From: Microbacterium oxydans
GTDB taxonomy: Bacteria > Actinomycetota > Actinomycetes > Actinomycetales > Microbacteriaceae
Assembly: GCF_026559675.1 (NCBI RefSeq)
Contig: NZ_CP092891.1
Coordinates: 3,658,001 to 3,722,000, forward strand
Direction of reading: 5' to 3'
DNA: 64,000 nucleotides
The stretch's first letter is position 1; every line of letters starts with the position of its first letter. Shown piece after piece: positions 1-64,000 of this stretch. The position numbers and the translations under genes are program-made. Under the pieces are notes generated by a model. That model worked only from the letters and a program-made list of their open reading frames with translations, was not told the DNA's origin and made no database searches.

Positions 1-218
1 CGATGGCCATCCCGTTCGCCCTCGCCGGCTCCAACGGGGCACCGGCCGGATCCACCGACGTCATGATGCTGCTCTTCTACCGCACCGCCTTCGAGTCGGG
101 GAATCCGAACTCGATCGGCGTCTCCTCCGCGCTCGCGACCGTCCTGTTCATCTTCATCATGGTGATCTCGGTCTTCATCACCTCCACGATGCGTCGCGCC
201 GAACGAAAGCTGTTCTGA
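1..218 (+). CDS. Sugar ABC transporter permease, MalF type (3' end only)
   Basis: Only the last ~71 codons are inside the window; the reading frame is open to the left edge. The visible part has the loop found near the end of MalF/UgpA-type permeases (GAPAGSTDVMML, then YRTAF) and a final membrane segment (residues ~45-60 of the visible part) followed by a basic tail ending RRAERKLF. Its stop codon overlaps the start of the next permease (ATGA), so the two form a heterodimeric inner channel of a sugar importer. The binding protein and any regulator are outside the window, so the substrate cannot be named. Confidence 0.85.
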   Translation, partial: MAIPFALAGSNGAPAGSTDVMMLLFYRTAFESGNPNSIGVSSALATVLFIFIMVISVFITSTMRRAERKLF

Positions 219-1138
219 TGAGCACCGCCACCGAAACCCGCACCGAGCCGACCACCGAGGCGATCGTCTCGGGCCGTCACCCCTCCTCGCCGCGGCGCCG
301 CACGAGCCGCACCTCGGACACCCCGTTCATCGGGCGCCTGTTCGCGAACATCTTCCTGTGGGGGTACGCGCTGGTCGCGATCGGCCCGCTGCTGCTCATG
401 GTCAACAACTCGCTGCGCACCCAACAGCAGATCGCGACCGAGCCGCTCGGCCTCCCGGTGCCGCCCACGTTCACGAGCTTCCAGAGTGCGTGGATCACGG
501 CATCCTTCGACACCTACTTCGTCAACTCGATCACCGTGACGGTCGGCTCCGTCATCGTCACGACCGTCGTGTCGGTGCTCGCGGCCTACGCGTTCGCGCG
601 TGCCAGGGCGAAGTTCTTCCGCGGCGTCGAGGCGGTCTTCCTCTCCGGGCTCATGCTCCCGGTGCACCTGGCGATCCTGCCGCTGTTCTACCTCCTCGAC
701 TCGCTGAAGATGACGAGCAACATCTTCAGCCTGATCCTGGTCTACGGCGCGCTGGGGATCCCGTTCACGACGTTCGTCCTGACCGTGTTCTTCCGCGCTC
801 TGCCGATCGAGCTGGAGGAGGCCGCGCGCATCGACGGCGCCGGGCCGTTCCGCACGTTCATCCAGATCCTGCTGCCGCTCGTGCGACCCGCGCTCGCGAC
901 CGTGATCGTGTTCCGCTTCGTGCCGGTGTGGAACGACTTCTTCTACCCGTTGATCCTGCTGCGGGACCGCAACTCGTACACGCTGCCCGTCGGCCTCACC
1001 CGCTTCTTCGGCGAGTACTCCACCGACTGGCCGCAGCTGTTCGCCGGCCTCACGATCGCGACGATCCCGCTGGTCGTCCTGTTCCTGCTGGCGACCAAGC
1101 AGATCATCAACGGCCTCACCTCCGGCATGAGCAAGTGA
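218..1138 (+). CDS. Sugar ABC transporter permease, MalG type
   Basis: 306 residues, the normal length for MalG/UgpE-family permeases. A hydrophilic N-terminal ~45 residues precedes about six membrane segments. The cytoplasmic EAA loop that contacts the ATPase is clear at residues ~197-215 (ELEEAARIDGAG). It partners the upstream MalF-type subunit, with which it overlaps by four bases. No ATPase gene is adjacent, as is common in actinobacteria that share one MsiK-type ATPase among several sugar importers. Substrate unknown. Confidence 0.9.
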   Translation: MSTATETRTEPTTEAIVSGRHPSSPRRRTSRTSDTPFIGRLFANIFLWGYALVAIGPLLLMVNNSLRTQQQIATEPLGLPVPPTFTSFQSAWITASFDTYFVNSITVTVGSVIVTTVVSVLAAYAFARARAKFFRGVEAVFLSGLMLPVHLAILPLFYLLDSLKMTSNIFSLILVYGALGIPFTTFVLTVFFRALPIELEEAARIDGAGPFRTFIQILLPLVRPALATVIVFRFVPVWNDFFYPLILLRDRNSYTLPVGLTRFFGEYSTDWPQLFAGLTIATIPLVVLFLLATKQIINGLTSGMSK

Positions 1139-1145
1139 GTCGGAC

Positions 1146-2123
1146 GTGGTGAACGGGGCACCGGGCTCGGCGTGGGCCTCGCTGCGGAGCACGCAGCGAG
1201 CGGATGCCGGGGAGCTGACGCTGCTCGGCACCCCGGCGGACGACGACCCGACCCCGCTGAACGCCGCGCACCTGTTCGACCTGGCGTCGCTCACCAAGAT
1301 CTTCACGACGGTGGCCGCGCTGCGTCTGGTGGACGCGGGGATGCTCGACCTCGATGCGCCGGTGTCGAGCATCCTCCGCGTCGGCACCGGCGACGGGTCC
1401 GCGCGCATCACGCTCCGCCACCTCCTCACGCACACGTCCGGGCTCCCGGCCGAGGGCGGTGCCTGGCGGACGGGGCTCGCGGGCGAAGAGCTGCGCGCGG
1501 CGGTGCTGCGCAGCGGACTGCGTGCCGAGCCCGGGGAGACGCACCTCTACTCGGACGTCGGATTCATCTCCGTCGGCGAGCTGCTCGAGCGCGTCTCGGG
1601 GCGGCCGCTCGCGGCCCTCGTCGCGGATGCCGCGGAGGCGATCGGCGCTGCGACCCTCACCTGGGAGCCGCCCGTCGACCGCGCCGTGGCCACCGAGGTG
1701 CAGCCGCATCGCGGCCTCGTCCGCGGAGAGGTGCACGACGAGCTGGCGCATGCACTGGGGCACCCCTCCGGTCACGCCGGGCTCTTCGGGACGGTGCACG
1801 ACGTCGCCGCCCTCGCGCGCACGATCCGCGACGATGGCGAGGGTGCTGCCGGACGCGTGCTCACGGCCGACAGCGCACGGCTGCTCCGCACGCCGGTCGT
1901 CACGGCCGCCGCGGGGTATGACCAGGCGATCGGTCTGCGGGTGCGCGATTCGGCCTGGATGGGGGAGGCGGACGCCGCCGGACACACCGGCTTCACAGGT
2001 ACGGCCTTCGCCGTGGACCTCGAGTCCGGCGCATACGGGGTCCTGCTGACCAACCGCGTGCACCCCTCGCGGGAGGACGCGGATGTGACGGCGGCACGTC
2101 GGGGGTTCTTCGGAGCCGTGTGA
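1146..2123 (+). CDS. Serine hydrolase, beta-lactamase/class C PBP-like fold
   Basis: 325 residues. Shows the three active-site elements of the beta-lactamase/esterase family: S48-L-T-K51 (SxxK nucleophile motif), Y135-S-D137 (YxN-like motif) and H280-T-G282 (in the place of KTG). No signal peptide is evident, so it is probably cytoplasmic. The GTG start is 7 bases after the permease stop, so it is likely co-transcribed with the sugar importer and may act on an imported glycoside, ester or peptidoglycan fragment. That role is inference from context; the family also includes esterases and D-aminopeptidases. Confidence 0.8.
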   Translation: MVNGAPGSAWASLRSTQRADAGELTLLGTPADDDPTPLNAAHLFDLASLTKIFTTVAALRLVDAGMLDLDAPVSSILRVGTGDGSARITLRHLLTHTSGLPAEGGAWRTGLAGEELRAAVLRSGLRAEPGETHLYSDVGFISVGELLERVSGRPLAALVADAAEAIGAATLTWEPPVDRAVATEVQPHRGLVRGEVHDELAHALGHPSGHAGLFGTVHDVAALARTIRDDGEGAAGRVLTADSARLLRTPVVTAAAGYDQAIGLRVRDSAWMGEADAAGHTGFTGTAFAVDLESGAYGVLLTNRVHPSREDADVTAARRGFFGAV

Positions 2124-2157
2124 CCGCAGGCCCGGCCGTGGCAGCCGGCGACGCTGG

Positions 2158-2883
2158 TCAGCCGGCGATGCGGTTGTCGAGCAGCTCGTGGAGCCATCCG
2201 GCCGCGGCGAGGAGCGCGACGCTGCGGCGGGTGAGATCCGCGAGCCGGCGCGTGAGGATGCGCTCGACCTCGTCCGTGTCGGCGTGCGAGCGCACCTCGT
2301 CGAGGATGCGGGCGATCGCGGGGATGCCGTAGCCGCCGGACCGGAGCGCGGCCACGATGCGCGCCTCCGTGATGGCGACGGACCCGTAGGAGCGCGCGGA
2401 TGCCGAGCGGCGGGCGGGATGGACGAGCCCTTCCCTCTCCCAGTGCCGCAGCGCGGATGCGCGGACGCCGAGGGCCTGGGCGAGCTCGCCGATGGTCATC
2501 GCGTCGGCGTCGTCGAAGACGTCATCCGCCTCCGCCACGGCGACGTCGAGTCCGCGCAGCGCCTCGCGCACCCGGGCGCGTTCGTCCGCGAGCCCGGCGT
2601 GCAGCAGGTCGATCCTCTCGGCGGCCCCCTCGACCGTGCCTCCGATCACGACCGGCATCAGTCGCCGAGCGGGCACCGGGCCGATCGCCGCGGCCAGCGC
2701 CCGATACGCCCGCAGCGCCGTCTCGTGCCGCGCTCCGTAGCGTCGATACCCGTTGGCTCCGCGCTCGGCGGGTGGGAGGACGCCGAGCCGCTCCAGGTCG
2801 CGCACCTGCTGGGTCGAGTACCCCACGCGTCTGCCGAGCGCGACCGTTGTCAGCACCTGCTCTTGAGGGTTCGGCATCGTCAT
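2158..2883 (-). CDS. MerR-family regulator with two HTH domains (TioE-like)
   Basis: Start taken at the ATG at 2883, which has a purine-rich AGAAAGCGGGG just upstream; the frame is open to a GTG at 2910. Two MerR-type winged HTH domains can be read: residues ~10-75 (VALGRRVGYSTQQVRDLERLG, then RRYG) and ~130-190 (TIGELAQALGVRASALRHWE, then RSYG), with a helical linker between and no cysteine cluster for metal sensing. Duplicated MerR domains of this kind are found in TioE-like regulators of antibiotic clusters. It is divergent from a DUF6194-like gene only ~60 bases away, which is its most likely target. Confidence 0.8.
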   Translation of the reverse strand: MTMPNPQEQVLTTVALGRRVGYSTQQVRDLERLGVLPPAERGANGYRRYGARHETALRAYRALAAAIGPVPARRLMPVVIGGTVEGAAERIDLLHAGLADERARVREALRGLDVAVAEADDVFDDADAMTIGELAQALGVRASALRHWEREGLVHPARRSASARSYGSVAITEARIVAALRSGGYGIPAIARILDEVRSHADTDEVERILTRRLADLTRRSVALLAAAGWLHELLDNRIAG

Positions 2884-2944
2884 CCCCGCTTTCTCGGACC
2901 CTGAGTCCACATAGGCACGTCAGCTTCACCATTGAAGGATGGAA

Positions 2945-3379
2945 ATGCAGGAGATCATCGAAACGGTCCGTGGCCTCGACGGCGCCCTGGTCGTCGCACC
3001 CGAGAAGGGCGACGACGCCCCCGAACTGTCCTGGGGAGACGCCTACTTCTTCCACGCACCCGACGGACGGATGCCGGAGCGCACCCAGCCCTACGGGACG
3101 ATCATCACGAAGGATTACCCGGACGACACCTCGTCCGCCCTGAGCATCCCCGGCCGTTTCCGGGTGAACATCCACGTCGGGAGGGAGGGGGCCGACTCGC
3201 TCCCCCTCTCCGACGCCGACCCGACCGCAGTCGATGTCTTCCACCGGCATCCGCTCTACGGCGCGGCCGGCTGGGTGTGCGTGATCGACCCCGCGGGGCG
3301 GACGGCGGAGACCGTGCTGGCTCTGCTGCGTGAGGCGCACGAGGCCGCGCGAGCCCGCACCGAACGCCGGGCGAGGTGA
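2945..3379 (+). CDS. DUF6194-like protein
   Basis: 144 residues from the ATG at 2945; an ATG at 2939 is in frame but would overlap the GAAGG ribosome site (2934-2938), which is correctly spaced for 2945. Soluble protein with a small, mixed alpha/beta composition and conserved-looking features DAYFFHAPDG, TIITKDYPDD, RVNIHVG and DVFHRHPLYG. It resembles the actinobacterial DUF6194 family as I remember it; the function of that family is unknown. Expressed divergently from the MerR regulator and followed at once by an Imm5-like gene. Confidence 0.7.
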   Translation: MQEIIETVRGLDGALVVAPEKGDDAPELSWGDAYFFHAPDGRMPERTQPYGTIITKDYPDDTSSALSIPGRFRVNIHVGREGADSLPLSDADPTAVDVFHRHPLYGAAGWVCVIDPAGRTAETVLALLREAHEAARARTERRAR

Positions 3380-3381
3380 GC

Positions 3382-3966
3382 ATGGCCAGCCGCCCGCAGG
3401 GCATGAGCGAGGCCGACCGGCGGATCGTCGCCGTGTGGGCCGCGGACTGCGCCGAGCACGTGCTGCCCCTGTTCGAGGCGGAGGCCCCGGAAGACGATCG
3501 CGCGCGCGACGCCATCGCCCGGACCCGGGCGTTCGCCCGCGGAGAGCTCGCGGCCGCGGGCGAGATCCGCCGCCGGTTCATCGCGGGTCGGGCCGCCCGC
3601 AGCGCGAGGTCCCCGGCGGGCGTGGCCGCGGCCCGCTCGGCGGCGCAGGCAGCGGGTGTCGCGCACATGGGCGCCCATGCCCTCGGAGCCGCCGCCTACG
3701 CCGCGAAGGCCGTCGAGCTGGCGCACCCGACCGTGTCAGGGGCTCGGGCCGAGGAGGTGCGGTGGCAGCTCGACCGCCTCCCTTCCGGAGCCGTCGCCGC
3801 CCTCCGGCGGCTTCCGGCGCTCGGCACCGACACCGCCGGCCCGCTCGGGCCCGGACTCCTCGCCGCCGGCGCGCTCGGCGAGGTCATCCGCGAGATCCAG
3901 GTGTGGCTCGAAGCGCAGCCGGTTCCGGATCCGGAGGAGGCAGCGGGAGACGAACCCACGGCGTGA
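3382..3966 (+). CDS. Imm5-like putative immunity protein
   Basis: About 194 residues, almost entirely alpha-helical and alanine/arginine rich, with no signal peptide or membrane segment. The opening DRRIVAVWAADCAEHVLPLFE followed by a DDRARDAI motif resembles the family annotated as putative immunity protein Imm5 (often mislabelled SbcC in databases). ATG at 3382 is chosen because GAGG lies five bases before it; a GTG at 3376 overlaps the upstream stop. No toxin gene is next to it, so an immunity role is only a family-based guess. Confidence 0.6.
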   Translation: MASRPQGMSEADRRIVAVWAADCAEHVLPLFEAEAPEDDRARDAIARTRAFARGELAAAGEIRRRFIAGRAARSARSPAGVAAARSAAQAAGVAHMGAHALGAAAYAAKAVELAHPTVSGARAEEVRWQLDRLPSGAVAALRRLPALGTDTAGPLGPGLLAAGALGEVIREIQVWLEAQPVPDPEEAAGDEPTA

Positions 3967-4008
3967 CAGCCGACTCGTACGTGCTGAGTCGTTCCGGCCG
4001 CGCGCCGG

Positions 4009-4025
4009 CTTCAGCCGCGATTCAG
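4009..4025 (+). promoter_or_regulatory. Pair of TTCAG direct repeats, 11-base period
   Basis: CTTCAG at 4009-4014 and ATTCAG at 4020-4025, starting 24 bases before the response-regulator ATG. An 11-base (one helical turn) repeat is the usual layout for OmpR/PhoP-type sites, and the same TTCAG element occurs three times before the PepSY gene at 6124. Probable autoregulatory site. Confidence 0.5.
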
Positions 4026-4048
4026 CGTCGAGCCGCCACACTGGAGGC

Positions 4049-4726
4049 ATGCGGATCCTGGTGGTGGACGACGAGGTGCGCCTGGCCGAGGGCGTGCGTC
4101 GGGGCCTCGAGGCCGAGGGCTTCGCCGTCGACGTCGCGCACAACGGCGTCGACGGGCTGTGGCGTGCACGGGAGACGCGGTACGACGCGATCGTGCTCGA
4201 CCTGATGATGCCGGGCATGAGCGGGTGGAAGGTGTGCGAGGCGCTCCGTGCCGAGGAGAACTGGACCCCGGTGCTCATGCTCACCGCGAAGGACGGCGAG
4301 TGGGATCAGGTCGAGGCGCTCGAGACCGGGGCCGACGACTACGTCACGAAGCCGTTCTCGTTCGCGATCCTCGTCGCCCGGCTGCGCGCGCTCGTGCGTC
4401 GCGGAGCCGTCGCCCGGCCGGCCGTCCTCGAAGCGGGCGACCTGCGCCTCGACCCCGCCGCGCACCGGGTCTGGCGCGGCGAGACGCCGGTGACGCTGAC
4501 CGCCCGGGAGTTCTCGGTGCTCGAGTTCCTGATGCGCCACCGCGGCCAGGTGCTGTCGAAGCGCGCCCTGATCGACGGCGTCTGGGACGACGACTTCGAC
4601 GGCGACCCGAACATCGTCGAGGTCTACGTCGGGCATCTGCGGCGCAAGCTCGACAAGCCGTTCGGACGCGAGGCGATCGAGACCATCCGCGGGGCGGGCT
4701 ACCGGCTGGCGGCCGACGGTGGCTAG
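4049..4726 (+). CDS. OmpR/PhoB-type response regulator
   Basis: 225 residues. Receiver domain residues 1-115 with acidic pocket D7-D8, phospho-acceptor D51 (VLDLMMPG), and K101 (TKPF); winged-helix DNA-binding domain from ~125 to the end, closing with the typical IRGAGYRL sequence. ATG at 4049 follows GGAGG with very short spacing; the frame is open far upstream but that part does not look coding. Its stop overlaps the histidine kinase start by 8 bases. Likely controls its own operon and the downstream PepSY gene through TTCAG repeats. Confidence 0.93.
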   Translation: MRILVVDDEVRLAEGVRRGLEAEGFAVDVAHNGVDGLWRARETRYDAIVLDLMMPGMSGWKVCEALRAEENWTPVLMLTAKDGEWDQVEALETGADDYVTKPFSFAILVARLRALVRRGAVARPAVLEAGDLRLDPAAHRVWRGETPVTLTAREFSVLEFLMRHRGQVLSKRALIDGVWDDDFDGDPNIVEVYVGHLRRKLDKPFGREAIETIRGAGYRLAADGG

Positions 4727-6044
4727 CCGCGGCTGGCGTTCGGTGCGCGGCCGCACCACGCTCGGTGCGACGGTGGTCGTCGCCGTCGCGCTCCTCATCG
4801 GCGCCTTCTCGTTCTACGGCGTGCTCAGCGCCAGCATCCACGGCAGCACGGAGCGCGCGGCGGAGCAGCGGCTGGAGGAGCTCGCCGAACGGGCAGGCGG
4901 GCCGGGCGGCAAGGGCGTCGCGGGTGTCGACGCCCTCGACGACGAGATCCTGCAGGTCATCGGACCGGACGGCTCCGTGCGCGCTGCGAGCGAGGACGCG
5001 CGGGAGAAGCTCGGCTCCACGCCGCTCCCGGTCGACGACGACCCGCAGACGACGACCGTCGACGGCGACCCCGTCCTCGTCGTCTCGGAGGACCTCGACG
5101 ACGATCACACGCTCGTGCTCGCCGTCTCGACGGAGGACGATGCCGAGACCCTGGCGACGGTCGCGACCCTGCTGGCCATCGCGCTTCCGCTGCTCCTGCT
5201 GCTCGTGGCCGTGACCACCTGGCTCGTCGTCGGACGCGCGCTCCGCCCGGTCGAGCGCATCCGCGAAGAGGTCGACGGCATCACCGCCGAGCGTCTCCAC
5301 CAGCGCGTGCCCGTGCCCGACACGGCCGACGAGATCGCCGCGCTCGCGACGACCATGAACGGCATGCTCGACCGGCTCGACGCGGCCGCGACCGCGCAGC
5401 GGCGGTTCGTGTCGGACGCCTCGCACGAGCTGCGCTCCCCGCTCGCGACCATCCGCCAGCACGCCGAGCTCGCGCAGGCCCACCCCGAGGTGACGAGCAT
5501 CGGCGAGCTCGCGGAGGTCGTATCGGAGGAGGGACTCCGGCTGCAGGGGATCGTGGAGTCGCTGCTGCTCCTCGCGCGCCTCGACGAGGGGGCGAGCACG
5601 CACGACGAGGCGGTCGACCTCGACGACATCGCCCTGGGCGAGGTGCGTCGGCTCCGCGCGGCAGGGCTCGACGTCGACGGCTCCGGCATCGGCGCCGCCC
5701 GCGTGCACGCCGACCCCCGCCTGCTGGGGCAGCTGGTGCGCAACCTCGCCGACAACGCCGCGCGCCACAGTCGGGGCCGCGTCGCGATCGGGGTGACCCC
5801 GGCGGACGGATACGTGTTCGTGACGGTCGAGGACGACGGCACCGGCATCCCCGCCGCGGAGCGGGAGCGGATCTTCGAGCGCTTCGTCCGGCTCGACGAG
5901 GCCCGCAGCCGCGACGCCGGTGGCAGCGGCCTCGGCCTCGCGATCGCGCGCGGCATCGCCACCTCCGCCCGCGGAACCCTCACGGTCGACGAGTCGCGCT
6001 GGGGCGGCGCGCGCTTCGTCCTCACACTGCCCGTCGACGCCTGA
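4719..6044 (+). CDS. Sensor histidine kinase
   Basis: 441 residues with a GTG start inside the end of the regulator gene. Layout: membrane segment ~14-38, extracytoplasmic sensor ~39-145 rich in Asp/Glu, second membrane segment ~147-172, HAMP ~173-225, HisKA with phospho-acceptor H236 in FVSDASHELRSP, and a HATPase_c domain with N box, G1 (DDGTGIP) and G2 (GSGLGLAI). The acidic sensor suggests a cation or cationic-peptide cue, but this is inference. Forms a pair with the preceding response regulator. Confidence 0.93.
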   Translation: MASRGWRSVRGRTTLGATVVVAVALLIGAFSFYGVLSASIHGSTERAAEQRLEELAERAGGPGGKGVAGVDALDDEILQVIGPDGSVRAASEDAREKLGSTPLPVDDDPQTTTVDGDPVLVVSEDLDDDHTLVLAVSTEDDAETLATVATLLAIALPLLLLLVAVTTWLVVGRALRPVERIREEVDGITAERLHQRVPVPDTADEIAALATTMNGMLDRLDAAATAQRRFVSDASHELRSPLATIRQHAELAQAHPEVTSIGELAEVVSEEGLRLQGIVESLLLLARLDEGASTHDEAVDLDDIALGEVRRLRAAGLDVDGSGIGAARVHADPRLLGQLVRNLADNAARHSRGRVAIGVTPADGYVFVTVEDDGTGIPAAERERIFERFVRLDEARSRDAGGSGLGLAIARGIATSARGTLTVDESRWGGARFVLTLPVDA

Positions 6045-6062
6045 GTCGGTCGGTCGCGGTTT

Positions 6063-6100
6063 CCTGAAGAGGTCTTCAGGACGCTTCAGGGAGGCTTCAG
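6063..6100 (+). promoter_or_regulatory. TTCAG repeat array and palindrome before PepSY gene
   Basis: CTTCAG occurs at 6074-6079, 6084-6089 and 6095-6100 (10- and 11-base steps). The first copy is also the right arm of a perfect 8-2-8 palindrome at 6063-6080 (CCTGAAGA/TCTTCAGG). The array ends 24 bases before the ATG at 6124, the same distance as the pair before the regulator gene. Likely operator of the adjacent two-component system; the palindrome could instead help terminate the kinase transcript. Confidence 0.5.
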
Positions 6101-6123
6101 CGCCCGCGCGAGACCATCGGGAC

Positions 6124-6945
6124 ATGGACGACAAGACACCCACCCCCGACCAGACGCCCGAGAGCACCCCGGATGCCCAGACCGTTCCGGTGACCCCGAC
6201 GGCGGATGCCTCCACTCCCGGTGCCGGCGCAGGGCAGCACCCGACCTTCCCCGCCGCCGCGCCCGCCCCCGCTGCTGCCTCCGCACCGAAGCCCGGCCGC
6301 AAGCGTGCCCTCCTCATCGGCGGCGGCATCGCGGCGGCCGTGGTCCTCGCGGGTGGCGGCATCGCGGTCGGCGCGGCCATCGGCGACGAGTTCGGCGACG
6401 ACGACCGCGCCTCGATGTCCGACGGCCCCCGCCACGACGCGGATGACCACGGCCAGCGTGACGACGACCGCGGCGACCGTCGGGACGACGACGGGAACGG
6501 CCCCGGGAGTGGCCGCGGCCCGGTGACCGGCATCGGCACGGCTTCGGCCGACGAGCTCATCGCGATCGCGGAGGCCGCGCGCGGCGCCGCCGAGGGCGAG
6601 GTCACCTCGATCGATGCCAAGCGCGACGGCACCTGGGAGGTGCAGCTGACGACCGCTGCCGGCGACGAGACCGAGGTCCGCGTCGGCAAGGATCTCGCCG
6701 CTTCCGTCGTCTCGACCGATGCGGCGGACGGCGACGACACCGGCTCCGCGCTCACGCTGGACGACGAGGCGATCCGCGCCCTGGTCGCCGCCGCGCTGGC
6801 CGAGGCGGAGGGCATGATCACCGACCTGGATGTCGACGACGACGGCGTGAGCCCCTACGACGCGTCGGTCCTCACGTCCGACAACCGCTCGATCGACATC
6901 GACTTCGATGCCGACTTCGCCGTCGTCGGCACCGACATCGACTGA
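6124..6945 (+). CDS. Membrane-anchored PepSY-domain protein
   Basis: 273 residues. Residues 1-58 are a Pro/Thr/Ala-rich cytoplasmic tail, ~61-85 one glycine-rich membrane segment, ~90-130 an Asp/Arg/His-rich linker, then two PepSY-like repeats (~140-200 and ~215-273; e.g. IAEAARGAAEGEVTSIDAK, AALAEAEGMITDLDVD). PepSY domains are extracytoplasmic and often regulate peptidases or sense ligands. Sits directly after the two-component pair with its own promoter-like repeats, so it is a probable target and perhaps an accessory sensor. Confidence 0.8.
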   Translation: MDDKTPTPDQTPESTPDAQTVPVTPTADASTPGAGAGQHPTFPAAAPAPAAASAPKPGRKRALLIGGGIAAAVVLAGGGIAVGAAIGDEFGDDDRASMSDGPRHDADDHGQRDDDRGDRRDDDGNGPGSGRGPVTGIGTASADELIAIAEAARGAAEGEVTSIDAKRDGTWEVQLTTAAGDETEVRVGKDLAASVVSTDAADGDDTGSALTLDDEAIRALVAAALAEAEGMITDLDVDDDGVSPYDASVLTSDNRSIDIDFDADFAVVGTDID

Positions 6946-6961
6946 GCGACCCGGGGCTCAG
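6942..6961. terminator. Short hairpin between convergent genes
   Basis: CTGAGC (6942-6947) and GCTCAG (6956-6961) form a 6-base stem with an 8-base GC loop spanning both stop codons. No T-run follows on either strand, so this is a weak candidate. Confidence 0.3.
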
Positions 6962-7599
6962 CCGGCGACAGCCCGGACCGCGGCGAGCGCCGCCTTCGCC
7001 CGGGCGCGGAGGCCCGGGAGGTCTCCGGATGCGACGGCGTCGCCGAGCAGCGGGGAGCCCATCCCCACCGCGAGCGCCCCGGCCGCGAGATAGTCCGCGA
7101 TCTCGTCGACCCGGACGCCTCCCGTCGGGATCAGCGGGACGTCGTCGAGGGGAGCCCGGACCTCACGGATGAAGCGCACGCCACCGAGCACACCGGCGGG
7201 GAACACCTTCACCGCAGTCGCCCCGGCCGTCCAGGCGGTCTCGATCTCGGTCGGGGTGGCGGCGCCGGGGTACCAGCGCAGTCCGGCCGCGGCCGCAGCG
7301 GCGCCCACCGGCAACGACACCGTGGGCGTGACGATGAAGGAGGCTCCGGCATCCGCCGCCATGCGCACGTGGTCGACCGTGCGCACCGTGCCCATGCCCA
7401 CCTCGGTCGCCCCCGCGGCGACCAGGTCGGCGACCACCCGGGCGGCGCCGGGGGTGTTGGTCGTCACCTCGAGCACCGAGACCCCGGCGTCGAGGAGCGT
7501 GTCGCATGCGGCACGCAGATGCGTCCCCGTGCGGTCGCGCACGATCGCGACGATCCGGGTGCTCCGCACTCCGGGACCAGGCTGCAGTCGACTCACCAT
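6958..7599 (-). CDS. KDPG/KDPGal aldolase (Eda/DgoA family)
   Basis: 213 residues, class I aldolase that splits 2-keto-3-deoxy-6-phospho sugar acids into pyruvate and glyceraldehyde 3-phosphate. The Schiff-base lysine is K131 (VKVFPAG) and the general-base glutamate E44 (VLEVTTNTPGA). ATG at 7599 overlaps the dgoD stop by 7 bases, so the two are one operon. In this context its substrate is expected to be 2-keto-3-deoxy-6-phosphogalactonate, but no 2-keto-3-deoxygalactonate kinase is in the window. It could also serve the glucuronate route that ends in KDPG. Confidence 0.88.
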   Translation of the reverse strand: MVSRLQPGPGVRSTRIVAIVRDRTGTHLRAACDTLLDAGVSVLEVTTNTPGAARVVADLVAAGATEVGMGTVRTVDHVRMAADAGASFIVTPTVSLPVGAAAAAAGLRWYPGAATPTEIETAWTAGATAVKVFPAGVLGGVRFIREVRAPLDDVPLIPTGGVRVDEIADYLAAGALAVGMGSPLLGDAVASGDLPGLRARAKAALAAVRAVAG

Positions 7600-8735
7600 T
7601 CCGCGTGACTCCCGTCCTCGTGACGCCACAGCGGTGAGCGCCAGAGTCCGACGCCGGCGGCCTTGCGCACGGCGGCCTCGTCGACCTCGATGCCGAGTCC
7701 CGGTCGGGTCGGCCGTTCGAACCAGCCGTCCTTCACGGTGAGCGGCTCCGTGTCGACGAGATAGTCGAGGAGGTCGGCGCCGTCGTTGTAGTGCACGCCC
7801 AGGCTGGACTCCTGCAGGACCGCGTTCGGGCTGGCGATGTCGACCTGCAGGCAGGCCGCGAGGGCGATCGGCCCGAGCGGGCAGTGCGGAGCGAGTCCCA
7901 CGCCGTGCAGCTCGGCCAGCGCCGCGATGCGTCTGGTCTCGGAGATGCCACCCGCATGCGAGACGTCGGGCTGCGCCAGCGCGATGCCGGATTCGAGCGC
8001 GGAGCGGAAGTCCCACCTCGAGTAGAGGCGCTCCCCCGTCGCGATCGCCACGGAGGTGCCCGCGCAGAGCTCGCCGAACCGGTAGGTGAGCTCTGGGGCG
8101 AGCGGCTCTTCGAGGAACAGCGGGGCCACGTTGTCCTCCAGCGCGCGGCACATGGTCCTGGCCACGCTGACGGTCCAACGCCCGTGGGCGTCGATCGCGA
8201 CGTCGCCGCCGGCCATCGCCTCGGAGGCGGAGGCGACGCGTTCGACCACTCCGCGTACGGCATCCCGCGACTCGAGGTGGCGCATCCGTCCGGAGGCGTT
8301 CATCTTGACCGCGGTGTAGCCCTCGGCCGCACGGGCAGCTGCCTGGGTGGCGACCTCCGCCGGGTCATCCCCGCCGATCCAGACATAGGCGCGGATGCGG
8401 TCGCGCACCGCCCCGCCCAGGAGATCGTGCACCGGCACGCCCAGGACTTTGCCGCGGATGTCCCACAGCGCCTGGTCGATGCCGGAGATCGCGGAGGAGC
8501 GCTCGGGACCGCCGCGGTAGAAGCCGCCGCGGGTCATGGTCTGCCAGAGATCCTCGATGCGCGTCGGGTCGGCTCCGATCAGGATCTCGGACAGGGATTC
8601 CACCGCCGCAGCCACGACGTCGGCGCTTCCCTCCACGATAGGCTCGCCCCAACCGACCACTCCGTCGTCGGTCTCCATGCGAAGGAACTGCCAGCGCGGG
8701 GCCACGCTGAACGTCTCGATCCGACTGATGCGCAT
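7593..8735 (-). CDS. dgoD: D-galactonate dehydratase
   Basis: 380 residues, enolase-superfamily enzyme that dehydrates D-galactonate to 2-keto-3-deoxygalactonate. It reads as a full-length match to Escherichia coli DgoD: RWQFLRMETDDGVVGWGEP near the start, D182/H184, E209, E235 and H284 in the metal and acid-base positions, and the same ending (NPLWRHED-like, here SPLWRHEDGSHAEW). ATG at 8735 is the start that matches the family; the frame stays open upstream across the operator. Transcribed divergently from an SDR-regulator-epimerase operon. Confidence 0.93.
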   Translation of the reverse strand: MRISRIETFSVAPRWQFLRMETDDGVVGWGEPIVEGSADVVAAAVESLSEILIGADPTRIEDLWQTMTRGGFYRGGPERSSAISGIDQALWDIRGKVLGVPVHDLLGGAVRDRIRAYVWIGGDDPAEVATQAAARAAEGYTAVKMNASGRMRHLESRDAVRGVVERVASASEAMAGGDVAIDAHGRWTVSVARTMCRALEDNVAPLFLEEPLAPELTYRFGELCAGTSVAIATGERLYSRWDFRSALESGIALAQPDVSHAGGISETRRIAALAELHGVGLAPHCPLGPIALAACLQVDIASPNAVLQESSLGVHYNDGADLLDYLVDTEPLTVKDGWFERPTRPGLGIEVDEAAVRKAAGVGLWRSPLWRHEDGSHAEW

Positions 8736-8782
8736 CCGGCTCCCTCGCTGAGATGTCTCCCGCGCCGGGTGATCGACGCTAG

Positions 8783-8803
8783 ATAATACTATTATCATAG
8801 TAT
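8783..8803. promoter_or_regulatory. AT-rich palindromic operator in the dgo divergent promoter
   Basis: A run of A/T in a very GC-rich region between two divergent operons. Two overlapping inverted repeats are present: ATACTA (8786-8791) with TAGTAT (8798-8803), and ATAAT (8783-8787) with ATTAT (8791-8795). GntR/FadR-type regulators usually bind short AT-rich palindromes, and such a regulator is encoded at 9657-10340. It also likely overlaps the -10 elements of one or both promoters. Confidence 0.65.
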
Positions 8804-8847
8804 GCACCGCCGGCCTTGTCCGGCAATGCGAGGAAGCAGGGTTGAGC

Positions 8848-9657
8848 ATGGCGACAGTGGCACCTCCAGGGGGAGGGAGCGGCACCGCGAGCGGCGCCGG
8901 GACTCTCGACGGCGAAGTGATCCTCGTGACGGGCGGCGCCCAGGGCATCGGCAACGCCGTCGTCCGCGCCGCACGCGCACAGGGCGCGGCCGTCTCGTTC
9001 TGCGACCTCGACGCCGCGCGCGTGGACGCCGCGGTCGCCGCCCTCGCCGCCGACGGCCTCGACGTGCACGGCATCGTGGCCGACGTCACCGACGAGGCCG
9101 CCGTCACCCGCTGGGTCGAGGCCGCCACGGATGCCCTCGGCGCACCGACCGGCCTGGTCAACAACGCGGGGCGCAACGCCTACAGCGACCCGGCGACGAT
9201 GACGGTGGACGAGTGGGACGACTTCTTCGACCTCGACCTGAAGGCCTCGTGGCTCTGCGCACGGGCGGTCCTTCCGGCGATGTTCACGGCCGCCGCCGGC
9301 TCCATCGTCTCGATCTCGAGCATCCACGCCAAGATGACGATGTCCGGCATGTTCCCCTACGCCGCAGCGAAGGCGGGCCAGCTGGGGTTCACCCGCTCAC
9401 TCGCTCTCGACGTGGCCGGGCGGGGCGTCCGCGTGAACGCCGTCTCCCCCGGACTCGTGTGGACGCCGCTGTCGGAGACGCACTTCGCCGAGAGGCCGGA
9501 GGAGCTCGCCGCCACTCTCGCCGTCCAGCCCATGGGGCGCCCTGCACAGCCCGAGGAGATCGCCGCCGTCGTGTGCTTCCTGCTCTCGCCGGGAGCCTCC
9601 TTCGTGAACGGCGCGGACTGGGCCGTCGACGGCGCCTACAGCGCGAGGTTCGCCTGA
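8848..9657 (+). CDS. SDR oxidoreductase of the galactonate locus
   Basis: 269 residues from ATG 8848 (an in-frame TTG at 8842 is the alternative). Classical short-chain dehydrogenase: TGGAQGIG at 28-35 for NAD(P) binding, NNAG at 105-108, and catalytic S157/S158, Y171 and K175. The location suggests a galactose or galactitol-type sugar dehydrogenase feeding galactonate, as in the De Ley-Doudoroff route; the sequence alone does not fix the substrate. Its stop overlaps the regulator start (ATGA). Confidence 0.85.
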   Translation: MATVAPPGGGSGTASGAGTLDGEVILVTGGAQGIGNAVVRAARAQGAAVSFCDLDAARVDAAVAALAADGLDVHGIVADVTDEAAVTRWVEAATDALGAPTGLVNNAGRNAYSDPATMTVDEWDDFFDLDLKASWLCARAVLPAMFTAAAGSIVSISSIHAKMTMSGMFPYAAAKAGQLGFTRSLALDVAGRGVRVNAVSPGLVWTPLSETHFAERPEELAATLAVQPMGRPAQPEEIAAVVCFLLSPGASFVNGADWAVDGAYSARFA

Positions 9658-10340
9658 TGGCCGCGCGGCGCGGCCTGCATGGCGTCGTCGTCGACGACCT
9701 CGGTCGCCGCATCGTGCACCACGAGATCGTCCCGGGGACGCAGCTCCCGCTGGACGAACTCGGCGAGCAGTACGGGGTGTCCCGCACGGTGGTCCGCGAG
9801 ACGGTGCGGGTCCTCGAGGCGAAGGGACTCATCGCCGCCCGGCAGAACGTCGGCACGCGTGTGCTCGCCGAGGAGTCGTGGCACGCGCTCGACGTCGATG
9901 TCCTCCGCTGGCGGCTCTCCGGGCCGGATGCCCAGAGCGCCCGGCAGGACCTCCTCGAGCTGCGATCCGCGGTCGAGCCCACCGCGGCGCGCCTGGCCGC
10001 CCTCCGCCGGGACGCCGAGACCGCCGACCGACTCGTCGCCGCGGCGCAGCGCATGCGCGATGCGCTCGGTCCGAAGGACGTCGACGTCTTCACCGCAGCG
10101 GATGTGGACTTCCACGCGACGCTCTTCCAGGCCGCGGGGAACCCGCTGATCGCGGAGCTGCTCTCCCTCGTCGGCGCGGCGCTCGACGACCGCATCCAGG
10201 TCGTCGCGAGCCACGGCATCTCGGCCGTCGCGGTCGACCTGCACTGCGAACTCGCCGCCGCCGTCGCAGCGGGAGACGCCGATCGCGCGGCGAGCACCGC
10301 CGGCGACCTGATCGTCCGGTCCTACGAAGACTCTCTGTGA
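9657..10340 (+). CDS. FadR-subfamily GntR regulator, DgoR-like
   Basis: 227 residues: N-terminal winged HTH (~8-72, with LPLDELGEQYGVSRTVVRETVRVLE) and a C-terminal all-helical FCD ligand domain (~90-220) carrying metal-binding type residues (DVDFHATLFQAAGN and the histidine in VDLHCEL). FCD regulators respond to carboxylic acids and usually repress neighbouring genes until the acid is present; E. coli DgoR, which responds to galactonate, is of this class. Translationally coupled to the SDR and epimerase genes. Probable ligand of the palindrome at 8783-8803. Confidence 0.88.
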   Translation: MAARRGLHGVVVDDLGRRIVHHEIVPGTQLPLDELGEQYGVSRTVVRETVRVLEAKGLIAARQNVGTRVLAEESWHALDVDVLRWRLSGPDAQSARQDLLELRSAVEPTAARLAALRRDAETADRLVAAAQRMRDALGPKDVDVFTAADVDFHATLFQAAGNPLIAELLSLVGAALDDRIQVVASHGISAVAVDLHCELAAAVAAGDADRAASTAGDLIVRSYEDSL

Positions 10341-11119
10341 GCACACTCTCGTTCGCCGCCGTCGACCTCGCGGACGGCGCACGGACCTCCCGCCTGCGCG
10401 GCACGGAGGAGTGGCTGCATCAGCCGACCGGTGAGCGCACCCTCACGGACTTCACCGCCTCCGCACTGGGGGGCTGGGACGAGATGCTGCCGACCGTCGA
10501 CGCCTGCCGGGTGCCGCACGGGGACTCCTTCGAGGAGTGGGGCGATCACGGAGAGGCGTGGAACCGACGGTGGTCGGGGCAGGAGGACTCGCACTGGGTC
10601 GACGTCCGCGGACTGCGACTGCGCCGCACGATCGTCCCGGAGCCGACCGGCGTGCGGCTCGACTACGAGCTCACCTCCGCGCAGACGCGCCCCGTGCAGT
10701 GGGCCGCGCATCCGCAGTTCGTCTGGACCCCCGGCACGACCCTCGAGCTCGGCGCCGCGGTGTCGTGGCGGCGCGTGTACCCGGCGGACGAGACGCGGAA
10801 CCTCGGCCCCGAGGTCGACCCGGGTGCGCTGATCGACTCCGCCGCCGGAGCGAAGTGGTGGTCGATCACCCCGCTCGACCGGGTCGTGCTGCGTCGGCTG
10901 GACGGCCGGGGACTGCGCCTCCGCTGGGATCCGGCCGAGCTTCCCGCCGTCGCGCTGTGGATCGATCCGGGCGCCTTCGCCTCCGCACCGGTGATCGCGA
11001 TCGAGCCCGCGCTCGCACCGTACGACTCCCTCGCGGATGCCGTGTCGGCCGAAGCCGCGCCGATCGTCGGCCCCGGGCGCCCGCTGCGCTGGTGGCTGCG
11101 CCTCGAGGAGATCGGCTGA
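10337..11119 (+). CDS. Aldose 1-epimerase-like protein
   Basis: 260 residues from a GTG that overlaps the regulator stop (GTGA). Beta-sandwich mutarotase-like sequence: the conserved histidine is probably in WAAHPQFVW and the catalytic glutamate in AIEPALAPY near residue 225. Members interconvert alpha and beta anomers of aldoses before oxidation. A galactose mutarotase role fits the locus. The protein is somewhat shorter than GalM (about 340 residues), so a related non-enzymatic or broader epimerase is possible. Confidence 0.7.
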   Translation: MSTLSFAAVDLADGARTSRLRGTEEWLHQPTGERTLTDFTASALGGWDEMLPTVDACRVPHGDSFEEWGDHGEAWNRRWSGQEDSHWVDVRGLRLRRTIVPEPTGVRLDYELTSAQTRPVQWAAHPQFVWTPGTTLELGAAVSWRRVYPADETRNLGPEVDPGALIDSAAGAKWWSITPLDRVVLRRLDGRGLRLRWDPAELPAVALWIDPGAFASAPVIAIEPALAPYDSLADAVSAEAAPIVGPGRPLRWWLRLEEIG

Positions 11120-11131
11120 TCCAGCGGAGAG

Positions 11132-11163
11132 GTGGTGCGAGGCGCCGCCACGCCCCGCACCAC
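11132..11163. terminator. Bidirectional terminator hairpin
   Basis: GTGGTGCG (11132-11139) pairs with CGCACCAC (11156-11163), and GGCG (11141-11144) with CGCC (11151-11154), separated by one mismatch, with a 6-base loop. It lies 12 bases after the epimerase stop and 5 bases after the permease stop of the converging operon, so it can serve both strands. Confidence 0.6.
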
Positions 11164-11168
11164 GAGCG

Positions 11169-12217
11169 TCATCCGGGGATGCCGATGCGACGCTCCCCGG
11201 AGCGGAGCTGCTGGATCACGACCGCGATCACGAGCAGGGCGCCCTGGGCCACATTCTGCCAGAAGGTGTTCACGCCGAGCAGGGTCATGCCGTTGGTCAG
11301 GACGCCGAGGAGCACGACCGCGAGGATCGTCCCGGCGATCGTCCCCTTGCCGCCCTTGAGCGCGGCACCACCGAGGGCGGCCGCCGTGATCGCCTGCAGC
11401 TCGAGGCCCTCGGAGCCGGAGATCGGCTGACCGGAACCGGTCCGGGCCGTGATCAGGATGCCCGCCACCGCCGCGATCGCACCGGTGACCATGTAGACGC
11501 CGATGATGTAGCGGTTGATGTTGATGCCGGCCAGGCGCGAGGCGATGTTGTTGCCGCCGACCGCGTAGATGTTGCGACCGAGCGAGGTGTAGCGCAGCAC
11601 GACGTGCGCGAGTACCGCGACGATCACGAGCACCCAGATGAGGGTGGGGATGCCGATGATGCCGCCGCGCGCCAGGAAGATGAAGAACGGGTCGGCGCCG
11701 GTGTAGCCCTGCGCGCGCCCGTCGGACAGCAGCTGCGCGATCCCCTTGAAGGCCGCGAGCGTGGCCAGGGTGGCGATCACGGGGTTCACCCGTCCGAACA
11801 CGATGATGCAGCCGTTGACGAGGCCGCACAGCACGCCGATCCCGATCGCGCCGACCACCCCGATCGCGGGGCCGGCGACGGTGAAGATCATCGCCGAGGT
11901 CACCGAGGTCAGGCCCGCGATCGATCCGACCGAGATGTCGAGCGCCCCCAGGATGATGACGATCGTCTGGACGACCGCCAGCAGACCCATGATCGAGATC
12001 GCCGTGCCGATGACCTTGAGGTTCTGCACGCTGAAGAACAGCGGATTCTGGAGCCCGATGATCGCGACGACGATCACGATGGCCAGGATGAGCGAGAGGT
12101 TCTGCACGCCGATCGCGCCGATGGCTCGGCGGAGCGGGGAGAGCGGCCGCGCCTCTGCGGCTGTCGTGTTCGCGACGGTGGTGGTCACGGTGGTGGTTTC
12201 CTTTCGGGAGTCGATGC

Positions 12218-12221
<4 letters not shown>
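11169..12221 (-). CDS. Sugar ABC transporter permease, RbsC type
   Basis: 350 residues with about ten membrane segments and the family landmarks LGALDISVGSIAGL, RVNPVIATLATL and RYTSLGRNIYAVGGN. This is the channel of a ribose/arabinose/galactose-type CUT2 importer. Its ATG overlaps the ATPase stop by four bases. The N-terminal ~25 residues are Thr/Ala rich and cytoplasmic. Confidence 0.92.
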
Positions 12222-13717
<1,496 letters not shown>

Positions 13718-13750
13718 TTCCTCTTCACCTCTCCGTCGTCGGGATGTCGA

Positions 13751-13781
13751 CGCGGGGGCGACCCGTCCGGCCGCCCCCGCG
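13751..13781 (-). terminator. Intra-operon hairpin after the binding-protein gene
   Basis: CGCGGGGGCG (13751-13760) and CGCCCCCGCG (13772-13781) form a perfect 10-base stem with an 11-base loop, 12 bases after the binding-protein stop and ahead of the ATPase gene. Such hairpins commonly stabilise the upstream message or terminate part of the transcripts, giving more binding protein than membrane parts. Confidence 0.6.
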
Positions 13782-13792
13782 TGTGCAGCCGA

Positions 13793-14833
13793 TCAGGTGC
13801 AGACCACGCCCTTGTCCTCCCAGTTGGTCGCATCCACGATCTCCGTGTTCGCGACCGTCTTGGGGGGCAGCTCCGTACCGTCGCGCAGCAGCGCGATCAT
13901 GGAGCCGACGGCGGCCTTGCCGACCTCGACGCCGGAGATGAACAGGGCCGACCTGTTGCCGGTCTCCTGTCCGGCGTTCCAGTCCTTGCAGGTCAGGTAG
14001 GCGCCGAGTCCGACGCCGGCGATGTCGGCGGGGGCGACGCCCGAGTTCTGCAGCGCCGTCACGACGCCGGTCTCGTTCTCGTCGTTGCAGCCCCAGACGA
14101 CCCAGTGCTTCACGCCCGAGTTCGCGGTGATGACGGCGCCGGCCTTGTCCTGCGCGTCGGTGGCCGAGTTGTCGGTGCCGATGTCGATGACCTTCGGGCC
14201 GTCGGCGACGGCCTCCGCGAAGGCGGATGCCGCGCCCTCGACGCGCTCGACGCAGTTCGGCTGGTCCTGGCGGTAGGCGGAGAGGATGCGGGTGTCCGCC
14301 GCGGTCCATCCGGCCTCCTGGTACAGGCGCGCGGCTTCGGCGCCGACCTTCTCGCCCATCGACGTGCCGTCGAACCCGGTGAAGGCGGCGGCCGCTCCGG
14401 CACTGTCCTCGATCGGGTCGTCGGCGGCCATGATCGGGATCCCGGCCTCGTTGGCGAGCTGGATCACCTGCGGGCCGATCTTGCCGTCCGGCACGACGAT
14501 GATGATGCCGTCGACCTGCTGCGCGATCGCGGCCTCGACCTCGGAGATGGCCTTGTTGGCGTCGGTCCCGAGGTCGACGACGTTGACCGTGACGTCGCCC
14601 GCGGCCTTGGCCGCGTCCTTCGCGCCGGTCGCCTCGTCGATGAAGTACTGCTGGTCGCCCTGCTTCTGCAGGAGGGCGATGGTGAGGGCTCCGTCCTTCG
14701 CACCACCGGAGGCGACGGGTCCTTCCGTGGTCTCCTGCCCGGAGGAACAGGCGGCGAGTGCGGCGATGGTCAGTGCCGTGACCCCGGCTGCGGCGAGCCG
14801 GAGCCATGCGGGTCGAGCTGCGTGCTGCTTCAT
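13793..14833 (-). CDS. Sugar-binding lipoprotein, RbsB type
   Basis: 346 residues. Lipoprotein signal with a hydrophobic stretch and lipobox LAAC ending at C29, then a type I periplasmic-binding fold (ALTIALLQKQGDQQYFIDEA start). It captures the sugar for the downstream ATPase and permease. Residue content is typical for pentose or hexose binders but does not identify the ligand. The divergent L-arabinonate dehydratase and DapA-family genes make L-arabinose or a related aldose the best guess. Confidence 0.9.
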   Translation of the reverse strand: MKQHAARPAWLRLAAAGVTALTIAALAACSSGQETTEGPVASGGAKDGALTIALLQKQGDQQYFIDEATGAKDAAKAAGDVTVNVVDLGTDANKAISEVEAAIAQQVDGIIIVVPDGKIGPQVIQLANEAGIPIMAADDPIEDSAGAAAAFTGFDGTSMGEKVGAEAARLYQEAGWTAADTRILSAYRQDQPNCVERVEGAASAFAEAVADGPKVIDIGTDNSATDAQDKAGAVITANSGVKHWVVWGCNDENETGVVTALQNSGVAPADIAGVGLGAYLTCKDWNAGQETGNRSALFISGVEVGKAAVGSMIALLRDGTELPPKTVANTEIVDATNWEDKGVVCT

Positions 14834-14907
14834 CAGCGATCCTTATCTTCTTCGATGCGCCGGCATCGCTGCCGGTGGGATGTGATCCGCTCCTTGCGCG
14901 GGTAAAC

Positions 14908-14925
14908 ATATAATATGCATAATCG
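14908..14925. promoter_or_regulatory. AT-rich operator in the divergent sugar-uptake/aldonate promoter
   Basis: An isolated A/T run centred on the 8-base palindrome TATGCATA (14914-14921) within the 203-base gap between the binding-protein gene and the aldonate dehydratase gene. It recalls the ATAAT-containing operator at 8783-8803, and may be a GntR- or LacI-type site; no regulator gene is adjacent. Confidence 0.45.
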
Positions 14926-15036
14926 ACGGCAACGCAACGAATATTGCCTATTCGCGATTCGAGATGGTGTTCGACGGACGCCTGCACCCCGGCATCGATC
15001 AATGGAGAACGAAGTGCGCCCGAGACGAGACACAGC

Positions 15037-16773
15037 ATGAGCGCCGAGAACATCGGACGCCGCCCCCTGCGCTCTCGCGCCTGGCTCGGCGAGAACGGGA
15101 AGAACGGGTTCATCGCCCGCCATCACCTCCGGCAGTCCGGCCTCTCCGGGCGCCAGTTCGACGGCCGGCCGGTGATCGGGATCGCGAACACCTGGTCGGA
15201 GCTGACGCCGTGCAACATCCACCTGAAGGGGCTCGCCGACGCCGCGCGCCGCGGCATCCAGCAGGCGGGCGGCACGGCGTTGGAGTTCCCGGTCCTGTCC
15301 CTCGGCGAGCCGTTCATGCGCCCCTCGTCGATGATCTACCGCAACATGATGGCGATGGAGCTCGAGGAGCTCTGCCGCGCCAATCCCCTCGACGCCGTCG
15401 TGGTCCTCACCGGATGCGACAAGACGACTCCCGCCGCCCTCATGGCGCTCGCGAGCGTCGACATCCCCTCGATCATGCTCACGGGCGGGCCCATGCTGAA
15501 CGGCCGGTTCCGGGGTCGTGCCGTCGGCAGCGGCACCGACATCTGGCGGATGACCGAGGGTCTGCGCGCCGGAGAGGTGACGCAGGAGGAGTTCGCCGAG
15601 TTCGAGAGCTGCCTGAACCGCTCGGCCGGCCACTGCATGACCATGGGAACCGCGTCCACGATGGCGAGCATCACCGAGGCCCTGGGCATGCAGCTGCCGG
15701 GCGGCGCCGCGCTCCCCGCCGTCGACTCGCGGCGGCTCGTGCTCGCGGAGGACACCGGAGCCCGCGCCGTCGAACTCGCGCTCGAAGGTCTGCGACCGTC
15801 GGCGATCATGACGCGGGAGGCGATCGAGAACGCCCTCGTCGTCAATGCCGCATGCGGGGGTTCCACGAACGCCGTGCTGCACCTGCTGGCCATCGCGGGG
15901 CGACGGGGGGTGCCGCTCTCCCTCGACGACATCGACGAGTTCAGCCGCGCGATCCCGCTGCTGGTCGACCTCATGCCGAGCGGCCGGTTCCTCATGGAGG
16001 AGTTCGCCTACGCCGGCGGAGTGCCCGCGCTGATGAAGGAGCTCGGCGACCTGCTGCACACCGCTGCGCCCACCATCACGGGCCGCACCCTGGGCGAGAA
16101 CGTCGCGGCCGCCCGCAACGACGACCCCGAGGTGATCCGGCCGCTGTCGAATCCGGTGCAGCCCGCGGGTTCGGGGACCGCGGTGCTGCGCGGCAATCTC
16201 GCGCCGGACGGCGCCGTGATCAAGGTGAGCGCCGCCGAGCCCCACCTGCTCGACCACACGGGCACGGCTCTGGTCTTCGACGATCTCGAGTCGTACCTCG
16301 CGGTCGCCGCGGACCCGGATCTGGACGTCACGGCCGACACGGTGCTCATCGTCCGGGGCTGCGGACCGCGGGGGTACCCGGGCATGCCGGAGGTGGGCAA
16401 CCTGCCGCTCCCGAAGAAGCTGCTCGATCAGGGGGTGCGCGACCTGGTGCGGATCTCGGATGCGCGGATGAGCGGGACGGCATACGGCGCGTGCGTGCTC
16501 CACGTCGCTCCGGAGTCGGCGGCGGGCGGCCCGCTCGCGCTCGTGCGGACCGGAGACACGGTGCGACTGAACGTGGCCGAACGGTCGCTCGACATGCTCG
16601 TCGACGACGCGGAGCTGGCGCGCCGGCGGACCGAGCTTCCGGCACCGCCCGCCGCGAGCACGCGCGGCTGGACCCGGCTCTACACCGACCACGTGCTGCA
16701 GGCCGACCAGGGCGTCGACCTCGACTTCCTCGTCGGCTCCAGCGGCGACGAACCGTCGCGCAGCCCGTTCTGA
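15037..16773 (+). CDS. L-arabinonate (or related aldonate) dehydratase, IlvD/Edd family
   Basis: 578 residues from the ATG at 15037. Removes water from an aldonate to give a 2-keto-3-deoxy acid. With this start the three cluster-binding cysteines fall at C59 (ELTPCNIH), C127 (TGCDKT) and C200 (GHCMTMG), the positions I recall for the [2Fe-2S] cluster of Rhizobium L-arabinonate dehydratase; the probable catalytic serine is S479 (ARMSGTAYGA). D-xylonate and D-fuconate dehydratases share this layout, so substrate is not certain. Followed by a DapA-family enzyme 18 bases on, consistent with a non-phosphorylating pentose route. Confidence 0.85.
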   Translation: MSAENIGRRPLRSRAWLGENGKNGFIARHHLRQSGLSGRQFDGRPVIGIANTWSELTPCNIHLKGLADAARRGIQQAGGTALEFPVLSLGEPFMRPSSMIYRNMMAMELEELCRANPLDAVVVLTGCDKTTPAALMALASVDIPSIMLTGGPMLNGRFRGRAVGSGTDIWRMTEGLRAGEVTQEEFAEFESCLNRSAGHCMTMGTASTMASITEALGMQLPGGAALPAVDSRRLVLAEDTGARAVELALEGLRPSAIMTREAIENALVVNAACGGSTNAVLHLLAIAGRRGVPLSLDDIDEFSRAIPLLVDLMPSGRFLMEEFAYAGGVPALMKELGDLLHTAAPTITGRTLGENVAAARNDDPEVIRPLSNPVQPAGSGTAVLRGNLAPDGAVIKVSAAEPHLLDHTGTALVFDDLESYLAVAADPDLDVTADTVLIVRGCGPRGYPGMPEVGNLPLPKKLLDQGVRDLVRISDARMSGTAYGACVLHVAPESAAGGPLALVRTGDTVRLNVAERSLDMLVDDAELARRRTELPAPPAASTRGWTRLYTDHVLQADQGVDLDFLVGSSGDEPSRSPF

Positions 16774-16791
16774 CCCGAAGGAGCCGTTCCC

Positions 16792-17730
16792 GTGAACCGC
16801 ACACTCATCGAAGGCGTCTGCCCCGTCGTGGAGACGCCGTTCACCACGGAGGGCCGGATCGACCTGGCGTCGTTCCGTGTCCTCATCCGGTCACTCGCCG
16901 CCGCGGGGGTGCGGAACGTGATGTACCCCGGGTTCGCGAGCGAGTTCTACAAGCTGACGGATCAGGAGCGCGACGAGCTCACCGGCGTGCTGCTCGATGA
17001 GGCGCACCGTCACGACATGATCGTGGCGGTGTCCGTGCCCGACCACGCCACCGTCGTCGCCGTCGAGCGCGCGCGCCGCGCCGTCGAGCAGGGCGCCGAC
17101 ATGATCAACATCCTCCCGCCCCACGTGCAGAGTCCGAGCGGCGTCGCCGTCCGTGCGCACATCCGCGCCGTGCTCGATGCGATCGGTTCGACGCCGGCGA
17201 TCCTGCAGTACGCGCCGGCGCAGACCGGCACCGCGCTCGACGCGACCATCATCGCCGATCTGGCCGCGACGAGCCCGAACCTCGTGCAGGTGAAGGTGGA
17301 GTCCGTCCCGCCCGGGCAGCTCATCTCGGCGCTGCGTGAGGCGGCGCCCGCCCTGTCGTGCGTCGTGGGTTACGCGGGCGTGCAGCTCATCGACGCCCTG
17401 CGCCGTGGAGCGGTCGGCGTGCAACCCGGCTCGTCGTTCCCTGAGATCTACCTCGCCATCTGGGCCGCCTGGAGCGGCGGCGACCACGAGCAGGCGGCCA
17501 CGGTGCACGCGCGCCTCCTCCCCTACATCTCGTACTGGATGCAGTCGGTCGAGCTGATCATCGCCGCGGAGAAGGAGATCTCCGCACGTCGCGGCATCCT
17601 CGACACCGCGATCTGCCGCGCGCCGGCCCGCGACCTCGACGCCGAGGAGCACGCGATGATCGACCGGTTCCTCGTCGAGTTCGACGATCTCCTCCGACCC
17701 GGCTCGAAGGCGATTAGCATTCAAGGATGA
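16792..17730 (+). CDS. DapA-family lyase, probable 2-keto-3-deoxy-pentonate dehydratase or aldolase
   Basis: 312 residues, GTG start after a clear GAAGGAG. Class I lyase fold with Schiff-base lysine K168 (LVQVKVES) and partner tyrosine Y140 (ILQYAP), the arrangement of the DHDPS/NAL/KDG-aldolase family. After an L-arabinonate dehydratase the best role is L-2-keto-3-deoxyarabonate dehydratase, giving 2-oxoglutarate semialdehyde; direct aldol cleavage to pyruvate and glycolaldehyde is the alternative. Its stop overlaps the next small gene (ATGA). Confidence 0.8.
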   Translation: MNRTLIEGVCPVVETPFTTEGRIDLASFRVLIRSLAAAGVRNVMYPGFASEFYKLTDQERDELTGVLLDEAHRHDMIVAVSVPDHATVVAVERARRAVEQGADMINILPPHVQSPSGVAVRAHIRAVLDAIGSTPAILQYAPAQTGTALDATIIADLAATSPNLVQVKVESVPPGQLISALREAAPALSCVVGYAGVQLIDALRRGAVGVQPGSSFPEIYLAIWAAWSGGDHEQAATVHARLLPYISYWMQSVELIIAAEKEISARRGILDTAICRAPARDLDAEEHAMIDRFLVEFDDLLRPGSKAISIQG

Positions 17731-17954
17731 CGAACACCGATCCGATCGACGACATCTCCATCGGCGGTGAGGTGATCCGCCTCGGGCAGTTCCTCAAGTT
17801 CGCCGGCCTCCTCGACTCGGGCGGGGACGCCAAAGAGGTCATCATCGACGGCTACGTGACGGTCAACGGCGAGGTGGATCGTCGCCGGGGACGCCAGTTG
17901 CGCGACGGAGACCTCGTCTCGTTCGAGGGCCGCACCGTCCGCGTCCGCCCCTGA
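17727..17954 (+). CDS. Small S4-domain RNA-binding protein (YaaA/YlmH-like)
   Basis: 75 residues, one S4-like RNA-binding domain. The landmarks IRLGQFLKFAGLLDSGGDAKEVI, then GYVTVNGEVDRRRGRQLRDGD, match the small YbcJ/YaaA S4 proteins. Overlaps the upstream lyase gene by four bases (ATGA), with AAGGA before the start. Its job is unrelated to sugar use by family; the coupling may just be genomic packing. Confidence 0.85.
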   Translation: MTNTDPIDDISIGGEVIRLGQFLKFAGLLDSGGDAKEVIIDGYVTVNGEVDRRRGRQLRDGDLVSFEGRTVRVRP

Positions 17955-17963
17955 CCGCAGGCC

Positions 17964-18425
17964 TCAGCGGCTGTCCGACGGAAGCACGCTCCGAACCGTG
18001 ACCACGATCAGCGCGACGAGGAGCCCGACGATCGCCAGGTCGGCGGCGATGTACGCGTAGTGCGCCCAGTTCGTGCCCGGCGCCTCGGCCCCGGCGATCA
18101 CGAGATCACTGCGCTGGTTCAGCACCGGCCGGATGACGATGACCTCGATGAGGAAGACCACCCAGATCGCGCCTAGGATGCCGAGCATCGTGCGCCCCGC
18201 CCTCGCCCGCACGCTCACGAGCGTGAGCGCGATCAGGACGACGCCGGCGAGCACGTTCAGCGCCGTGAAGACGAGCCGCCCGATCCCGAGGCCGATCGGG
18301 ATCGTCACCTCGGGTGCGAGGAACTTCAGCGGCGCCTCGAGGAATGAGATCGCGATGATCGCACCGAGCAGGAACGCCGGCAGCAGCAGACGGAGGGCGG
18401 TGGTCGTGCGCGCCATGGAAGTCAC
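17964..18425 (-). CDS. Four-helix membrane protein, possibly DUF4149-like
   Basis: 153 residues with four predicted membrane segments (about 12-30, 43-68, 78-100 and 125-147). Start is GTG 18425, preceded by GAGGA; ATG 18416 is in frame. The LPAFLLGAIIAISFLEAPLKF opening and the loop with IVIRPVLNQRSD look like the DUF4149/TMEM205-type family, but I am not sure. No functional neighbour is evident. Confidence 0.6.
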   Translation of the reverse strand: MTSMARTTTALRLLLPAFLLGAIIAISFLEAPLKFLAPEVTIPIGLGIGRLVFTALNVLAGVVLIALTLVSVRARAGRTMLGILGAIWVVFLIEVIVIRPVLNQRSDLVIAGAEAPGTNWAHYAYIAADLAIVGLLVALIVVTVRSVLPSDSR

Positions 18426-18519
18426 GAAATCCTCATCTCCCGCTCATCGCCGGTGCTTCGACGCTACTCCGACCGGATGCGTTCGCGGCGCCTGACGGCC
18501 GGAGAAATGCGACTGGCCG

Positions 18520-19143
18520 TCACAGCCACTCGATCACCTGCTCCACGAGGATCGCGCAGCCGATGACGATCATGGCGATGCCCGCGAGTCGCGTGACCAG
18601 GGCGCTCGCCCGCGGCCGGGTCCGCAGCAGCCGACGCGCGAGCAGTCCGACCGTCGTGTAGACGATCGCGATGTTGAGGATGTGGAGCCCGCCGAGGGCG
18701 AGCATCTGCACCGTCGAGGACCATCCGTCCGGGCTGGTGAACTGCGGCAGCAGGGCGAGCAGGAGCAGCAGACCCTTGGGGTTGATGCCGCTCACCCCCG
18801 ACCCGCGGAGGAACTGCGCCCAGCCGCTGCTCGCGATCGGTTCGCCGCTCTCGGCGATGGGTGCCGGCCGGCTGGCGAGCGTGGTGCCGCCGAGGAACAC
18901 GAGGTAGAGGGCGCCGACCACGGTCAGGGTCGTGAGAGTCACCGGGTAGGCGGTGACGAGGGCACCGAGACCCACCGCCACGGCGACGATCACCACGATG
19001 TACCCGGCGATCATGCCGAGGATGGAGGGCGCGATGGAACGGGCCCGGAGCCCGGCGGAGATCGCGTACGCCCAGTCGGCGCCCGGCGTCAGCGCGAGCA
19101 TCGCGGCGACGACCCAGAACTGCATGACCAGGGTGATGTCCAT
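18520..19143 (-). CDS. LysE-family amino-acid exporter
   Basis: 207 residues with about six membrane segments. The N-terminal ALTPGADWAYAISAGLRARS and the GINPKGLLLLLALLPQF motif are hallmarks of the LysE/RhtB family, which exports amino acids and related compounds. Transcribed divergently from an Lrp-type regulator across a 98-base gap with a palindrome, the standard exporter/regulator arrangement. Confidence 0.9.
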   Translation of the reverse strand: MDITLVMQFWVVAAMLALTPGADWAYAISAGLRARSIAPSILGMIAGYIVVIVAVAVGLGALVTAYPVTLTTLTVVGALYLVFLGGTTLASRPAPIAESGEPIASSGWAQFLRGSGVSGINPKGLLLLLALLPQFTSPDGWSSTVQMLALGGLHILNIAIVYTTVGLLARRLLRTRPRASALVTRLAGIAMIVIGCAILVEQVIEWL

Positions 19144-19172
19144 CGGTCCTCCTCAATCCGAGGAAGAGACTA

Positions 19173-19206
19173 CGAAGAATCCGGCGAGAGGTGCTTCGAT
19201 TCTTCG
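19173..19206. promoter_or_regulatory. Operator palindrome between LysE and Lrp genes
   Basis: Perfect 9-base arms CGAAGAATC (19173-19181) and GATTCTTCG (19198-19206) separated by 16 bases. Symmetric, in the middle of the divergent promoter region, and partly AT-rich; a good candidate for the adjacent Lrp/AsnC regulator. Confidence 0.6.
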
Positions 19207-19241
19207 CCTGATCACGCCTTCCACGTGCAAGGATTGTCGCC

Positions 19242-19697
19242 ATGGATGCGCTTGACCGGGAGATCCTCTCACTGCTGCAGGATGATGGCCGGATGAGCGC
19301 CACGAACCTGGCCGCGCAGGTCGGTCTGAGCCTCTCCGCCTGCCATCGCCGGCTCAAGGAGCTGGAGCAGTCCGGCGCGATCGAGCGTTACCGCGCGGTG
19401 GTCGCCCCCGCGGCCGTCGGACTCACGTTCGAGGCGATCGTCTTCGTCACGATCGGCCGCACGGACAAGGACACGATCATCGCGTTCGAGGAGGCGGTCG
19501 TGTCCATCCCCGCCGTCGTCGAGGCGCAGCGCCTGTTCGGCGACCCGGACTACATGCTGCGCATCCTCACGCGCGACATGGGCTCGTACCAGGAGCTGTA
19601 CGACAACACGCTCGGAGCTCTCCCCGGCGTGCAGCGCCTCACGTCGACCATGGTGATGAAGCGCCTCGGCGCCGACCGCGCGGTCCCGATCCCCTGA
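19242..19697 (+). CDS. Lrp/AsnC-family regulator
   Basis: 151 residues, normal for the family. N-terminal HTH (residues ~1-60: LDREILSLLQDDGRMSATNLA, then SLSACHRRLKELE) and C-terminal RAM ligand domain (~65-150). Probably activates the divergent LysE-type exporter when its amino acid accumulates, as known for LrpC/LysG-like pairs; this is inferred from position. Confidence 0.9.
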   Translation: MDALDREILSLLQDDGRMSATNLAAQVGLSLSACHRRLKELEQSGAIERYRAVVAPAAVGLTFEAIVFVTIGRTDKDTIIAFEEAVVSIPAVVEAQRLFGDPDYMLRILTRDMGSYQELYDNTLGALPGVQRLTSTMVMKRLGADRAVPIP

Positions 19698-19713
19698 GAC
19701 GCACGGCCGGCCG

Positions 19714-20115
19714 TCAGCCGCGATTCCAGTGCCGGAGCTTGTCCGGGTTGCACACGACCCACACGCTCGACAGCAGCCGGGCACGCGCTTCGGCGGTCAC
19801 AGCAGCGACCACGACGTCCTTCCGGGAGAGGACGAAACCCGGCACCCCGTTGATCGATGCCACGGTGGCCGACGTCTCGTCCGCCGACACCGCGACCAGG
19901 GCGGCCGCGGCGGCGAAGCGTCCCTCCACGGGAGTCGTCGGCACGGCCACGAGTCCTCCGCCGTCGATGATCGCGACCGCATCCGGGCGGAGGATGTCAC
20001 GGATCGCGCACTCATCCGCCGCCACCATCGCGTCCGCGAGGTCCTGCATCATGCGCCGGTCGGGGGCACCACGACGTCTCCGGCGCAACCACGCCGGGTA
20101 CTGCCTCGGGATCAT
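19714..20115 (-). CDS. Stand-alone SnoaL-like domain resembling an ECF41 C-terminal extension
   Basis: 133 residues starting on the stop of the sigma-factor gene (ATGA overlap). It carries the two motifs known from the C-terminal extension of ECF41 sigma factors, DGGG at 51-54 and NPDKL at 123-127 (WVVCNPDKLRHWN), but has no sigma domains. The adjacent sigma factor has these motifs in altered form. I infer that it arose by duplication or splitting of the regulatory domain and may control the sigma factor in trans. It is also possible that it is a simple SnoaL-type enzyme or a decayed fragment. Confidence 0.7.
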   Translation of the reverse strand: MIPRQYPAWLRRRRRGAPDRRMMQDLADAMVAADECAIRDILRPDAVAIIDGGGLVAVPTTPVEGRFAAAAALVAVSADETSATVASINGVPGFVLSRKDVVVAAVTAEARARLLSSVWVVCNPDKLRHWNRG

Positions 20116-21017
20116 GCGCCGACCGCGGTGACGTGGCCGAGCTTGTGCGGACTCATCACCCAGAGGAGCTGGAGGATGCCCTCGGCCGACGTCGTCACGG
20201 TGACGACCGTGGTGACCTCGCCGTTCTCCGTGAGCGTCGCCGCCGGCTGCCCGTTGACGTGCACCCAGTCGATCGACTTGCCGGTCCAGAAGTGATGCGC
20301 GAACGCCGCGACGAAGGTCGCGACCCGCCCCCGCCCGCTGACCGGGATCCGCGCCGCGAGCTTCACCCCGTTGCCGTCCGTGTAGCTGACGACGTCTTCG
20401 GCGAAGAGCTTCTCGAGCTCGTGCGCATCGCCCTTCTGCGCGGCGATCAGGAACGCCTCGAGAAGTCGGCGCTGCTCCGACGGCTCGACCGTCGTCTGGC
20501 GCGCAGAGGCCAGATGCCCTCGCGCTCGGCTGACGAGCTGCCTGGCGCTCACGACGCTCGACGAGATCACTTCGGCGATGCGCGGATACGGATAGTCGAA
20601 GGCCTCACGCAGGATGTAGGCGGCACGTTCGGTGGGTGTCAGCTTCTCGAGGGTCAGCAGGATCGCGAACTGCAGCGCTTCGGCGCGCTCGGCCCCGAGC
20701 GCCGGATCGGCGTCCGTGTTCACGGGCTCGGGGAGCCACGGGCCGATGTACGTCTCGCGCCGCGTGTGGGCGGACTGGAGGACGTTGATCGAGAGTCTCG
20801 TCGCGATCGTCGCCAGGAACGCCGCCGGTTCCGCCACCTGAGCCCGATCGGTGTTCTGCCATCGGATCCAGGTGTCCTGGACGATGTCCTCGGCATCGGC
20901 CACGGTGCCCAGCATGCGGTAGGCGATCCCGAACAGACGGCGGCGCTGCGCGGCGAAGACGTCCACCGCATCGTCGAGGTCGGCGGGCTGCCGGCCGGAA
21001 TCGCTCCTGGAGTTCAC
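20112..21017 (-). CDS. sigJ: ECF41 (SigJ-like) sigma factor with SnoaL-type extension
   Basis: 301 residues. Sigma2 region ~22-90, sigma4 ~115-170 and a C-terminal SnoaL-like domain ~185-300. The linker motif WLPEP is at 94-98, as in ECF41. The extension motifs are divergent: DGNGVK at 214-219 where DGGGKV is usual and SPHKL at 289-293 where NPDKL is usual. ECF41 factors have no separate anti-sigma; the extension controls activity. The divergent oxidoreductase gene at 21192, with a matching promoter, is the expected target. Confidence 0.92.
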   Translation of the reverse strand: MNSRSDSGRQPADLDDAVDVFAAQRRRLFGIAYRMLGTVADAEDIVQDTWIRWQNTDRAQVAEPAAFLATIATRLSINVLQSAHTRRETYIGPWLPEPVNTDADPALGAERAEALQFAILLTLEKLTPTERAAYILREAFDYPYPRIAEVISSSVVSARQLVSRARGHLASARQTTVEPSEQRRLLEAFLIAAQKGDAHELEKLFAEDVVSYTDGNGVKLAARIPVSGRGRVATFVAAFAHHFWTGKSIDWVHVNGQPAATLTENGEVTTVVTVTTSAEGILQLLWVMSPHKLGHVTAVGA

Positions 21018-21116
21018 TCGTCCGGTCTCCTTCTCCTGCGTGTGGCCAACGTAGCGCTTTCCCTCGGAAGCTCAGACCGCGCAGCACGCCGATCCGTGAC
21101 AGGGCGACGACAGCTC

Positions 21117-21143
21117 TGTCACACGCGCCCCGCCACCCCGGTC
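21117..21143 (+). promoter_or_regulatory. Probable ECF41-dependent promoter
   Basis: TGTCACA at 21117-21123, 16 bases, then GGTC at 21140-21143. The published ECF41 consensus is TGTCACA-n16-CGTC; this is identical except for the first base of the -10 element. It lies 49 bases before the oxidoreductase ATG and next to the sigma gene. Confidence 0.75.
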
Positions 21144-21191
21144 ATACCTGTAGGCGCCGCACGGACGCCGTCCCCATCGAAAGGCTTGGAA

Positions 21192-21947
21192 ATGGCAAAG
21201 ATCGTCGTCATCGGAGGAACGGGCCTCATCGGCTCGAAGGTCGTCGCGAAGCTCGCCGAGCACGGCCACGAGGCCGTCGCGGCATCGCCCAACACCGGCG
21301 TCAACTCCCTCACCGGCGAAGGGCTCGCCGAGGCCCTGGCCGGCGCGAGCACGGTCGTCGACGTCTCCAACTCGCCGTCGTTCGCTCCGGCCGACGTGCT
21401 CGAGTTCTTCACCACGTCGACCCGCAACCTGCTGGCCGCCGAGGCCGCGGCCGGGGTGACCCACCACGTCGCGCTCACCATCGTGGGGACGAACCGGCCG
21501 CAGAGCATCCCCTACTTCGCGGCGAAGGTCGCGCAGGAGAAGCTCATCCGCGAATCCGGCATCCCCTACTCCCTCGTGCACGCCACCCAGTTCTTCGAGT
21601 TCGTCGGCAGCATCGCCGACATCTCGACCGAGGGCGACACGGTGAGCCTTCCCGGCGCTCTCATCCAGCCCATCGCCGCGGAGGACGTCGCCACCGCGGT
21701 GGCGCGCGCTGCGGCGGGCGAGCCGGCCGGTGACGTCGAGATCGCGGGTCCGGAGGCGTTCGGCATGGATGAGTTCGCGCGCCGCGCGCTCGCATTCCGC
21801 GGCGACCCCCGCACGGTCGTGCGTGACGACACCGCGCCCTATTACGGTGCCCGGATCGAGGAGCGCACCCTCATCCCGGTCGAGGGGGCGCACATCTTCG
21901 AGACGCGCCTCGAGGAGTGGCTGCCACTGAACCCGCCCCGCAAGTAG
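21192..21947 (+). CDS. NmrA/SDR-type NAD(P)-binding oxidoreductase (ECF41 target)
   Basis: 251 residues, atypical SDR with VIGGTGLIGSKVV at 6-18 and no canonical YxxxK, like NmrA/QOR2-type proteins. A SnoaL-sigma factor, ECF41 promoter and an oxidoreductase/epimerase of this type together are the known ECF41 (COE) arrangement. Substrate and redox role are unknown. The frame is open far upstream but the ATG at 21192, preceded by AAAGG, is the sensible start. Confidence 0.85.
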   Translation: MAKIVVIGGTGLIGSKVVAKLAEHGHEAVAASPNTGVNSLTGEGLAEALAGASTVVDVSNSPSFAPADVLEFFTTSTRNLLAAEAAAGVTHHVALTIVGTNRPQSIPYFAAKVAQEKLIRESGIPYSLVHATQFFEFVGSIADISTEGDTVSLPGALIQPIAAEDVATAVARAAAGEPAGDVEIAGPEAFGMDEFARRALAFRGDPRTVVRDDTAPYYGARIEERTLIPVEGAHIFETRLEEWLPLNPPRK

Positions 21948-21957
21948 CCGAACCCTG

Positions 21958-21993
21958 CGCGGGGCGTACCGTGTCGACACGGTACGCCCCGCG
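21958..21993. terminator. 36-base perfect palindrome, bidirectional terminator
   Basis: Arms beginning CGCGGGGCGTACCGTGTC at 21958 and mirrored through 21993 with no unpaired loop beyond the turn. Sits between the converging oxidoreductase and MFS genes, 10 bases after the former stop and 17 bases after the latter. Confidence 0.75.
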
Positions 21994-22010
21994 AGACGGA
22001 CGGGCCGACC

Positions 22011-23375
22011 TCAGCGAGCGGTACGACCGAGCTTCGCCGAGGCGACGTCGGTCAGGGTGCGGTTCGCCGTCTCGGGCGCGAAGAGCTGCGAGACGATCGC
22101 GCCGATCACGCAGATCACGGCCATGATCCCGATCGCGACCGGCGCGTTCCAGGCCAGCAGCTGCGGGAACAGGAAGGTGCCGACCGCCGAGCCGACGCGC
22201 GTCATCGAGGTCGCGAACCCGACGCCCGTCGTGCGGATGCTCGTGGGGAACAGCTCCATCGGATAGACGCCGCACAGCACCGATGCGACGCCGTACGCGA
22301 AGAGGTAGACGAAGAAGCACGCGATGATCACCGGACCGGGCAGCGCCCGCTCGAAGATCACGAGCACCAGCGCCGCGGACATCACCCAGAACGGGATGAT
22401 CAGCAGCTTGCGGCGTCCGACCCGGTCGATGAGCAGGGTGCCGAGCAGCACGCCGACGACCACGACCACGGTGCCGAGCAGCGCGGTGAGGATGGGGTTC
22501 TCGATGCGGAGCGACTCGTACACGCCGGCCTGGAAGAAGATGATCGCGAAGTAGGGCAGCACGAGCGCCATCCAGAACGCGCAGACGAACACGGTGCGTC
22601 CGAGCTGGCCCGGACGGAACAGGGCGCGGATGCTGGTGTGCTCGGACTGCTCCCGTTCGAAGTCCCCGTGCTCGAGCTTCCAGCCGAGCCGGTTCAGCAC
22701 CTCGCGGGCTTCCTCCACCCGCCCCTTCGACAGCAGCCAGCGCGGGGACTCCGGGAGACCGTGCCGGGCGATGAGGCAGAGGATGGCCGGGACCGCCGCG
22801 GAGACGAGCACCCAGCGCCACGCGTCGGGGTGCGACACGGTGATGAGGAACCCGATCAGGAACGCGATCATGTACCCCACGTTCCAGGCGATCTGCAGGC
22901 TGGAACCCAATCGACCGCGCACCGTTCGCGGCGCGAACTCGCTGAGCAGCGGGGTGCCGATCGCGTAGTCGGCTCCGACGGCGAGCCCGAGGATCACCGC
23001 GAGCACGAACATCTGCCACGGCTCCTGCACGAAGAACATCAGCACGGCCGCCACCACGAAGCACGCCAGATCCGCGATGAACAGCGGCCGCCGTCCGTAC
23101 CGGTCGGTCAGCCAGCCGAACAGGAACCCGCCGATGAAGATGCCGATCAGCGTCGCGGAGGAGATGAGTCCGAGCCAGAGGTCATCGACGCCGAGCTCCG
23201 TGCGGAACGTCTGCAGCGCGAGCGTGACACCGATCACCGCGAAGATGTAGCCGTCGATGAACATGCCACCTGCGGTCACGATCGTGAGACGCGTGAGGAA
23301 GCGCCGTGCCTGCGGATTCATCCGCTCGGCATCGCTTCCGACATTGACCAGCCCTGTGGGCGCCGGCTGAGACAT
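22011..23375 (-). CDS. MFS metabolite:proton symporter of the Fae cluster
   Basis: 454 residues from ATG 23375; an in-frame ATG at 23402 is possible. Twelve membrane segments in two six-helix halves split by a central loop (~220-260). Family landmarks: GWLTDRYGRRPLF after helix 2-3 and LIDRVGRRKLL in the second half, as in the NiaP/sugar-porter-like metabolite symporters. Adjacent to the IclR gene and the Fae operon, and preceded by the same ATATGGCAAC element found before the regulator, so it is the likely importer of the cluster substrate. Confidence 0.85.
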   Translation of the reverse strand: MSQPAPTGLVNVGSDAERMNPQARRFLTRLTIVTAGGMFIDGYIFAVIGVTLALQTFRTELGVDDLWLGLISSATLIGIFIGGFLFGWLTDRYGRRPLFIADLACFVVAAVLMFFVQEPWQMFVLAVILGLAVGADYAIGTPLLSEFAPRTVRGRLGSSLQIAWNVGYMIAFLIGFLITVSHPDAWRWVLVSAAVPAILCLIARHGLPESPRWLLSKGRVEEAREVLNRLGWKLEHGDFEREQSEHTSIRALFRPGQLGRTVFVCAFWMALVLPYFAIIFFQAGVYESLRIENPILTALLGTVVVVVGVLLGTLLIDRVGRRKLLIIPFWVMSAALVLVIFERALPGPVIIACFFVYLFAYGVASVLCGVYPMELFPTSIRTTGVGFATSMTRVGSAVGTFLFPQLLAWNAPVAIGIMAVICVIGAIVSQLFAPETANRTLTDVASAKLGRTAR

Positions 23376-23501
23376 CGTTGTACCGGTTTCCTCTCTCATC
23401 ATCGAGTTCGTCGTCGTGACACGCCCTCACCATCGGGGTGCATGACATCGCGAACGAACCGATGCTCGCCCGTCCTCTCCTTATGTGCAAATCATGTAGG
23501 C

Positions 23502-23512
23502 GATATGGCAAC
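23502..23512. promoter_or_regulatory. IclR operator half-site upstream of the MFS gene
   Basis: GATATGGCAAC at 23502-23512. Its last ten bases are the reverse complement of GTTGCCATAT at 24388-24397 (before the IclR gene), and the full 11-mer recurs at 37092-37102 (before the osmoprotectant operon). It is about 127 bases upstream of the MFS start. Confidence 0.5.
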
Positions 23513-23516
23513 TCGG

Positions 23517-24374
23517 TCAGGCGTCCGAGCGGTCCGCGTAGCCCAGCTGCCGGGAGAGCTCCGCCGCCGCCGAGGAGACGTAACGAGCGAGGCTCTCCAG
23601 TCGGTCTCCGATGCGCATCTTCGGCGCGCTCACGTTGAGGGCGGCGATGATCCGCCCGTTGTAGTCCCGCACCGGCGCGGACGCACCGACCACGCCGAGT
23701 TCGAGCTCTTCGTCCAGCAGCGCATAGCCCGTCTCGCGGATCCGCTCGAGCTCCGACCGCAGCGAGGGCAGGTCCGAGACGATGACCTTGTCGGCGGGCG
23801 GCGCCTGCAGCACCGCGAACCCCGCGGAGTGCGAGGGAAGCGGCCCGACGATGACCTGATCCTGGCCGTGCTCCTCGTACCACCGCTCGAGCGCGACCTC
23901 GTCCCAGTCGCTCAGCAGTGCCCGCCCCGAAGGAGTGCGCCAGGCCGCGGTCGTGACACCCTCCCAGCCGGTCGTGCGGAACTCGTGCGGACTCAGCTCG
24001 CTCGCAATGGTGAGCACGTTGCCGCCCCGGAGCACGCAGAGGTGAGTGGTCTCGCGAGCCTGCTGCGCGGTCCTGCGCAGGATCGGACGCGACTTCCAGA
24101 CCAGTCGGCTCTCGAGGGTGAGGCCGGCCATCGCATACAGGCGCGACCCGAGGCGGTAGGCGAGCGTGCTCTCGTCGCGCTCCACGAGCCCGGCCTCGGC
24201 GAGGGTCGCGAGAGACCGCGAGACGACGGCCTTGTCGCGCCCGGTGAGCTGGGCGACACGGACGACGCCGAGACCACTCGGGGCGGCTTCCGGACTGCCG
24301 AGAATCTCGAGGATCTCGATGTCACGGGTGAGGCCGGAGGTGTTCCGACGGGGGACGGTGACTTCGCTGCTCAT
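23517..24374 (-). CDS. IclR-family regulator of the Fae cluster
   Basis: 285 residues from ATG 24374 (GAGG just upstream). N-terminal winged HTH ~15-78 (VVRVAQLTGRDKAVVSRSLATL) and a C-terminal IclR effector domain ~90-275. IclR regulators typically bind a small acid and control an adjacent catabolic operon. It lies between the MFS carrier and the divergent Fae operon, so it probably controls both; a shared motif suggests it also touches the osmoprotectant ABC operon. Confidence 0.9.
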   Translation of the reverse strand: MSSEVTVPRRNTSGLTRDIEILEILGSPEAAPSGLGVVRVAQLTGRDKAVVSRSLATLAEAGLVERDESTLAYRLGSRLYAMAGLTLESRLVWKSRPILRRTAQQARETTHLCVLRGGNVLTIASELSPHEFRTTGWEGVTTAAWRTPSGRALLSDWDEVALERWYEEHGQDQVIVGPLPSHSAGFAVLQAPPADKVIVSDLPSLRSELERIRETGYALLDEELELGVVGASAPVRDYNGRIIAALNVSAPKMRIGDRLESLARYVSSAAAELSRQLGYADRSDA

Positions 24375-24387
24375 GCCCTCATCGTAG

Positions 24388-24418
24388 GTTGCCATATTTG
24401 CATCAGCAAGTGGCAAAA
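24388..24418. promoter_or_regulatory. Divergent promoter/operator of the IclR and Fae operons
   Basis: GTTGCCATAT (24388-24397), then TTTGC, and TGGCAA (24411-24416) 13 bases beyond. TTGCCA (24389-24394) and TGGCAA (24411-24416) are inverted copies of one another. The element is AT-rich compared with its surroundings and lies between the two starts. Best candidate for the IclR binding site. Confidence 0.6.
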
Positions 24419-24477
24419 AGGCATCGCCGTTCGTAGTGTGTTCTCGCCAGCACCTCGATGGAGAGAAAGGACCCCAC

Positions 24478-24987
24478 ATGAGCGATCCGAGAATCGGAGA
24501 GAGCTTCGTCGGCGAGGGCGTCAATGCCGCCCACATCAACACGGTCGCGGGAGCACGTTCCGGCCCCGCAGGCACCGCCTGGGCCACCGCCCTCGGCTCC
24601 CCCAGCACCGGTCACGTCCCGTTCGTCGCCGTGCTCCAGCCGTCGCTGCCCGTGAAGCCGCTCACCCTCTTCGTCACCAAGTCTGCACCCGACTCGGACG
24701 CGCACGGCCTCATGATCTGGGGTCCCGCGCAGGCCGGCGTCGCCGCAGGTGTCGCCGATGCCGTCGCGGAGGGCGTCATCACCGAGGAGCAGGCCGACAC
24801 CGACGTGATCATCGCGGCCGTGTGGGTGAACCCCGGCGCCGACGACGCCGACGCCGTCTACCGGCACAACCGCGAGGCCACACGCACCGCCCTGCACAAT
24901 GGGGTCGAGCACCTGCCGGCGCTGGCCGACGTGCTCGCCGCCCGCAACGAACCCCGCAACCCCTTCTACACGGCACCGGCCGACTGA
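24478..24987 (+). CDS. Formaldehyde-activating enzyme (Fae) homologue
   Basis: 169 residues from ATG 24478 with AAAGGA upstream. Matches Fae along its whole length: IGESFVGEGVNAAHIN, GPAGTAWATALGSPSTGH, GLMIWGPAQAGVAAGVADAV, DTDVIIAAVWVNPGADD. H19 falls where Fae has its catalytic histidine (H17 in Methylorubrum). Classical Fae joins formaldehyde to tetrahydromethanopterin, a cofactor actinobacteria are not expected to make; no other gene of that pathway is here. It leads an operon of sugar- or polyol-type enzymes, so it may handle formaldehyde released by them or act as a related carbonyl-adding enzyme. Confidence 0.85.
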   Translation: MSDPRIGESFVGEGVNAAHINTVAGARSGPAGTAWATALGSPSTGHVPFVAVLQPSLPVKPLTLFVTKSAPDSDAHGLMIWGPAQAGVAAGVADAVAEGVITEEQADTDVIIAAVWVNPGADDADAVYRHNREATRTALHNGVEHLPALADVLAARNEPRNPFYTAPAD

Positions 24988-25009
24988 TCCGCAGAGAGAC
25001 GCACCCCTG

Positions 25010-25942
25010 ATGACTGAGAACCTCCCCACCGTCGGCTTCATCGGCCTCGGCAGCATGGGCAGCGGCATGACCCGCAACCTGCAGGCCGCGGGATTCCCGC
25101 TGGTGGTGACGGACCTCCGCCCGGAGGCGGCCGCAGAGCTCGTCGCCGGCGGCGCCCGCTGGGTCGACACCGCCGCCGCCGTCGCCGCGAACAGCGATCT
25201 CGTGATCACCATGCTGCCGACGCCGCGGCACGTCGCCGATGCGCTGCACGGCGCGGAGGGGATCCTCGCCGGCATCGCCGACGGCGGCACCTGGATCGAC
25301 ATGTCGACGTCCGTCCCGGAGGTCGCGAACGCCGTGCGCGCCGACCACGCCGCCCGCGGTCTGCGCGTGCTGGACGCCCCGGTCAGCGGCATGTCGGTCG
25401 GGGCCGCGAACGGCACTCTCCAGATCTTCATCGGCGGCGACGCGGAAGACGTGGAGCGCCTGCTCCCGGTGTTCCACGCGATGGGCGATCCGGACCGCGT
25501 CCTGCACGTGGGCGCGCACGGCGCCGGATACGCCGTGAAGCTCATGATCAACCAGCTCTGGTTCACCCACCTCGTCGCGACCGCCGAGGTGCTCTCGGTC
25601 GGCGTCAAGGCGGGCGTCGACCTCGAGGTGCTCCGCCGCTCGCTCGTGGCGAGCCCGGCGAACAGCAACTTCCTCGAGCACGATGTGCTGTCGATCCTCG
25701 ACCACGGCGACTACGACGAGGGGTTCGCCCTGGTGCTCGCTTGCAAGGACCTCGGCCTCTCGGTCGACCTCGCACGCTCCGTCGGCATGCCGTTCGAGCT
25801 CTCGGCCCTGGTCGAGCAGCAGTTCCGCCGCGCGAAGGCCATGTTCGGCGACCGCGCCGGTGAGATGACCCCCTTCAAGCTCTACGAAGACCTCGTCGGC
25901 GCACCACTGCGCCGCACCCCCGCGGAGGAGATCGCACGATGA
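25010..25942 (+). CDS. NAD(P)-dependent beta-hydroxyacid dehydrogenase (3-HIBADH/GlxR type)
   Basis: 310 residues. Rossmann motif GFIGLGSMGSGM at 9-20, substrate loop DAPVSGMSVGA at 122-132 and catalytic K177 (GYAVKLMINQ). The family oxidises or reduces beta-hydroxyacids such as 3-hydroxyisobutyrate or tartronate semialdehyde/glycerate. In this operon it probably acts on a hydroxymethyl-bearing acid. Ends in an ATGA overlap with the aldehyde dehydrogenase. Confidence 0.88.
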   Translation: MTENLPTVGFIGLGSMGSGMTRNLQAAGFPLVVTDLRPEAAAELVAGGARWVDTAAAVAANSDLVITMLPTPRHVADALHGAEGILAGIADGGTWIDMSTSVPEVANAVRADHAARGLRVLDAPVSGMSVGAANGTLQIFIGGDAEDVERLLPVFHAMGDPDRVLHVGAHGAGYAVKLMINQLWFTHLVATAEVLSVGVKAGVDLEVLRRSLVASPANSNFLEHDVLSILDHGDYDEGFALVLACKDLGLSVDLARSVGMPFELSALVEQQFRRAKAMFGDRAGEMTPFKLYEDLVGAPLRRTPAEEIAR

Positions 25943-27432
25943 GCCAGCCCGCTCCCCTGGATGAGACCTCCCTGGTCGCCGACCTTCCCGTCGACCTCTA
26001 CATCGACGGCCAGTGGCGCCCGTCCTCCACTGGCAACCGCTTCGACGTGATCGACCCGTCCACCGAGCAGGTGCTCGCGACCGTCGCCGACGCCTCGCCG
26101 GACGACGGCGACGCCGCCCTCGCCGCCGCGCACGCGGCACAGAAGGCCTGGGGCCGCACCGCACCGCGGGAACGCGCCGAGATCCTCCGGCGCGCGTTCG
26201 ACCTGGTCACGGAGCGCGCCGAGGAGTTCGCCCTCACGATGACGCTCGAGATGGGCAAGCCGCTGGCCGAGGCGCGCGGGGAGGTCGCCTACGGTGCCGA
26301 GTTCCTGCGCTGGTTCAGTGAGGAGGCCCCGCGCATCTCCGGCCGCTACGCCACGGCGCCAGACGGCCGCAACCGCCTCGTCGTTGTGCAGCGCCCGGTC
26401 GGACCGAGTCTCTTCATCACGCCGTGGAACTTCCCGCTGGCGATGGCGACCCGGAAGATCGCCCCGGCGATCGCGGCCGGATGCACCATGGTGCTCAAGC
26501 CCGCCGCCCTCACGCCGCTGACCGCGCTCCTGCTCACGCAGGTGCTGGAGGAGGCAGGACTCCCCCGGGGCGTGCTGAACGTCATCCCGACGAGCCGTGC
26601 CGGCGCCGTGACCGCCCCGCTCATCGCGGACGAGCGCCTGCGCAAGCTGTCGTTCACGGGGTCGACCGAGGTCGGACGACGACTCATCGCCGATTCCGCC
26701 CATCAGGTGCTGCGCGTCTCGATGGAACTCGGCGGCAACGCCCCGTTCATCGTGTTCGAGGACGCGGACATCGATGCCGCGGTAGATGGCGCCGTCGCGG
26801 CGAAGATGCGCAACGGCGGTGAGGCGTGCGTCGCGGCCAACCGCTTCCTCGTGCACGACTCCGTCGCTGCGGAGTTCTCCGAGAAGTTCACCGCGCGGAT
26901 CGCCGCGTTCGTCCCGGCCCGCGGCACTGAGCCGCACTCGACCATGGGCCCGCTGGTCGACGCCGCGACGCGCGACAAGGTCGCCGAGCTCGTGACCGGC
27001 GCCGTCGCACAGGGCGCTCGCGTCGCCGTCGGCGGCAACGCGATCCCCGGCGCCGGCTACTTCTACGAGCCGACCGTGCTCGTCGACGTCCCCGAGGGCG
27101 CCGACATCCTCGGCGAGGAGATCTTCGGACCGGTGGCCCCGATCACCACGTTCTCCACCGAGGAGGAGGCGATCCGACTCGCGAACGCCACCGAGTTCGG
27201 GCTGGTGTGCTTCGCGTACACGCGCGACCTCGACCGCGGTCTGCGCCTGGCAGAGGAGCTGGAGACCGGCATGCTCGGCCTGAACGCCGGCGTGGTCTCC
27301 AACCCCGCAGCGCCCTTCGGCGGCGTGAAGCAGTCCGGCCTGGGCCGCGAGGGCGGGTTCGAGGGCATCCACGAGTATCTCGAGACCACCTACGTCGGTA
27401 TCGCGGATCCCTTCGCTTCACGGGAGGCTTGA
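25939..27432 (+). CDS. NAD(P)-dependent aldehyde dehydrogenase, SSADH/GabD-like
   Basis: 497 residues, complete ALDH. FTGSTEVGR at 239-247, catalytic E263 (SMELGGNAPF) and nucleophile C297 (GGEACVAANR). The closest style is succinate-semialdehyde or glycolaldehyde-type dehydrogenases of the GabD group. Placed between the hydroxyacid dehydrogenase and an SDR, so it likely oxidises an aldehyde intermediate of the unidentified pathway. Confidence 0.9.
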   Translation: MSQPAPLDETSLVADLPVDLYIDGQWRPSSTGNRFDVIDPSTEQVLATVADASPDDGDAALAAAHAAQKAWGRTAPRERAEILRRAFDLVTERAEEFALTMTLEMGKPLAEARGEVAYGAEFLRWFSEEAPRISGRYATAPDGRNRLVVVQRPVGPSLFITPWNFPLAMATRKIAPAIAAGCTMVLKPAALTPLTALLLTQVLEEAGLPRGVLNVIPTSRAGAVTAPLIADERLRKLSFTGSTEVGRRLIADSAHQVLRVSMELGGNAPFIVFEDADIDAAVDGAVAAKMRNGGEACVAANRFLVHDSVAAEFSEKFTARIAAFVPARGTEPHSTMGPLVDAATRDKVAELVTGAVAQGARVAVGGNAIPGAGYFYEPTVLVDVPEGADILGEEIFGPVAPITTFSTEEEAIRLANATEFGLVCFAYTRDLDRGLRLAEELETGMLGLNAGVVSNPAAPFGGVKQSGLGREGGFEGIHEYLETTYVGIADPFASREA

Positions 27433-27435
27433 GTC

Positions 27436-28215
27436 ATGGAGATCACCGACTTCAGCACGGCGCTGTTCTCGCTCGCCGGCAAACGCGCGATGGTGACCGG
27501 CGGCAACGGCGGTCTCGGTCGTGCGTTCTCCGTGGCACTCGCGGCCGCGGGCGCCGATGTCTTCGTCCCCTCGCTCGCCGACGACGACGGCACGACGCGT
27601 CGCCTGGTCGAGGAGACCGGACGCCGCTACGTGTTCGCTTCGGTGGATGCGACCGAGGCGGGTGCACCGCAGCGCATGGTCGACCAGTGCATCGACGAGC
27701 TCGGTGGCCTCGACATCCTCGTCAACGCCGCGGGCATCAACCTGCTCAGCGAGGACGTGCGCGAGTTCGGCCGTGAGAAGTGGGACCCGATGATCGGGGT
27801 GAACCTCACGGCGACGTTCGAGTTCTCCGAGGCCGCCGCGCGGACCTTCATCCCCCAGGGATCGGGGAAGATCGTCAACATCGCCTCCCTGTTCGCGTTC
27901 CTCGGCGGCAAGCAGTCCCCCGCCTACGCCGCGAGCAAGGCCGGTGTGATGGGCTTCACGAAGGCGTACGCCGACGAGCTCGGTGCCTACGGCATCCAGG
28001 TGAATGCGATCGCTCCCGGGTACTTCGCCACTCCCCTCACCGCGCAGACCAGAGCGGATGAGACGGCGAACTCGCGCATCGTCGACCACGTCCCCGCCGG
28101 CCGCTGGGGCGACCCGGCCGACCTGATGGGCGCACTCGTGTTCCTCTCCAGCCCCGCCGCGAACTACGTCAACGGACACACGCTGGTCGTCGACGGCGGC
28201 TACCTCGTCCGCTGA
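27436..28215 (+). CDS. SDR oxidoreductase (KduD-like) of the Fae cluster
   Basis: 259 residues, classical SDR: TGGNGGLG at 21-28, NAAG at 97-100, S151, Y164 and K168. Overall closest in feel to 2-deoxy-D-gluconate 3-dehydrogenase/KduD enzymes, so a polyol or sugar-acid hydroxyl is the probable target. Starts 3 bases after the ALDH stop. Confidence 0.88.
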   Translation: MEITDFSTALFSLAGKRAMVTGGNGGLGRAFSVALAAAGADVFVPSLADDDGTTRRLVEETGRRYVFASVDATEAGAPQRMVDQCIDELGGLDILVNAAGINLLSEDVREFGREKWDPMIGVNLTATFEFSEAAARTFIPQGSGKIVNIASLFAFLGGKQSPAYAASKAGVMGFTKAYADELGAYGIQVNAIAPGYFATPLTAQTRADETANSRIVDHVPAGRWGDPADLMGALVFLSSPAANYVNGHTLVVDGGYLVR

Positions 28216-28262
28216 CGCCCGCGCAGACACCACCCGCAGACCACCCCTTCCACCAGGAGAAG

Positions 28263-29729
28263 ATGATGGCAGATTCCCGTTCCCCGCTCACCGGCGCGCA
28301 GATCGTCGAGCAGCTCACCGCGCTGGTCGGCCCGGACCAGATCGACACCGACGAGACCGCGTTGCGCGAGGCGAGCGTCGACCGCTTCAAGAAGTACTCC
28401 GCCGTGCACGGCATCTTCGACGGGCCGTTCCCCTCGGCGATCGTCTACCCGACGTCGACCGAGCAGGTCGCGCAGATCCTGCGCTTCGCCAACGAGAACC
28501 TCATCGCCGTGGTGCCGCGCACCGGCCGGACGGCGACCGAGGGCGGACTCGAGGTCGTCGTGCCGGACACGATCGTGCTCGACGGCTCGCGGATGGACCG
28601 CACGCTCGCGGTGAACACCACCGACATGATGGTGACGGTGCAGGCCGGCGCTCCGCTGCAGCGGGTCGAGGATGAGCTGCGTGCGATCGGCTACACGACG
28701 GGCCACTCTCCGCAGTCGAAGCCCCTCGCACAGTACGGCGGCCTCGTCGCCACGCGCTCGATCGGGCAGTTCTCCACCCTCTACGGCGGCATCGAGGACA
28801 TGGTCGTCGGGCTGGAGGCCGTGCTGGCCGACGGCACCGTCACGCGCATCAAGAACGTGCCGCGCCGGGCGGCCGGCCCCGACATCCGCCACCTCATCAT
28901 CGGCAACGAGGGCGCGATGAGCTTCATCACCGAGGTCACCGTCAAGATCTGGCCGTACCAGCCCGAGAACCTGCGCTTCTTCGGCTTCCTGACGGAGGAG
29001 TTCGGCACCGGTGTCGAGGCCCTGCGTCAGCTGGTCACCCAGGGGTACCGCCCCTCGGTCGCGCGGGTCTACTCGCCGGAGGACGCCCGTCAGCACTTCT
29101 CGCACTTCTTCGACGACAAGAACGTCGTCGTGCTCGTGGCGGAGGGCCCGAAGCGCCTCGCCGACGCGACGGCCGAGGCGATCGTGGAGGTGTTCGCCGA
29201 CAAGGAGCACGTGCGCGTCGACGACGCCCTGATCGAGCAGTGGTTCCAGAACCTCAACTGGGGGCAGGACAAGATCGACCGCGAGAAGGCCGACATGCTC
29301 ACGAACGCCCACCTCGGCTACACGACTGAGGTGTCGGTCGACTGGTCGCGGGTCGTGGATCTCTACGAGGCCGTCATCCGCCGCGTGCGCGAGGAGTTCC
29401 CGCGTGCCGCCGATCTGACCATGCTCGGCGCGCACTCCTCGCACAGCTACCAGACGGGCACGAACCTGTACTTCGTGTACGACTACAACATCACCGTCGA
29501 GCCGCGACAGGAGATCACCGAGTACCACGAGCCGCTGAACGCGATCGTGGTCGAGGAGGCGCTGCGCCACGGCGGCTCCATGGTGCATCACCACGGCATC
29601 GGCAAGTACCGCACGCCGTGGACGCACGAGGAGCACGGCTCGGCGACGGTGCTGCTGGAGCGCCTGAAGGCCGTCCTCGACCCGAACGGCATCATGAACC
29701 CCGGCACCATCTTCGCGCTGGAGGACTGA
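28263..29729 (+). CDS. FAD-linked oxidase resembling alkyl-DHAP synthase
   Basis: 488 residues from ATG 28263 (AGGAG upstream; next codon also ATG). FAD_binding_4 domain ~60-235 with VVPRTGRTATEGGLEVV and RSIGQFSTLYGGIEDMVVG, then the FAD-oxidase C domain. The segment RRAAGPDIRHLIIGNEGAMSF is the hallmark of the alkyldihydroxyacetone-phosphate synthase (AGPS) subfamily. A lipid-ether role is unlikely in this operon; an FAD-dependent oxidation of a polyol, hydroxyacid or its phosphate is more plausible. Ends one base before the kinase start. Confidence 0.88.
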   Translation: MMADSRSPLTGAQIVEQLTALVGPDQIDTDETALREASVDRFKKYSAVHGIFDGPFPSAIVYPTSTEQVAQILRFANENLIAVVPRTGRTATEGGLEVVVPDTIVLDGSRMDRTLAVNTTDMMVTVQAGAPLQRVEDELRAIGYTTGHSPQSKPLAQYGGLVATRSIGQFSTLYGGIEDMVVGLEAVLADGTVTRIKNVPRRAAGPDIRHLIIGNEGAMSFITEVTVKIWPYQPENLRFFGFLTEEFGTGVEALRQLVTQGYRPSVARVYSPEDARQHFSHFFDDKNVVVLVAEGPKRLADATAEAIVEVFADKEHVRVDDALIEQWFQNLNWGQDKIDREKADMLTNAHLGYTTEVSVDWSRVVDLYEAVIRRVREEFPRAADLTMLGAHSSHSYQTGTNLYFVYDYNITVEPRQEITEYHEPLNAIVVEEALRHGGSMVHHHGIGKYRTPWTHEEHGSATVLLERLKAVLDPNGIMNPGTIFALED

Positions 29730-29730
29730 G

Positions 29731-31143
29731 GTGGGGTTCGTCGTCGCGATCGACAACGGATCGCAGTCGACCAAGGTCCTCATCGTGGACGAGGGCGGGC
29801 GCGTGCATGCGTTCGCCCGGGTCGGGCTGCGTCCCTACGAGACACCGGCTCCGGGGCGCAGCGTGCACCCCGAGGACGACGTGTGGGACTCGATCGCGGC
29901 GGCGTGCCGCATCGCGATGTCGCGCTTCACCGGCGACGTCGCGGACATCACGGCGGTGGGCCTGTGCACCATCCGCTTCTGCCGCGCGCTGCTGCGTGCC
30001 GACGGCAGCCTGGCCGAGCCCCTGCTGAGCTGGATGGACGAGCGCGTCGGCCGGGCCCACGAGCCGGCCGACGGTGTCGCGCGCGTGACGACCTCGTCCG
30101 GATACGTGTCCCATCGCCTGACCGGACGCTTCACCGACGCGGCGGCGAACTACCAGGGCGTGTGGCCGATCGACCTCGAGACCTGGGCGTGGAGCGAGAA
30201 CCCCGAGGCCTACGAGCGCACGGGCATGACGAGGGACATGCTGTCCGCGCTCGTCGAACCGGGCGGGCTCCTCGGCGAGATCACGCGAGACGCCGCCGCT
30301 GAGATGGGACTGCCGGTGGGCCTCCCGGTGTTCGCGACGGCGAACGACAAGGCGGTCGAGGCACTGGGCGCCGGACTCGACTCCCCGGACGACGTCCTGC
30401 TCTCCCTCGGCACCTACATCGCCGCGATGACCGTCTCCGACTCCCCCGACAGCGGACGGGACCACTGGAGCAACTTCGGCTCACGCCCCGGCCAGTACCT
30501 CGCGGAGTCCACGGGCATCCGCCGCGGCATGTGGACGGTGAGCTGGCTCCGCTCGCTCGTGCAGACCTCGGGCGACGGAGGCGACGACATCTACGCCCTG
30601 GACCGCGAACTCGGTGAGGCCGCGTCCGCCGTGCCCCCGGGTTGCGAGGGGATCGCCGCGGTCCTCGACTGGCTCGCACCCGCCGAGGCGCCGCACCGTC
30701 GCGGCGGGTTCGTCGGCTTCTCGGGCATGCAGGGGCGCGGGCACCTGCACCGCGCGATCCTCGAGGCCATCGCCTTCACCATGGCCGACCACATCGACGC
30801 GATGGCCGAAGAACTCGGCCGCCCGTTCCGCTCGGTCATCGTGACCGGCGGCGGCGCGCAGTCCCCCCTGCTGGTGAGCATCATCTCGGACGTGCTCGGC
30901 CTGCCGGTGCGCAGGGCGGGCGTGGACGACGCGGCCGGCATCGGTGCCGCCGTGTGCGCGGCCGTCGGCAGCGGACTGCACCCGGATTGGGACACGGCCG
31001 TCCGGGCGATGGTCGGTCGCACCGAGGAGCAGCCCCCGTCGGCCGCAGCCGAGGCTTACGGCCGTCTGCGGCCGTGGCACCGCGGTATCCGCGAGCAGAT
31101 GGACGCGCTCACCTCGTGGTCCGCCGCGCACCTCCCCGCCTGA
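29731..31143 (+). CDS. FGGY-family carbohydrate kinase
   Basis: 470 residues, GTG start. N-terminal phosphate loop VAIDNGSQSTKVLIVD at 4-19, second nucleotide motif VTGGGAQSPLL near 375 and the usual two-domain FGGY layout. Members phosphorylate glycerol, xylulose, ribulose, erythritol and similar; the sequence does not settle which. Next to AGPS-like oxidase and GldA-like dehydrogenase, a C3-C5 polyol or ketose is expected. Confidence 0.88.
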   Translation: MGFVVAIDNGSQSTKVLIVDEGGRVHAFARVGLRPYETPAPGRSVHPEDDVWDSIAAACRIAMSRFTGDVADITAVGLCTIRFCRALLRADGSLAEPLLSWMDERVGRAHEPADGVARVTTSSGYVSHRLTGRFTDAAANYQGVWPIDLETWAWSENPEAYERTGMTRDMLSALVEPGGLLGEITRDAAAEMGLPVGLPVFATANDKAVEALGAGLDSPDDVLLSLGTYIAAMTVSDSPDSGRDHWSNFGSRPGQYLAESTGIRRGMWTVSWLRSLVQTSGDGGDDIYALDRELGEAASAVPPGCEGIAAVLDWLAPAEAPHRRGGFVGFSGMQGRGHLHRAILEAIAFTMADHIDAMAEELGRPFRSVIVTGGGAQSPLLVSIISDVLGLPVRRAGVDDAAGIGAAVCAAVGSGLHPDWDTAVRAMVGRTEEQPPSAAAEAYGRLRPWHRGIREQMDALTSWSAAHLPA

Positions 31144-31185
31144 CCCCGTTCTCCCCCTCCCCTCCTCCGACCCGAAAGGTCTCCG

Positions 31186-32289
31186 ATGTCCCGCGCCTAC
31201 GCCGGCCCCGGCAAGTACATCCAACGTCGCGGCGAGATCTCCCGCCTGTCCCAGCACCTGGCACCGCTGGGTACGCGTGCGCTCGTGCTCATCGACCCGT
31301 TCCTGCTCGAGCGGCTGCGTGACGTCATCTCGACCGACCTCACGGGTGCCGGCATCGACGCACGGATCGAGGCGTTCGGCGGCGAGACGACGGATGCCGA
31401 GATCGATCGGGTCACGGCCATCGCCCGTGAGCACGGTGCCGACACCCTGGTGGCCGTGGGCGGAGGCAAGACGGCGGACACCGTGAAGATCGCCGCGCAC
31501 GCCGTCGGCGCGTGGACCGTCATCGTGCCGACCATCGCGTCGACGGATGCGCCGTGCAGCGCCGTCGCGGTGCGGTACACGCCCGAAGGTGTCTGGAACG
31601 GCTCCGACCGTCTGCCGCGCAACCCCGACCTCGTGGTGGTCGACAGCGAGATCGTCGCTGGCGCTCCGGCCCGCTTCCTGGTGTCCGGCATGGGCGACGC
31701 GCTGTCCACGTGGTTCGAGGCCCGCTCGAATCTCGAGTCGCGCACGCCGAACTACGTGCAGGGCGGTTTCCCGCCCACCCTCACGGCGATCGCCCTGGTG
31801 AAGGCCTGCCATGAGGCGCTCCTGACCGATGGTGTGAAGGCGAAACTCGCCGTCGAGCAGGGGCTGCACACCCTCGCCGTCGAGAACGTGATCGAGGCGA
31901 ACATGCTCCTCTCGAGCGTGGGCTTCGAGAACCTGGGCTGTTCGGCCGCGCACGCCATCCACGACGGCCTCACCGCCATCCCGGAGGCCCACGGCGTGCT
32001 GCACGGCGAGAAGGTCGCGTTCGGCACGCTCTGCCTGCTCCTCCTGGAGAACCGTCCGTTCTCCGAGCTGCTCGAGATGATCGAGTTCTGCGAGGCGGTC
32101 GGACTGCCGACGACCCTCGCCGAACTCGGCATCACGACGAACACGCGCGAGATCGCGGAGCGGATCGGCGAGGGAGCGATGGCCGAGGGCGAGTCGGCCG
32201 TCGCCTGCCCCGTGGAGGTGTCGGTCCCGATCATCCGCGACGCGATCCTGGCCCTCGACGCGATCACGGCGGCACGTAAGCACGCCTGA
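31186..32289 (+). CDS. gldA: Glycerol dehydrogenase-like metal-dependent alcohol dehydrogenase
   Basis: 367 residues. GGGKTADTVK at 92-101 for NAD and the three zinc ligands D171, H256 and H273, in the positions seen in GldA. It should interconvert a polyol and its ketone (glycerol/dihydroxyacetone or a longer analogue). Last gene of the Fae operon, followed by a strong terminator. The symbol denotes the family, not a proven substrate. Confidence 0.88.
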   Translation: MSRAYAGPGKYIQRRGEISRLSQHLAPLGTRALVLIDPFLLERLRDVISTDLTGAGIDARIEAFGGETTDAEIDRVTAIAREHGADTLVAVGGGKTADTVKIAAHAVGAWTVIVPTIASTDAPCSAVAVRYTPEGVWNGSDRLPRNPDLVVVDSEIVAGAPARFLVSGMGDALSTWFEARSNLESRTPNYVQGGFPPTLTAIALVKACHEALLTDGVKAKLAVEQGLHTLAVENVIEANMLLSSVGFENLGCSAAHAIHDGLTAIPEAHGVLHGEKVAFGTLCLLLLENRPFSELLEMIEFCEAVGLPTTLAELGITTNTREIAERIGEGAMAEGESAVACPVEVSVPIIRDAILALDAITAARKHA

Positions 32290-32302
32290 CCCCACGCAAC
32301 CG

Positions 32303-32338
32303 AAGGAGCCCCGCACGATGTCCGTGCGGGGCTCCTTT
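32303..32338 (+). terminator. Rho-independent terminator of the Fae operon
   Basis: AAGGAGCCCCGCAC (32303-32316) and GTGCGGGGCTCCTT (32324-32337) make a perfect 14-base stem with a 7-base loop, followed by T. Begins 13 bases after the GldA stop. Confidence 0.9.
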
Positions 32339-32363
32339 CGTCACCGGATCTCGACGCGAGGGA

Positions 32364-33470
32364 TCAGCCCACCGTGTACCGCGCGACGGCGTCGTGGTCG
32401 ATCTCGACGCCGAGGCCCGGGGCATCGGGCACGAGCAGGTCGCCGTGCGCGTCGATCATCAGGGGCCGCAGGAAGAAGTCACGGCGCTCCGGCGTCCATC
32501 CCGGCGGGTCGAAGGGGAACTCGATGTAGGGCCGGGCGTCGATGCCCGCCGCGACCTGCAGGTTCGCGAGCAGTCCGAGACCGTTCGACCAGGTGTGCGG
32601 CGTGAACATGCGGTGCTTCGCGTCGGCGGCCTCGGCGACCTGCCGGGCGCGGTACATGCCGACCGCGAGCGCGACGTCCGGCTGGTAGATGTCGAAGGCG
32701 TCCTGCTCGACGAGCGCGAGCATCTCGGGGAGACTCCGCACCATCTCCCCGCCCGCGACCTGGATGCCGGTCTCGGCGCGCACTCTGCGGGCACCGGCCA
32801 CATCCACCTGCGGCAACGGCTCCTCGAGCCAGAGCACCCCGAGGTCATGCAGCTCCGCTGCGAGGCTCCGCACCTTCGCGAGCGGCAGCGCGGCCTCGAT
32901 GTCGCCCGACATCCGCCACATCTGGTTGAGGTCGACCATGAGGTCGAAGTCCTCGCCGACCGCTTCCCTCGCGGCCCGGACGGAGGCGATCCCCTCGCGC
33001 AGCCGGTCGCGGGCGATCCGGATCTTCATGGCCCGGAAGCCGAGCTCCTTGGCGGCCACGGCGGCCTCGGCCCGAGCCTCCGGGGCCTTCAGCTCGCCGG
33101 AGGAGGCGTAGGCGGGCAGTCGGTCGCGGGCGCCGCCGAAGAATGCGGCCACGGGGAGGCCCGCGACCTTGCCGATGATGTCCCACAGGGCGGCTTCGAG
33201 GGGCCAGTACCGGCCGCCGTGGAAGTTGATGGTCTCGATGCGGCGCACCTGACTGAGGATCTGCATCGGGTCCGTGCCGAGGAACAGGTCACGGTAGGCG
33301 TCGAAACCGTCCATGGTGTCGCCAGAGCCGTAGCCGGTGATGCCCTCGTCGGTGCGGACGGTGACCAGGGTGGCGGGGAAGTCGGTGCGGGGGTTCGGGT
33401 CCCAGGCCGCGTGGAACGGCGGCGTGAGCGGCAGGTTCAGTCGGGTGAGTTCGATCGCGGTGATCTTCAT
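32364..33470 (-). CDS. Enolase-superfamily sugar-acid dehydratase or racemase (MR/MLE)
   Basis: 368 residues from ATG 33470. Capping N-domain then a TIM barrel with metal ligands D180 (MVDLNQMW), E216 (WLEEPL) and E242 (AGGEM), D265 (QPDV) and H292 (TPHTWSNG). The usual catalytic KxK at the end of strand 2 reads K149-I-R151. Members dehydrate or racemise sugar acids; the exact substrate is not readable. It stands alone between the Fae-operon terminator and the osmoprotectant-operon terminator, so it seems to be a single transcription unit. Confidence 0.82.
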   Translation of the reverse strand: MKITAIELTRLNLPLTPPFHAAWDPNPRTDFPATLVTVRTDEGITGYGSGDTMDGFDAYRDLFLGTDPMQILSQVRRIETINFHGGRYWPLEAALWDIIGKVAGLPVAAFFGGARDRLPAYASSGELKAPEARAEAAVAAKELGFRAMKIRIARDRLREGIASVRAAREAVGEDFDLMVDLNQMWRMSGDIEAALPLAKVRSLAAELHDLGVLWLEEPLPQVDVAGARRVRAETGIQVAGGEMVRSLPEMLALVEQDAFDIYQPDVALAVGMYRARQVAEAADAKHRMFTPHTWSNGLGLLANLQVAAGIDARPYIEFPFDPPGWTPERRDFFLRPLMIDAHGDLLVPDAPGLGVEIDHDAVARYTVG

Positions 33471-33509
33471 GACGTCGTCTCTCGTCGGTGCGTGCGGGTC
33501 GGGATGCAG

Positions 33510-33546
33510 CACGGCCCCCGTTCCGCGAGGCGGATCGGGGGCCGTG
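33510..33546 (-). terminator. Terminator of the osmoprotectant ABC operon
   Basis: CACGGCCCCCG (33510-33520) and CGGGGGCCGTG (33536-33546), perfect 11-base stem with a 15-base loop, starting 4 bases after the binding-protein stop on the minus strand. Confidence 0.75.
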
Positions 33547-33550
33547 GGGA

Positions 33551-34486
33551 TCAGATGAAGTCGTTCTCCTTCAGCCAATCCGTGGCGACATCCGCCGGAT
33601 CGTCGCCGTCGACGTCGACCCGGGCGTTGAGCTTCTGCATCTCCTCGACCGTGAGCAGCTCCGACACCGGGGCGAGGACGTCGGCGATCGCCGGGAACTC
33701 GTCGAGGGTGTCCTGCTTGAGCGTGAAGGCGCCCTGGTAGGAGGGGAAGAACTGCTTGTCGTCCTCCATCACGACCAGGCCCAGGGCCGGGATGCGGCCG
33801 TCGGTCTGGAACACCTCGCCGAAGTTGCAGTCGTCGCCCTTCGCGGTGGCGGTGTAGATGACGCCCGTGTCGAGCATCGCGACGTTCGAGTCGGGCACGT
33901 CGATGCCATACTCCGCCTTCAGCCCCGGCCAGCCGTCGTCACGGGTGGAGAACTCGCTCTCGACGCAGAAGGTCGCATCCGCGGGGTCGAGCTTCGCGAC
34001 GTCGGAGAGGGTCTTCACACCGAGCTTCTTCGCCTCGTCTGCACGGATCGCGAAGGCGTAGGTGTTGTTCAGGGGTGCCGGGTCGAGCCAGGCGATGCCC
34101 TTCTCCGCATCGGCCTTCTTCGTGGCCTCGAACTGCTCCTCCGCGCCCTTCACCGGCGCGGTGTTGCCGTTGTAGGTGATCCACGACGTGCCGGTGTACT
34201 CCCAGTAGCCGAGGAACTGGTCGGTCTCGAGGGCCTGGCGGACGTTCGCGGACCCGACGAGGTTCGTGTTCGCCTCGGTGGAGGCACCGTGGGCGTTGAG
34301 CAGCTGCGAGGTGATGTGGGCGAGGATGAACTGCTCGGAGAAGTCCTTGGCGCCGATGTCGCCGGACAGCCCGGTCAACTCGTCGCCCTTGCTTCCGCTC
34401 GCGGCGTCCGTGCCACCGGAGCAGCCGGCCAGGGTGAACGCGGCGGCCGCAGCCAGCGCGACGATGGGGAGGAGCTTGCGCCTCAT
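33551..34486 (-). CDS. Osmoprotectant/quaternary-amine ABC binding lipoprotein (OpuCC/OsmX-like)
   Basis: 311 residues. Lipoprotein signal with lipobox LAGC ending at C22; AGGAG before the ATG. The body starts with IGAKDFSEQFILAHITSQLL and has GYWEYTGTSWITY, landmarks of the OpuAC/OpuCC type II binding proteins that take glycine betaine, choline or carnitine. Last gene of a permease-ATPase-permease-binding protein operon, which is the OpuC/OsmVWXY order. Confidence 0.88.
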   Translation of the reverse strand: MRRKLLPIVALAAAAAFTLAGCSGGTDAASGSKGDELTGLSGDIGAKDFSEQFILAHITSQLLNAHGASTEANTNLVGSANVRQALETDQFLGYWEYTGTSWITYNGNTAPVKGAEEQFEATKKADAEKGIAWLDPAPLNNTYAFAIRADEAKKLGVKTLSDVAKLDPADATFCVESEFSTRDDGWPGLKAEYGIDVPDSNVAMLDTGVIYTATAKGDDCNFGEVFQTDGRIPALGLVVMEDDKQFFPSYQGAFTLKQDTLDEFPAIADVLAPVSELLTVEEMQKLNARVDVDGDDPADVATDWLKENDFI

Positions 34487-34524
34487 TGTGTATCTCCTAT
34501 TCGGGTGGGTGATGCAGGATGCGG

Positions 34525-35307
34525 TCAGATGCCGCGCGGGGTGAGGATGTCTTCGGCGACGGCGGCGATCCAGTCGATGAGCAGCGCGATGCAGGCGACG
34601 AGCACGGCGCCCACCACGAGCACGGGGTAGCGCTGCAGTTTCAGGCCGTTGACGATCATGTCGCCGAGGCCGCCGGCGTTGATGAAGGTCGCGATGGTCG
34701 CGACGCCGACGCAGAACACGAGAGCGGTGCGCAGCCCGGCCAGGATCACCGGCACGGCCAGCGGCAGCTCGATCCGCGCCAGGACACCGGCCGGGGTCAT
34801 GCCCATGCCGCGCGCGGACTCGCGCACGTTCGGGTCGACCTGCTGGATGCCGATCATCGTGTTGCGCAGCACGGGAAGGAACGAGTAGATCACCAGCGCG
34901 ACCAGTGCCGTCGTGTATCCCGTCTGCCAGATGATGGCCAGCAGGATCACGACACCGACGGCGGGGGTGGCCTGGCCGACGTTGGCGAGTGCCAGGACCA
35001 CGGTGCGGAACGCCTTCGACGGGACCTTCGCGACGGCGATGCCGAGCGGGATCGCGAGGACGGCGACGAGGGCGGACGCCGCGATCGTGAGGGAGAGGTG
35101 CTCCCCGACGCGGAGGCTGATGTAGTCCCAGTTGATGGTGCGCTGCTCGATCGAGTCGAGCTGCAGGGTCGACACGTACAGGTAGAGCAGGGCGAGGACG
35201 ACGACCACGACGAGCGGCGTGATGAACCGCTTCAGGGTGATGATCCGGCGCTTCGGCGGCACGATCCGCACCGCCGACAGCGCCTGGGTCTCGGTGACGA
35301 CCGTCAT
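34525..35307 (-). CDS. Osmoprotectant ABC permease (OpuCB/OpuCD-like)
   Basis: 260 residues, about six membrane segments. Family signature around residue 170: RESARGMGMTPAGVLARIELPLAVPVI-type EAA loop (positions ~160-190), also seen in its sister permease at 36334. Overlaps the ATPase stop by four bases. Confidence 0.88.
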   Translation of the reverse strand: MTVVTETQALSAVRIVPPKRRIITLKRFITPLVVVVVLALLYLYVSTLQLDSIEQRTINWDYISLRVGEHLSLTIAASALVAVLAIPLGIAVAKVPSKAFRTVVLALANVGQATPAVGVVILLAIIWQTGYTTALVALVIYSFLPVLRNTMIGIQQVDPNVRESARGMGMTPAGVLARIELPLAVPVILAGLRTALVFCVGVATIATFINAGGLGDMIVNGLKLQRYPVLVVGAVLVACIALLIDWIAAVAEDILTPRGI

Positions 35308-36341
35308 CGCGCACCCGACCGGCTCAGGTGCGCGGGGTCGGCGCCGAGCACGTCCGCGATCCGCTGCAGATCGATCGATCCCACCGCGGTTCCGGTGTTG
35401 TCGACCACGTCGATCGACGGGGTGCCCGCCAGCACCAGCGTGTCCAGCGCATCGCGCAGGGTGGCGTCTGAGGCGACGCTCACCACTGAGGATCCGCCCG
35501 TCGACGACCCCAGTGCGGCCTCGGCGATCGGGATCAGGGCGAGACGCTTGAGCGCGGCGCCGTGCCCGATGAACGACCGCACATAGTCGTTGGCCGGAGC
35601 GGCGAGGATGTTGGCCGGGGTGTCGAACTGCTCGATCCGGCTGCGGTCGCTCAGCACGGCGATGCGGTCACCGAGGCGGATCGCCTCATCGAAGTCGTGC
35701 GTGACGAAGATGATGGTCTTGCCGATCGTGTCCTGCAGGCGGAGGAACTCGGCCTGCAGCTTCTCGCGCGTGATCGGGTCGGTCGCGCCGAACGGCTCGT
35801 CCATCAGCATCACGGGCGGGTCCGCCGCGAGGGCACGTGCGACACCGACACGCTGCTGCTGCCCGCCCGAGAGCTGCTTGGGGTAGCGACCGGCGAACTG
35901 TCCGGGATCGAGCTGGACCGTGAGGAGCAGTTCGTCGACGCGCTCCGCGATCCGCTGCTTCGACCACCCGAGCAGCTTCGGCACGACCGCGATGTTGTCG
36001 GCGATCGTCATGTGCGGGAACAGGCCGATCTGCTGGATGACGTAGCCGATGTGGCGACGCAGCTCGTTCGGGTTCAGGCCCATGACGTCCTGACCGCCGA
36101 CCGTGATCCGGCCGGAGGAGGGCTCGATGATCCGGTTGACCATCTTCATGGTGGTCGTCTTGCCGCAGCCCGAGGGGCCGACGAACATGACGAGTTCGCC
36201 GGGTGCGACCTCCATCGAGAAGTCCTCGACGGCCTTGACCGACTGGCCGGGATAGATCTTCGAGACATCTTCGAGGACGATGCCGGCGGCCTCGGAGGCG
36301 GGCTTCGCCCCGGTCGCGGTGCGGGTGGTGGAGTCAGACAC
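35304..36341 (-). CDS. Osmoprotectant ABC ATPase with C-terminal CBS region (OpuCA-like)
   Basis: 345 residues. ABC domain ~20-260 with Walker A GPSGCGKTT, signature LSGGQQQRVGVARAL and Walker B VMLMDEPFGATDP; then a CBS-like segment ~285-335 (ATLRDALDTLVLAGTPSIDVVD). CBS domains in OpuA/OpuC ATPases sense ionic strength or cyclic dinucleotides; only about one CBS repeat is clear here. Start overlaps the upstream permease stop by 8 bases. Confidence 0.9.
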   Translation of the reverse strand: MSDSTTRTATGAKPASEAAGIVLEDVSKIYPGQSVKAVEDFSMEVAPGELVMFVGPSGCGKTTTMKMVNRIIEPSSGRITVGGQDVMGLNPNELRRHIGYVIQQIGLFPHMTIADNIAVVPKLLGWSKQRIAERVDELLLTVQLDPGQFAGRYPKQLSGGQQQRVGVARALAADPPVMLMDEPFGATDPITREKLQAEFLRLQDTIGKTIIFVTHDFDEAIRLGDRIAVLSDRSRIEQFDTPANILAAPANDYVRSFIGHGAALKRLALIPIAEAALGSSTGGSSVVSVASDATLRDALDTLVLAGTPSIDVVDNTGTAVGSIDLQRIADVLGADPAHLSRSGAR

Positions 36342-36999
36342 GGAGCCCCCTCGGGGTGGTGAGACGTGAGATCAGGACGAATGCTCCGTCGACGAGCAGA
36401 GCGAGGATGACGACGCCGAGGGTGCCGGTGAGGGCGAAGTTCAGCGCGTTCAGGGACCCGAGCGACGACAGTCCCTGGAAGATGTATCGGCCGAGACCGG
36501 GGCCTGCGACGTAGGCCGCGATCGCCGCGATCCCGATCGTGAGCTGCGCGGCGACGCGGACACCGGTGAGGATGATCGGCCAGGCGAGCGGGAGCTGCAC
36601 GCGGAACAGCGTCATCGTGCTGCTCATCCCCATGCCTCGGGCGGACTCCATGATCGCCGGCGAGACGTCGCGCAGCCCGACAACCGTGTTGCGCACGATC
36701 GGCAGCAGCGAATAGAACACCAGCGCGACGACGGTCGGCGTCCAGCCCAGACCGAACAGCGGGGTGATCAGGGCCAGCAGCGCCAACGACGGGATCGTGA
36801 TGGCCACGCCGGCGGCGGCGATGGTGAAGGCGCGACCGGTCGGGCGGTTCCAGACCGCGATGCCCAGGAGCACGCCGATCGCGATCGCGATCACGGTGCT
36901 GAGTGCGACGACCGCGAGGTGCTGGAGCACCAGGTCGAGGATGTCGTCCCAGCGCTTCACCCAGAACTGGAGGAGACCGTCGGGGGTGAGTCCGTTCAC
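36334..36999 (-). CDS. Osmoprotectant ABC permease, first gene of operon
   Basis: 221 residues from GTG 36999, chosen because AGAGGAGG lies just upstream; the frame stays open to 37134. About five to six membrane segments with the EAA-type loop MESARGMGMSSTMTLFRVQLPLA-like (~115-137). Pairs with the permease at 34525. Upstream lies the GATATGGCAAC element shared with the Fae cluster. Confidence 0.86.
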   Translation of the reverse strand: MNGLTPDGLLQFWVKRWDDILDLVLQHLAVVALSTVIAIAIGVLLGIAVWNRPTGRAFTIAAAGVAITIPSLALLALITPLFGLGWTPTVVALVFYSLLPIVRNTVVGLRDVSPAIMESARGMGMSSTMTLFRVQLPLAWPIILTGVRVAAQLTIGIAAIAAYVAGPGLGRYIFQGLSSLGSLNALNFALTGTLGVVILALLVDGAFVLISRLTTPRGLRV

Positions 37000-37091
37000 A
37001 CTGCCTCCTCTCATCTTCGAGATGCGCCGGACCATTCCGGCGTCGTCTGTAAGGTAACGAGGCTGTCGTGATTGTCGCAACCGAAGGTGTT

Positions 37092-37102
37092 GATATGGCA
37101 AC
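37092..37102. promoter_or_regulatory. IclR-type half-site upstream of the osmoprotectant operon
   Basis: GATATGGCAAC, an exact 11-base copy of the sequence at 23502-23512, located 93 bases upstream of the first permease start. An exact 11-mer containing a rare AT stretch, at two regulatory gaps 13.6 kb apart, is unlikely by chance in DNA of this composition. Confidence 0.5.
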
Positions 37103-37174
37103 GCCTGGGCCGTTTCGGGGCGCTCTCGATCCACACGAGGACCGCGATCGCCGATCGCGCGGCGCGATGTCCCG

Positions 37175-37924
37175 CTAGATGCGGAGGGCCGACTGCCACA
37201 CGGCCTGGTGGGAGTCGGCGTAGTCGACCGCCGCCTCCCAGTGCGCCCCGTGCCCGTCGCCGAACATGCTCGCCCAGGGTTCGCGGTGCTCCGCGTGGGC
37301 CGAACGGAGCATCTCGAGCATCGCCGTCGCCCTTCGCGTCATGGCATCAGGCAGTGCAGCGCGGAGCTCTTCATCAGCACCGTAACCATCGACGAATGCT
37401 CGGAGGTCGCCTGCCGCCTGCTCAGGGGGCGTCTGCAGTCGAGAGAGGGCGAAGGCCTGCGCCGCGTAGGCGAGATCCCACAGGCGGGTGCTCGGAGCGG
37501 CCGCGTCCCAGTCGATGAAGAGCCATCGCTCCCCGATGATGAGGTTCCACGGGGCCAGGTCGTTGTGACACACCAGGTCGGCGCCGGGCGCGGGAATCAC
37601 GGAGTCCCATGTCGCATCCGCGGGCGGCAGGAAGTCGGCGCTCGCATCATGGATCGCCCGCACCATCGCTCCCACGCGGTGCAGTTCGACAGGCGACAAC
37701 GGCTCCGCGTCGATCGCGAGCCGGCCGGGGACGAACTCGATGATCTGACGTCCGCGTTCGTCCTGCCCCCTCGGCGCCGGGGCATCGACCCCGCGGCTCC
37801 GCACGAACTCCAGGAATCCGACGACGCTCGGGGTGCTCTCCGTCCACGCCTTGCGCACCGTCCCACCGATCTTCACGACCGATTCGCTCGCGTTGCCCCC
37901 GGACAGCGCCTCCTCGTGATCCAT
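37175..37924 (-). CDS. APH-family phosphotransferase
   Basis: 249 residues from ATG 37924. Kinase-like fold of the aminoglycoside phosphotransferase/choline kinase superfamily: catalytic loop H120-N-D122 with N127 (VCHNDLAPWNLI) and metal-binding D138 (FIDWDAA). These proteins phosphorylate small hydroxyl compounds, not necessarily antibiotics. Located upstream of the osmoprotectant operon, so a choline-like substrate is thinkable, but there is no direct evidence. Confidence 0.8.
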   Translation of the reverse strand: MDHEEALSGGNASESVVKIGGTVRKAWTESTPSVVGFLEFVRSRGVDAPAPRGQDERGRQIIEFVPGRLAIDAEPLSPVELHRVGAMVRAIHDASADFLPPADATWDSVIPAPGADLVCHNDLAPWNLIIGERWLFIDWDAAAPSTRLWDLAYAAQAFALSRLQTPPEQAAGDLRAFVDGYGADEELRAALPDAMTRRATAMLEMLRSAHAEHREPWASMFGDGHGAHWEAAVDYADSHQAVWQSALRI

Positions 37925-37951
37925 CCCCCCATTCAACCCCGCCGAGGCGCG

Positions 37952-37986
37952 CACACCCGCTCGGAAGCGGACGGCTTCCGGGCGGG
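37952..37986 (-). terminator. Terminator of the uronate operon
   Basis: CACCCGCTCGGAAGC (37952-37966) and GCTTCCGGGCGGGTG (37972-37986): 15-base stem with a single G:T-type mismatch and a 5-base loop, 7 bases after the mannonate dehydratase stop on the minus strand. Confidence 0.8.
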
Positions 37987-37993
37987 TGCGGGG

Positions 37994-39232
37994 TCACCAG
38001 TCGTGGACGGTGCCGTCGTGGAGGCGGTTGTAGGGGAGGTAGGCCTGCTCGTACGGGTACTTGCCCGCTTCGTCGAGGTCGAGGTCGACGCCGAGTCCGG
38101 GTTTGTTCCCGGGGTGCAGCATCCCGTCGGTCCAGGTGAACGACTGCTGGAACACCTGGTCGGTGCGGGAGCCGTGCTGCATGTACTCCTGGATGCCGAA
38201 GTTGTGGATCGACAGACCCAGGTGCATCGCGGCGGCCATCCCGACCGGGGAGATGTCGGTGGGGCCGTGCATCCCGGATTTGATCTGGTACATGGCCGCG
38301 TAGTCGAGAGTCTTCTTCAACGCGCTGATCCCACCCATGTGGGTGACCGCGCCGCGGACGTAGTCGATGAGCTGGTCGCGGATGATGTCCTTGAAGTCCC
38401 AGACCGTGTTGAAGATCTCCCCGATCGCGAGCGGCGTCGTGGTGTGCTGGCGCACCAGACGCAGAGCTTCCTGGTTCTCCGCCGGGGTGCAGTCCTCCAA
38501 CCAGAACAGGTCGAACGGTTCGAGGTCCTTGCCCAGCCGTGCGGCCTGGATCGGTGTCATCCGGTGATGCCCGTCATGCAGCAACGGCAGGTCCGCCCCG
38601 AACTCGTTGCGCACCGCCTCGAACACCCCGGGCAGATGGTTCAGGTACGCCCGGGTGTCCCAGTCCTCCTCCACCGGACGCGCACCGCGGCGGGCGGGCT
38701 CGTGGTCGTACCGCGCCTCCCCACCCCCGGCGTCCGCGGCCTGCGACGCGATCCCGTAGATCGCCTTCAGGGTCGGCACCCCGGTCTGCACCCGGATCGC
38801 CCGGTATCCCTGCGCCTGGTGCGCACGGATCGAGTCGAACAGTTCGGGCAGCTCCTTCCCAGACGCGTGCCCGTAGGCGAGGAGTCCGTTCCGGCTCGCA
38901 CCGCCCAGCAGTTGGTACACGGGGAGCCCGGCGACTTTCCCCTTGATGTCCCACAGGGCCATGTCGACCGCGGCGATCGCGGCCATCGTCACCGGACCCC
39001 GCCGCCAATAGGCGCTGCGGTAGAGGAACTGCCAGGTGTCCTCGATCCGCGACTCATCCGCCCCGATCAACAGCGGCACCACATGCTCGGTCAGATACGC
39101 GACCACCGCGAGCTCCCGCCCGTTCAACGTCGCATCCCCCAACCCCGTCACCCCATCCGCGGTCGTGATCTTCAACGTCACGAAATTCCGATCCGGACTG
39201 GTGACGATCACCTCAGCCTTATCGATACTCAT
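37994..39232 (-). CDS. manD: D-mannonate dehydratase (ManD/RspA, enolase superfamily)
   Basis: 412 residues. Dehydrates D-mannonate to 2-keto-3-deoxygluconate. The ManD signature residues are present: R147 (RVQ) and Y159 as the acid/base pair, D220 and H222 (LLHDGHH), E246 (WLEDCTP), E272 (IGEIF) and the MHGPTD histidine. This enolase-type enzyme replaces the unrelated UxuA. Its start overlaps the uxuB stop (ATGA), and together with UxaC it makes a full glucuronate-to-KDG route. Confidence 0.93.
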
Positions 39233-40455
39233 GCGAGGGTCCCTTCGGGTGTGAGGTGGTCGATGACGGTACGTGTGCGGTCCGTCGCGGGCACGGCGGA
39301 GAGGGCCCGGGCGACGGCTGCCGTCCCGGAATCGGTCGGGTCGAGTTCGAGGAGCGAGCGGATCCAGGTCTCCACAGCGTGCCGCTGCGCCTCGTCCACG
39401 GCGTCGTCGGCGTCTTGCCGCCGGCGGAGGGGTGCCACGAGCCGCAGAGCGACCTTGATCGGGCTGTCGCGTCGGATCTGATCGAGTCGGTGGGCGATGC
39501 GCGGGTTGGCGAAGCGGATCCGCAGCGCGTCCAGCCAGTCGTCGAGCTCGGCGGAGGGCAGGTCGACCGCCGTCCGCTGCGCGGCCCAGAGCGCTTCGGT
39601 GTCGGCGCGCAGCACGGCATCGTCGAAGGCCTCGGCGATCGTCTCGTATCCGCGCAGTCGGCCGGCCGCGGCGAGGAAGCTGTGCCCGGCGTTGAGCAGG
39701 TAGAGCTTGCGGGCCTCATAGGGCCCGACGTCGGCCACGAATCGCGCCCCGGCCTGTGCCCAGTCCGGTGCTCCGCCGGGGAAGTCGCCGGCGAGCACCC
39801 ATTCGCTGAAGGGCTCCGTGACCACCGCGGCGGGGTCGTCGTACCCGGTGATGTCCCGCACGACGGCGATGTCCTCCGCGGTGACGGCGGGGGTGATCCG
39901 GTCCACCACGGTGTCGACGAACGACGCGATGTCCGAGACGCTCGTCGCTTCGGCACCGGCGGCGGCCAGCACGACGTCGCGCAGCATCCGACCGTTGCGG
40001 GGCAGGTTGTCGCAGCTCACGACGGCGATCGCGCCGGCCTCGGCGGCGGCACGGCGGGCGAGCGCCGTGGCGATGCGACCGGGCACGGAGGAGGTCGCGG
40101 AGTACGCCGTCTCCGTCACCGTGACCGTGAGCACCCGGACCTCCGGATCGGCGATCGTGTCGAGCCACGACCGTTCGTCGGCACCGGGAACCGCGCGCAC
40201 GATCGACTGCACCGTCTCCACCCGGTCACCCTCCGCCGACCTCTCGAGCAGCGTGTACACGCCGTCGCTGCCCGACAGGACCTCGGCGGCGGCCGGGGTG
40301 CGACCGGTGAAGGCGGCGATGCCCCAGCCCTCCTCCGCGCGCGTCCGATCGTTGGCCTGCTGGGTGTACCAGGCCTGGTGCGCACGGTGGAAGGCACCGA
40401 GGCCCAGGTGGGCAGCGCGGACCGGAGGATGCTGCGTGCGCGCGGGCCCCGTCAC
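39229..40455 (-). CDS. uxuB: D-mannonate/fructuronate oxidoreductase
   Basis: 408 residues from GTG 40455, which overlaps the upstream stop (GTGA). Mannitol-dehydrogenase family: opening [23 protein letters not shown], then [16 protein letters not shown] and [14 protein letters not shown], the substrate-site segment. It reduces D-fructuronate to D-mannonate with NADH. Neighbouring ManD and the divergent UxaC fix this role over mannitol dehydrogenase. Confidence 0.9.
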
Positions 40456-41318
40456 GACCCGATGCCCGCGGCGTCGGCCGACGCACGGAGGAACGCGAGA
40501 TCGTCGATCAGCCTCTCCTCCAGCGGAGCCTCGGTCGAGAAGTCCTCCAGCGTCACCCAGCCGTCGTACCCGACCTCGGCGAGCGCGCGGAAGTAGTCGG
40601 GAACGCTGGCGATGCCCGCGCGGAGCGTCGCCCACGCCGACTCCCAGCGCACGTCGCCGTCGACGCCGATCTCACCGGTCCGCTGCCACGTGGCGTTCTT
40701 CACGTGCACGTGAGCGAGGTACTCCCCGAGGAGCTGGAGCCCGGCATGCGTGTCCTCCTGGCCCTCGATCACGAGGTTGCCCAGATCGTGGATCACTCCG
40801 ATGGTGCCCGGATCGAGGCCGTCGACCAGTCGACGCGCGGCCGAGGCCGATGACGTGATCGTCTGGTGGTGCAGCTCGATGAGCACCTTCACGCCGAGCC
40901 GCCCCGCCTCCGCGGCCGCCCATTCCAGGTCGGTCCTGGTCCGATCGAACACCGCCTGGTAGCCCTCCTGGAGGAGGTCGGTGGACGGGATGCGCATCCG
41001 GACCTGCCGGGCGCCGAGCTCGGCCGTCGCGCGGAGCATCCGGAGCGCGTCGTCACGGTCGGAGGCGGGCGCGTAGCCGCCGATGCCGCTGAACTCCAGA
41101 CCCGCCTCGCGAGTGACCCTGGCGATCTCCGGTACCACCTGCTCGAGACCCGTGAGCGGCCAGGTCGCCCGGTTGCCGGCCCAGAATCCCGGCGGTTCCG
41201 CCTCCTCCTGGTCGGTGATGCGCCACTCGACGCCGTCGTAGCCGATCGCGGCGATGCGTCGAGCCGCCTCTGCGGGCTCCCAGTCCGGCACTGACGCCGT
41301 GAACACCGAGAATTTCAT
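40452..41318 (-). CDS. Sugar phosphate isomerase/epimerase, xylose-isomerase-like TIM barrel (1)
   Basis: 288 residues, single AP-endonuclease-2/xylose-isomerase-like TIM barrel. Metal-site segments include IELHHQT, VIHDLGN and HVHVKNA. Such enzymes epimerise or isomerise keto-sugars and often accompany Gfo/Idh/MocA oxidoreductases, as in inositol or 3-keto-glycoside breakdown. Overlaps both neighbours by four bases. Confidence 0.8.
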   Translation of the reverse strand: MKFSVFTASVPDWEPAEAARRIAAIGYDGVEWRITDQEEAEPPGFWAGNRATWPLTGLEQVVPEIARVTREAGLEFSGIGGYAPASDRDDALRMLRATAELGARQVRMRIPSTDLLQEGYQAVFDRTRTDLEWAAAEAGRLGVKVLIELHHQTITSSASAARRLVDGLDPGTIGVIHDLGNLVIEGQEDTHAGLQLLGEYLAHVHVKNATWQRTGEIGVDGDVRWESAWATLRAGIASVPDYFRALAEVGYDGWVTLEDFSTEAPLEERLIDDLAFLRASADAAGIGS

Positions 41319-42433
41319 GCGATGCCTCCCGTTCGCACTTCACTGTCATCGACGGTGCCGTCGATGAGATCGGCGATGCGCACCGGGGAACCGGTGGTCG
41401 CCGAGACATAGATGCCGCGCACCGTGGCGAGGGCCATCAGCGCCTCGGGCACCCCGACCCGTGAGGGGCGTCCGCTGCGGATGCTGTCGACGATGTCGGC
41501 GTACTGACGGGCGTGGCCGTCGGCGAAGGCCTGCGGGTCCCGCTCATCGCCGAGCCGATGGCCCGCGGGGACCCAGTCGGCTGTGCGGTCGATCGTCTCC
41601 CCGTCCACCCACAGGTGGGCGAGCTGGTCGTTCTCGACGATGCCGGTGCCCTGTGCACCGTGCACCGCGACGCGCACCGGCTGATCCGGGAACGCCGCGG
41701 TCGTGGCGTGCAGCACGGCGAGCGCGCCCGACCCGAAGCGCAGCGTGACGACGGCCACGTCCTCCACCTCGACCCGTTCGTGGGCGAGCAGCGCCGTGTG
41801 GGCGAAGACCTCGACCGGGGTGCCGAGGAACCACAGCAGCAGATCGACGGTGTGCACCCCCTGGTTCATGACCGCGCCGCCGCCGTCGAGCTCCCAGGTG
41901 CCGCGCCACGCTCCGGAGTCGTAGTACTCCTGCGAGCGCCACCAGGGCACGGTGGCGACCGCGCTGGTGATCCGCCCCAGCCGTCCGGTGTGCGCGGCCT
42001 CGGCCACCGCCACCGCTCCGGGGTCGTAGCGGTGCTGGCTGATCACCGAGATCCGGATGCCGCGCGCCTCGGCGTCGCGGGCGATCTCCGCCAGGCGGCG
42101 CCCGCGCGCCATCGAGACGTCGAGCGGCTTCTCGAGCACGACGTGCATCCCGCGCGCGACGGCCCGTTCGGCGAGCTCGACGTGGGATCCGCTCGGCGTG
42201 CAGATCACGACCACCGACACCCCGTCCGGGATCGCCTCGATCTCGGCGTGCGTCGTGGGCCGCTCTCCTCCGAGCTCGTCGACGATGAGCGCGGCCAGGC
42301 GCTCGGTCGCGGCCGGCACCTCGTCCACGAGGGCGGTGATCCGCATTCCGGGGATGAGCGCGATGGCTCTGGCGTGGTTGACGCCGATGATGCCGCATCC
42401 GACGATGGCGACGTCGAGGGTTCCTTCGGTCAT
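41315..42433 (-). CDS. Gfo/Idh/MocA-family oxidoreductase
   Basis: 372 residues. Rossmann start VAIVGCGIIGVNHARAI at 8-24, catalytic EKPLD motif (VVLEKPLDVSMARG) near 98 and the C-terminal alpha/beta domain. NAD(P)-dependent sugar or inositol oxidoreductase. Sandwiched between two TIM-barrel isomerases with four-base overlaps, so the three proteins probably work in sequence on one sugar. Confidence 0.86.
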   Translation of the reverse strand: MTEGTLDVAIVGCGIIGVNHARAIALIPGMRITALVDEVPAATERLAALIVDELGGERPTTHAEIEAIPDGVSVVVICTPSGSHVELAERAVARGMHVVLEKPLDVSMARGRRLAEIARDAEARGIRISVISQHRYDPGAVAVAEAAHTGRLGRITSAVATVPWWRSQEYYDSGAWRGTWELDGGGAVMNQGVHTVDLLLWFLGTPVEVFAHTALLAHERVEVEDVAVVTLRFGSGALAVLHATTAAFPDQPVRVAVHGAQGTGIVENDQLAHLWVDGETIDRTADWVPAGHRLGDERDPQAFADGHARQYADIVDSIRSGRPSRVGVPEALMALATVRGIYVSATTGSPVRIADLIDGTVDDSEVRTGGIA

Positions 42434-43263
42434 GAGAGGGTGACTCCGATCTCGTCGGTGAGGGTGCGCAGGGCTCGCCCGGCCCGGCCGAAGGCCTCGG
42501 GACCGGAGAATCCGCCGAGCGTGTGGACATCGGCGAGGTGGGGCTCGAGCGAGGCGAATCCCGCGTAGCCGTCATCGCGAAGGGCGGTGAGGGTCTCGCG
42601 CAGCTCGCCGTCGCCGTCGCCCACCGGCACCACCTCACCCGTCACGGCGAGCGCGTCCTTCAGCTGCAGGTACTCCAGATGCGGGCGCAGCAGCGCATAT
42701 CCGTCGGTGAACGGCCGGACGCCGACCTGCACGAAGTTCGCGTTGTCCCACGCCACCCGGAGCCGCTCGGAGCCGACCGATTCGATCACGTCGAGCACGC
42801 GGGAGGGGACGTCGCCGTAGATGTCCTTCTCGTTCTCATGGACGAGCGTGACGCCGGCCGCCTCGGCCGTGCGGGCGAGCGCCGCCATGCGGACCAGCAC
42901 GTCGTCGCGGATGTCCTCCGCGGCCAGGTGCTCGGCGCGGAAGAAGGAGAAGATGCGGATGTACGGGGTCCCGAGGACCTCGGCCGCGTGGATCGCCCGC
43001 TGCAGGCGACCGACCTCGTGCTCGACTGGCAGGGACACGTCGACCTTGCCCACCGGAGACGCGATCGCCGAGACGGCCATGCCGCGCTCGTGCAGCACCG
43101 CGGCGAGCGCGTCGAGCCGGGTGTCGTCGAGGTCGACGATGTTCACCCCCCACGCGCTCCGCACCTCGATGTGCCGCGCACCGAGCGCCTGCAACACGGC
43201 GACCTGCACGACCGGATCGGCGTCGATCTCGTCACCGAAACCTGAGAGCTGCCACGGGGTCAT
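42430..43263 (-). CDS. Sugar phosphate isomerase/epimerase TIM barrel (2)
   Basis: 277 residues from ATG 43263. Begins WQLSGFGDEIDADPVVQ and carries LVHENEKDIYGD, AWDNANFVQ and YLQLKDAL, which supply the acidic and histidine metal ligands of xylose-isomerase-like barrels. Distinct from the barrel at 40452; the pair may catalyse consecutive steps. ATGA overlap with the permease gene. Confidence 0.82.
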   Translation of the reverse strand: MTPWQLSGFGDEIDADPVVQVAVLQALGARHIEVRSAWGVNIVDLDDTRLDALAAVLHERGMAVSAIASPVGKVDVSLPVEHEVGRLQRAIHAAEVLGTPYIRIFSFFRAEHLAAEDIRDDVLVRMAALARTAEAAGVTLVHENEKDIYGDVPSRVLDVIESVGSERLRVAWDNANFVQVGVRPFTDGYALLRPHLEYLQLKDALAVTGEVVPVGDGDGELRETLTALRDDGYAGFASLEPHLADVHTLGGFSGPEAFGRAGRALRTLTDEIGVTLS

Positions 43264-44171
43264 TTCACTCCTCCTGCGGTCAGACCGCCTACGAGATACC
43301 GCTGGAACACGAGATACAGCACGACGACGGGGATGGCGCAGATGAGCGAGGCCGCCATCATCTGGCCGTACAAGGGCACCGCGCCCGTCTCCTGCGTGGC
43401 GCCGAAGATCTGCAGGGCCACCGCCGCGGTGCGACTGTCGCGGTTGGTCATCACCGACGCGAACAGGACGTCGTTCCACCCCTGCAGGAACGCGAAGATC
43501 GCGGAGACCACGATCCCGGGCCAGCTCAGGGGCAGCACGATGCGGGTGAGGACACGGATGTTGGAGGCGCCGTCCATGCGGGCGGCCTCTTCCAGCTCGC
43601 GCGGGAGGCCGCGGATGTAGGTCACCATCACCCAGGTCGAGAACGGCAGCGCGAAGGTGAGGTACGTGATGAAGACCGACCAGTGCGTGCCGATGGTGGG
43701 GATGCGCAGCACGGAGGACAGCGTCGAGAACATCACGAACACCGGCAGCAGCATCAGCGTCCCCGGAACCGACTGCAGCCCGAGCAGTCCCCGGAGGATC
43801 GTGACGCGTCCGATGAAGGTGAACCGCACGAGCACCCAGGCCATGGACACCGCCACGGCCGCGCAGACGACGGCGACCGCTCCGCAGATCAGGAGGCTGT
43901 TGGCCAGACCCCCGGCCAGGTCGACGCTGCGCCAGACCTTGACGTAGTTGTCGAGGCGCAGCTCGGTCGGCCAGTACGCGCCGCCGGCGACCGCGACGTC
44001 CGCGTTGATCGAGGCGAACAGCATGTACGAGACGGGTCCGAAGACGAGCAGGCACAGGACGACGTTCGCGGCGACGAGCAGCGGTCGCGGCAGCAGCCGA
44101 TCCACCTGGCTGTGTCCGCCAGGGCGGCTCCGGCGCGGGTTGACCTGCGCGATCGTTGTGGTGACGCTCAT
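43260..44171 (-). CDS. Sugar ABC permease, MalG type (uronate operon)
   Basis: 303 residues with about six membrane segments; the ATPase-contact loop ELEEAARMDGASNIRV lies around residues 195-210. Starts on the stop of its MalF-type partner. Part of a CUT1 importer whose ATPase is not encoded nearby. Confidence 0.9.
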   Translation of the reverse strand: MSVTTTIAQVNPRRSRPGGHSQVDRLLPRPLLVAANVVLCLLVFGPVSYMLFASINADVAVAGGAYWPTELRLDNYVKVWRSVDLAGGLANSLLICGAVAVVCAAVAVSMAWVLVRFTFIGRVTILRGLLGLQSVPGTLMLLPVFVMFSTLSSVLRIPTIGTHWSVFITYLTFALPFSTWVMVTYIRGLPRELEEAARMDGASNIRVLTRIVLPLSWPGIVVSAIFAFLQGWNDVLFASVMTNRDSRTAAVALQIFGATQETGAVPLYGQMMAASLICAIPVVVLYLVFQRYLVGGLTAGGVK

Positions 44172-45097
44172 CGCTTCGCATCCTCTCCGGTGTCGAGGCG
44201 CACGGCGCGCAGGTAGATGAACAGCGGGATCGCCACGATCGCCAGCGAGGCGACCGCCATCGCGGCGGACAACCCGAACCGGAAGCTCTGGAACGCGGTG
44301 ACGTAGGTGAGGACGGGCAGCACCTCGATGTCGACGGGCGCCGGGATGCCGAAGAGGACGAACGGCATGGTGAAGGCGTTGATGCTGTGCAGGAAGGTGA
44401 GGATGAACGCCAGCAGGATCGATCCGCGCAGGTACGGGAGGACCACCTTGCGCAACTTGATCCCCCAGCCGGCTCCGTCGAGCGCCGCCGCCTCGTGCAC
44501 CTCCGCGTCGACCGCCTGGAGCCCGGCCAGCGTCAGCAGGTACACGAAGGGCCAGCTCACCCAGAGCTGCGTGACGATGAGCGTCCAGTAGCTCTGCGGA
44601 CCGTTCAGCCACAGCCCGGGATCGACCCCGAACACCCCGAAGGCCTCATCGACCACGCCCTCGGGCTGGAACATCGCCCGGAAGACGGTGGCCACGACGA
44701 ACGCGGGAAGGATGTACGGGATCAGGTAGACCGAGCGCACCAGCCCGCGTCCGCGGAACGCGTTCTGCGTGGCCAGCGCCGCGAGCACGCCGATCGGGAT
44801 CGCGGCCACCGACACGATCAGCGCGTAGCTGACGCTCAGCCAGATGCCGCGCAGCAGCGGCGAGGTGGTGAACGCCTCGACGAAGTTGCCGAACGCGATG
44901 AACGGGGCCTGCAGCCACTGGCGGATCGTGTACTGGTCCAGATCGAGGAGCGAGATCCAGAACGCCAGCAGCAGCGGCACCAGGATCAGCAGCGCCATCA
45001 GCACGCCACCGGGGAGCAGCATCCACAGCGGTCGGGGCCGCTCGCTCGGCGGGGTGTCGTCGGCGCGTCTGCGCCTCGTCGGTGTGGCGATCGCCAT
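44168..45097 (-). CDS. Sugar ABC permease, MalF type (uronate operon)
   Basis: 309 residues; Arg-rich N-tail, then about six membrane segments. EAA loop EVHEAAALDGAGWGIKL near residues 215-231. The ATG at 45097 lies 17 bases after the binding-protein stop. Works with the MalG-type subunit. Confidence 0.9.
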   Translation of the reverse strand: MAIATPTRRRRADDTPPSERPRPLWMLLPGGVLMALLILVPLLLAFWISLLDLDQYTIRQWLQAPFIAFGNFVEAFTTSPLLRGIWLSVSYALIVSVAAIPIGVLAALATQNAFRGRGLVRSVYLIPYILPAFVVATVFRAMFQPEGVVDEAFGVFGVDPGLWLNGPQSYWTLIVTQLWVSWPFVYLLTLAGLQAVDAEVHEAAALDGAGWGIKLRKVVLPYLRGSILLAFILTFLHSINAFTMPFVLFGIPAPVDIEVLPVLTYVTAFQSFRFGLSAAMAVASLAIVAIPLFIYLRAVRLDTGEDAKR

Positions 45098-45114
45098 GTG
45101 CGGTCCTCGCCCCG

Positions 45115-46470
45115 CTACTTGGACTTGTCCAGCGAGGACTGCGAGCTCGCCTGGGCCTCGGCGATCGCTGAGGCGATGTCGCCCTCGCTCAGGCTCCCGG
45201 CCTGCAGCGACGGAAGCGACTGCACCACGACGTTGGTCAGAGCCAGCTGCGTGTCTCCCCAAGCGCCGGTGAACGGCGTCGCGACGGACTTGGACGCAGC
45301 CTGCACGTTGGCACTCAGATCGGGGTTGTCCTTTTCCACCTGCGCGGCGGCATCCACCCCGGTGGGCAGCTCGCCGAAGGTGTCGAAGTAGTCGATCTGC
45401 GACTCGGTGCTGGTGAGCATCTCGATGAGCGCGAAGGCCAGGTCCTGGTTCGGCGAGTACTGGGCGACGACGAGGTTGTCGCCGGAGAGGATGCTCGCGG
45501 CGTCCTTGCCGTCCTTCGGGCGCTCGGTCGCGCCCGGCGGCACGGTCGGCAGCAGCGCGTAAGCGTAGGAGTCGGCGACCGGAGACTCGGCGAACGTGGG
45601 CTTGGACACGGCCGCCGTCATCGGGAGGAACCCGGCCTTGCCCTCGGCGAACGCGGCCACGGCCTGGGCGTTCTTCCATCCGACGGACGCCGGGTCGACG
45701 AGCCCGTCCTGGAACCAGCCGAAGTAGGTGTCGTAGGCGGCGGCGACCGTCGGGTCGTCGATCTTCGCCTTCTTCGCGTCCACATCGATGAGGGGGTTGC
45801 CCGCCTGCACCGACATGCCCCAGATGAACTTCCACGGGTCGAAGCTGTCGGCGTAGCCGATCGCGAGGCCCTGCACATCGCCGGAGTCGATCTTCGCGGC
45901 GGCGGCGGTCAGCTCGTCCCAAGTCGTCGGCACCTCATCGATGCCGGCGGCCTTGAGCAGTTCGGTGTTGTAGGCCATCACGAACGGCCGGCTCACGAAC
46001 GGGATGGCGATCTCGTCCTCGTCGCTCGGGCCCGAGATGCCCAGGGTGGACGGCACGAAGCGATCCCGCCCGCCCACCTTGTCCCAGTCGGCTTCGGTGA
46101 GCTTGACGAAGGCGCCCGTCGCATACGCGGTCGGGGTGAAGGTCGTGCCGAGGCCGTAGACGTCGGGCCCCTGGCCCGAGAGCACGGAGGTCTGGATCTT
46201 CGTCAGCTCGTCGTTGGCGCTCGCGAAGGTCTCGAACTCGACCTTCGCGCCGGTCTTCTTTTCGAAGGCGTCGGAGACCTGCTGGAACCACTCCTTCTGC
46301 TGCTCGGGGTAGAGGCCGTTGGCCGCCACCATCACCGAGAGCGTCTTGCCGGTGCCGTCGACGGCACCGCCGGAGCCGGCGTCGTCCGGTCCGGAGGTAC
46401 CCGTGCATCCGGTCAGGGCGATCGCCGCTGCGGCCGTCGCCGCGAGGGCGATCAGGGGTCGAGACTTCAT
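45115..46470 (-). CDS. Sugar-binding lipoprotein, MalE type (uronate operon)
   Basis: 451 residues. Lipobox LTGC ending at C22, then a CUT1-type binding fold (TLSVMVAANGLYPEQQKEWFQQV). GGAGAG precedes the ATG. First gene of an eight-gene operon ending with manD, so the ligand is probably glucuronate, a glucuronide or an aldobiouronic acid. Divergent from lacI-uxaC. Confidence 0.9.
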   Translation of the reverse strand: MKSRPLIALAATAAAAIALTGCTGTSGPDDAGSGGAVDGTGKTLSVMVAANGLYPEQQKEWFQQVSDAFEKKTGAKVEFETFASANDELTKIQTSVLSGQGPDVYGLGTTFTPTAYATGAFVKLTEADWDKVGGRDRFVPSTLGISGPSDEDEIAIPFVSRPFVMAYNTELLKAAGIDEVPTTWDELTAAAAKIDSGDVQGLAIGYADSFDPWKFIWGMSVQAGNPLIDVDAKKAKIDDPTVAAAYDTYFGWFQDGLVDPASVGWKNAQAVAAFAEGKAGFLPMTAAVSKPTFAESPVADSYAYALLPTVPPGATERPKDGKDAASILSGDNLVVAQYSPNQDLAFALIEMLTSTESQIDYFDTFGELPTGVDAAAQVEKDNPDLSANVQAASKSVATPFTGAWGDTQLALTNVVVQSLPSLQAGSLSEGDIASAIAEAQASSQSSLDKSK

Positions 46471-46527
46471 TGAACTCTCCTTCGAGACAGTGAGGGACGT
46501 GACTGCGTCCTGGCCAAGGTAGGCAGC

Positions 46528-46567
46528 CATGGCAATTCTTTGCAATCCATTGCCAGGAATTGCCATG
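46528..46567. promoter_or_regulatory. LacI-type operator, 11-base palindrome with inner half-sites
   Basis: CATGGCAATTC (46528-46538) and GAATTGCCATG (46557-46567) are perfect inverted repeats 18 bases apart. The spacer holds further TTGCAAT and ATTGCCA half-sites. It ends 18 bases before the LacI start and about 58 bases before the binding-protein start, so one regulator can control both directions. Confidence 0.75.
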
Positions 46568-46585
46568 CTGTGATTCTGTTGCCCT

Positions 46586-47635
46586 ATGCCGCCCCCCTCC
46601 GTTCCCCCACATCGGCCCACGCTCGCCGATGTCGCCGCCGCCGCCGGCGTCGCGATCTCCACGGCATCCCGCGCGCTGGCGGTCCCCGGCCGCGGCAATC
46701 CCGACACCCGAGATCGCATCATCCGCATCGCGAAGGACCTCGGATACACGCCGACCGCCGCCTCGTCCGGCGACGCCGCACCGTCGACGCGCATGGTCGC
46801 CGTGCTCGTCTCCGACGTCACGAACCCGTTCTACTTCGGCATCATCCGCGGCACGCAGCAGGCGCTGCGCGTCGCCGGCTACTCGCAGATCCTCGTGCAC
46901 ACGGAGGAGTCGCCCGAGATGGAGGAGAGCACCCTCGAGACGCTGCGCAGCTCGTACGACGGGGCGATCCTCACCGCGTCGCGGCTGTCCGACGAACGGC
47001 TCGCCGAGCTCAGCGCCGAGCTCCCGCTCGTCGCGTTGAACCGCGCTGTGCCGGGGGTGCCGTCGGTGTTCATCGACACGCCGCTCGGCTTCGACCAGGC
47101 CGTCGAGCACCTCGCCTCACTCGGCCACCGGCGCATCTGCTACGTCGCCGGGCCGCCGACCAGCTGGGCGAGCGACCTTCGCCGCCGTGCCGTGGAGACC
47201 GCGTGCGAGCGCCTCGGCATCGAGTACACGAGGGTCGGGCCCTATCAGCCGCGCACCAAGGCGGGGGCGGCCGCGGCGGATGCCGCGCTCAACACCGGGG
47301 CGACAGCCTGCGTGGCGTTCAACGACCTCCTGGCGATCGGGATGCTCATCCGCCTCAAGGAACGGGGCGTGCGCGTGCCGGAGGACATGAGCATCGTGGG
47401 CTGCGACGACATCTTCGGAGCCGACTTCTGCAATCCGCCCCTGACGACCCTCACCGCCCCGGTCGAGCAGGCGGCCCGCGTATCGGTGTCGATGCTCCTC
47501 GACCGGCTGCAGAGCGAGCGGGTCGGTGCGGGTGCCCTCCAGAGACGTCATATCGCCGCGCTGCCCACGCACCTGACCGTGCGGGAGTCGACCGGCCCCG
47601 CACCGCGCCGACAGACCCCCGAAGGAGACTCATGA
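46586..47635 (+). CDS. LacI-family regulator of the uronate regulon
   Basis: 349 residues. HTH TLADVAAAAGVAISTASRAL at 12-31 followed by a hinge helix and a type I periplasmic-binding-like effector domain. Binds most likely to the palindrome just upstream. Co-transcribed with uxaC through an ATGA overlap. Confidence 0.92.
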   Translation: MPPPSVPPHRPTLADVAAAAGVAISTASRALAVPGRGNPDTRDRIIRIAKDLGYTPTAASSGDAAPSTRMVAVLVSDVTNPFYFGIIRGTQQALRVAGYSQILVHTEESPEMEESTLETLRSSYDGAILTASRLSDERLAELSAELPLVALNRAVPGVPSVFIDTPLGFDQAVEHLASLGHRRICYVAGPPTSWASDLRRRAVETACERLGIEYTRVGPYQPRTKAGAAAADAALNTGATACVAFNDLLAIGMLIRLKERGVRVPEDMSIVGCDDIFGADFCNPPLTTLTAPVEQAARVSVSMLLDRLQSERVGAGALQRRHIAALPTHLTVRESTGPAPRRQTPEGDS

Positions 47636-49050
47636 GCACCGTGCTCAGCCCGCACGCCGACCGGCTGCTGCCCGCCGATCCCGGCGTCCGCGACCTCGCT
47701 CGACGCCTGTACGAGGCCGTCGCGCATGCGCCGATCCTCTCGCCGCACGGACACGTCGAGGCCGCGCTGCTCGCCGACGACACCCCGTTCCCCGATCCGG
47801 CGACGCTGCTGATCACGCCCGACCACTACGTCCTGCGGCTGCTCCACGCCGTCGGCGTCCCGCTCGACGCCCTGGGACGGGGCGACGCACCCGCCGACCC
47901 GCAGGATGTCTGGCGCGCGTTCTGCACGAACTGGGACGCATTCCTGGGAACGCCGGTGCGCTACTGGTTCGAGACGTCGCTCTCGGAGATCTTCGGGGTG
48001 ACGGAGCAGCCCAGCGCCGCCAACGCCGACGAGCTGTACGCGCACATCGACGCACTGCTCGCCACGCCCGCCCTGCGCCCGCGAGCGCTGTTCGACCGCT
48101 TCCGCATCGAGACCCTCGCGACGACCGACGACCCTGTCGCGGACCTCGCTGCGCACGCGCGTCTCCGCGAGGACCCGACGTTCCGCGGGCACGTGCTGCC
48201 GACCTTCCGGGCGGACCGCTACATGGACCCGTCGACGCCCGGGTGGGTGGTGGCGGTCGAAGAGCTGTCGGATGTGTCCGGCATCGACGCCGGCCGGTAC
48301 TCCGGGTTGCTGGACGCGTTGCGGCGACGTCGTGAGGCCTTCCGTGCGGCCGGTGGCACGGCCACCGACACCGGAGTGCTCGACGCCGGCTCGTGGCCTC
48401 TCGGCAGCGGCGAGGCGGAGCGCATCCATGCCGCCGGTCTGCGCGGCGAGGCGACCGCGGAGGAGGCGATCGCGTACCGCCACAACATGCTCTATCGCCT
48501 GGCCGAGATGTCGTCCGAGGACGGCCTGGTCATGCAGCTGCATCCGGGCGTCATCCGCAACCACCACCGGGACACTCTCGCGCGGTTCGGGCCCGACAGC
48601 GGACACGACCTCCCCGACGTGGTCGCCTTCACGCGGCCGCTCACCCCGATCCTGAACGACTTCGGGACGAACGAGACCTTCCGCCTGGTCCTGTTCACGG
48701 TCGACGAGACCTCGTTCAGCAGGGAGATCGGACCGCTCGCCGGCTTCTATCCCACGGTGTACGCCGGCGCGCCGTGGTGGTTCCTCGACACCCCGGATGC
48801 CATCTCCCGGTATCGCCGGGCGGTGACGGACAGTGCGGGGTTCGCGAAGACCAGCGGCTTCGTCGACGACACCAGGGCGTTCTGCTCGATCCCTGCGCGC
48901 CACGACATGTCCCGTCGACTCGACGCCGGGTACCTCGCGGCACTCGTCGCCGAGCACCGCCTCACCGAGGACCAGGCGTTCGACCTCACGCACCGGCTCG
49001 TCGACGACATCCCCCGGACGACCTTCCGCCTGCCCGGAGCGAGATCATGA
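47632..49050 (+). CDS. uxaC: Glucuronate isomerase
   Basis: 472 residues, full length for UxaC. Converts D-glucuronate to D-fructuronate (and galacturonate to tagaturonate). Landmarks: ILSPHGHVEAALLA near the start with metal-binding histidines, RDP-like TNWDAFLGTPVRYWF, VMQLHPGVIRNHH and GAPWWFLDTPDAI. The start overlaps the LacI stop. The end overlaps the converging WYL regulator by 6 bases. Confidence 0.93.
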   Translation: MSTVLSPHADRLLPADPGVRDLARRLYEAVAHAPILSPHGHVEAALLADDTPFPDPATLLITPDHYVLRLLHAVGVPLDALGRGDAPADPQDVWRAFCTNWDAFLGTPVRYWFETSLSEIFGVTEQPSAANADELYAHIDALLATPALRPRALFDRFRIETLATTDDPVADLAAHARLREDPTFRGHVLPTFRADRYMDPSTPGWVVAVEELSDVSGIDAGRYSGLLDALRRRREAFRAAGGTATDTGVLDAGSWPLGSGEAERIHAAGLRGEATAEEAIAYRHNMLYRLAEMSSEDGLVMQLHPGVIRNHHRDTLARFGPDSGHDLPDVVAFTRPLTPILNDFGTNETFRLVLFTVDETSFSREIGPLAGFYPTVYAGAPWWFLDTPDAISRYRRAVTDSAGFAKTSGFVDDTRAFCSIPARHDMSRRLDAGYLAALVAEHRLTEDQAFDLTHRLVDDIPRTTFRLPGARS

Positions 49051-49755
49051 GGTGGACGTCGTCGTGACGCGCCGCACGACGTACTCCACGACGTCGCCCT
49101 CCGGGATCGCACGCGGCCGGAAACGCGCTCCGGTCGGCGCACGCGGCACCATGCGATCGACGCGGAAGATGCGCCAGTCATCACGATCGAGGTCCCAGGC
49201 GAGCAGGTACCAGACCGGTCCCCAGCTCACCAGGCGCTGCGGTTCGGTGTACCGCTGCTCTTCGACGCCGCCGGGTTTCGTGTAGCCGAAGCGGAGCCGC
49301 TCGTGACCGCGGATCGCCGAGGCGACCGTGCTGAGCGCCGCGAGGTCCAACGGCGGTTCCGCTCCGGGAACCACGCTCGTCGCCGCGCGGATCGCGTCGA
49401 CACGGCGGCGCAGACGCGAGGGCATCACCTGCTCCAGCTTGGCGAGGGCGGTGAGGGACGTCTCTTCGACGCCGAGCCGCCAGGTCGCGGCCGCTCCCAG
49501 CCCGACCGCGACCGCGACGGCCTCGTCATCGTCGAGCAGGAGTGGAGGCATCGCCGTCCCGGCGGCCAGCCGGTACCCGCCGGCGACACCCGGACGCGCG
49601 TCCACCGGATAGCCGAGCGAACGCAGCTTGCCGATGTCGGCGCGGATCGTCCGTGTGCTCACCCCCAGCCGGTCGGACAACGCGGAACTGGTCCAGTCAC
49701 GCTGGAGCTGGAGCAGCGAGAGCAGTTCGAGCAAGCGGGCCGAGGTCTCGAGCAT
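49045..49755 (-). CDS. WYL-domain transcriptional regulator (DeoR-type HTH)
   Basis: 236 residues from ATG 49755. N-terminal HTH (SALSDRLGVSTRTIRADIGKL, ~25-45) and a WYL domain ~140-225 (GPVWYLLAWDLDRDDWRIFRVDRM). WYL regulators respond to nucleic-acid or small-molecule signals. Divergent from the damaged epoxide-hydrolase gene with a palindrome between them, so it formerly regulated that gene and itself. Confidence 0.9.
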   Translation of the reverse strand: MLETSARLLELLSLLQLQRDWTSSALSDRLGVSTRTIRADIGKLRSLGYPVDARPGVAGGYRLAAGTAMPPLLLDDDEAVAVAVGLGAAATWRLGVEETSLTALAKLEQVMPSRLRRRVDAIRAATSVVPGAEPPLDLAALSTVASAIRGHERLRFGYTKPGGVEEQRYTEPQRLVSWGPVWYLLAWDLDRDDWRIFRVDRMVPRAPTGARFRPRAIPEGDVVEYVVRRVTTTSTS

Positions 49756-49772
49756 GTCTGATCCTCTCAGCA

Positions 49773-49797
49773 AATGCGGAAGCTGATCTTCCGCATT
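49773..49797. promoter_or_regulatory. Operator palindrome between WYL regulator and epoxide hydrolase
   Basis: AATGCGGAAG (49773-49782) and CTTCCGCATT (49788-49797), perfect 10-base arms with a 5-base spacer, in the 61-base gap of the divergent pair. Probable WYL-regulator binding site. Confidence 0.7.
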
Positions 49798-49816
49798 GCC
49801 TGGGAGCGTGAACAGC

Positions 49817-50790
49817 ATGACCCAGAACACCTCCCTCACCCCTTTCCGCATCGACATCCCGCAGGACGCCGTCGACGACCTCCACGATCGTCTGGCCCGC
49901 ACCCGCTGGCCGTTCCCGGTTCCGGGACGCGACGATCGCACCGATTTCCGCCGCGGCATCCCCCTCCCGTACCTGAAGGAGCTCGCCGAGTACTGGCGCG
50001 AGGGCTTCGACTGGCGTATGCAGGAGGCGGCCCTCAACACGTACGAGCAGTTCACGACGGTCGTCGACGGCCAGCCGTTCCACGTGCTGCACGTCCGTTC
50101 GGCGAACCCGGAGGCCACACCGCTGCTCCTCAGCGACAGCTGGCCGGCGTCGTTCGTGGAGTACCAGCGGCTGCTCCCGTTGCTGACCGACGAGTTCCAC
50201 GTGGTCATCCCGTCGCTGCCCGGCCTGGGCTTCTCGACCCCGCTGTCCGGTACCGGGTGGGACCTCGCGCGGACGACGGAAGCCTACGCCGAGATCATGA
50301 CGCGCTTCGGCTACGACCGGTTCGCGGCTCATGGCAGCGATGTCGGCACCGGCCGGAGCGCGGCTACATCGGCATGCACAACCACCAACCGGACACCATC
50401 GGTCCGGCACTCACGGACTCGCCCGTCGCCCAGCTCGCGTGGATCGTCGAGAAATTCAAGCGCCGGACCGATGACGGGTTCCGGGCCTCGGACGTCGATC
50501 GCGACCAGCTGCTGACGAACGTCAGCCTGTACTGGTTCACTCGCAGCGGCGCCTCGGTCGCGCAGTTCTTCTACGAGTCGGAGCACGCCGCGCTCGACGT
50601 CGTCATGCCCTCCGGGGTGCCGACCGGCTGGGCCGTCTTCGACGCCCATCCGCTGATCCGGCGAACGATGGATCCGACCGGCGCGGTCGAGCATTGGAGC
50701 GAGTTCACCGAGGGCGGGCACTTCCCCGCGATGGAGGAGCCGGAGCTCCTCGCGGAGGACATCCGCGGGTTCTTCCGCAGTCTCGGCTGA
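49817..50790 (+). pseudogene. Epoxide hydrolase, internally deleted and frameshifted
   Basis: The first frame (from ATG 49817) reads an epoxide-hydrolase N-domain and alpha/beta-hydrolase start: IDIPQDAVDDLHDRLARTRWP, then the region up to the nucleophile elbow AAHGSDVGTG. Near 50347 it becomes nonsense and stops at 50515. The other frame resumes the family sequence with YIGMHNHQPDTIGPALTDSP, LAWIVEKF, DRDQLLTNVSLYWF and EGGHFPAMEEPELL to 50790. About 80-90 residues (core strand and lid with the catalytic tyrosine region) are missing at the junction compared with the ~380-residue family. Unless this is a sequencing error, the gene is dead. Confidence 0.8.
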
Positions 50791-50819
50791 TCGGCGCTGG
50801 GGGCGCCCCGCCGCATCGG

Positions 50820-51434
50820 TCAGACCGCGACAGCGCTGATCGACGCGTGCGGGCGCCGCCCGTCCTGCGCCCGCGCATCGCTGTCGATCACGGAGAAGCC
50901 CGCGCGCTCGAGCAGCGTCGACATCCCGTCCACCGACCAGTAGTGGGCCGTGGTGACGGCGTGCGGGAAGGGCTCGCCGTCCGGCCCGTCGAAGAACCCG
51001 ATCAGCAGACGTCCGCCGTCGCGGATCGAGCGCCGCGCGGCCGTGAGGAGGAGCGGCAGCTCATCCGGGCTCGCGTGGATCAGCGAGTACCAGGCAAGCA
51101 CGCCGCCGAGCGAGCCCGCCGAGATGGCGGCGTCGGTCAGCGATGCCACCCGATACGGAATCTGCGGAAACCGTGCGGAGGCGCCGGCGACGAACTCCGG
51201 CACGAGATCGATGCCCTCGGCGTCAGCGCCTCGGTCGGCGAGGAAGGCGGTCCAATGACCGGGACCGCACCCGGCATCGAGGATGCGCCCGTCGACGCCA
51301 TCCGCCCAGCGCCCGATGCGCTCACGGTCGACGTCGTCCATCTGCCCGATGTCGCCGAACAGCTCCGTGTACTCGCAGGCACGCGCGGCGTATCCGTCTC
51401 GGATGCGCGTGTCGCTTCCGGAGTCGTCTGCCAT
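50820..51434 (-). CDS. Class I SAM-dependent methyltransferase
   Basis: 204 residues. Motif I is ILDAGCGPGH at 51-60; acidic motif II is EGIDLVPEFV. The start MADDSGSDTRIRDGYAARACEYTELFGDI resembles small-molecule methyltransferases of the Methyltransf_25 group. Target unknown. Converges on the broken epoxide hydrolase. Confidence 0.87.
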   Translation of the reverse strand: MADDSGSDTRIRDGYAARACEYTELFGDIGQMDDVDRERIGRWADGVDGRILDAGCGPGHWTAFLADRGADAEGIDLVPEFVAGASARFPQIPYRVASLTDAAISAGSLGGVLAWYSLIHASPDELPLLLTAARRSIRDGGRLLIGFFDGPDGEPFPHAVTTAHYWSVDGMSTLLERAGFSVIDSDARAQDGRRPHASISAVAV

Positions 51435-51580
51435 GGCGCTCCTCCCTCGCGATCGCTTCTCTCCACGGTATCGGCAGCAGCCTGGGGCCGGAGGAGCCGA
51501 TCGACACCAGCCTGCCGCGCGACGGGGTCTCCGCGCCCCCGGAGTACTCGACCGGCCGGATGCATCGATAGCCTTCAGCG

Positions 51581-52123
51581 GTGGAACACGAACCGCGATG
51601 GAACCTGACCGTCGGACACACGCCGTCTCCGATGCTGGACGAAGGCACGATCGAGCATCACCGGCTGCCTGACGGCGCCGGGCTTCCGCCCTCGTACGTC
51701 TCGTTCGTGCGGACGTTCGGCTGGGGGCGCCTGTTCGGACTCTGGCTCGTCTACACGCCGGTCCCCTCCGGATTCGGCGATGGTGTCGTAGGCCGGGGCG
51801 GGCACCTGACCGATCGGCTGCACGAGGAGTTCCGCGAAGGCCAGACCGAGGGCGATGACGGGAAGATCGAGCCCGACGGCTCCTGGGAGATCGCGGAGCG
51901 ACTGGTGGTCTTCGCGATGAGCGAGAACGGCGACTACCTCGCCTGGGACACCGGCGCCCGCGACCGCGACGGCGAGCTACCCATCTTCCACACCGCCCGC
52001 TTCGACTCGCTGACCCGCATCGGCGACGACCTGCACGAAGCGGTCGAGGCGCTCCGCGGGCACAGGTTCGGCCAGGCCGACGATCCCATCGACTTCAGGC
52101 CGCTCATCCCCGCCGCGCTGTGA
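51581..52123 (+). CDS. SMI1/KNR4 (SUKH)-like protein
   Basis: 180 residues, GTG start. Contains the SUKH features LPPSYVSFVRTFGWGRLFGLWLVY (LP..Y..F...G) and a C-terminal ERLVVFAMSENGDYLAWD strand region. SUKH proteins often are immunity proteins of polymorphic toxins, but many are housekeeping or orphan. No toxin gene adjoins. Confidence 0.75.
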   Translation: MEHEPRWNLTVGHTPSPMLDEGTIEHHRLPDGAGLPPSYVSFVRTFGWGRLFGLWLVYTPVPSGFGDGVVGRGGHLTDRLHEEFREGQTEGDDGKIEPDGSWEIAERLVVFAMSENGDYLAWDTGARDRDGELPIFHTARFDSLTRIGDDLHEAVEALRGHRFGQADDPIDFRPLIPAAL

Positions 52124-52138
52124 GACGCGAGGCTGCGA

Positions 52139-53512
52139 TCAGTTGAAGTCGCCACCCGGCGCCATGTCCATGAAGCGCGAGTAGTGACCCTGGAACGCGA
52201 CGGTGATGGTCGCGGTCGGGCCGTTACGGTGCTTGGCGACGATCAGGTCGGCCTCGCCCGGACGCACGTCCTTGTCGTAGACCGAGTCGCGGTGCAGCAG
52301 GATGACCATGTCGGCGTCCTGCTCGATCGAGCCGGACTCTCGCAGGTCGCTGATCGCGGGCTTCTTGTCCGTGCGCTGCTCGGGACCACGGTTCAGTTGC
52401 GACAGGGCGATGACAGGAACCTGCAGCTCCTTGGCGATGAGCTTGAGGCTTCGCGAGAACTCTGAGACCTCCTGCTGACGCGACTCCACGCGCTTGCCCG
52501 AGGTCATGAGCTGCAGGTAGTCGATGATGACCATGCGCAGACCCTCGCGCTGCTTGAGTCGACGGCACTTCGCACGGATCTCGACGAGGGTCATGTTGGG
52601 GCTGTCGTCGATGTAGAGCGGCGCGTCGTTGATGCGCCCACGCGTCGCGGCGACGGTGGTCCAGTCGCGCGGGTCGAGGTTTCCCTTGCGCATGTTCTGC
52701 AGCGGGATCGCACCCTCGGCGCTGAGCAGACGCATCGCGATCTCGCTCTTGCCCATCTCGAGCGAGAAGAAGACCGAGGGAAGGTTGTGCCCGATGGATG
52801 CCGCGCGCGCGAAGTCGAGCGCGAGCGTGGACTTACCCATGGCGGGTCGCGCGGCGACGACGATCATCTGCCCGCCGTGCAGGCCGTTCGTGAGCTCGTC
52901 GAGCTCCTTGAAGCCCGTCGGCACACCCGTCATCGAGCCGTCCCGACCGCTCGCGGCCTCGATCTCCTCGAGCGCGGCGTCGACGGCGATCTGCAGCGGG
53001 ACGTAGTCGACCGCGGTCTCGGACCCGGTGATCGAGTAGATCTCGGCCTGGGCGTTGTTGACGATGTCCGTCGCATCGCCCTCGCCCGCGTAGCCGAGCT
53101 GCACGATGCGGGTGCCGGCGTCGACGAGGCGGCGCAGGATCGCACGCTCCGAGACGATGCCCGCGTAGTAGCCGGCGTTCGCCGCGGTCGGCACGATCGA
53201 GGTGAGGGTGTGCAGGTAGTCGGCGCCCCCGGCGCGACCCAGCTCGCCGGTCTTGATGAGCTCATCCGTGACGGCGACGACGTCGGTCGGCTCGCCGTGC
53301 GAGTACAGCGAGAGGATGGCCTCGAAGATCAGCTCGTGCTTGGGGACGTAGAAGTCGGCGCCCTTGAGCGTCTCGATCACATCGGCGACAGCGTCCTTCG
53401 AGAGGAGCATGCCGCCGAGTGCGCTCTGCTCGGCGAGAAGATCGTGGGGAGGCGTGCGCTCCGGTGCGCGCTTGGCGCCCATGCGCTCCTCTGAGATGTC
53501 GGCGATCGACAC
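52139..53512 (-). CDS. dnaB: Replicative DNA helicase
   Basis: 457 residues from GTG 53512 (AAGGGAAG upstream). N-domain ~20-125 (PPHDLLAEQSALGGMLL), linker helix, then the RecA-like motor with Walker A ARPAMGKST at 221-229, Walker B VIIDYLQLM, and AKHRNGPT near the end. Unwinds DNA at the fork as a hexamer. No intein interrupts it, unlike many mycobacterial dnaB genes. Its 5' side faces a long region with DnaA-box-like sites. Confidence 0.95.
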   Translation of the reverse strand: MSIADISEERMGAKRAPERTPPHDLLAEQSALGGMLLSKDAVADVIETLKGADFYVPKHELIFEAILSLYSHGEPTDVVAVTDELIKTGELGRAGGADYLHTLTSIVPTAANAGYYAGIVSERAILRRLVDAGTRIVQLGYAGEGDATDIVNNAQAEIYSITGSETAVDYVPLQIAVDAALEEIEAASGRDGSMTGVPTGFKELDELTNGLHGGQMIVVAARPAMGKSTLALDFARAASIGHNLPSVFFSLEMGKSEIAMRLLSAEGAIPLQNMRKGNLDPRDWTTVAATRGRINDAPLYIDDSPNMTLVEIRAKCRRLKQREGLRMVIIDYLQLMTSGKRVESRQQEVSEFSRSLKLIAKELQVPVIALSQLNRGPEQRTDKKPAISDLRESGSIEQDADMVILLHRDSVYDKDVRPGEADLIVAKHRNGPTATITVAFQGHYSRFMDMAPGGDFN

Positions 53513-54043
53513 AGTCTTCCCTTCGATGCGACGTTTCCGATGCGATGTTCTGATGAGACGCTTCGACGGCGGGGCCCGTGTGGCTCTCGGCCGCCACGCC
53601 ACCCTGCACAGCGAAACAGGTGCCTCCGACATTCGGTCGCTCGCCCACGCTACGAGCGACGCTTTCCACATGCAACACAGCCTGTGGATAACCATGTGGA
53701 AAGCGTGCGGACAAAGTCGGAGTGTCTGTGCACAACGGGTGTGGATAACCCCGTGGAGGACTCCCCGAGCAAACTTTTTTCTTGGCCTTGAGCTGGGATT
53801 TTCCCTTTCCCCAGCCTGTGGATGAGAATCAGTTTAAATCGGGCGTTGAAGGTTGCCTCTCTTCGGGCAGGGATGTGTAGAACTTGGGGAAAGTCAAGCC
53901 GAGATTTCGCCGGGCGCGTCACACCCGGACATCCCCGGAAACCCGCGGGTAACCCCCTAGACAGGCGAGGTGCACACGAGTATCGTCACCCGCAATCGAT
54001 GCACTCGCCTCGATGTACGTTGCCTTCGGAGGGGGAGGTCGAC
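53513..54043. other. 531-base gene-free region upstream of dnaB with DnaA-box cluster
   Basis: No convincing gene on either strand. Contains two perfect DnaA boxes as TGTGGATAA (53683-53691 and 53740-53748), a one-mismatch copy TGTGGATGA (53817-53825), a perfect 12-base inverted repeat GCTTTCCACATG/CATGTGGAAAGC (53661-53672 and 53693-53704) around the first box, a T-run near 53775-53781 and an AT-rich patch TTTAAAT (53833-53839). Probably holds the dnaB promoter and that of the downstream surface protein. dnaA, dnaN and rpmH are absent, so a chromosomal origin is not supported. Confidence 0.7.
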
Positions 54044-55045
54044 GTGGACGCTCGGGCCACCCGACGCGGCGTTCCTGCCGTCGTCATCTGGGGTGCTCTC
54101 GGCGTGCTCGCCTGGGCGACTTTCACGATGCTCCTCGGAGGCGGTTCCGCCCACGCGGACGAAGAGGACGACGGTCCGCTCGACGGACTCACCTCTCTCG
54201 TCAGTGACACGGTCTCGGCCGTCACGGCGCCGGTGAAGCCGGTCGTCACGAAGGTCGTCGCCCCGGTCGTCACGAAGGTCGTCGCGCCCGTGCAGAAGGC
54301 CGCGCCGGCCGTCGTCGAGACGGTGACCAAGACCGTGTCCAAGACTCCGGTCGTCGGACCCGTCACCGCCCCGGTCGTGCACGCGGTGACCGAGACGGCC
54401 GCATCGGTCGTCACGCCGGTCACCGAGGTCCTGACCGACGCTCCCGTCTCGCAGATCACCGATCCGATCCTCGACACGGTCGCCGGGATCCCGGTGGTCG
54501 GTGGCCTGGTGAAGGATCTGGGTGTGATCTCCGCGGTCGACGATGTCGTCGGGGTGGTCGATGACACGACCGCCCTTCTCGGCGGCGTCGCGAACCAGAC
54601 CGTGCCTCCCGTGCTCGAAGCCCTCGATCCGACGACGCCCGTCCCCGGCCCCGGTGCCGGCGGCATCATCGACGCCCCGTCGGCGCCGTCACCGGCCGAC
54701 CTCACGACGACGCCCGCGTCCACATCGGCATCCGTCCCGGCATCCGTCTCGTGGTCCTCGGGCTTCGATGGCGCGCTCCCCTCGGCGAGCGCGCCCACGG
54801 ACGAGGCCGTCGAAGCCGCCGACTCCCCCGCACTCGCGCCCACGGGCACTCCTTCCGGGAGTCCGCCCGGTGCTCCCGTACCCGCGTCCTCCTCCGCCGG
54901 TCCCGGCGGAGGCTCCGGTGCTGCCCACGCGCGCCTGAGCGACGTGAATCCTGCTCCGCTCCGTGCTGGCGAGCGGACATCCGGCGCCACCGACGACGTG
55001 CTTCCCGCGTCGCTGGTCGCCGACACCGAGGTCTCTCCCGACTGA
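54044..55045 (+). CDS. Secreted Val/Thr/Pro/Ala-rich surface protein
   Basis: 333 residues from GTG 54044, which follows a strong GGAGGGGGAGG. Signal peptide ~10-38 with cleavage likely after AHA. The first half has imperfect repeats such as VVTKVVAPV (two near-identical copies) and PVTAPV-like strands; the second half is a Pro/Ser/Ala linker. No sorting signal at the C terminus. I do not recognise the family. 103 bases upstream of the chaplin-like gene, so the two may form a surface-layer operon. Confidence 0.75.
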   Translation: MDARATRRGVPAVVIWGALGVLAWATFTMLLGGGSAHADEEDDGPLDGLTSLVSDTVSAVTAPVKPVVTKVVAPVVTKVVAPVQKAAPAVVETVTKTVSKTPVVGPVTAPVVHAVTETAASVVTPVTEVLTDAPVSQITDPILDTVAGIPVVGGLVKDLGVISAVDDVVGVVDDTTALLGGVANQTVPPVLEALDPTTPVPGPGAGGIIDAPSAPSPADLTTTPASTSASVPASVSWSSGFDGALPSASAPTDEAVEAADSPALAPTGTPSGSPPGAPVPASSSAGPGGGSGAAHARLSDVNPAPLRAGERTSGATDDVLPASLVADTEVSPD

Positions 55046-55148
55046 CGGACCGTCACGTCGTTCCCCCGGGAACGACAGATGCCGTGCTGCGCGCGCACTT
55101 TCCTCGCGCGCACCCATCAGACGATCCATCCAGTCAGGAGACATCATC

Positions 55149-57008
55149 ATGCGCACTTATCTCAAGCGAGCCCTCTGGGGCACGCTCATCGCCGGGGGCA
55201 TCACGCTCCTCGGTGCGACGGCCGCGAATGCGGCCGAGACATCCGGAGACGACGGACTTCTCTCCGGCACGCAGGCGGAGACCACCATCTCGGCACCGAT
55301 CAAGGTCGTGGGCAACGCGATCTCGGTGCTCGGCGATGCGGTCACGCCGGCACCGGCACCGGCACCGGCCCCAGCTCCGGCACCGGCCCCAGCTCCGGCT
55401 CCCGCGCCGGCGCCCGCTCCGGCACCCGCTCCGGCCGCCGTCACCGACGGCTCGTCCGGCACGGCATCCGGCACCCAGGCCGTGGTCACCGTGAACCTCC
55501 CCGTCACCGTGTCGAACAACGCGGTGAGCGTGCTCGACACCTCTTCGACCAGCGCCCCGGCCGCAACTCCCCAGAGCTCGGCTCCCCAGGCCGAGACCCC
55601 GGCCGGGGCGCCTCTCGTGACCACGAACGGCCTGGACGGCGTGCTCTCGGGCACCCAGGCGCTGCTCGCGGTCAACGCCCCGATCACCGTCACCGGCAAC
55701 GCCGTGTCACTGCTCGGTGACAGCGAGAGTGCGGCACCGAGCGGACAGGGCGCCGCAGCACCGGCCCCCTCGACCCCGGTCGGCGCGGGCACATCCGGAG
55801 CGGACGGGATCGGCAGCGGCACACAGGTCGTCGCCCCCATCACGGCACCGGTGACGGTGTCGGGGAACGCGATCTCGCTGCTCGGCGACACGAGCTCGAC
55901 GGGAACCGGCGCCGCCGGCCCGACCGCTTCGTCCGCTCCCGCCACCGCGGCGGGCGCCTCAGGTGACGACGCGATCCTCGGCGGCACGCAGGTGACTGCG
56001 CCCGTCACGGCACCGGTGACGGTGTCGGGGAACGCGATCTCGCTCCTCGGTGACACCTCGGCGACCGGAACCGGCGGAACCACCGCACCGACCACGCCCG
56101 CGACCGGAGGGAACACCACCACCGGAACCGACAGCATCCTCGGCGGCACCCAGATCACCGCACCCGTCACCGCCCCCATCGGCGTGACCGGCAACGCGAT
56201 CTCCCTGCTCGACGACGCCACCGTCACCCGCACCGGGACCGGCGGAACCACCGCACCGGCCGCACCCGTGACCGGAGGCAACACCACCACCGGAACCGAC
56301 GGCATCCTCGGCGGCACCCAGATCACCGCACCCGTCACCGCCCCCATCGGCGTGACCGGCAACGCGATCTCCCTGCTCGACGACGCCACCGTCACCCGCA
56401 CCGGGACCGGCGGAGCAGCCGCTCCCGCACCGGCCGCACCCGCGACCGGAGGCAACACCACCACCGGAACCGACAGCATCCTCGGCGGCACCCAGATCAC
56501 CGCACCCGTCACCGCACCCATCGGCGTGACCGGCAACGCGATCTCCCTGCTCGACGACGCCACCGTCACCCGCACCGAGACCGGGGGAACCACCGCACCG
56601 ACCGCGCCCGCGACCGGAGGGAACACCACCACCGGAACCGACAGCATCCTCGGCGGCACCCAGCTGGCGCTGCCGATCAGCCTGCCGATCACGATCGGGG
56701 GGAACGCCATCTCCGTCGTCGGCGAGAGCACGGTGATCGACCCCGGAACGGACCCGGGAACCGACCCCGGAACGGACCCGGGAACGGACCCCGGAACGGA
56801 TCCCGGGACCGACCCGGGGACCGACCCCGGCACGACCCCCGGCACCTCGACCGGTGGCGCCACCGCCTCGGGCGCGGCGACCACCGGCCAGGCGGAGGGT
56901 CTCGCCATGACCGGCGGGAGCTCGCCTGGGGGCCTGATCACCCTCGCCGGAGTCCTGCTCCTCCTCGGAGCCGCAGGACTCCTGCGACGTCGTCGGCTGA
57001 CGGCGTAG
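55149..57008 (+). CDS. Cell-wall protein with nine cysteine-free chaplin-like repeats
   Basis: 619 residues; AGGAG before ATG. Signal peptide ~1-29 (ATAANA-AE). Nine repeats of about 25 residues start near 39, 107, 167, 222, 278, 332, 388, 446 and 502; the core is GTQ-x6-AP(V/I)xVxGNAISLLxD. This resembles chaplin domains (VPVNVCGNTVNVIG) but without their cysteines. An Ala-Pro tract lies at ~66-96 and a DPGT tract at ~532-562. The end carries a sorting-like LAMTGG near 586, a membrane segment ~592-612 and RRRR. Likely sortase-anchored, hydrophobic or amyloid-forming surface protein. Confidence 0.85.
   Translation: MRTYLKRALWGTLIAGGITLLGATAANAAETSGDDGLLSGTQAETTISAPIKVVGNAISVLGDAVTPAPAPAPAPAPAPAPAPAPAPAPAPAPAPAAVTDGSSGTASGTQAVVTVNLPVTVSNNAVSVLDTSSTSAPAATPQSSAPQAETPAGAPLVTTNGLDGVLSGTQALLAVNAPITVTGNAVSLLGDSESAAPSGQGAAAPAPSTPVGAGTSGADGIGSGTQVVAPITAPVTVSGNAISLLGDTSSTGTGAAGPTASSAPATAAGASGDDAILGGTQVTAPVTAPVTVSGNAISLLGDTSATGTGGTTAPTTPATGGNTTTGTDSILGGTQITAPVTAPIGVTGNAISLLDDATVTRTGTGGTTAPAAPVTGGNTTTGTDGILGGTQITAPVTAPIGVTGNAISLLDDATVTRTGTGGAAAPAPAAPATGGNTTTGTDSILGGTQITAPVTAPIGVTGNAISLLDDATVTRTETGGTTAPTAPATGGNTTTGTDSILGGTQLALPISLPITIGGNAISVVGESTVIDPGTDPGTDPGTDPGTDPGTDPGTDPGTDPGTTPGTSTGGATASGAATTGQAEGLAMTGGSSPGGLITLAGVLLLLGAAGLLRRRRLTA
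55343..55437 (+). repeat. Ala-Pro codon tract
   Basis: Tandem six-base units of the form GCNCCN coding (AP)n, about 15 copies, inside the chaplin-like gene. Low-complexity wall-spanning linker; slippage could vary its length. Confidence 0.7.
56100..56670 (+). repeat. Near-identical ~168-174 base tandem repeats
   Basis: Three to four consecutive units starting near 56110, 56277, 56450 and 56617 (each beginning GGNAACACCACCACCGG) are almost identical in DNA, encoding repeats 6-8 and the start of repeat 9 with their linkers. Such identity implies recent duplication or gene conversion. Confidence 0.8.
56740..56842 (+). repeat. DPGT codon tract
   Basis: Tandem 12-base units (GACCCGGGAACG-like) encoding (DPGT)n, about eight copies, between the last chaplin-like repeat and the sorting region. 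Wall spacer by analogy with other anchored proteins. Confidence 0.75.
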
Positions 57009-57017
57009 TGAAGGCGC

Positions 57018-57060
57018 CGGTGGTGCGGTCATCCTCGGGGGAGGAGATCCCGCGCCACCG
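57018..57060 (+). terminator. Terminator of the chaplin-like gene
   Basis: CGGTGGTGCGG (57018-57028) pairs with CCGCGCCACCG (57050-57060) with one G:T pair; begins 10 bases after the stop codon. Confidence 0.55.
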
Positions 57061-57134
57061 GTGCGCCGCGTCGTTCCCCACCCCGACGGGATCGTAGCCC
57101 CAGCTCACCGTCGCTCGACGTCGGCGCAGAGGGC

Positions 57135-57168
57135 GGATGCCCCGTGGTCACCCCACCACGGGGCATCC
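57135..57168 (-). terminator. Strong hairpin in the convergent gap
   Basis: GGATGCCCCGTGGT (57135-57148) and ACCACGGGGCATCC (57155-57168), perfect 14-base stem with a 6-base loop. It can end the minus-strand gene at 57249-57608 and back up the hairpin at 57018. Confidence 0.7.
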
Positions 57169-57248
57169 GTCGCGCCCGCACCGCCCTGCGTGCCGCGGCC
57201 GCGACCCCGATCGCGCCGATCCCCGATGAGGCGTTCACGGCCGCGGCG

Positions 57249-57608
57249 TCAGTCGACGACGGGCAGACCGTCCTCATCGAAGACGACGCCCTCGGCGATC
57301 AGGCGCTCCCTGGCGGCGTGATGCACCACGCCGCGCCGGGGCGGGTGGGGTTCGAGCAGGCCGAGCAGGATCTCCCTGGTGGCATTCTGGTGATGGGCGA
57401 CCTCGATCCGCACTCCCCAGAACCGGTCGTGAGCGAAGCGGGCGAGCGCCGCTTCGTCGGCATCCGGGTTGTGCGCCGCGGCGGCACGGATCGCCTGATG
57501 GGGATCGGTGACGAGCTGCTCGAACTCCTCCGGGGTGTGCGCGCCGCGCGCCAGCCGATAGCGGCGCTCCTCGTCTGCCAGCTGCTCCGGTGTCTTGCGC
57601 TTCCCCAT
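57249..57608 (-). CDS. Small protein resembling variant leucine-rich repeats
   Basis: 119 residues, soluble. Two degenerate helical repeats of the form (P)xxAIRAAAAHNPDADEAALARFAHD and FWGVRIEVAHHQNATREILLGLLE look like LRV/HEAT-type units. Lys/Arg-rich start MGKRKTPEQLADEERR. Function unknown; possibly a scaffold protein. Confidence 0.65.
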   Translation of the reverse strand: MGKRKTPEQLADEERRYRLARGAHTPEEFEQLVTDPHQAIRAAAAHNPDADEAALARFAHDRFWGVRIEVAHHQNATREILLGLLEPHPPRRGVVHHAARERLIAEGVVFDEDGLPVVD

Positions 57609-57707
57609 GGCGTCTCCTCCCCCGCAGCGCCCATGCGGCCCCGGGAGCGTCAGTCTATTCAGCGCATCGGACGTGCATCGCCGAAGGACGCGAGTGACCG
57701 CACGGGC

Positions 57708-58217
57708 TCAGCCGAAGAGCGCACCGGCGTCCGCGAAACGCGGGACGAGGAGAAGCCCGCTCAGGCGACGAGAGAGCCGCTCCGCCTCGGCCTCCTGCTG
57801 CTCGGGCTGCTGCTGATCGGACTGCTGCCCCGCGAGCATCCCGACCGACGGCGCGGCCGCTCCTCCGGGCGCGCTCGCCCCCGCGAGCACGCTCACGCCC
57901 GCACGGGTGTGCAGGTCTTCGAAGGTCATGGGCAGGCTCTCGCACCGGGAGTGCCCGCACAGCAGGTGCGAGAGCTCATGGCTCACGACGTGGAGCCGGT
58001 ACCAACGAGGATCGGACTTCCGCAGCGGGATCCGCGCGTGATCATCGCTCACGAGCGTGCCCCTCGCCACGGACGCCCAGTCGCACTCCTCGAGGAGCTC
58101 GATCTCGATGTCGAGCCCCGTCAGCTCCGCCACCCGCTTCGTGACGGTCTTCACCGTGCCCCCGCACGCGCTCTCGAGCTCCTCGAAGAGCTCCTCCACT
58201 CCCCCTCGATCGTCCAT
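57708..58217 (-). CDS. ImmA/IrrE-family metallopeptidase
   Basis: 169 residues. Zinc site H80-E-L-S-H84 (VVSHELSHLLCGHS) in a context typical of ImmA/IrrE peptidases, which cleave HTH repressors in mobile elements or stress circuits. C-terminal half is Ala/Gln rich. No HTH repressor gene is adjacent here, which is unusual; the target could be elsewhere. Confidence 0.8.
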   Translation of the reverse strand: MDDRGGVEELFEELESACGGTVKTVTKRVAELTGLDIEIELLEECDWASVARGTLVSDDHARIPLRKSDPRWYRLHVVSHELSHLLCGHSRCESLPMTFEDLHTRAGVSVLAGASAPGGAAAPSVGMLAGQQSDQQQPEQQEAEAERLSRRLSGLLLVPRFADAGALFG

Positions 58218-58658
58218 GGTCCTCCGCCCTCCGGTCCAGGCCGCTGATCGGCCTGAACGTCTCCCACTGGAGAGACGCAGGGCCGGGCCGACTCATTACG
58301 GCGAAGGCCTGTGCACCTTCGGTCAGTCTTCTCGACGAAGGTCTATGTCCGGGGTCGCACGCGTGCGCCGTGGGCGGGTGCTCTCCGCTCAGGACGCACC
58401 GCGCGGCCATCGATCCGGCAGGTGTCCACCCGCGGGTGGAGGCGGATCAGCCCGCGGGAGGATGACCGGGCGCGCTCGACCCGGCAGGCTCGGAAGCGTC
58501 GATCGTGTCGTCGGAGCTCAGTCGCATCTCATCGGACTGCGCCGGGACCCACGGATCCGGCACAGGACGACGAGGTCCGGCCGATCCCGGCGGCTTCCGC
58601 GCCGCGCGCACGCTCCTCGCGTGCTGCCGCGCCCCAGCCGAAAGCACCTCACCGCTCC
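58218..58658. other. 441-base gap before the RND gene
   Basis: No supported gene. The RND reading frame is open through most of it but its amino-acid content (Arg/Ser runs) is not protein-like and the family start is at 58659. A 66-codon minus-strand frame at 58447-58647 has weaker third-position GC bias than real genes here. No clear operator or terminator was found; the promoters of the divergent ImmA/IrrE and RND genes must lie inside. Confidence 0.5.
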
Positions 58659-61600
58659 ATGTCGTTCCTCACGCGCAGCAGCCTCAAGAACCGCCTCATC
58701 CTCTCGCTCGCGACACTCGCGATCGTCGTGCTCGGCCTCGTGGCGATGGGCTCGCTCAAGCAGGAGCTGATGCCGTCGATGCAGGTGCCCACGGCCTACG
58801 TGACCGCGCAGTCGCAGGGTCTCGCACCCGAGGAGATGTCGAGCAGCGTCACCGAGCCTCTCGAGCAGGCGGTCCGCGCCGTGCCCGGTGTGACGAGCGT
58901 CACGTCCTCGACGTCGAGCGGATCCGCACAGATCCTCGTCCAGTGGACCTTCGGCGAGGACGATGAGGAGACGCTGCGCACGATCCGCAGCGCGACCGAT
59001 TCGATGAAGCAGGGCTTCCCGTCCGGCACCGAGGTCCAGGTCGCCTCCGGCGGTGCCGGTGACCTGCCCGCGATGGTGCTGAGCGCCGGGAGCAGCGGCG
59101 ACCAGGAGGCGTTCGGCGAGGCGCTCCAGCAGACGGTCGTCCCGGCGCTGCAGGGCGTACCCGGAGTGCGCGATGTGGAGCTCGCGGGCCAGGAGACGCA
59201 GCGCATCACGATCGACCTGCGCCCGGCCGACGTGACCCGCCTGAAGGTGGAGCCGTCGGCGCTCGGACCGATCCTCCAGGCGCACGGGGCGGCGCTCCCC
59301 GCCGGGCAGGCGAAGTCCCCCGAGGGCCCGATCTCGGTCACGGTGGGCTCGCGCCTGGTGACCCTGGAGGACATCCAGACCCTGTCCGTGCCCACGCCGG
59401 ACGGTGCCGTCACGGTCGCCGACTTCGCCGACGTCTCGATCGAGACCGTGCCGGCGGAGACCATCTCGCGCGTCAACGGGAACCCCTCGCTCACGCTGCA
59501 GGTCACCCCGTCGCAGGGCGCCAACGTGGTCGACATCTCGCACGGGGTGAACGCGGAGCTCGACCGGCTCGCTCCGACCCTCGACGCCGAGTTCGTGACG
59601 CTGTTCGACCAGGCGCCCTACATCGAGCAGTCCATCCACGACCTGTCCGTCGAGGGCGGGCTCGGCCTGATCTTCGCGGTACTCGTGATCCTCGCCTTCC
59701 TGCGGTCCTGGCGCTCGACGGTCATCGCGGCCGTGTCGATCCCGCTGTCGCTGCTCATCACGCTCGTCGGCCTGTGGTGGAGCGGCAACTCGCTCAACAT
59801 CCTGACCCTCGGGGCCCTGACCATCGCGATCGGACGCGTCGTCGACGACTCGATCGTGGTGATCGAGAACATCAGCAGACGTCGCGGCGACGGTCCGCTC
59901 ACGACCGAGGGCGTGGTCGCCTCGGTCCGGCAGGTCGCGGGCGCGATCACCGCGTCCACGCTCACGACGGTCGCGGTCTTCCTGCCCATCGCCTTCGTGT
60001 CGGGCATCGCCGGCCAGCTGTTCCGCCCGTTCGCGGTGACGGTGTCGATCGCCCTGCTCGCCTCCCTCGTCGTCTCGCTCACGATCGTTCCGGTCCTCGC
60101 GTCCTGGTTCCTGAAGAACGCGCCGGCGCACCGCCCGGCCGCTGCCGACGACGCCGCTCCCGCCGTCCCGGACGATGCCGCTCCCGCCCTGGCGGACGAT
60201 GCCGAGCCGACCGAGGCCGCGCTCCCCGCGACCTCGTCCTCTACGTCGACCACGACCACTGCGACCGCCGCGACCGCCGCGACCGCCGTCCTCTCGCCGC
60301 CGGTCGAAGAGACGCGTCCGCCGGCGGAGCCGTCCGAGCTGGACGAGATCCACAGCGCCCCGGACCGCCTGCAGCGGACGTTCATGCCGACGCTGAACGC
60401 CACGCGTCGGCATCCGGTGATCACCCTCGTCGTCTCGGGTCTGCTGCTCGTCGCGACGCTGGGGATGACGCCGTTCATCCAGACGGACTTCCTCGGATCG
60501 TCCGGGCAGGAGAGCCTGCAGGTCGTCCAGACTCCCCCGAAGGAAGCGGTGGGGGATCTCGTCGCGGCCGCGGAGCCCGTGGAGAAGGCGCTCGGCGGCA
60601 TCACCGGCATCTCCGACGTCATCACGTCGATCCCGATCCCGATGCCGGGCACGCCGACCGCCATCACCTACGACCTGCAGCTGGCGAAGGACTCCGATGT
60701 CACGGAGGTCGAGTCGCAGGTGCAGGATGCGCTCGATGCCCTGCCCGACAGCGGCGAGATCGAGCTGGCGTCCCAGGACGCGTTCGTCGGGGGCGCCGGT
60801 GACGGCATCGCCCTGCAGATCGCGGGCAACGACCCCGAGGCCCTCCGCACCGCGAGCGATCTGCTCGAGGAGCAGCTCGCCGACGCGGACGGTGTGCGCT
60901 CCGTGAAGAGCGAGCTCGCGGGTGAGCAGCCCGTGCTGCGCGTGCAGGTCGACGAGCCCCTCGCCACGCGCCTCGGCTTCGACCGCGCGACGATCGCCAA
61001 GGCCGTGCAGGAAGCGCTCGCGGGCTCGACCGTCGGCACCCTCATGTTCGACGGTCAGGAGCGCGACATCGTCGTGCGCACGCCGGGTGCGGAGCGCACC
61101 GCCGACAAGCTCGGCGAGATCGTGCTCCCGATCACGCCGCAGCAGACCGCAGCGGCGCAGAAGGCCGCCGCCGAGGCCCTGGAGGCGAAGGCCGAGGCGA
61201 AGGCGGAGGATGCCCGGATCGAGGCGGAGAACGAACTCAACTCGCAGATCGACGCGGCGGGTAGACAGCGCTCCGAGCTCTCCGCCCAGGTCGGCGCCCT
61301 GAACAAGCAGCTGGCGGCTCTCGCCGCCGCCCCCATCGTCCCCGAGGACCCGCTGGACCCCGACGCGGAGGCGATGCGTCGGGCCCAGGAAGAGCGGGCC
61401 GAGCAGGTCTCCTCGCTGCAGGGCGCGATCGCCGCTGCGCAGTCCGGCATCGCCGGTGCGGACGAGCAGATCACGGCGCTTCGCCAGGCGCGGTCCGATG
61501 CGGCGGCCCAACAGGCCGAGGCCGAGGCGGCCCAGGCCGAGCAGAAGGCGGCGACCGAGGTCACCGGGAAGGCGATCCCGCTCTCGGCGATCGCGACCGT

Positions 61601-62405
61601 CGAGGAGGAGCTCACGGCCCCGACGATCACGCGTGCCGACGGCGAGCGCCAGGTGACCCTGACCGTGACCCCGAAGGACGGTGCGCTCTCGGCGGCGAGC
61701 CTCGCGATCGATCGTGCGATCGCCGAGACGGACCTGCCGGCGGGAGTGACCTTCGAACAGGGCGGCGCGACGGCGCAGCAGGACGAGGCCTTCGGTCAGC
61801 TCGGCCTCGCCATGCTCGGCGCCATCGTGCTCGTGCTCCTGGTGATGGTCGCGACGTTCCGCAACTTCCGCGGGCCGCTCGTGCTGCTCATCTCGATCCC
61901 CTTCGCGGCGACCGGTGCGATCCTGGGCCTCCTGCTCACCGGGACCCCGATGGGCCTGCCGGCACTGATCGGCCTGCTGATGCTCATCGGCATCGTGGTC
62001 ACGAACGCGATCGTCCTCATGGACCTCGTGAACCGTCTGCGCGAGGCCGGCGCGACGCTCGACGAGGCGGTGGAGCACGGCACGCGTCTGCGCCTGCGCC
62101 CGATCCTGATGACGGCTGCGGCGACGGTGTTCGCGCTGATCCCGATGTCGCTCGGGCTGACGGGCGGCGGGGTGTTCATCTCGAAGCCGCTGGCCATCGT
62201 CGTGATCGGCGGGCTCGTGTCGTCGACGCTGCTCACACTCGTCCTGGTCCCGGTGCTGTACACGCTCGTCGAACGCCGCCGCGATCGCCGGATCGCCCGG
62301 CGCGCCGAGCGCCGGATCCGACGCGAGGAGCGACGCGCCGCCGCCTCCGAGGCCTCGACGGGTGTCTTCGACATCGAGGAGGACGCCGTGAAGGAGGCCC
62401 CCTAG
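58659..62405 (+). CDS. RND-family efflux transporter with coiled-coil insertion
   Basis: 1248 residues, longer than usual (~1030-1060 for AcrB/SwrC). Start at 58659 gives the family N-terminus SFLTRSSLKNRLILSLATL with helix 1 at ~10-31. Twelve membrane segments in two halves; TIAIGRVVDDSIVVIENI near 390 carries the proton-relay aspartates, and LMLIGIVVTNAIVLMDLV is its repeat. Residues ~487-567 are a low-complexity Ala/Asp/Thr linker between halves. Residues ~826-966 are a long Ala/Glu/Gln/Lys coiled coil inserted before PLSAIATVEEE, in the docking-domain region of the second half. Substrate unknown; drug or lipid efflux likely. Ends overlapping the DUF805 stop. Confidence 0.9.
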   Translation: MSFLTRSSLKNRLILSLATLAIVVLGLVAMGSLKQELMPSMQVPTAYVTAQSQGLAPEEMSSSVTEPLEQAVRAVPGVTSVTSSTSSGSAQILVQWTFGEDDEETLRTIRSATDSMKQGFPSGTEVQVASGGAGDLPAMVLSAGSSGDQEAFGEALQQTVVPALQGVPGVRDVELAGQETQRITIDLRPADVTRLKVEPSALGPILQAHGAALPAGQAKSPEGPISVTVGSRLVTLEDIQTLSVPTPDGAVTVADFADVSIETVPAETISRVNGNPSLTLQVTPSQGANVVDISHGVNAELDRLAPTLDAEFVTLFDQAPYIEQSIHDLSVEGGLGLIFAVLVILAFLRSWRSTVIAAVSIPLSLLITLVGLWWSGNSLNILTLGALTIAIGRVVDDSIVVIENISRRRGDGPLTTEGVVASVRQVAGAITASTLTTVAVFLPIAFVSGIAGQLFRPFAVTVSIALLASLVVSLTIVPVLASWFLKNAPAHRPAAADDAAPAVPDDAAPALADDAEPTEAALPATSSSTSTTTTATAATAATAVLSPPVEETRPPAEPSELDEIHSAPDRLQRTFMPTLNATRRHPVITLVVSGLLLVATLGMTPFIQTDFLGSSGQESLQVVQTPPKEAVGDLVAAAEPVEKALGGITGISDVITSIPIPMPGTPTAITYDLQLAKDSDVTEVESQVQDALDALPDSGEIELASQDAFVGGAGDGIALQIAGNDPEALRTASDLLEEQLADADGVRSVKSELAGEQPVLRVQVDEPLATRLGFDRATIAKAVQEALAGSTVGTLMFDGQERDIVVRTPGAERTADKLGEIVLPITPQQTAAAQKAAAEALEAKAEAKAEDARIEAENELNSQIDAAGRQRSELSAQVGALNKQLAALAAAPIVPEDPLDPDAEAMRRAQEERAEQVSSLQGAIAAAQSGIAGADEQITALRQARSDAAAQQAEAEAAQAEQKAATEVTGKAIPLSAIATVEEELTAPTITRADGERQVTLTVTPKDGALSAASLAIDRAIAETDLPAGVTFEQGGATAQQDEAFGQLGLAMLGAIVLVLLVMVATFRNFRGPLVLLISIPFAATGAILGLLLTGTPMGLPALIGLLMLIGIVVTNAIVLMDLVNRLREAGATLDEAVEHGTRLRLRPILMTAAATVFALIPMSLGLTGGGVFISKPLAIVVIGGLVSSTLLTLVLVPVLYTLVERRRDRRIARRAERRIRREERRAAASEASTGVFDIEEDAVKEAP

Positions 62406-62968
62406 GGCGTGTCGGCGAGACCCGCCGTGTCGCGCGTTCTGTCCGGGGACGCGGACTCGTCCTCCTCACTGATCGGTCCGTCGAACTGAGCGCCGGCCGC
62501 GCGCGAAGCTCTGGCCATCATGAGGAGCAGGATGACGGAGCCCAACGGACCGAGCAGCAGGAGGAGGAGCCATGACCCTGTGCAGTCGGAGTCGTGGAGG
62601 CGCCTCACCGCGAGGGTGATCGCGGGGATGAAGGTGAGGACGGACCAGACCACCGCGAGGGTCGCAACGATCGGGGGCGTCTCGACGAACGCCGCCGGCT
62701 CCTGAGAGAAGACGGCGAAATCGAACGCCCCCCAGGCTCCGACCGGGCCGATCCTCAGTTCGAGAGTGCCGTCCGTCGGGGCGACGAGCCACCCCAGAGC
62801 TGAACTGACCAGGATGTGGATGAGCGTCCACCACCAGTACTCGCTCAGGCTGGCCCGCCCGCGAAGGTGGAAGGCCCGTCCGAAGAACCTTCGCACCGCT
62901 GCGACGGGGCTCGCGCCGACCAGCGGAGCGTACGGCGAGGAGTGCGGTGTCTGGAGGGGAGTAGTCAT
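62402..62968 (-). CDS. DUF805 membrane protein
   Basis: 188 residues from ATG 62968. N-terminal FFGRAFHLRGRASLSEYWWWTLIHIL and RRLHDSDCTGSWLLLLLLGPLGSVILL are the hallmarks of DUF805, with about three to four membrane segments (~45-62, 95-118, 125-152). Function of the family is not known. Converges on and overlaps the RND gene by four bases. Confidence 0.85.
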   Translation of the reverse strand: MTTPLQTPHSSPYAPLVGASPVAAVRRFFGRAFHLRGRASLSEYWWWTLIHILVSSALGWLVAPTDGTLELRIGPVGAWGAFDFAVFSQEPAAFVETPPIVATLAVVWSVLTFIPAITLAVRRLHDSDCTGSWLLLLLLGPLGSVILLLMMARASRAAGAQFDGPISEEDESASPDRTRDTAGLADTP

Positions 62969-63124
62969 ACCCAAGGTCTCGTGATCGGAAGCGCGGCTCG
63001 AACGGCCGGAAGCGTGGACGGGTCCGCTTCGAGCATTTCGCGGGCGCCGACGCTTGTCTGTAGGCATTTCGGGGGACAGGGCATCGGGAGGCCCCGGCAT
63101 CTTCCGTGTGCCAAGCTGGGCGCC

Positions 63125-63526
63125 ATGGAAGCCAGCGATGACCTGTTCGTCCAAGCCCGCGCGACCGTCGGGTTCTTCCGCGTCTTGCTGGACGATGAGC
63201 ACGAGATCGCCTACTCCGCCGGGTACCTCAGCGACACCGCAGTGACGGCGGGAAGCAGCACACGGAGCGAAGACCACACCTTTTCTGCCGTCGCCTGGCC
63301 GGCGGCCCTCGCACCGGCCCCTGGCCCTCGTCTGCACCACGAGAACGATGTCGATGCGTATCTCGACGGCGCTTTCCTCGAGCGCTCGTCCTGGCGACGG
63401 ACGGAAGACGCCTGGGTGACCTGGCTCCGTGTCGCGGACGATGTGCGACTCGAGGTGTCCCTCGTCGGCCGGGTCGCCGGCCCTCCGGCTGAACTTTCCA
63501 TCGCGCGAGACACCCCGTCGCTCTGA
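63125..63526 (+). CDS. Hypothetical protein
   Basis: 133 residues from ATG 63125; the frame is open further upstream but that part runs antisense to the DUF805 promoter. Soluble, acidic, no motif recognised. Third-position GC bias and the run of sensible sequence (GFFRVLLDDEHEIAYSAGY, SWRRTEDAWVTWLRV) support it as real. Could be a small immunity-type or DUF protein, but this is not shown. Confidence 0.55.
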   Translation: MEASDDLFVQARATVGFFRVLLDDEHEIAYSAGYLSDTAVTAGSSTRSEDHTFSAVAWPAALAPAPGPRLHHENDVDAYLDGAFLERSSWRRTEDAWVTWLRVADDVRLEVSLVGRVAGPPAELSIARDTPSL

Positions 63527-63650
63527 TCCGCCCGACGCCGGCCGAACGGCTCGCACGGGGCTATCCGTGGATCAGCTGCGCGATCAGGAATCCGAGGTAG
63601 AACACGATGAATCCCAGACCGGGATCGCCGGGTCGCGGTCGGCGTCGTGC
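63527..63650 (-). other. Possible gene remnant (C-terminal membrane peptide)
   Basis: On the minus strand one frame reads GDPGLGFIVFYLGFLIAQLI then HG and a stop (~63561-63630), without any start codon between the SUKH stop and this peptide. It looks like the last helix of a membrane protein whose front was lost. Weak evidence; may be chance. Confidence 0.25.
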
Positions 63651-64000
63651 TCAGCTCGGCACGTTGTCGTCGAGCAGCGCGCGGAAGCTGCCGGCGAGCT
63701 GCACGACCTCGAAGCCGTTGTTGTGATCGATGAGATGCACCGGTCCGTTCGGGGAGATCCAGATCGGATTGCCGGCGCCGTCATCCGCGATCACGAGACC
63801 ATCGACGAGATCCCCGTAGTCCGCTCGGCTCCGCATCGTGAGGTCCATACAGGTCTCGCTTCCGAGAAGGGACGCGTTGCCCCACCCGTGGACGGGCACC
63901 CCGACGAAGCAACCGCCCCAACGGCTCACGAACTCGACATAGTCCTCGTCGGGCAGCAGTCCGATGGCAGACAACCGCTCGCGGATCTCCGCGGCGGAGA
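63651..64000 (-). CDS. SMI1/KNR4 (SUKH)-like protein (5' end outside window)
   Basis: Visible part about 116 residues; the frame is open to the right edge, and the residues just before the internal ATG (SAAEIRERL) continue the family pattern, so the true start is beyond 64000. SUKH landmarks: LLPDEDYVEFVSRWGG (LP..Y..F....G), NGPVHLIDHNNGFEVVQLAGSF. Possible immunity protein; no toxin visible. Confidence 0.75.
   Translation of the reverse strand, partial: SAAEIRERLSAIGLLPDEDYVEFVSRWGGCFVGVPVHGWGNASLLGSETCMDLTMRSRADYGDLVDGLVIADDGAGNPIWISPNGPVHLIDHNNGFEVVQLAGSFRALLDDNVPS

Follow-up and report, generated by a model that had tools for sequence, protein, structure and literature searches.

The window analysed here is a 64,000-nucleotide stretch of Microbacterium oxydans contig NZ_CP092891.1 (positions 3,658,001 to 3,722,000), and all coordinates are given within it. 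An operon on the forward strand encodes a Fae-like protein (24478..24987), a HIBDH/GarR-type beta-hydroxyacid dehydrogenase (25010..25942), an SSADH-like aldehyde dehydrogenase, ALDH1 (25939..27432), a KduD-like SDR (27436..28215), an AGPS-like FAD flavoprotein (28263..29729), an FGGY kinase (29731..31143) and a GldA-type glycerol dehydrogenase (31186..32289). The reverse strand carries an IclR-family regulator (23517..24374), assigned by family and locus counts, and a YgcS-like MFS carrier (22011..23402), assigned by family, that adjoins the IclR gene in loci L050 and L138. An operator-like stretch between the IclR and Fae genes (24389..24416) was recognized by word recurrence. ALDH1 scores 545.2 bits against the SSADH model TIGR01780, below its curated score of 646.35, and the GldA-type protein belongs to the PRK09423 subfamily (441 versus 336 bits). 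The MFS carrier, 35% identical to Escherichia coli YgcS and 38% to a Priestia MFS protein encoded near an SDR/AGPS-like/FGGY trio, is a probable second uptake route. The nine genes named in the first-pass annotation are all open frames, with the positions and families given there. The 14-base terminator at the end of the operon was also located, as a 14-bp hairpin between convergent operons (32303..32337; arms 32303-32316 and 32324-32337, loop of 7 bases); it was read from the sequence, and a pattern scan for promoters and terminators detected no terminator.

The set is not self-contained up to 32338, as had been proposed, but extends into a convergent group on the reverse strand (32364-37038). 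This group comprises an enolase-superfamily (MR/MLE) enzyme, hereafter MLE (32364..33470), and a four-gene OpuC-type ABC transporter: an OpuAC-type substrate-binding lipoprotein (33551..34486), a permease (34525..35307), an ATPase (35304..36341) and a second permease whose start codon is uncertain (36334..37038). The convergent operon is part of the catabolic unit, because the transporter genes run on along the same strand in L002, where MLE begins at the edge of the retrieved stretch, and all eleven genes lie on one strand in L137. Ten presumed active-site residues of MLE, whose roles we assume, are invariant in 33 of 33 sequences.

The binding protein, identified by its OpuAC domain and ligand-contacting residues, is of the ProX/EgtU kind. 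In its own alignment numbering it has a four-aromatic betaine cage (Y98, Y144, F227 and Y251, one cage tyrosine being phenylalanine here) with N142 at the base, and K48, T101 and R183 for a carboxylate. Of the six patterns used to test the binding protein for motifs, one proved not to be a cage position; apart from Y63 and F107, the AfProX positions are presumed. The residue pattern was compared using alignments and PMC9732360. The domain, cage and carboxylate residues are like those of OpuC/ProX/EgtU-type quaternary-ammonium ABC transporters; the window transporter differs from these in its linkage to catabolic genes, and its predicted ligand is probably larger than glycine betaine.

Fae loci from other species (the best 80 of 81) were compared and classed with thresholds of 40% identity and 11 kb. 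Two types share a core of IclR, betaine ABC transporter, Fae, HIBDH and SSADH-like ALDH; type A adds an SDR, AGPS-like and FGGY cassette, and type B a cassette of MLE, a second aldehyde dehydrogenase (ALDH2) and an Fe-ADH. The first cassette occurs at 33 of the 80 loci (32 type A, one A+MLE), the second at 30, and neither at 17, among them some loci truncated where a contig stops (L018, L029, L058). One of the two lies within 11 kb of Fae at 63/80 loci, and the conservation of core and cassettes exceeds chance. The IclR gene is present in 30/32 type-A, 1/1 A+MLE and 25/30 type-B loci, and the betaine-type carrier in 31/32, 1/1 and 28/30, respectively. Core and cassette are mostly on the same strand, with divergent arrangements in L009, L014, L016 and L019. 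MLE was not found at E ≤ 1e-60 in 19 of the 21 type-A genomes searched (of 33). The operator word TTGCCATA occurs in 34/61 IclR-Fae regions as against 15/1220 random 280-bp windows; the full TTGCCA-N-TGGCAA inverted repeat occurs in only 1/61 (0/1220 random windows) and is not conserved. The earlier view of a conserved, co-regulated catabolic module thus holds for the core and cassettes, which recur across species, but not for the seven-gene order as a whole: a search of 160 loci, some of them short, gave no GldA match at E ≤ 1e-20, and the gene is a local addition.

The linkage of core and cassette is not universal. L052 has the core with neither cassette, Streptomyces clavuligerus has core and trio about 290 kb apart, and the trio lacks the core in 6 of the 9 longer stretches examined from the 24 AGPS-bearing family genomes. 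Outside the family, contexts were drawn from plasmid records and E. coli K-12; 42 plasmid records match the AGPS-like protein, and of the 40 listed, 28 do so at ≥55% identity (6 of these were examined for context) and 12 at about 31-32%. The clustered AGPS-like, KduD-like SDR and FGGY genes correspond to the YgcUWE module of the E. coli ygcP-ygcQRS-ygcUW/yqcE-ygcE cluster, with 60% identity to YgcU, 60% to YgcW and 44% to YgcE, respectively. This cluster, which has a match in 5350 of the 5426 complete genomes of E. coli, adds the flavoprotein genes ygcQ, ygcR and ygcN and an antiterminator-like gene, and differs from the window in having no adjoining Fae, HIBDH, SSADH, betaine ABC or MLE gene. 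A homologue of the G3P-responsive antiterminator lies beside the trio in E. coli (ygcP), S. clavuligerus, Enterococcus and two family genomes. The trio lies near a BCCT carrier, an aspartase-like lyase and a betaine-aldehyde-type ALDH in Vibrio, near a Zn-ADH, an ALDH and an aspartase-like lyase in Priestia, and with an osmoprotectant ABC transporter but no core on two Enterococcus plasmids. In E. coli and Ilyobacter it accompanies MFS carriers and has no betaine gene as a neighbour. In Phaeobacter, Aminobacter and Phyllobacterium, the stretches around aspartase-like relatives do not contain the trio. A natural lyase-BCCT fusion in Peribacillus was not accepted as evidence of function: each half is truncated, so a deletion between adjacent genes is its more likely origin.

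The Fae-like protein belongs to the Fae family, scoring 152.0 bits with TIGR03126 (cut-off 118.05) and 173.9 with PF08714 (cut-off 27). It shares the fold (TM 0.83 to 1y60) and His19 with tetrahydromethanopterin-dependent Fae, but has Trp for Phe at positions 35, 81 and 116 and falls in a separate clade on a fully supported long branch. A comparison of 64 type-A/B rows with 6 pterin-type rows gave 30 class-switch columns, the three Trp-for-Phe positions among them, in which the invariant residues of pterin-type Fae are not kept, and the methenyl-H4MPT cyclohydrolase MCH (PF02289), the one H4MPT-pathway marker searched, was not found in the genome. The proposed formaldehyde-type handler is thus not a pterin-type Fae, although it may keep some formaldehyde role. 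It is probably a C-N lyase, because it is placed where other genomes use an aspartase-like lyase: the lyase, ALDH and alcohol-dehydrogenase sets of Priestia and Vibrio have the same trio nearby, and Actinomycetota carry Fae instead of this non-homologous lyase. Caballeronia has a Fae-aldo/keto reductase-SSADH arrangement whose reductase is 73% identical to one near the lyase and ALDH in Vibrio, so that Fae+SSADH and lyase+ALDH look interchangeable. Members of the same clade also occur beside ureide-type genes in Paenibacillus, beside HalD/2OG-oxygenase-like genes in other Actinomycetota, and with a GABA transaminase and an Na+/solute symporter. Plasmid records matching Fae numbered 60 (40 listed), of which 9 were examined, 4 of them without annotation at the site.

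AGPS is the best solved relative of the flavoprotein, both by sequence and by fold. The protein has the FAD_binding_4 and FAD-oxidase_C fold and keeps H148, R268, Y403 and H442-H444, six residues that are invariant in 42/42 relatives and match H300, R419, Y578 and H615-617 of guinea-pig AGPS, the roles of which we presume. It is shorter than eukaryotic AGPS/ADPS of ether-lipid synthesis (488 against 584-658 amino acids). Mutagenesis has marked R352, Y508 and R447 of Dictyostelium AGPS as important (PMC3509576). R352 and Y508 are matched in a gapped alignment. No match to R447, presumably Arg515 of the guinea-pig enzyme, was found in that alignment. Since the gene stands in a catabolic operon, the proposed direction is the reverse of that of AGPS. 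Other family relatives, also close by fold, are D-2-hydroxyacid dehydrogenases, of which 3pm9 has one of the three histidines of the HHH motif. In Ilyobacter and on the two Enterococcus plasmids, the AGPS-like gene has ETF genes next to it, and its neighbours in E. coli include the genes for YgcQ and YgcR, which we take to be ETF-like (YgcN being presumably ETF-oxidoreductase-like); YgcR is 25% identical to Enterococcus EtfB. This adjacency in three genera suggests an electron-transferring reaction and argues against a redox-neutral step. ETF-like matches occur in only 4/160 loci and in none of the Actinomycetota, Priestia or Vibrio stretches, where a distant housekeeping ETF would escape detection.

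From the gene families, their conservation, the cassette swap, the betaine-type and AGPS-type residues and the contexts in other phyla, all directly observed, we infer a substrate, an order of steps and every reaction of a pathway. The genes appear to encode a so far undescribed pathway for the import and dismantling of a glycerol-linked betaine. The reading of the unit as IclR-controlled catabolism of a water-soluble glyceryl betaine ether, whose likeliest identity is the head group of DGTS, a membrane lipid without phosphorus, comes close to an even chance. The substrate would most likely be glyceryl-O-(N,N,N-trimethyl)homoserine, which is this head group after deacylation; the betaine ABC transporter would import it, perhaps alongside the MFS carrier. 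The SDR, possibly helped by GldA, would oxidize the secondary alcohol of the glyceryl part, and the FGGY kinase would phosphorylate the primary alcohol left free. The AGPS-like flavoenzyme would split the ether in a reversal of AGPS chemistry, with DHAP and the released hydroxy-betaine as products. Sister operons would use Fe-ADH and ALDH2 to form a 3-O-substituted glycerate, from which MLE would release the same alcohol by beta-elimination, leaving pyruvate. The core would then convert homoserine betaine to its semialdehyde (HIBDH), remove trimethylamine (Fae-like protein) and oxidize the product to fumarate (SSADH-like ALDH). The detailed version, with a flavin ether lyase, an enolase-superfamily alkoxide elimination, a Fae-fold trimethylamine lyase and a glyceryl-ether cleavage role for ygcU, ygcW and ygcE, is put forward more tentatively, as somewhat doubtful.

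Several observations count against the DGTS pathway. HIBDH-family enzymes act mostly on beta- rather than gamma-hydroxyacids, the unit contains no lipase, the Fae clade occurs in unlike contexts, and the trio occurs without a betaine gene or core. The unmatched R447 and the ETF neighbours count against the AGPS-reverse step.

An ETF-linked role would keep the betaine-ether logic but make the AGPS-like protein and YgcU dehydrogenases of a phosphorylated glyceryl compound, with a GlpD-like outcome and another step cutting the ether. The ETF neighbours and the D-2-hydroxyacid dehydrogenase relatives fit this role, but H148, Y403 and the HHH motif are AGPS-type in every relative and the ETF-like matches are few; we consider it rather unlikely. 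Alternatively, the head group of the isomer DGTA (2-hydroxymethyl-N,N,N-trimethyl-beta-alanine) might be oxidized by HIBDH and lose its amine, with retro-aldol cleavage giving formaldehyde that Fae would handle. Its alcohol is an analogue of 3-hydroxyisobutyrate, a true HIBDH-type substrate, and Fae would retain a formaldehyde-related role, but the distance from pterin-type Fae, the missing MCH and the aspartase-like lyase, which fits a C4 aminodicarboxylate of the DGTS route, leave it improbable. The DGCC head group was dropped, choline freed from it being unsuited to HIBDH.

The core might also degrade a simple betaine such as carnitine or homoserine betaine, the cassettes serving an unrelated triose-yielding substrate. 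The loci where core and trio are separated, or where either stands alone, speak for this division; the proximity of core and cassette at most loci, mostly on one strand, and the Enterococcus pairing of the trio alone with an osmoprotectant transporter make it a slim prospect. The substrate first proposed, a branched or hydroxymethyl polyol or sugar acid yielding formaldehyde as a C1 unit, agrees with the resemblance of FGGY, SDR, GldA, MLE and MFS to polyol or sugar-acid enzymes and with the retained Fae fold. It must nonetheless be judged very improbable, given the conserved betaine-type carrier with its quaternary-ammonium cage and carboxylate residues, the BCCT and osmoprotectant carriers near the trio in other phyla, the non-conserved GldA and the lack of any aldolase family among the unit's genes. 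A 2-keto-4-hydroxybutyrate aldolase route from tetronates was dropped, as neither cassette has an aldolase family, and so were D-apiose and methylerythritol routes, whose gene sets are unmatched and which leave the betaine carrier unexplained. The genes are real and conserved; it is the earlier borders and chemistry that need revision.

In fungi, algae and some bacteria, betaine lipids take the place of phospholipids when phosphate is scarce. They have been measured in soil, with DGTS and DGTA counted jointly (PMC9969633), and that joint count leaves room for the DGTA head group as well. Judged by titles and the beginnings of abstracts, the papers listed in the literature searches hold no pathway with such a gene set, as first claimed, no account of bacterial breakdown of a betaine-lipid head group, no function for the E. 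coli ygc cluster, and nothing useful on Fae with FGGY or on bacterial ether cleavage. The DGTS reading supplies candidate substrates both for the ygc cluster and for Fae-like proteins encoded by genomes that lack methanopterin. If it is true, one type of bacterial pathway would have two unrelated ways of cutting a glyceryl ether, and the orphan E. coli genes ygcU, ygcW and ygcE would gain a role in glyceryl-ether cleavage.

All nine genes named in the first-pass annotation are in frame and belong to the families assigned there. The operon is likewise borne out: seven genes on the forward strand (24478-32289) close with the 14-bp hairpin (32303-32337). The gene set does not stop at this hairpin, as had been proposed, but includes the convergent genes past it, namely an enolase-superfamily gene (MLE; 32364-33470) directly beyond the hairpin and then a four-gene OpuC-type ABC transporter (33551-37038). 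These genes are counted in because of their arrangement in two related loci. In L002, the nearest relative (Fae 88% identical), FGGY is followed on one strand by the same transporter genes, and MLE stands where the compared stretch runs out; in L137 the order after IclR is Fae-HIBDH-ALDH1-SDR-AGPS-FGGY-ABC-MLE in a contiguous row. From these arrangements the transporter-MLE block of the window seems to be inverted and its GldA gene to be extra. GldA had no match at E ≤ 1e-20 among the 160 loci compared, some of which are short. An ECF-type sigma factor gene with a SnoaL-like tail (20112-21017, reverse strand) lies close to the MFS end of the unit. Beyond the ABC operon, also on the reverse strand, are an APH-family phosphotransferase-like gene (37175-37954) and a second sugar-acid type cluster (37994-42433) of MR/MLE dehydratase-like, mannitol-dehydrogenase-like, xylose-isomerase-like TIM barrel and Gfo/Idh/MocA genes.

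The set is conserved across the genomes looked at: in a scan of species genomes, 63 of the best 80 of 81 Fae loci carry a cassette with the core within 11 kb (40% identity limit). SDR, AGPS-like and FGGY genes (the trio) occur in 33 of the 80, 32 without MLE (type A) and one with it; MLE, ALDH2 and Fe-ADH occur in 30 (type B); the remaining 17 have neither, and some of these end at contig edges. Types A and B share the core (IclR in 30 of 32 and 25 of 30, the betaine-type binding protein in 31 and 28, HIBDH in 32 and 29, ALDH1 in 31 and 26, respectively). On the Fae-protein tree the type-A label changes twice and the type-B label three times (shuffled means 23.8 and 22.7). So few changes indicate that the core is inherited and the cassette was swapped a few times. 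MLE was not found at E ≤ 1e-60 in 19 of the 21 type-A genomes searched. Fae is patchy (17 of 396 phylum genomes). At E ≤ 1e-60, 24 of the 299 genomes from the family carry the AGPS-like gene; at E ≤ 1e-100, 2 of the 394 from the class do. Each of these three counts includes the window genome.

The binding protein is OpuAC-type, with relatives among ProX, OpuBC and EgtU structures. The EgtU ligand site is described as a Tyr/Phe cage with an Asn at the base, the carboxylate being held by Lys/Thr/Arg (PMC9732360). The window protein has all three elements in common with EgtU, in matching pattern and spacing (K48, Y98, T101, N142, Y144, R183, Y251), and its F227 aligns with a Phe of OpuBC-derived chains. 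In a simple motif test of six patterns, one of which is no cage position, 42 of 64 homologues had all six, 15 more had five and seven had fewer. The natural reading is that the ligand carries a quaternary ammonium and a carboxylate.

AGPS is reported to act on a DHAP ester, swapping its C1 group by way of a flavin N5 adduct and without net redox change (PMC3509576). The AGPS-like enzyme matches guinea-pig H300, R419, Y578 and H615-617, a residue set invariant in 42 of 42 relatives, YgcU among them. Of the three residues named as important in the Dictyostelium enzyme (PMC3509576), R352 and Y508 are matched but R447 is not; this arginine without a counterpart is a point against ether cleavage. 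AGPS is the top fold match of a model with mean pLDDT 72 and several weak stretches, D-lactate dehydrogenases following close behind. In the proposed chemistry the SDR would form the ketone of a glyceryl ether and FGGY would add the phosphate, so that the AGPS-like enzyme would then face exactly an alkyl-DHAP. A reaction involving electron transfer is suggested instead by ETF-like genes, which in E. coli, Ilyobacter and Enterococcus adjoin the AGPS-like gene. ETF-like matches are, however, confined to four of the 160 loci (L141, L145, L147, L151), with none in any Actinomycetota, Priestia or Vibrio stretch, although loci of this kind may use a housekeeping ETF encoded elsewhere. HIBDH relatives act mostly on beta-hydroxyacids, which counts against the proposed oxidation of homoserine betaine by HIBDH. 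MLE has a set of enolase-superfamily residues that all 33 of the 33 compared sequences share; acting on a 3-alkoxyglycerate, it would release the alcohol and leave pyruvate.

The E. coli ygc cluster resembles part of the unit (SDR/YgcW 60%, AGPS-like/YgcU 60%, FGGY/YgcE 44% and MFS/YgcS 35% identity). Its ygcU-ygcE region (K-12 locus L141, 9965-15375) is nearly universal in the species, being matched in 5350 of 5426 complete genomes; in 5005 of them the match spans 80% or more of the region. No functional assignment for these genes appears in the titles and opening lines of abstracts of the literature searched. Elsewhere the trio lies close to a BCCT carrier, an aspartase-like lyase and an ALDH (Vibrio pelagius), or to IclR, a YgcS-like MFS (56% to YgcS), a lyase, an ALDH and a Zn-ADH (Priestia megaterium). 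The scores place these lyases among aspartase relatives and the ALDHs in the betaine-aldehyde type, without reaching the curated cut-off in either case. The trio is accompanied by an osmoprotectant ABC, ETF genes and a G3P-responsive antiterminator in two Enterococcus species, by MFS and ETF in Ilyobacter, and by a G3P-responsive antiterminator in S. clavuligerus, whose same plasmid carries OpuC ABC-Fae-HIBDH-SSADH about 290 kb away. Nine longer stretches from AGPS-bearing family genomes comprise two with the Fae core (L137, L138), six with the trio and no Fae core (L132-L135, L139, L140) and one distant homologue (L136); upstream of the trio in L132 and L133 is a G3P-antiterminator homologue. 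On a Peribacillus plasmid (L152, 8998-11556) one ORF joins a cut-down aspartase-like lyase to a cut-down BCCT betaine carrier, a fusion that probably arose by deletion between adjoining genes.

The first-pass annotation had cast the Fae-like protein as a formaldehyde-type handler, a role the comparisons disfavor. The protein retains the Fae fold, but its clade (82 proteins) is separated from six pterin-type Fae, including that of M. extorquens and one adjoining mch in Azoarcus, by a branch that has full support and is longer than four changes per column. Thirty columns are switched; these include 35, 81 and 116, with Trp for Phe, and 46 and 76, with His. MCH was not found in the window genome. 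In Caballeronia, Fae lies beside an SSADH and an aldo/keto reductase 73% identical to one near a lyase and ALDH in Vibrio. By this analogy Fae plus SSADH seems to stand in for ALDH plus lyase, which makes amine elimination the more likely role.

The Fae-like clade extends beyond this pathway. In Paenibacillus (L079, 2924-11295) it accompanies OpuC ABC, D-hydantoinase, allantoinase-like (PuuE-like), epimerase-like and SDR genes, a different substrate for the same clade. In four Actinomycetota loci (L068, L103, L104, L106) it follows a HalD/2OG-oxygenase-like gene, possibly as a demethylase or hydroxylase pair, and in another lineage (L099, 6212-11342) it occurs with an ALDH1 homologue, a GABA-transaminase and a Na+/solute symporter. 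Distant Fae-MLE pairs (L108, L110, L111; Fae 37-42%, MLE 44-45%) have paired ATPase genes of a different ABC type close by.

No description of such a set was found in the literature searched, in line with the first-pass annotation, which named no described pathway for it. The unit is genuine and conserved, probably serves betaine catabolism, and its general reading as a betaine carrier with glyceryl-X cleavage is, from the sequences, fairly strong. The fit of both cassettes to one glyceryl-O-R, together with the betaine carriers and the aspartase-like lyases near the trio, points to trimethylhomoserine as R; a free osmolyte role is also reported for homoserine betaine (PMC13403184). The best single candidate for the substrate would thus be the head group of the phosphorus-free betaine lipid DGTS, deacylated to glyceryl-O-trimethylhomoserine.
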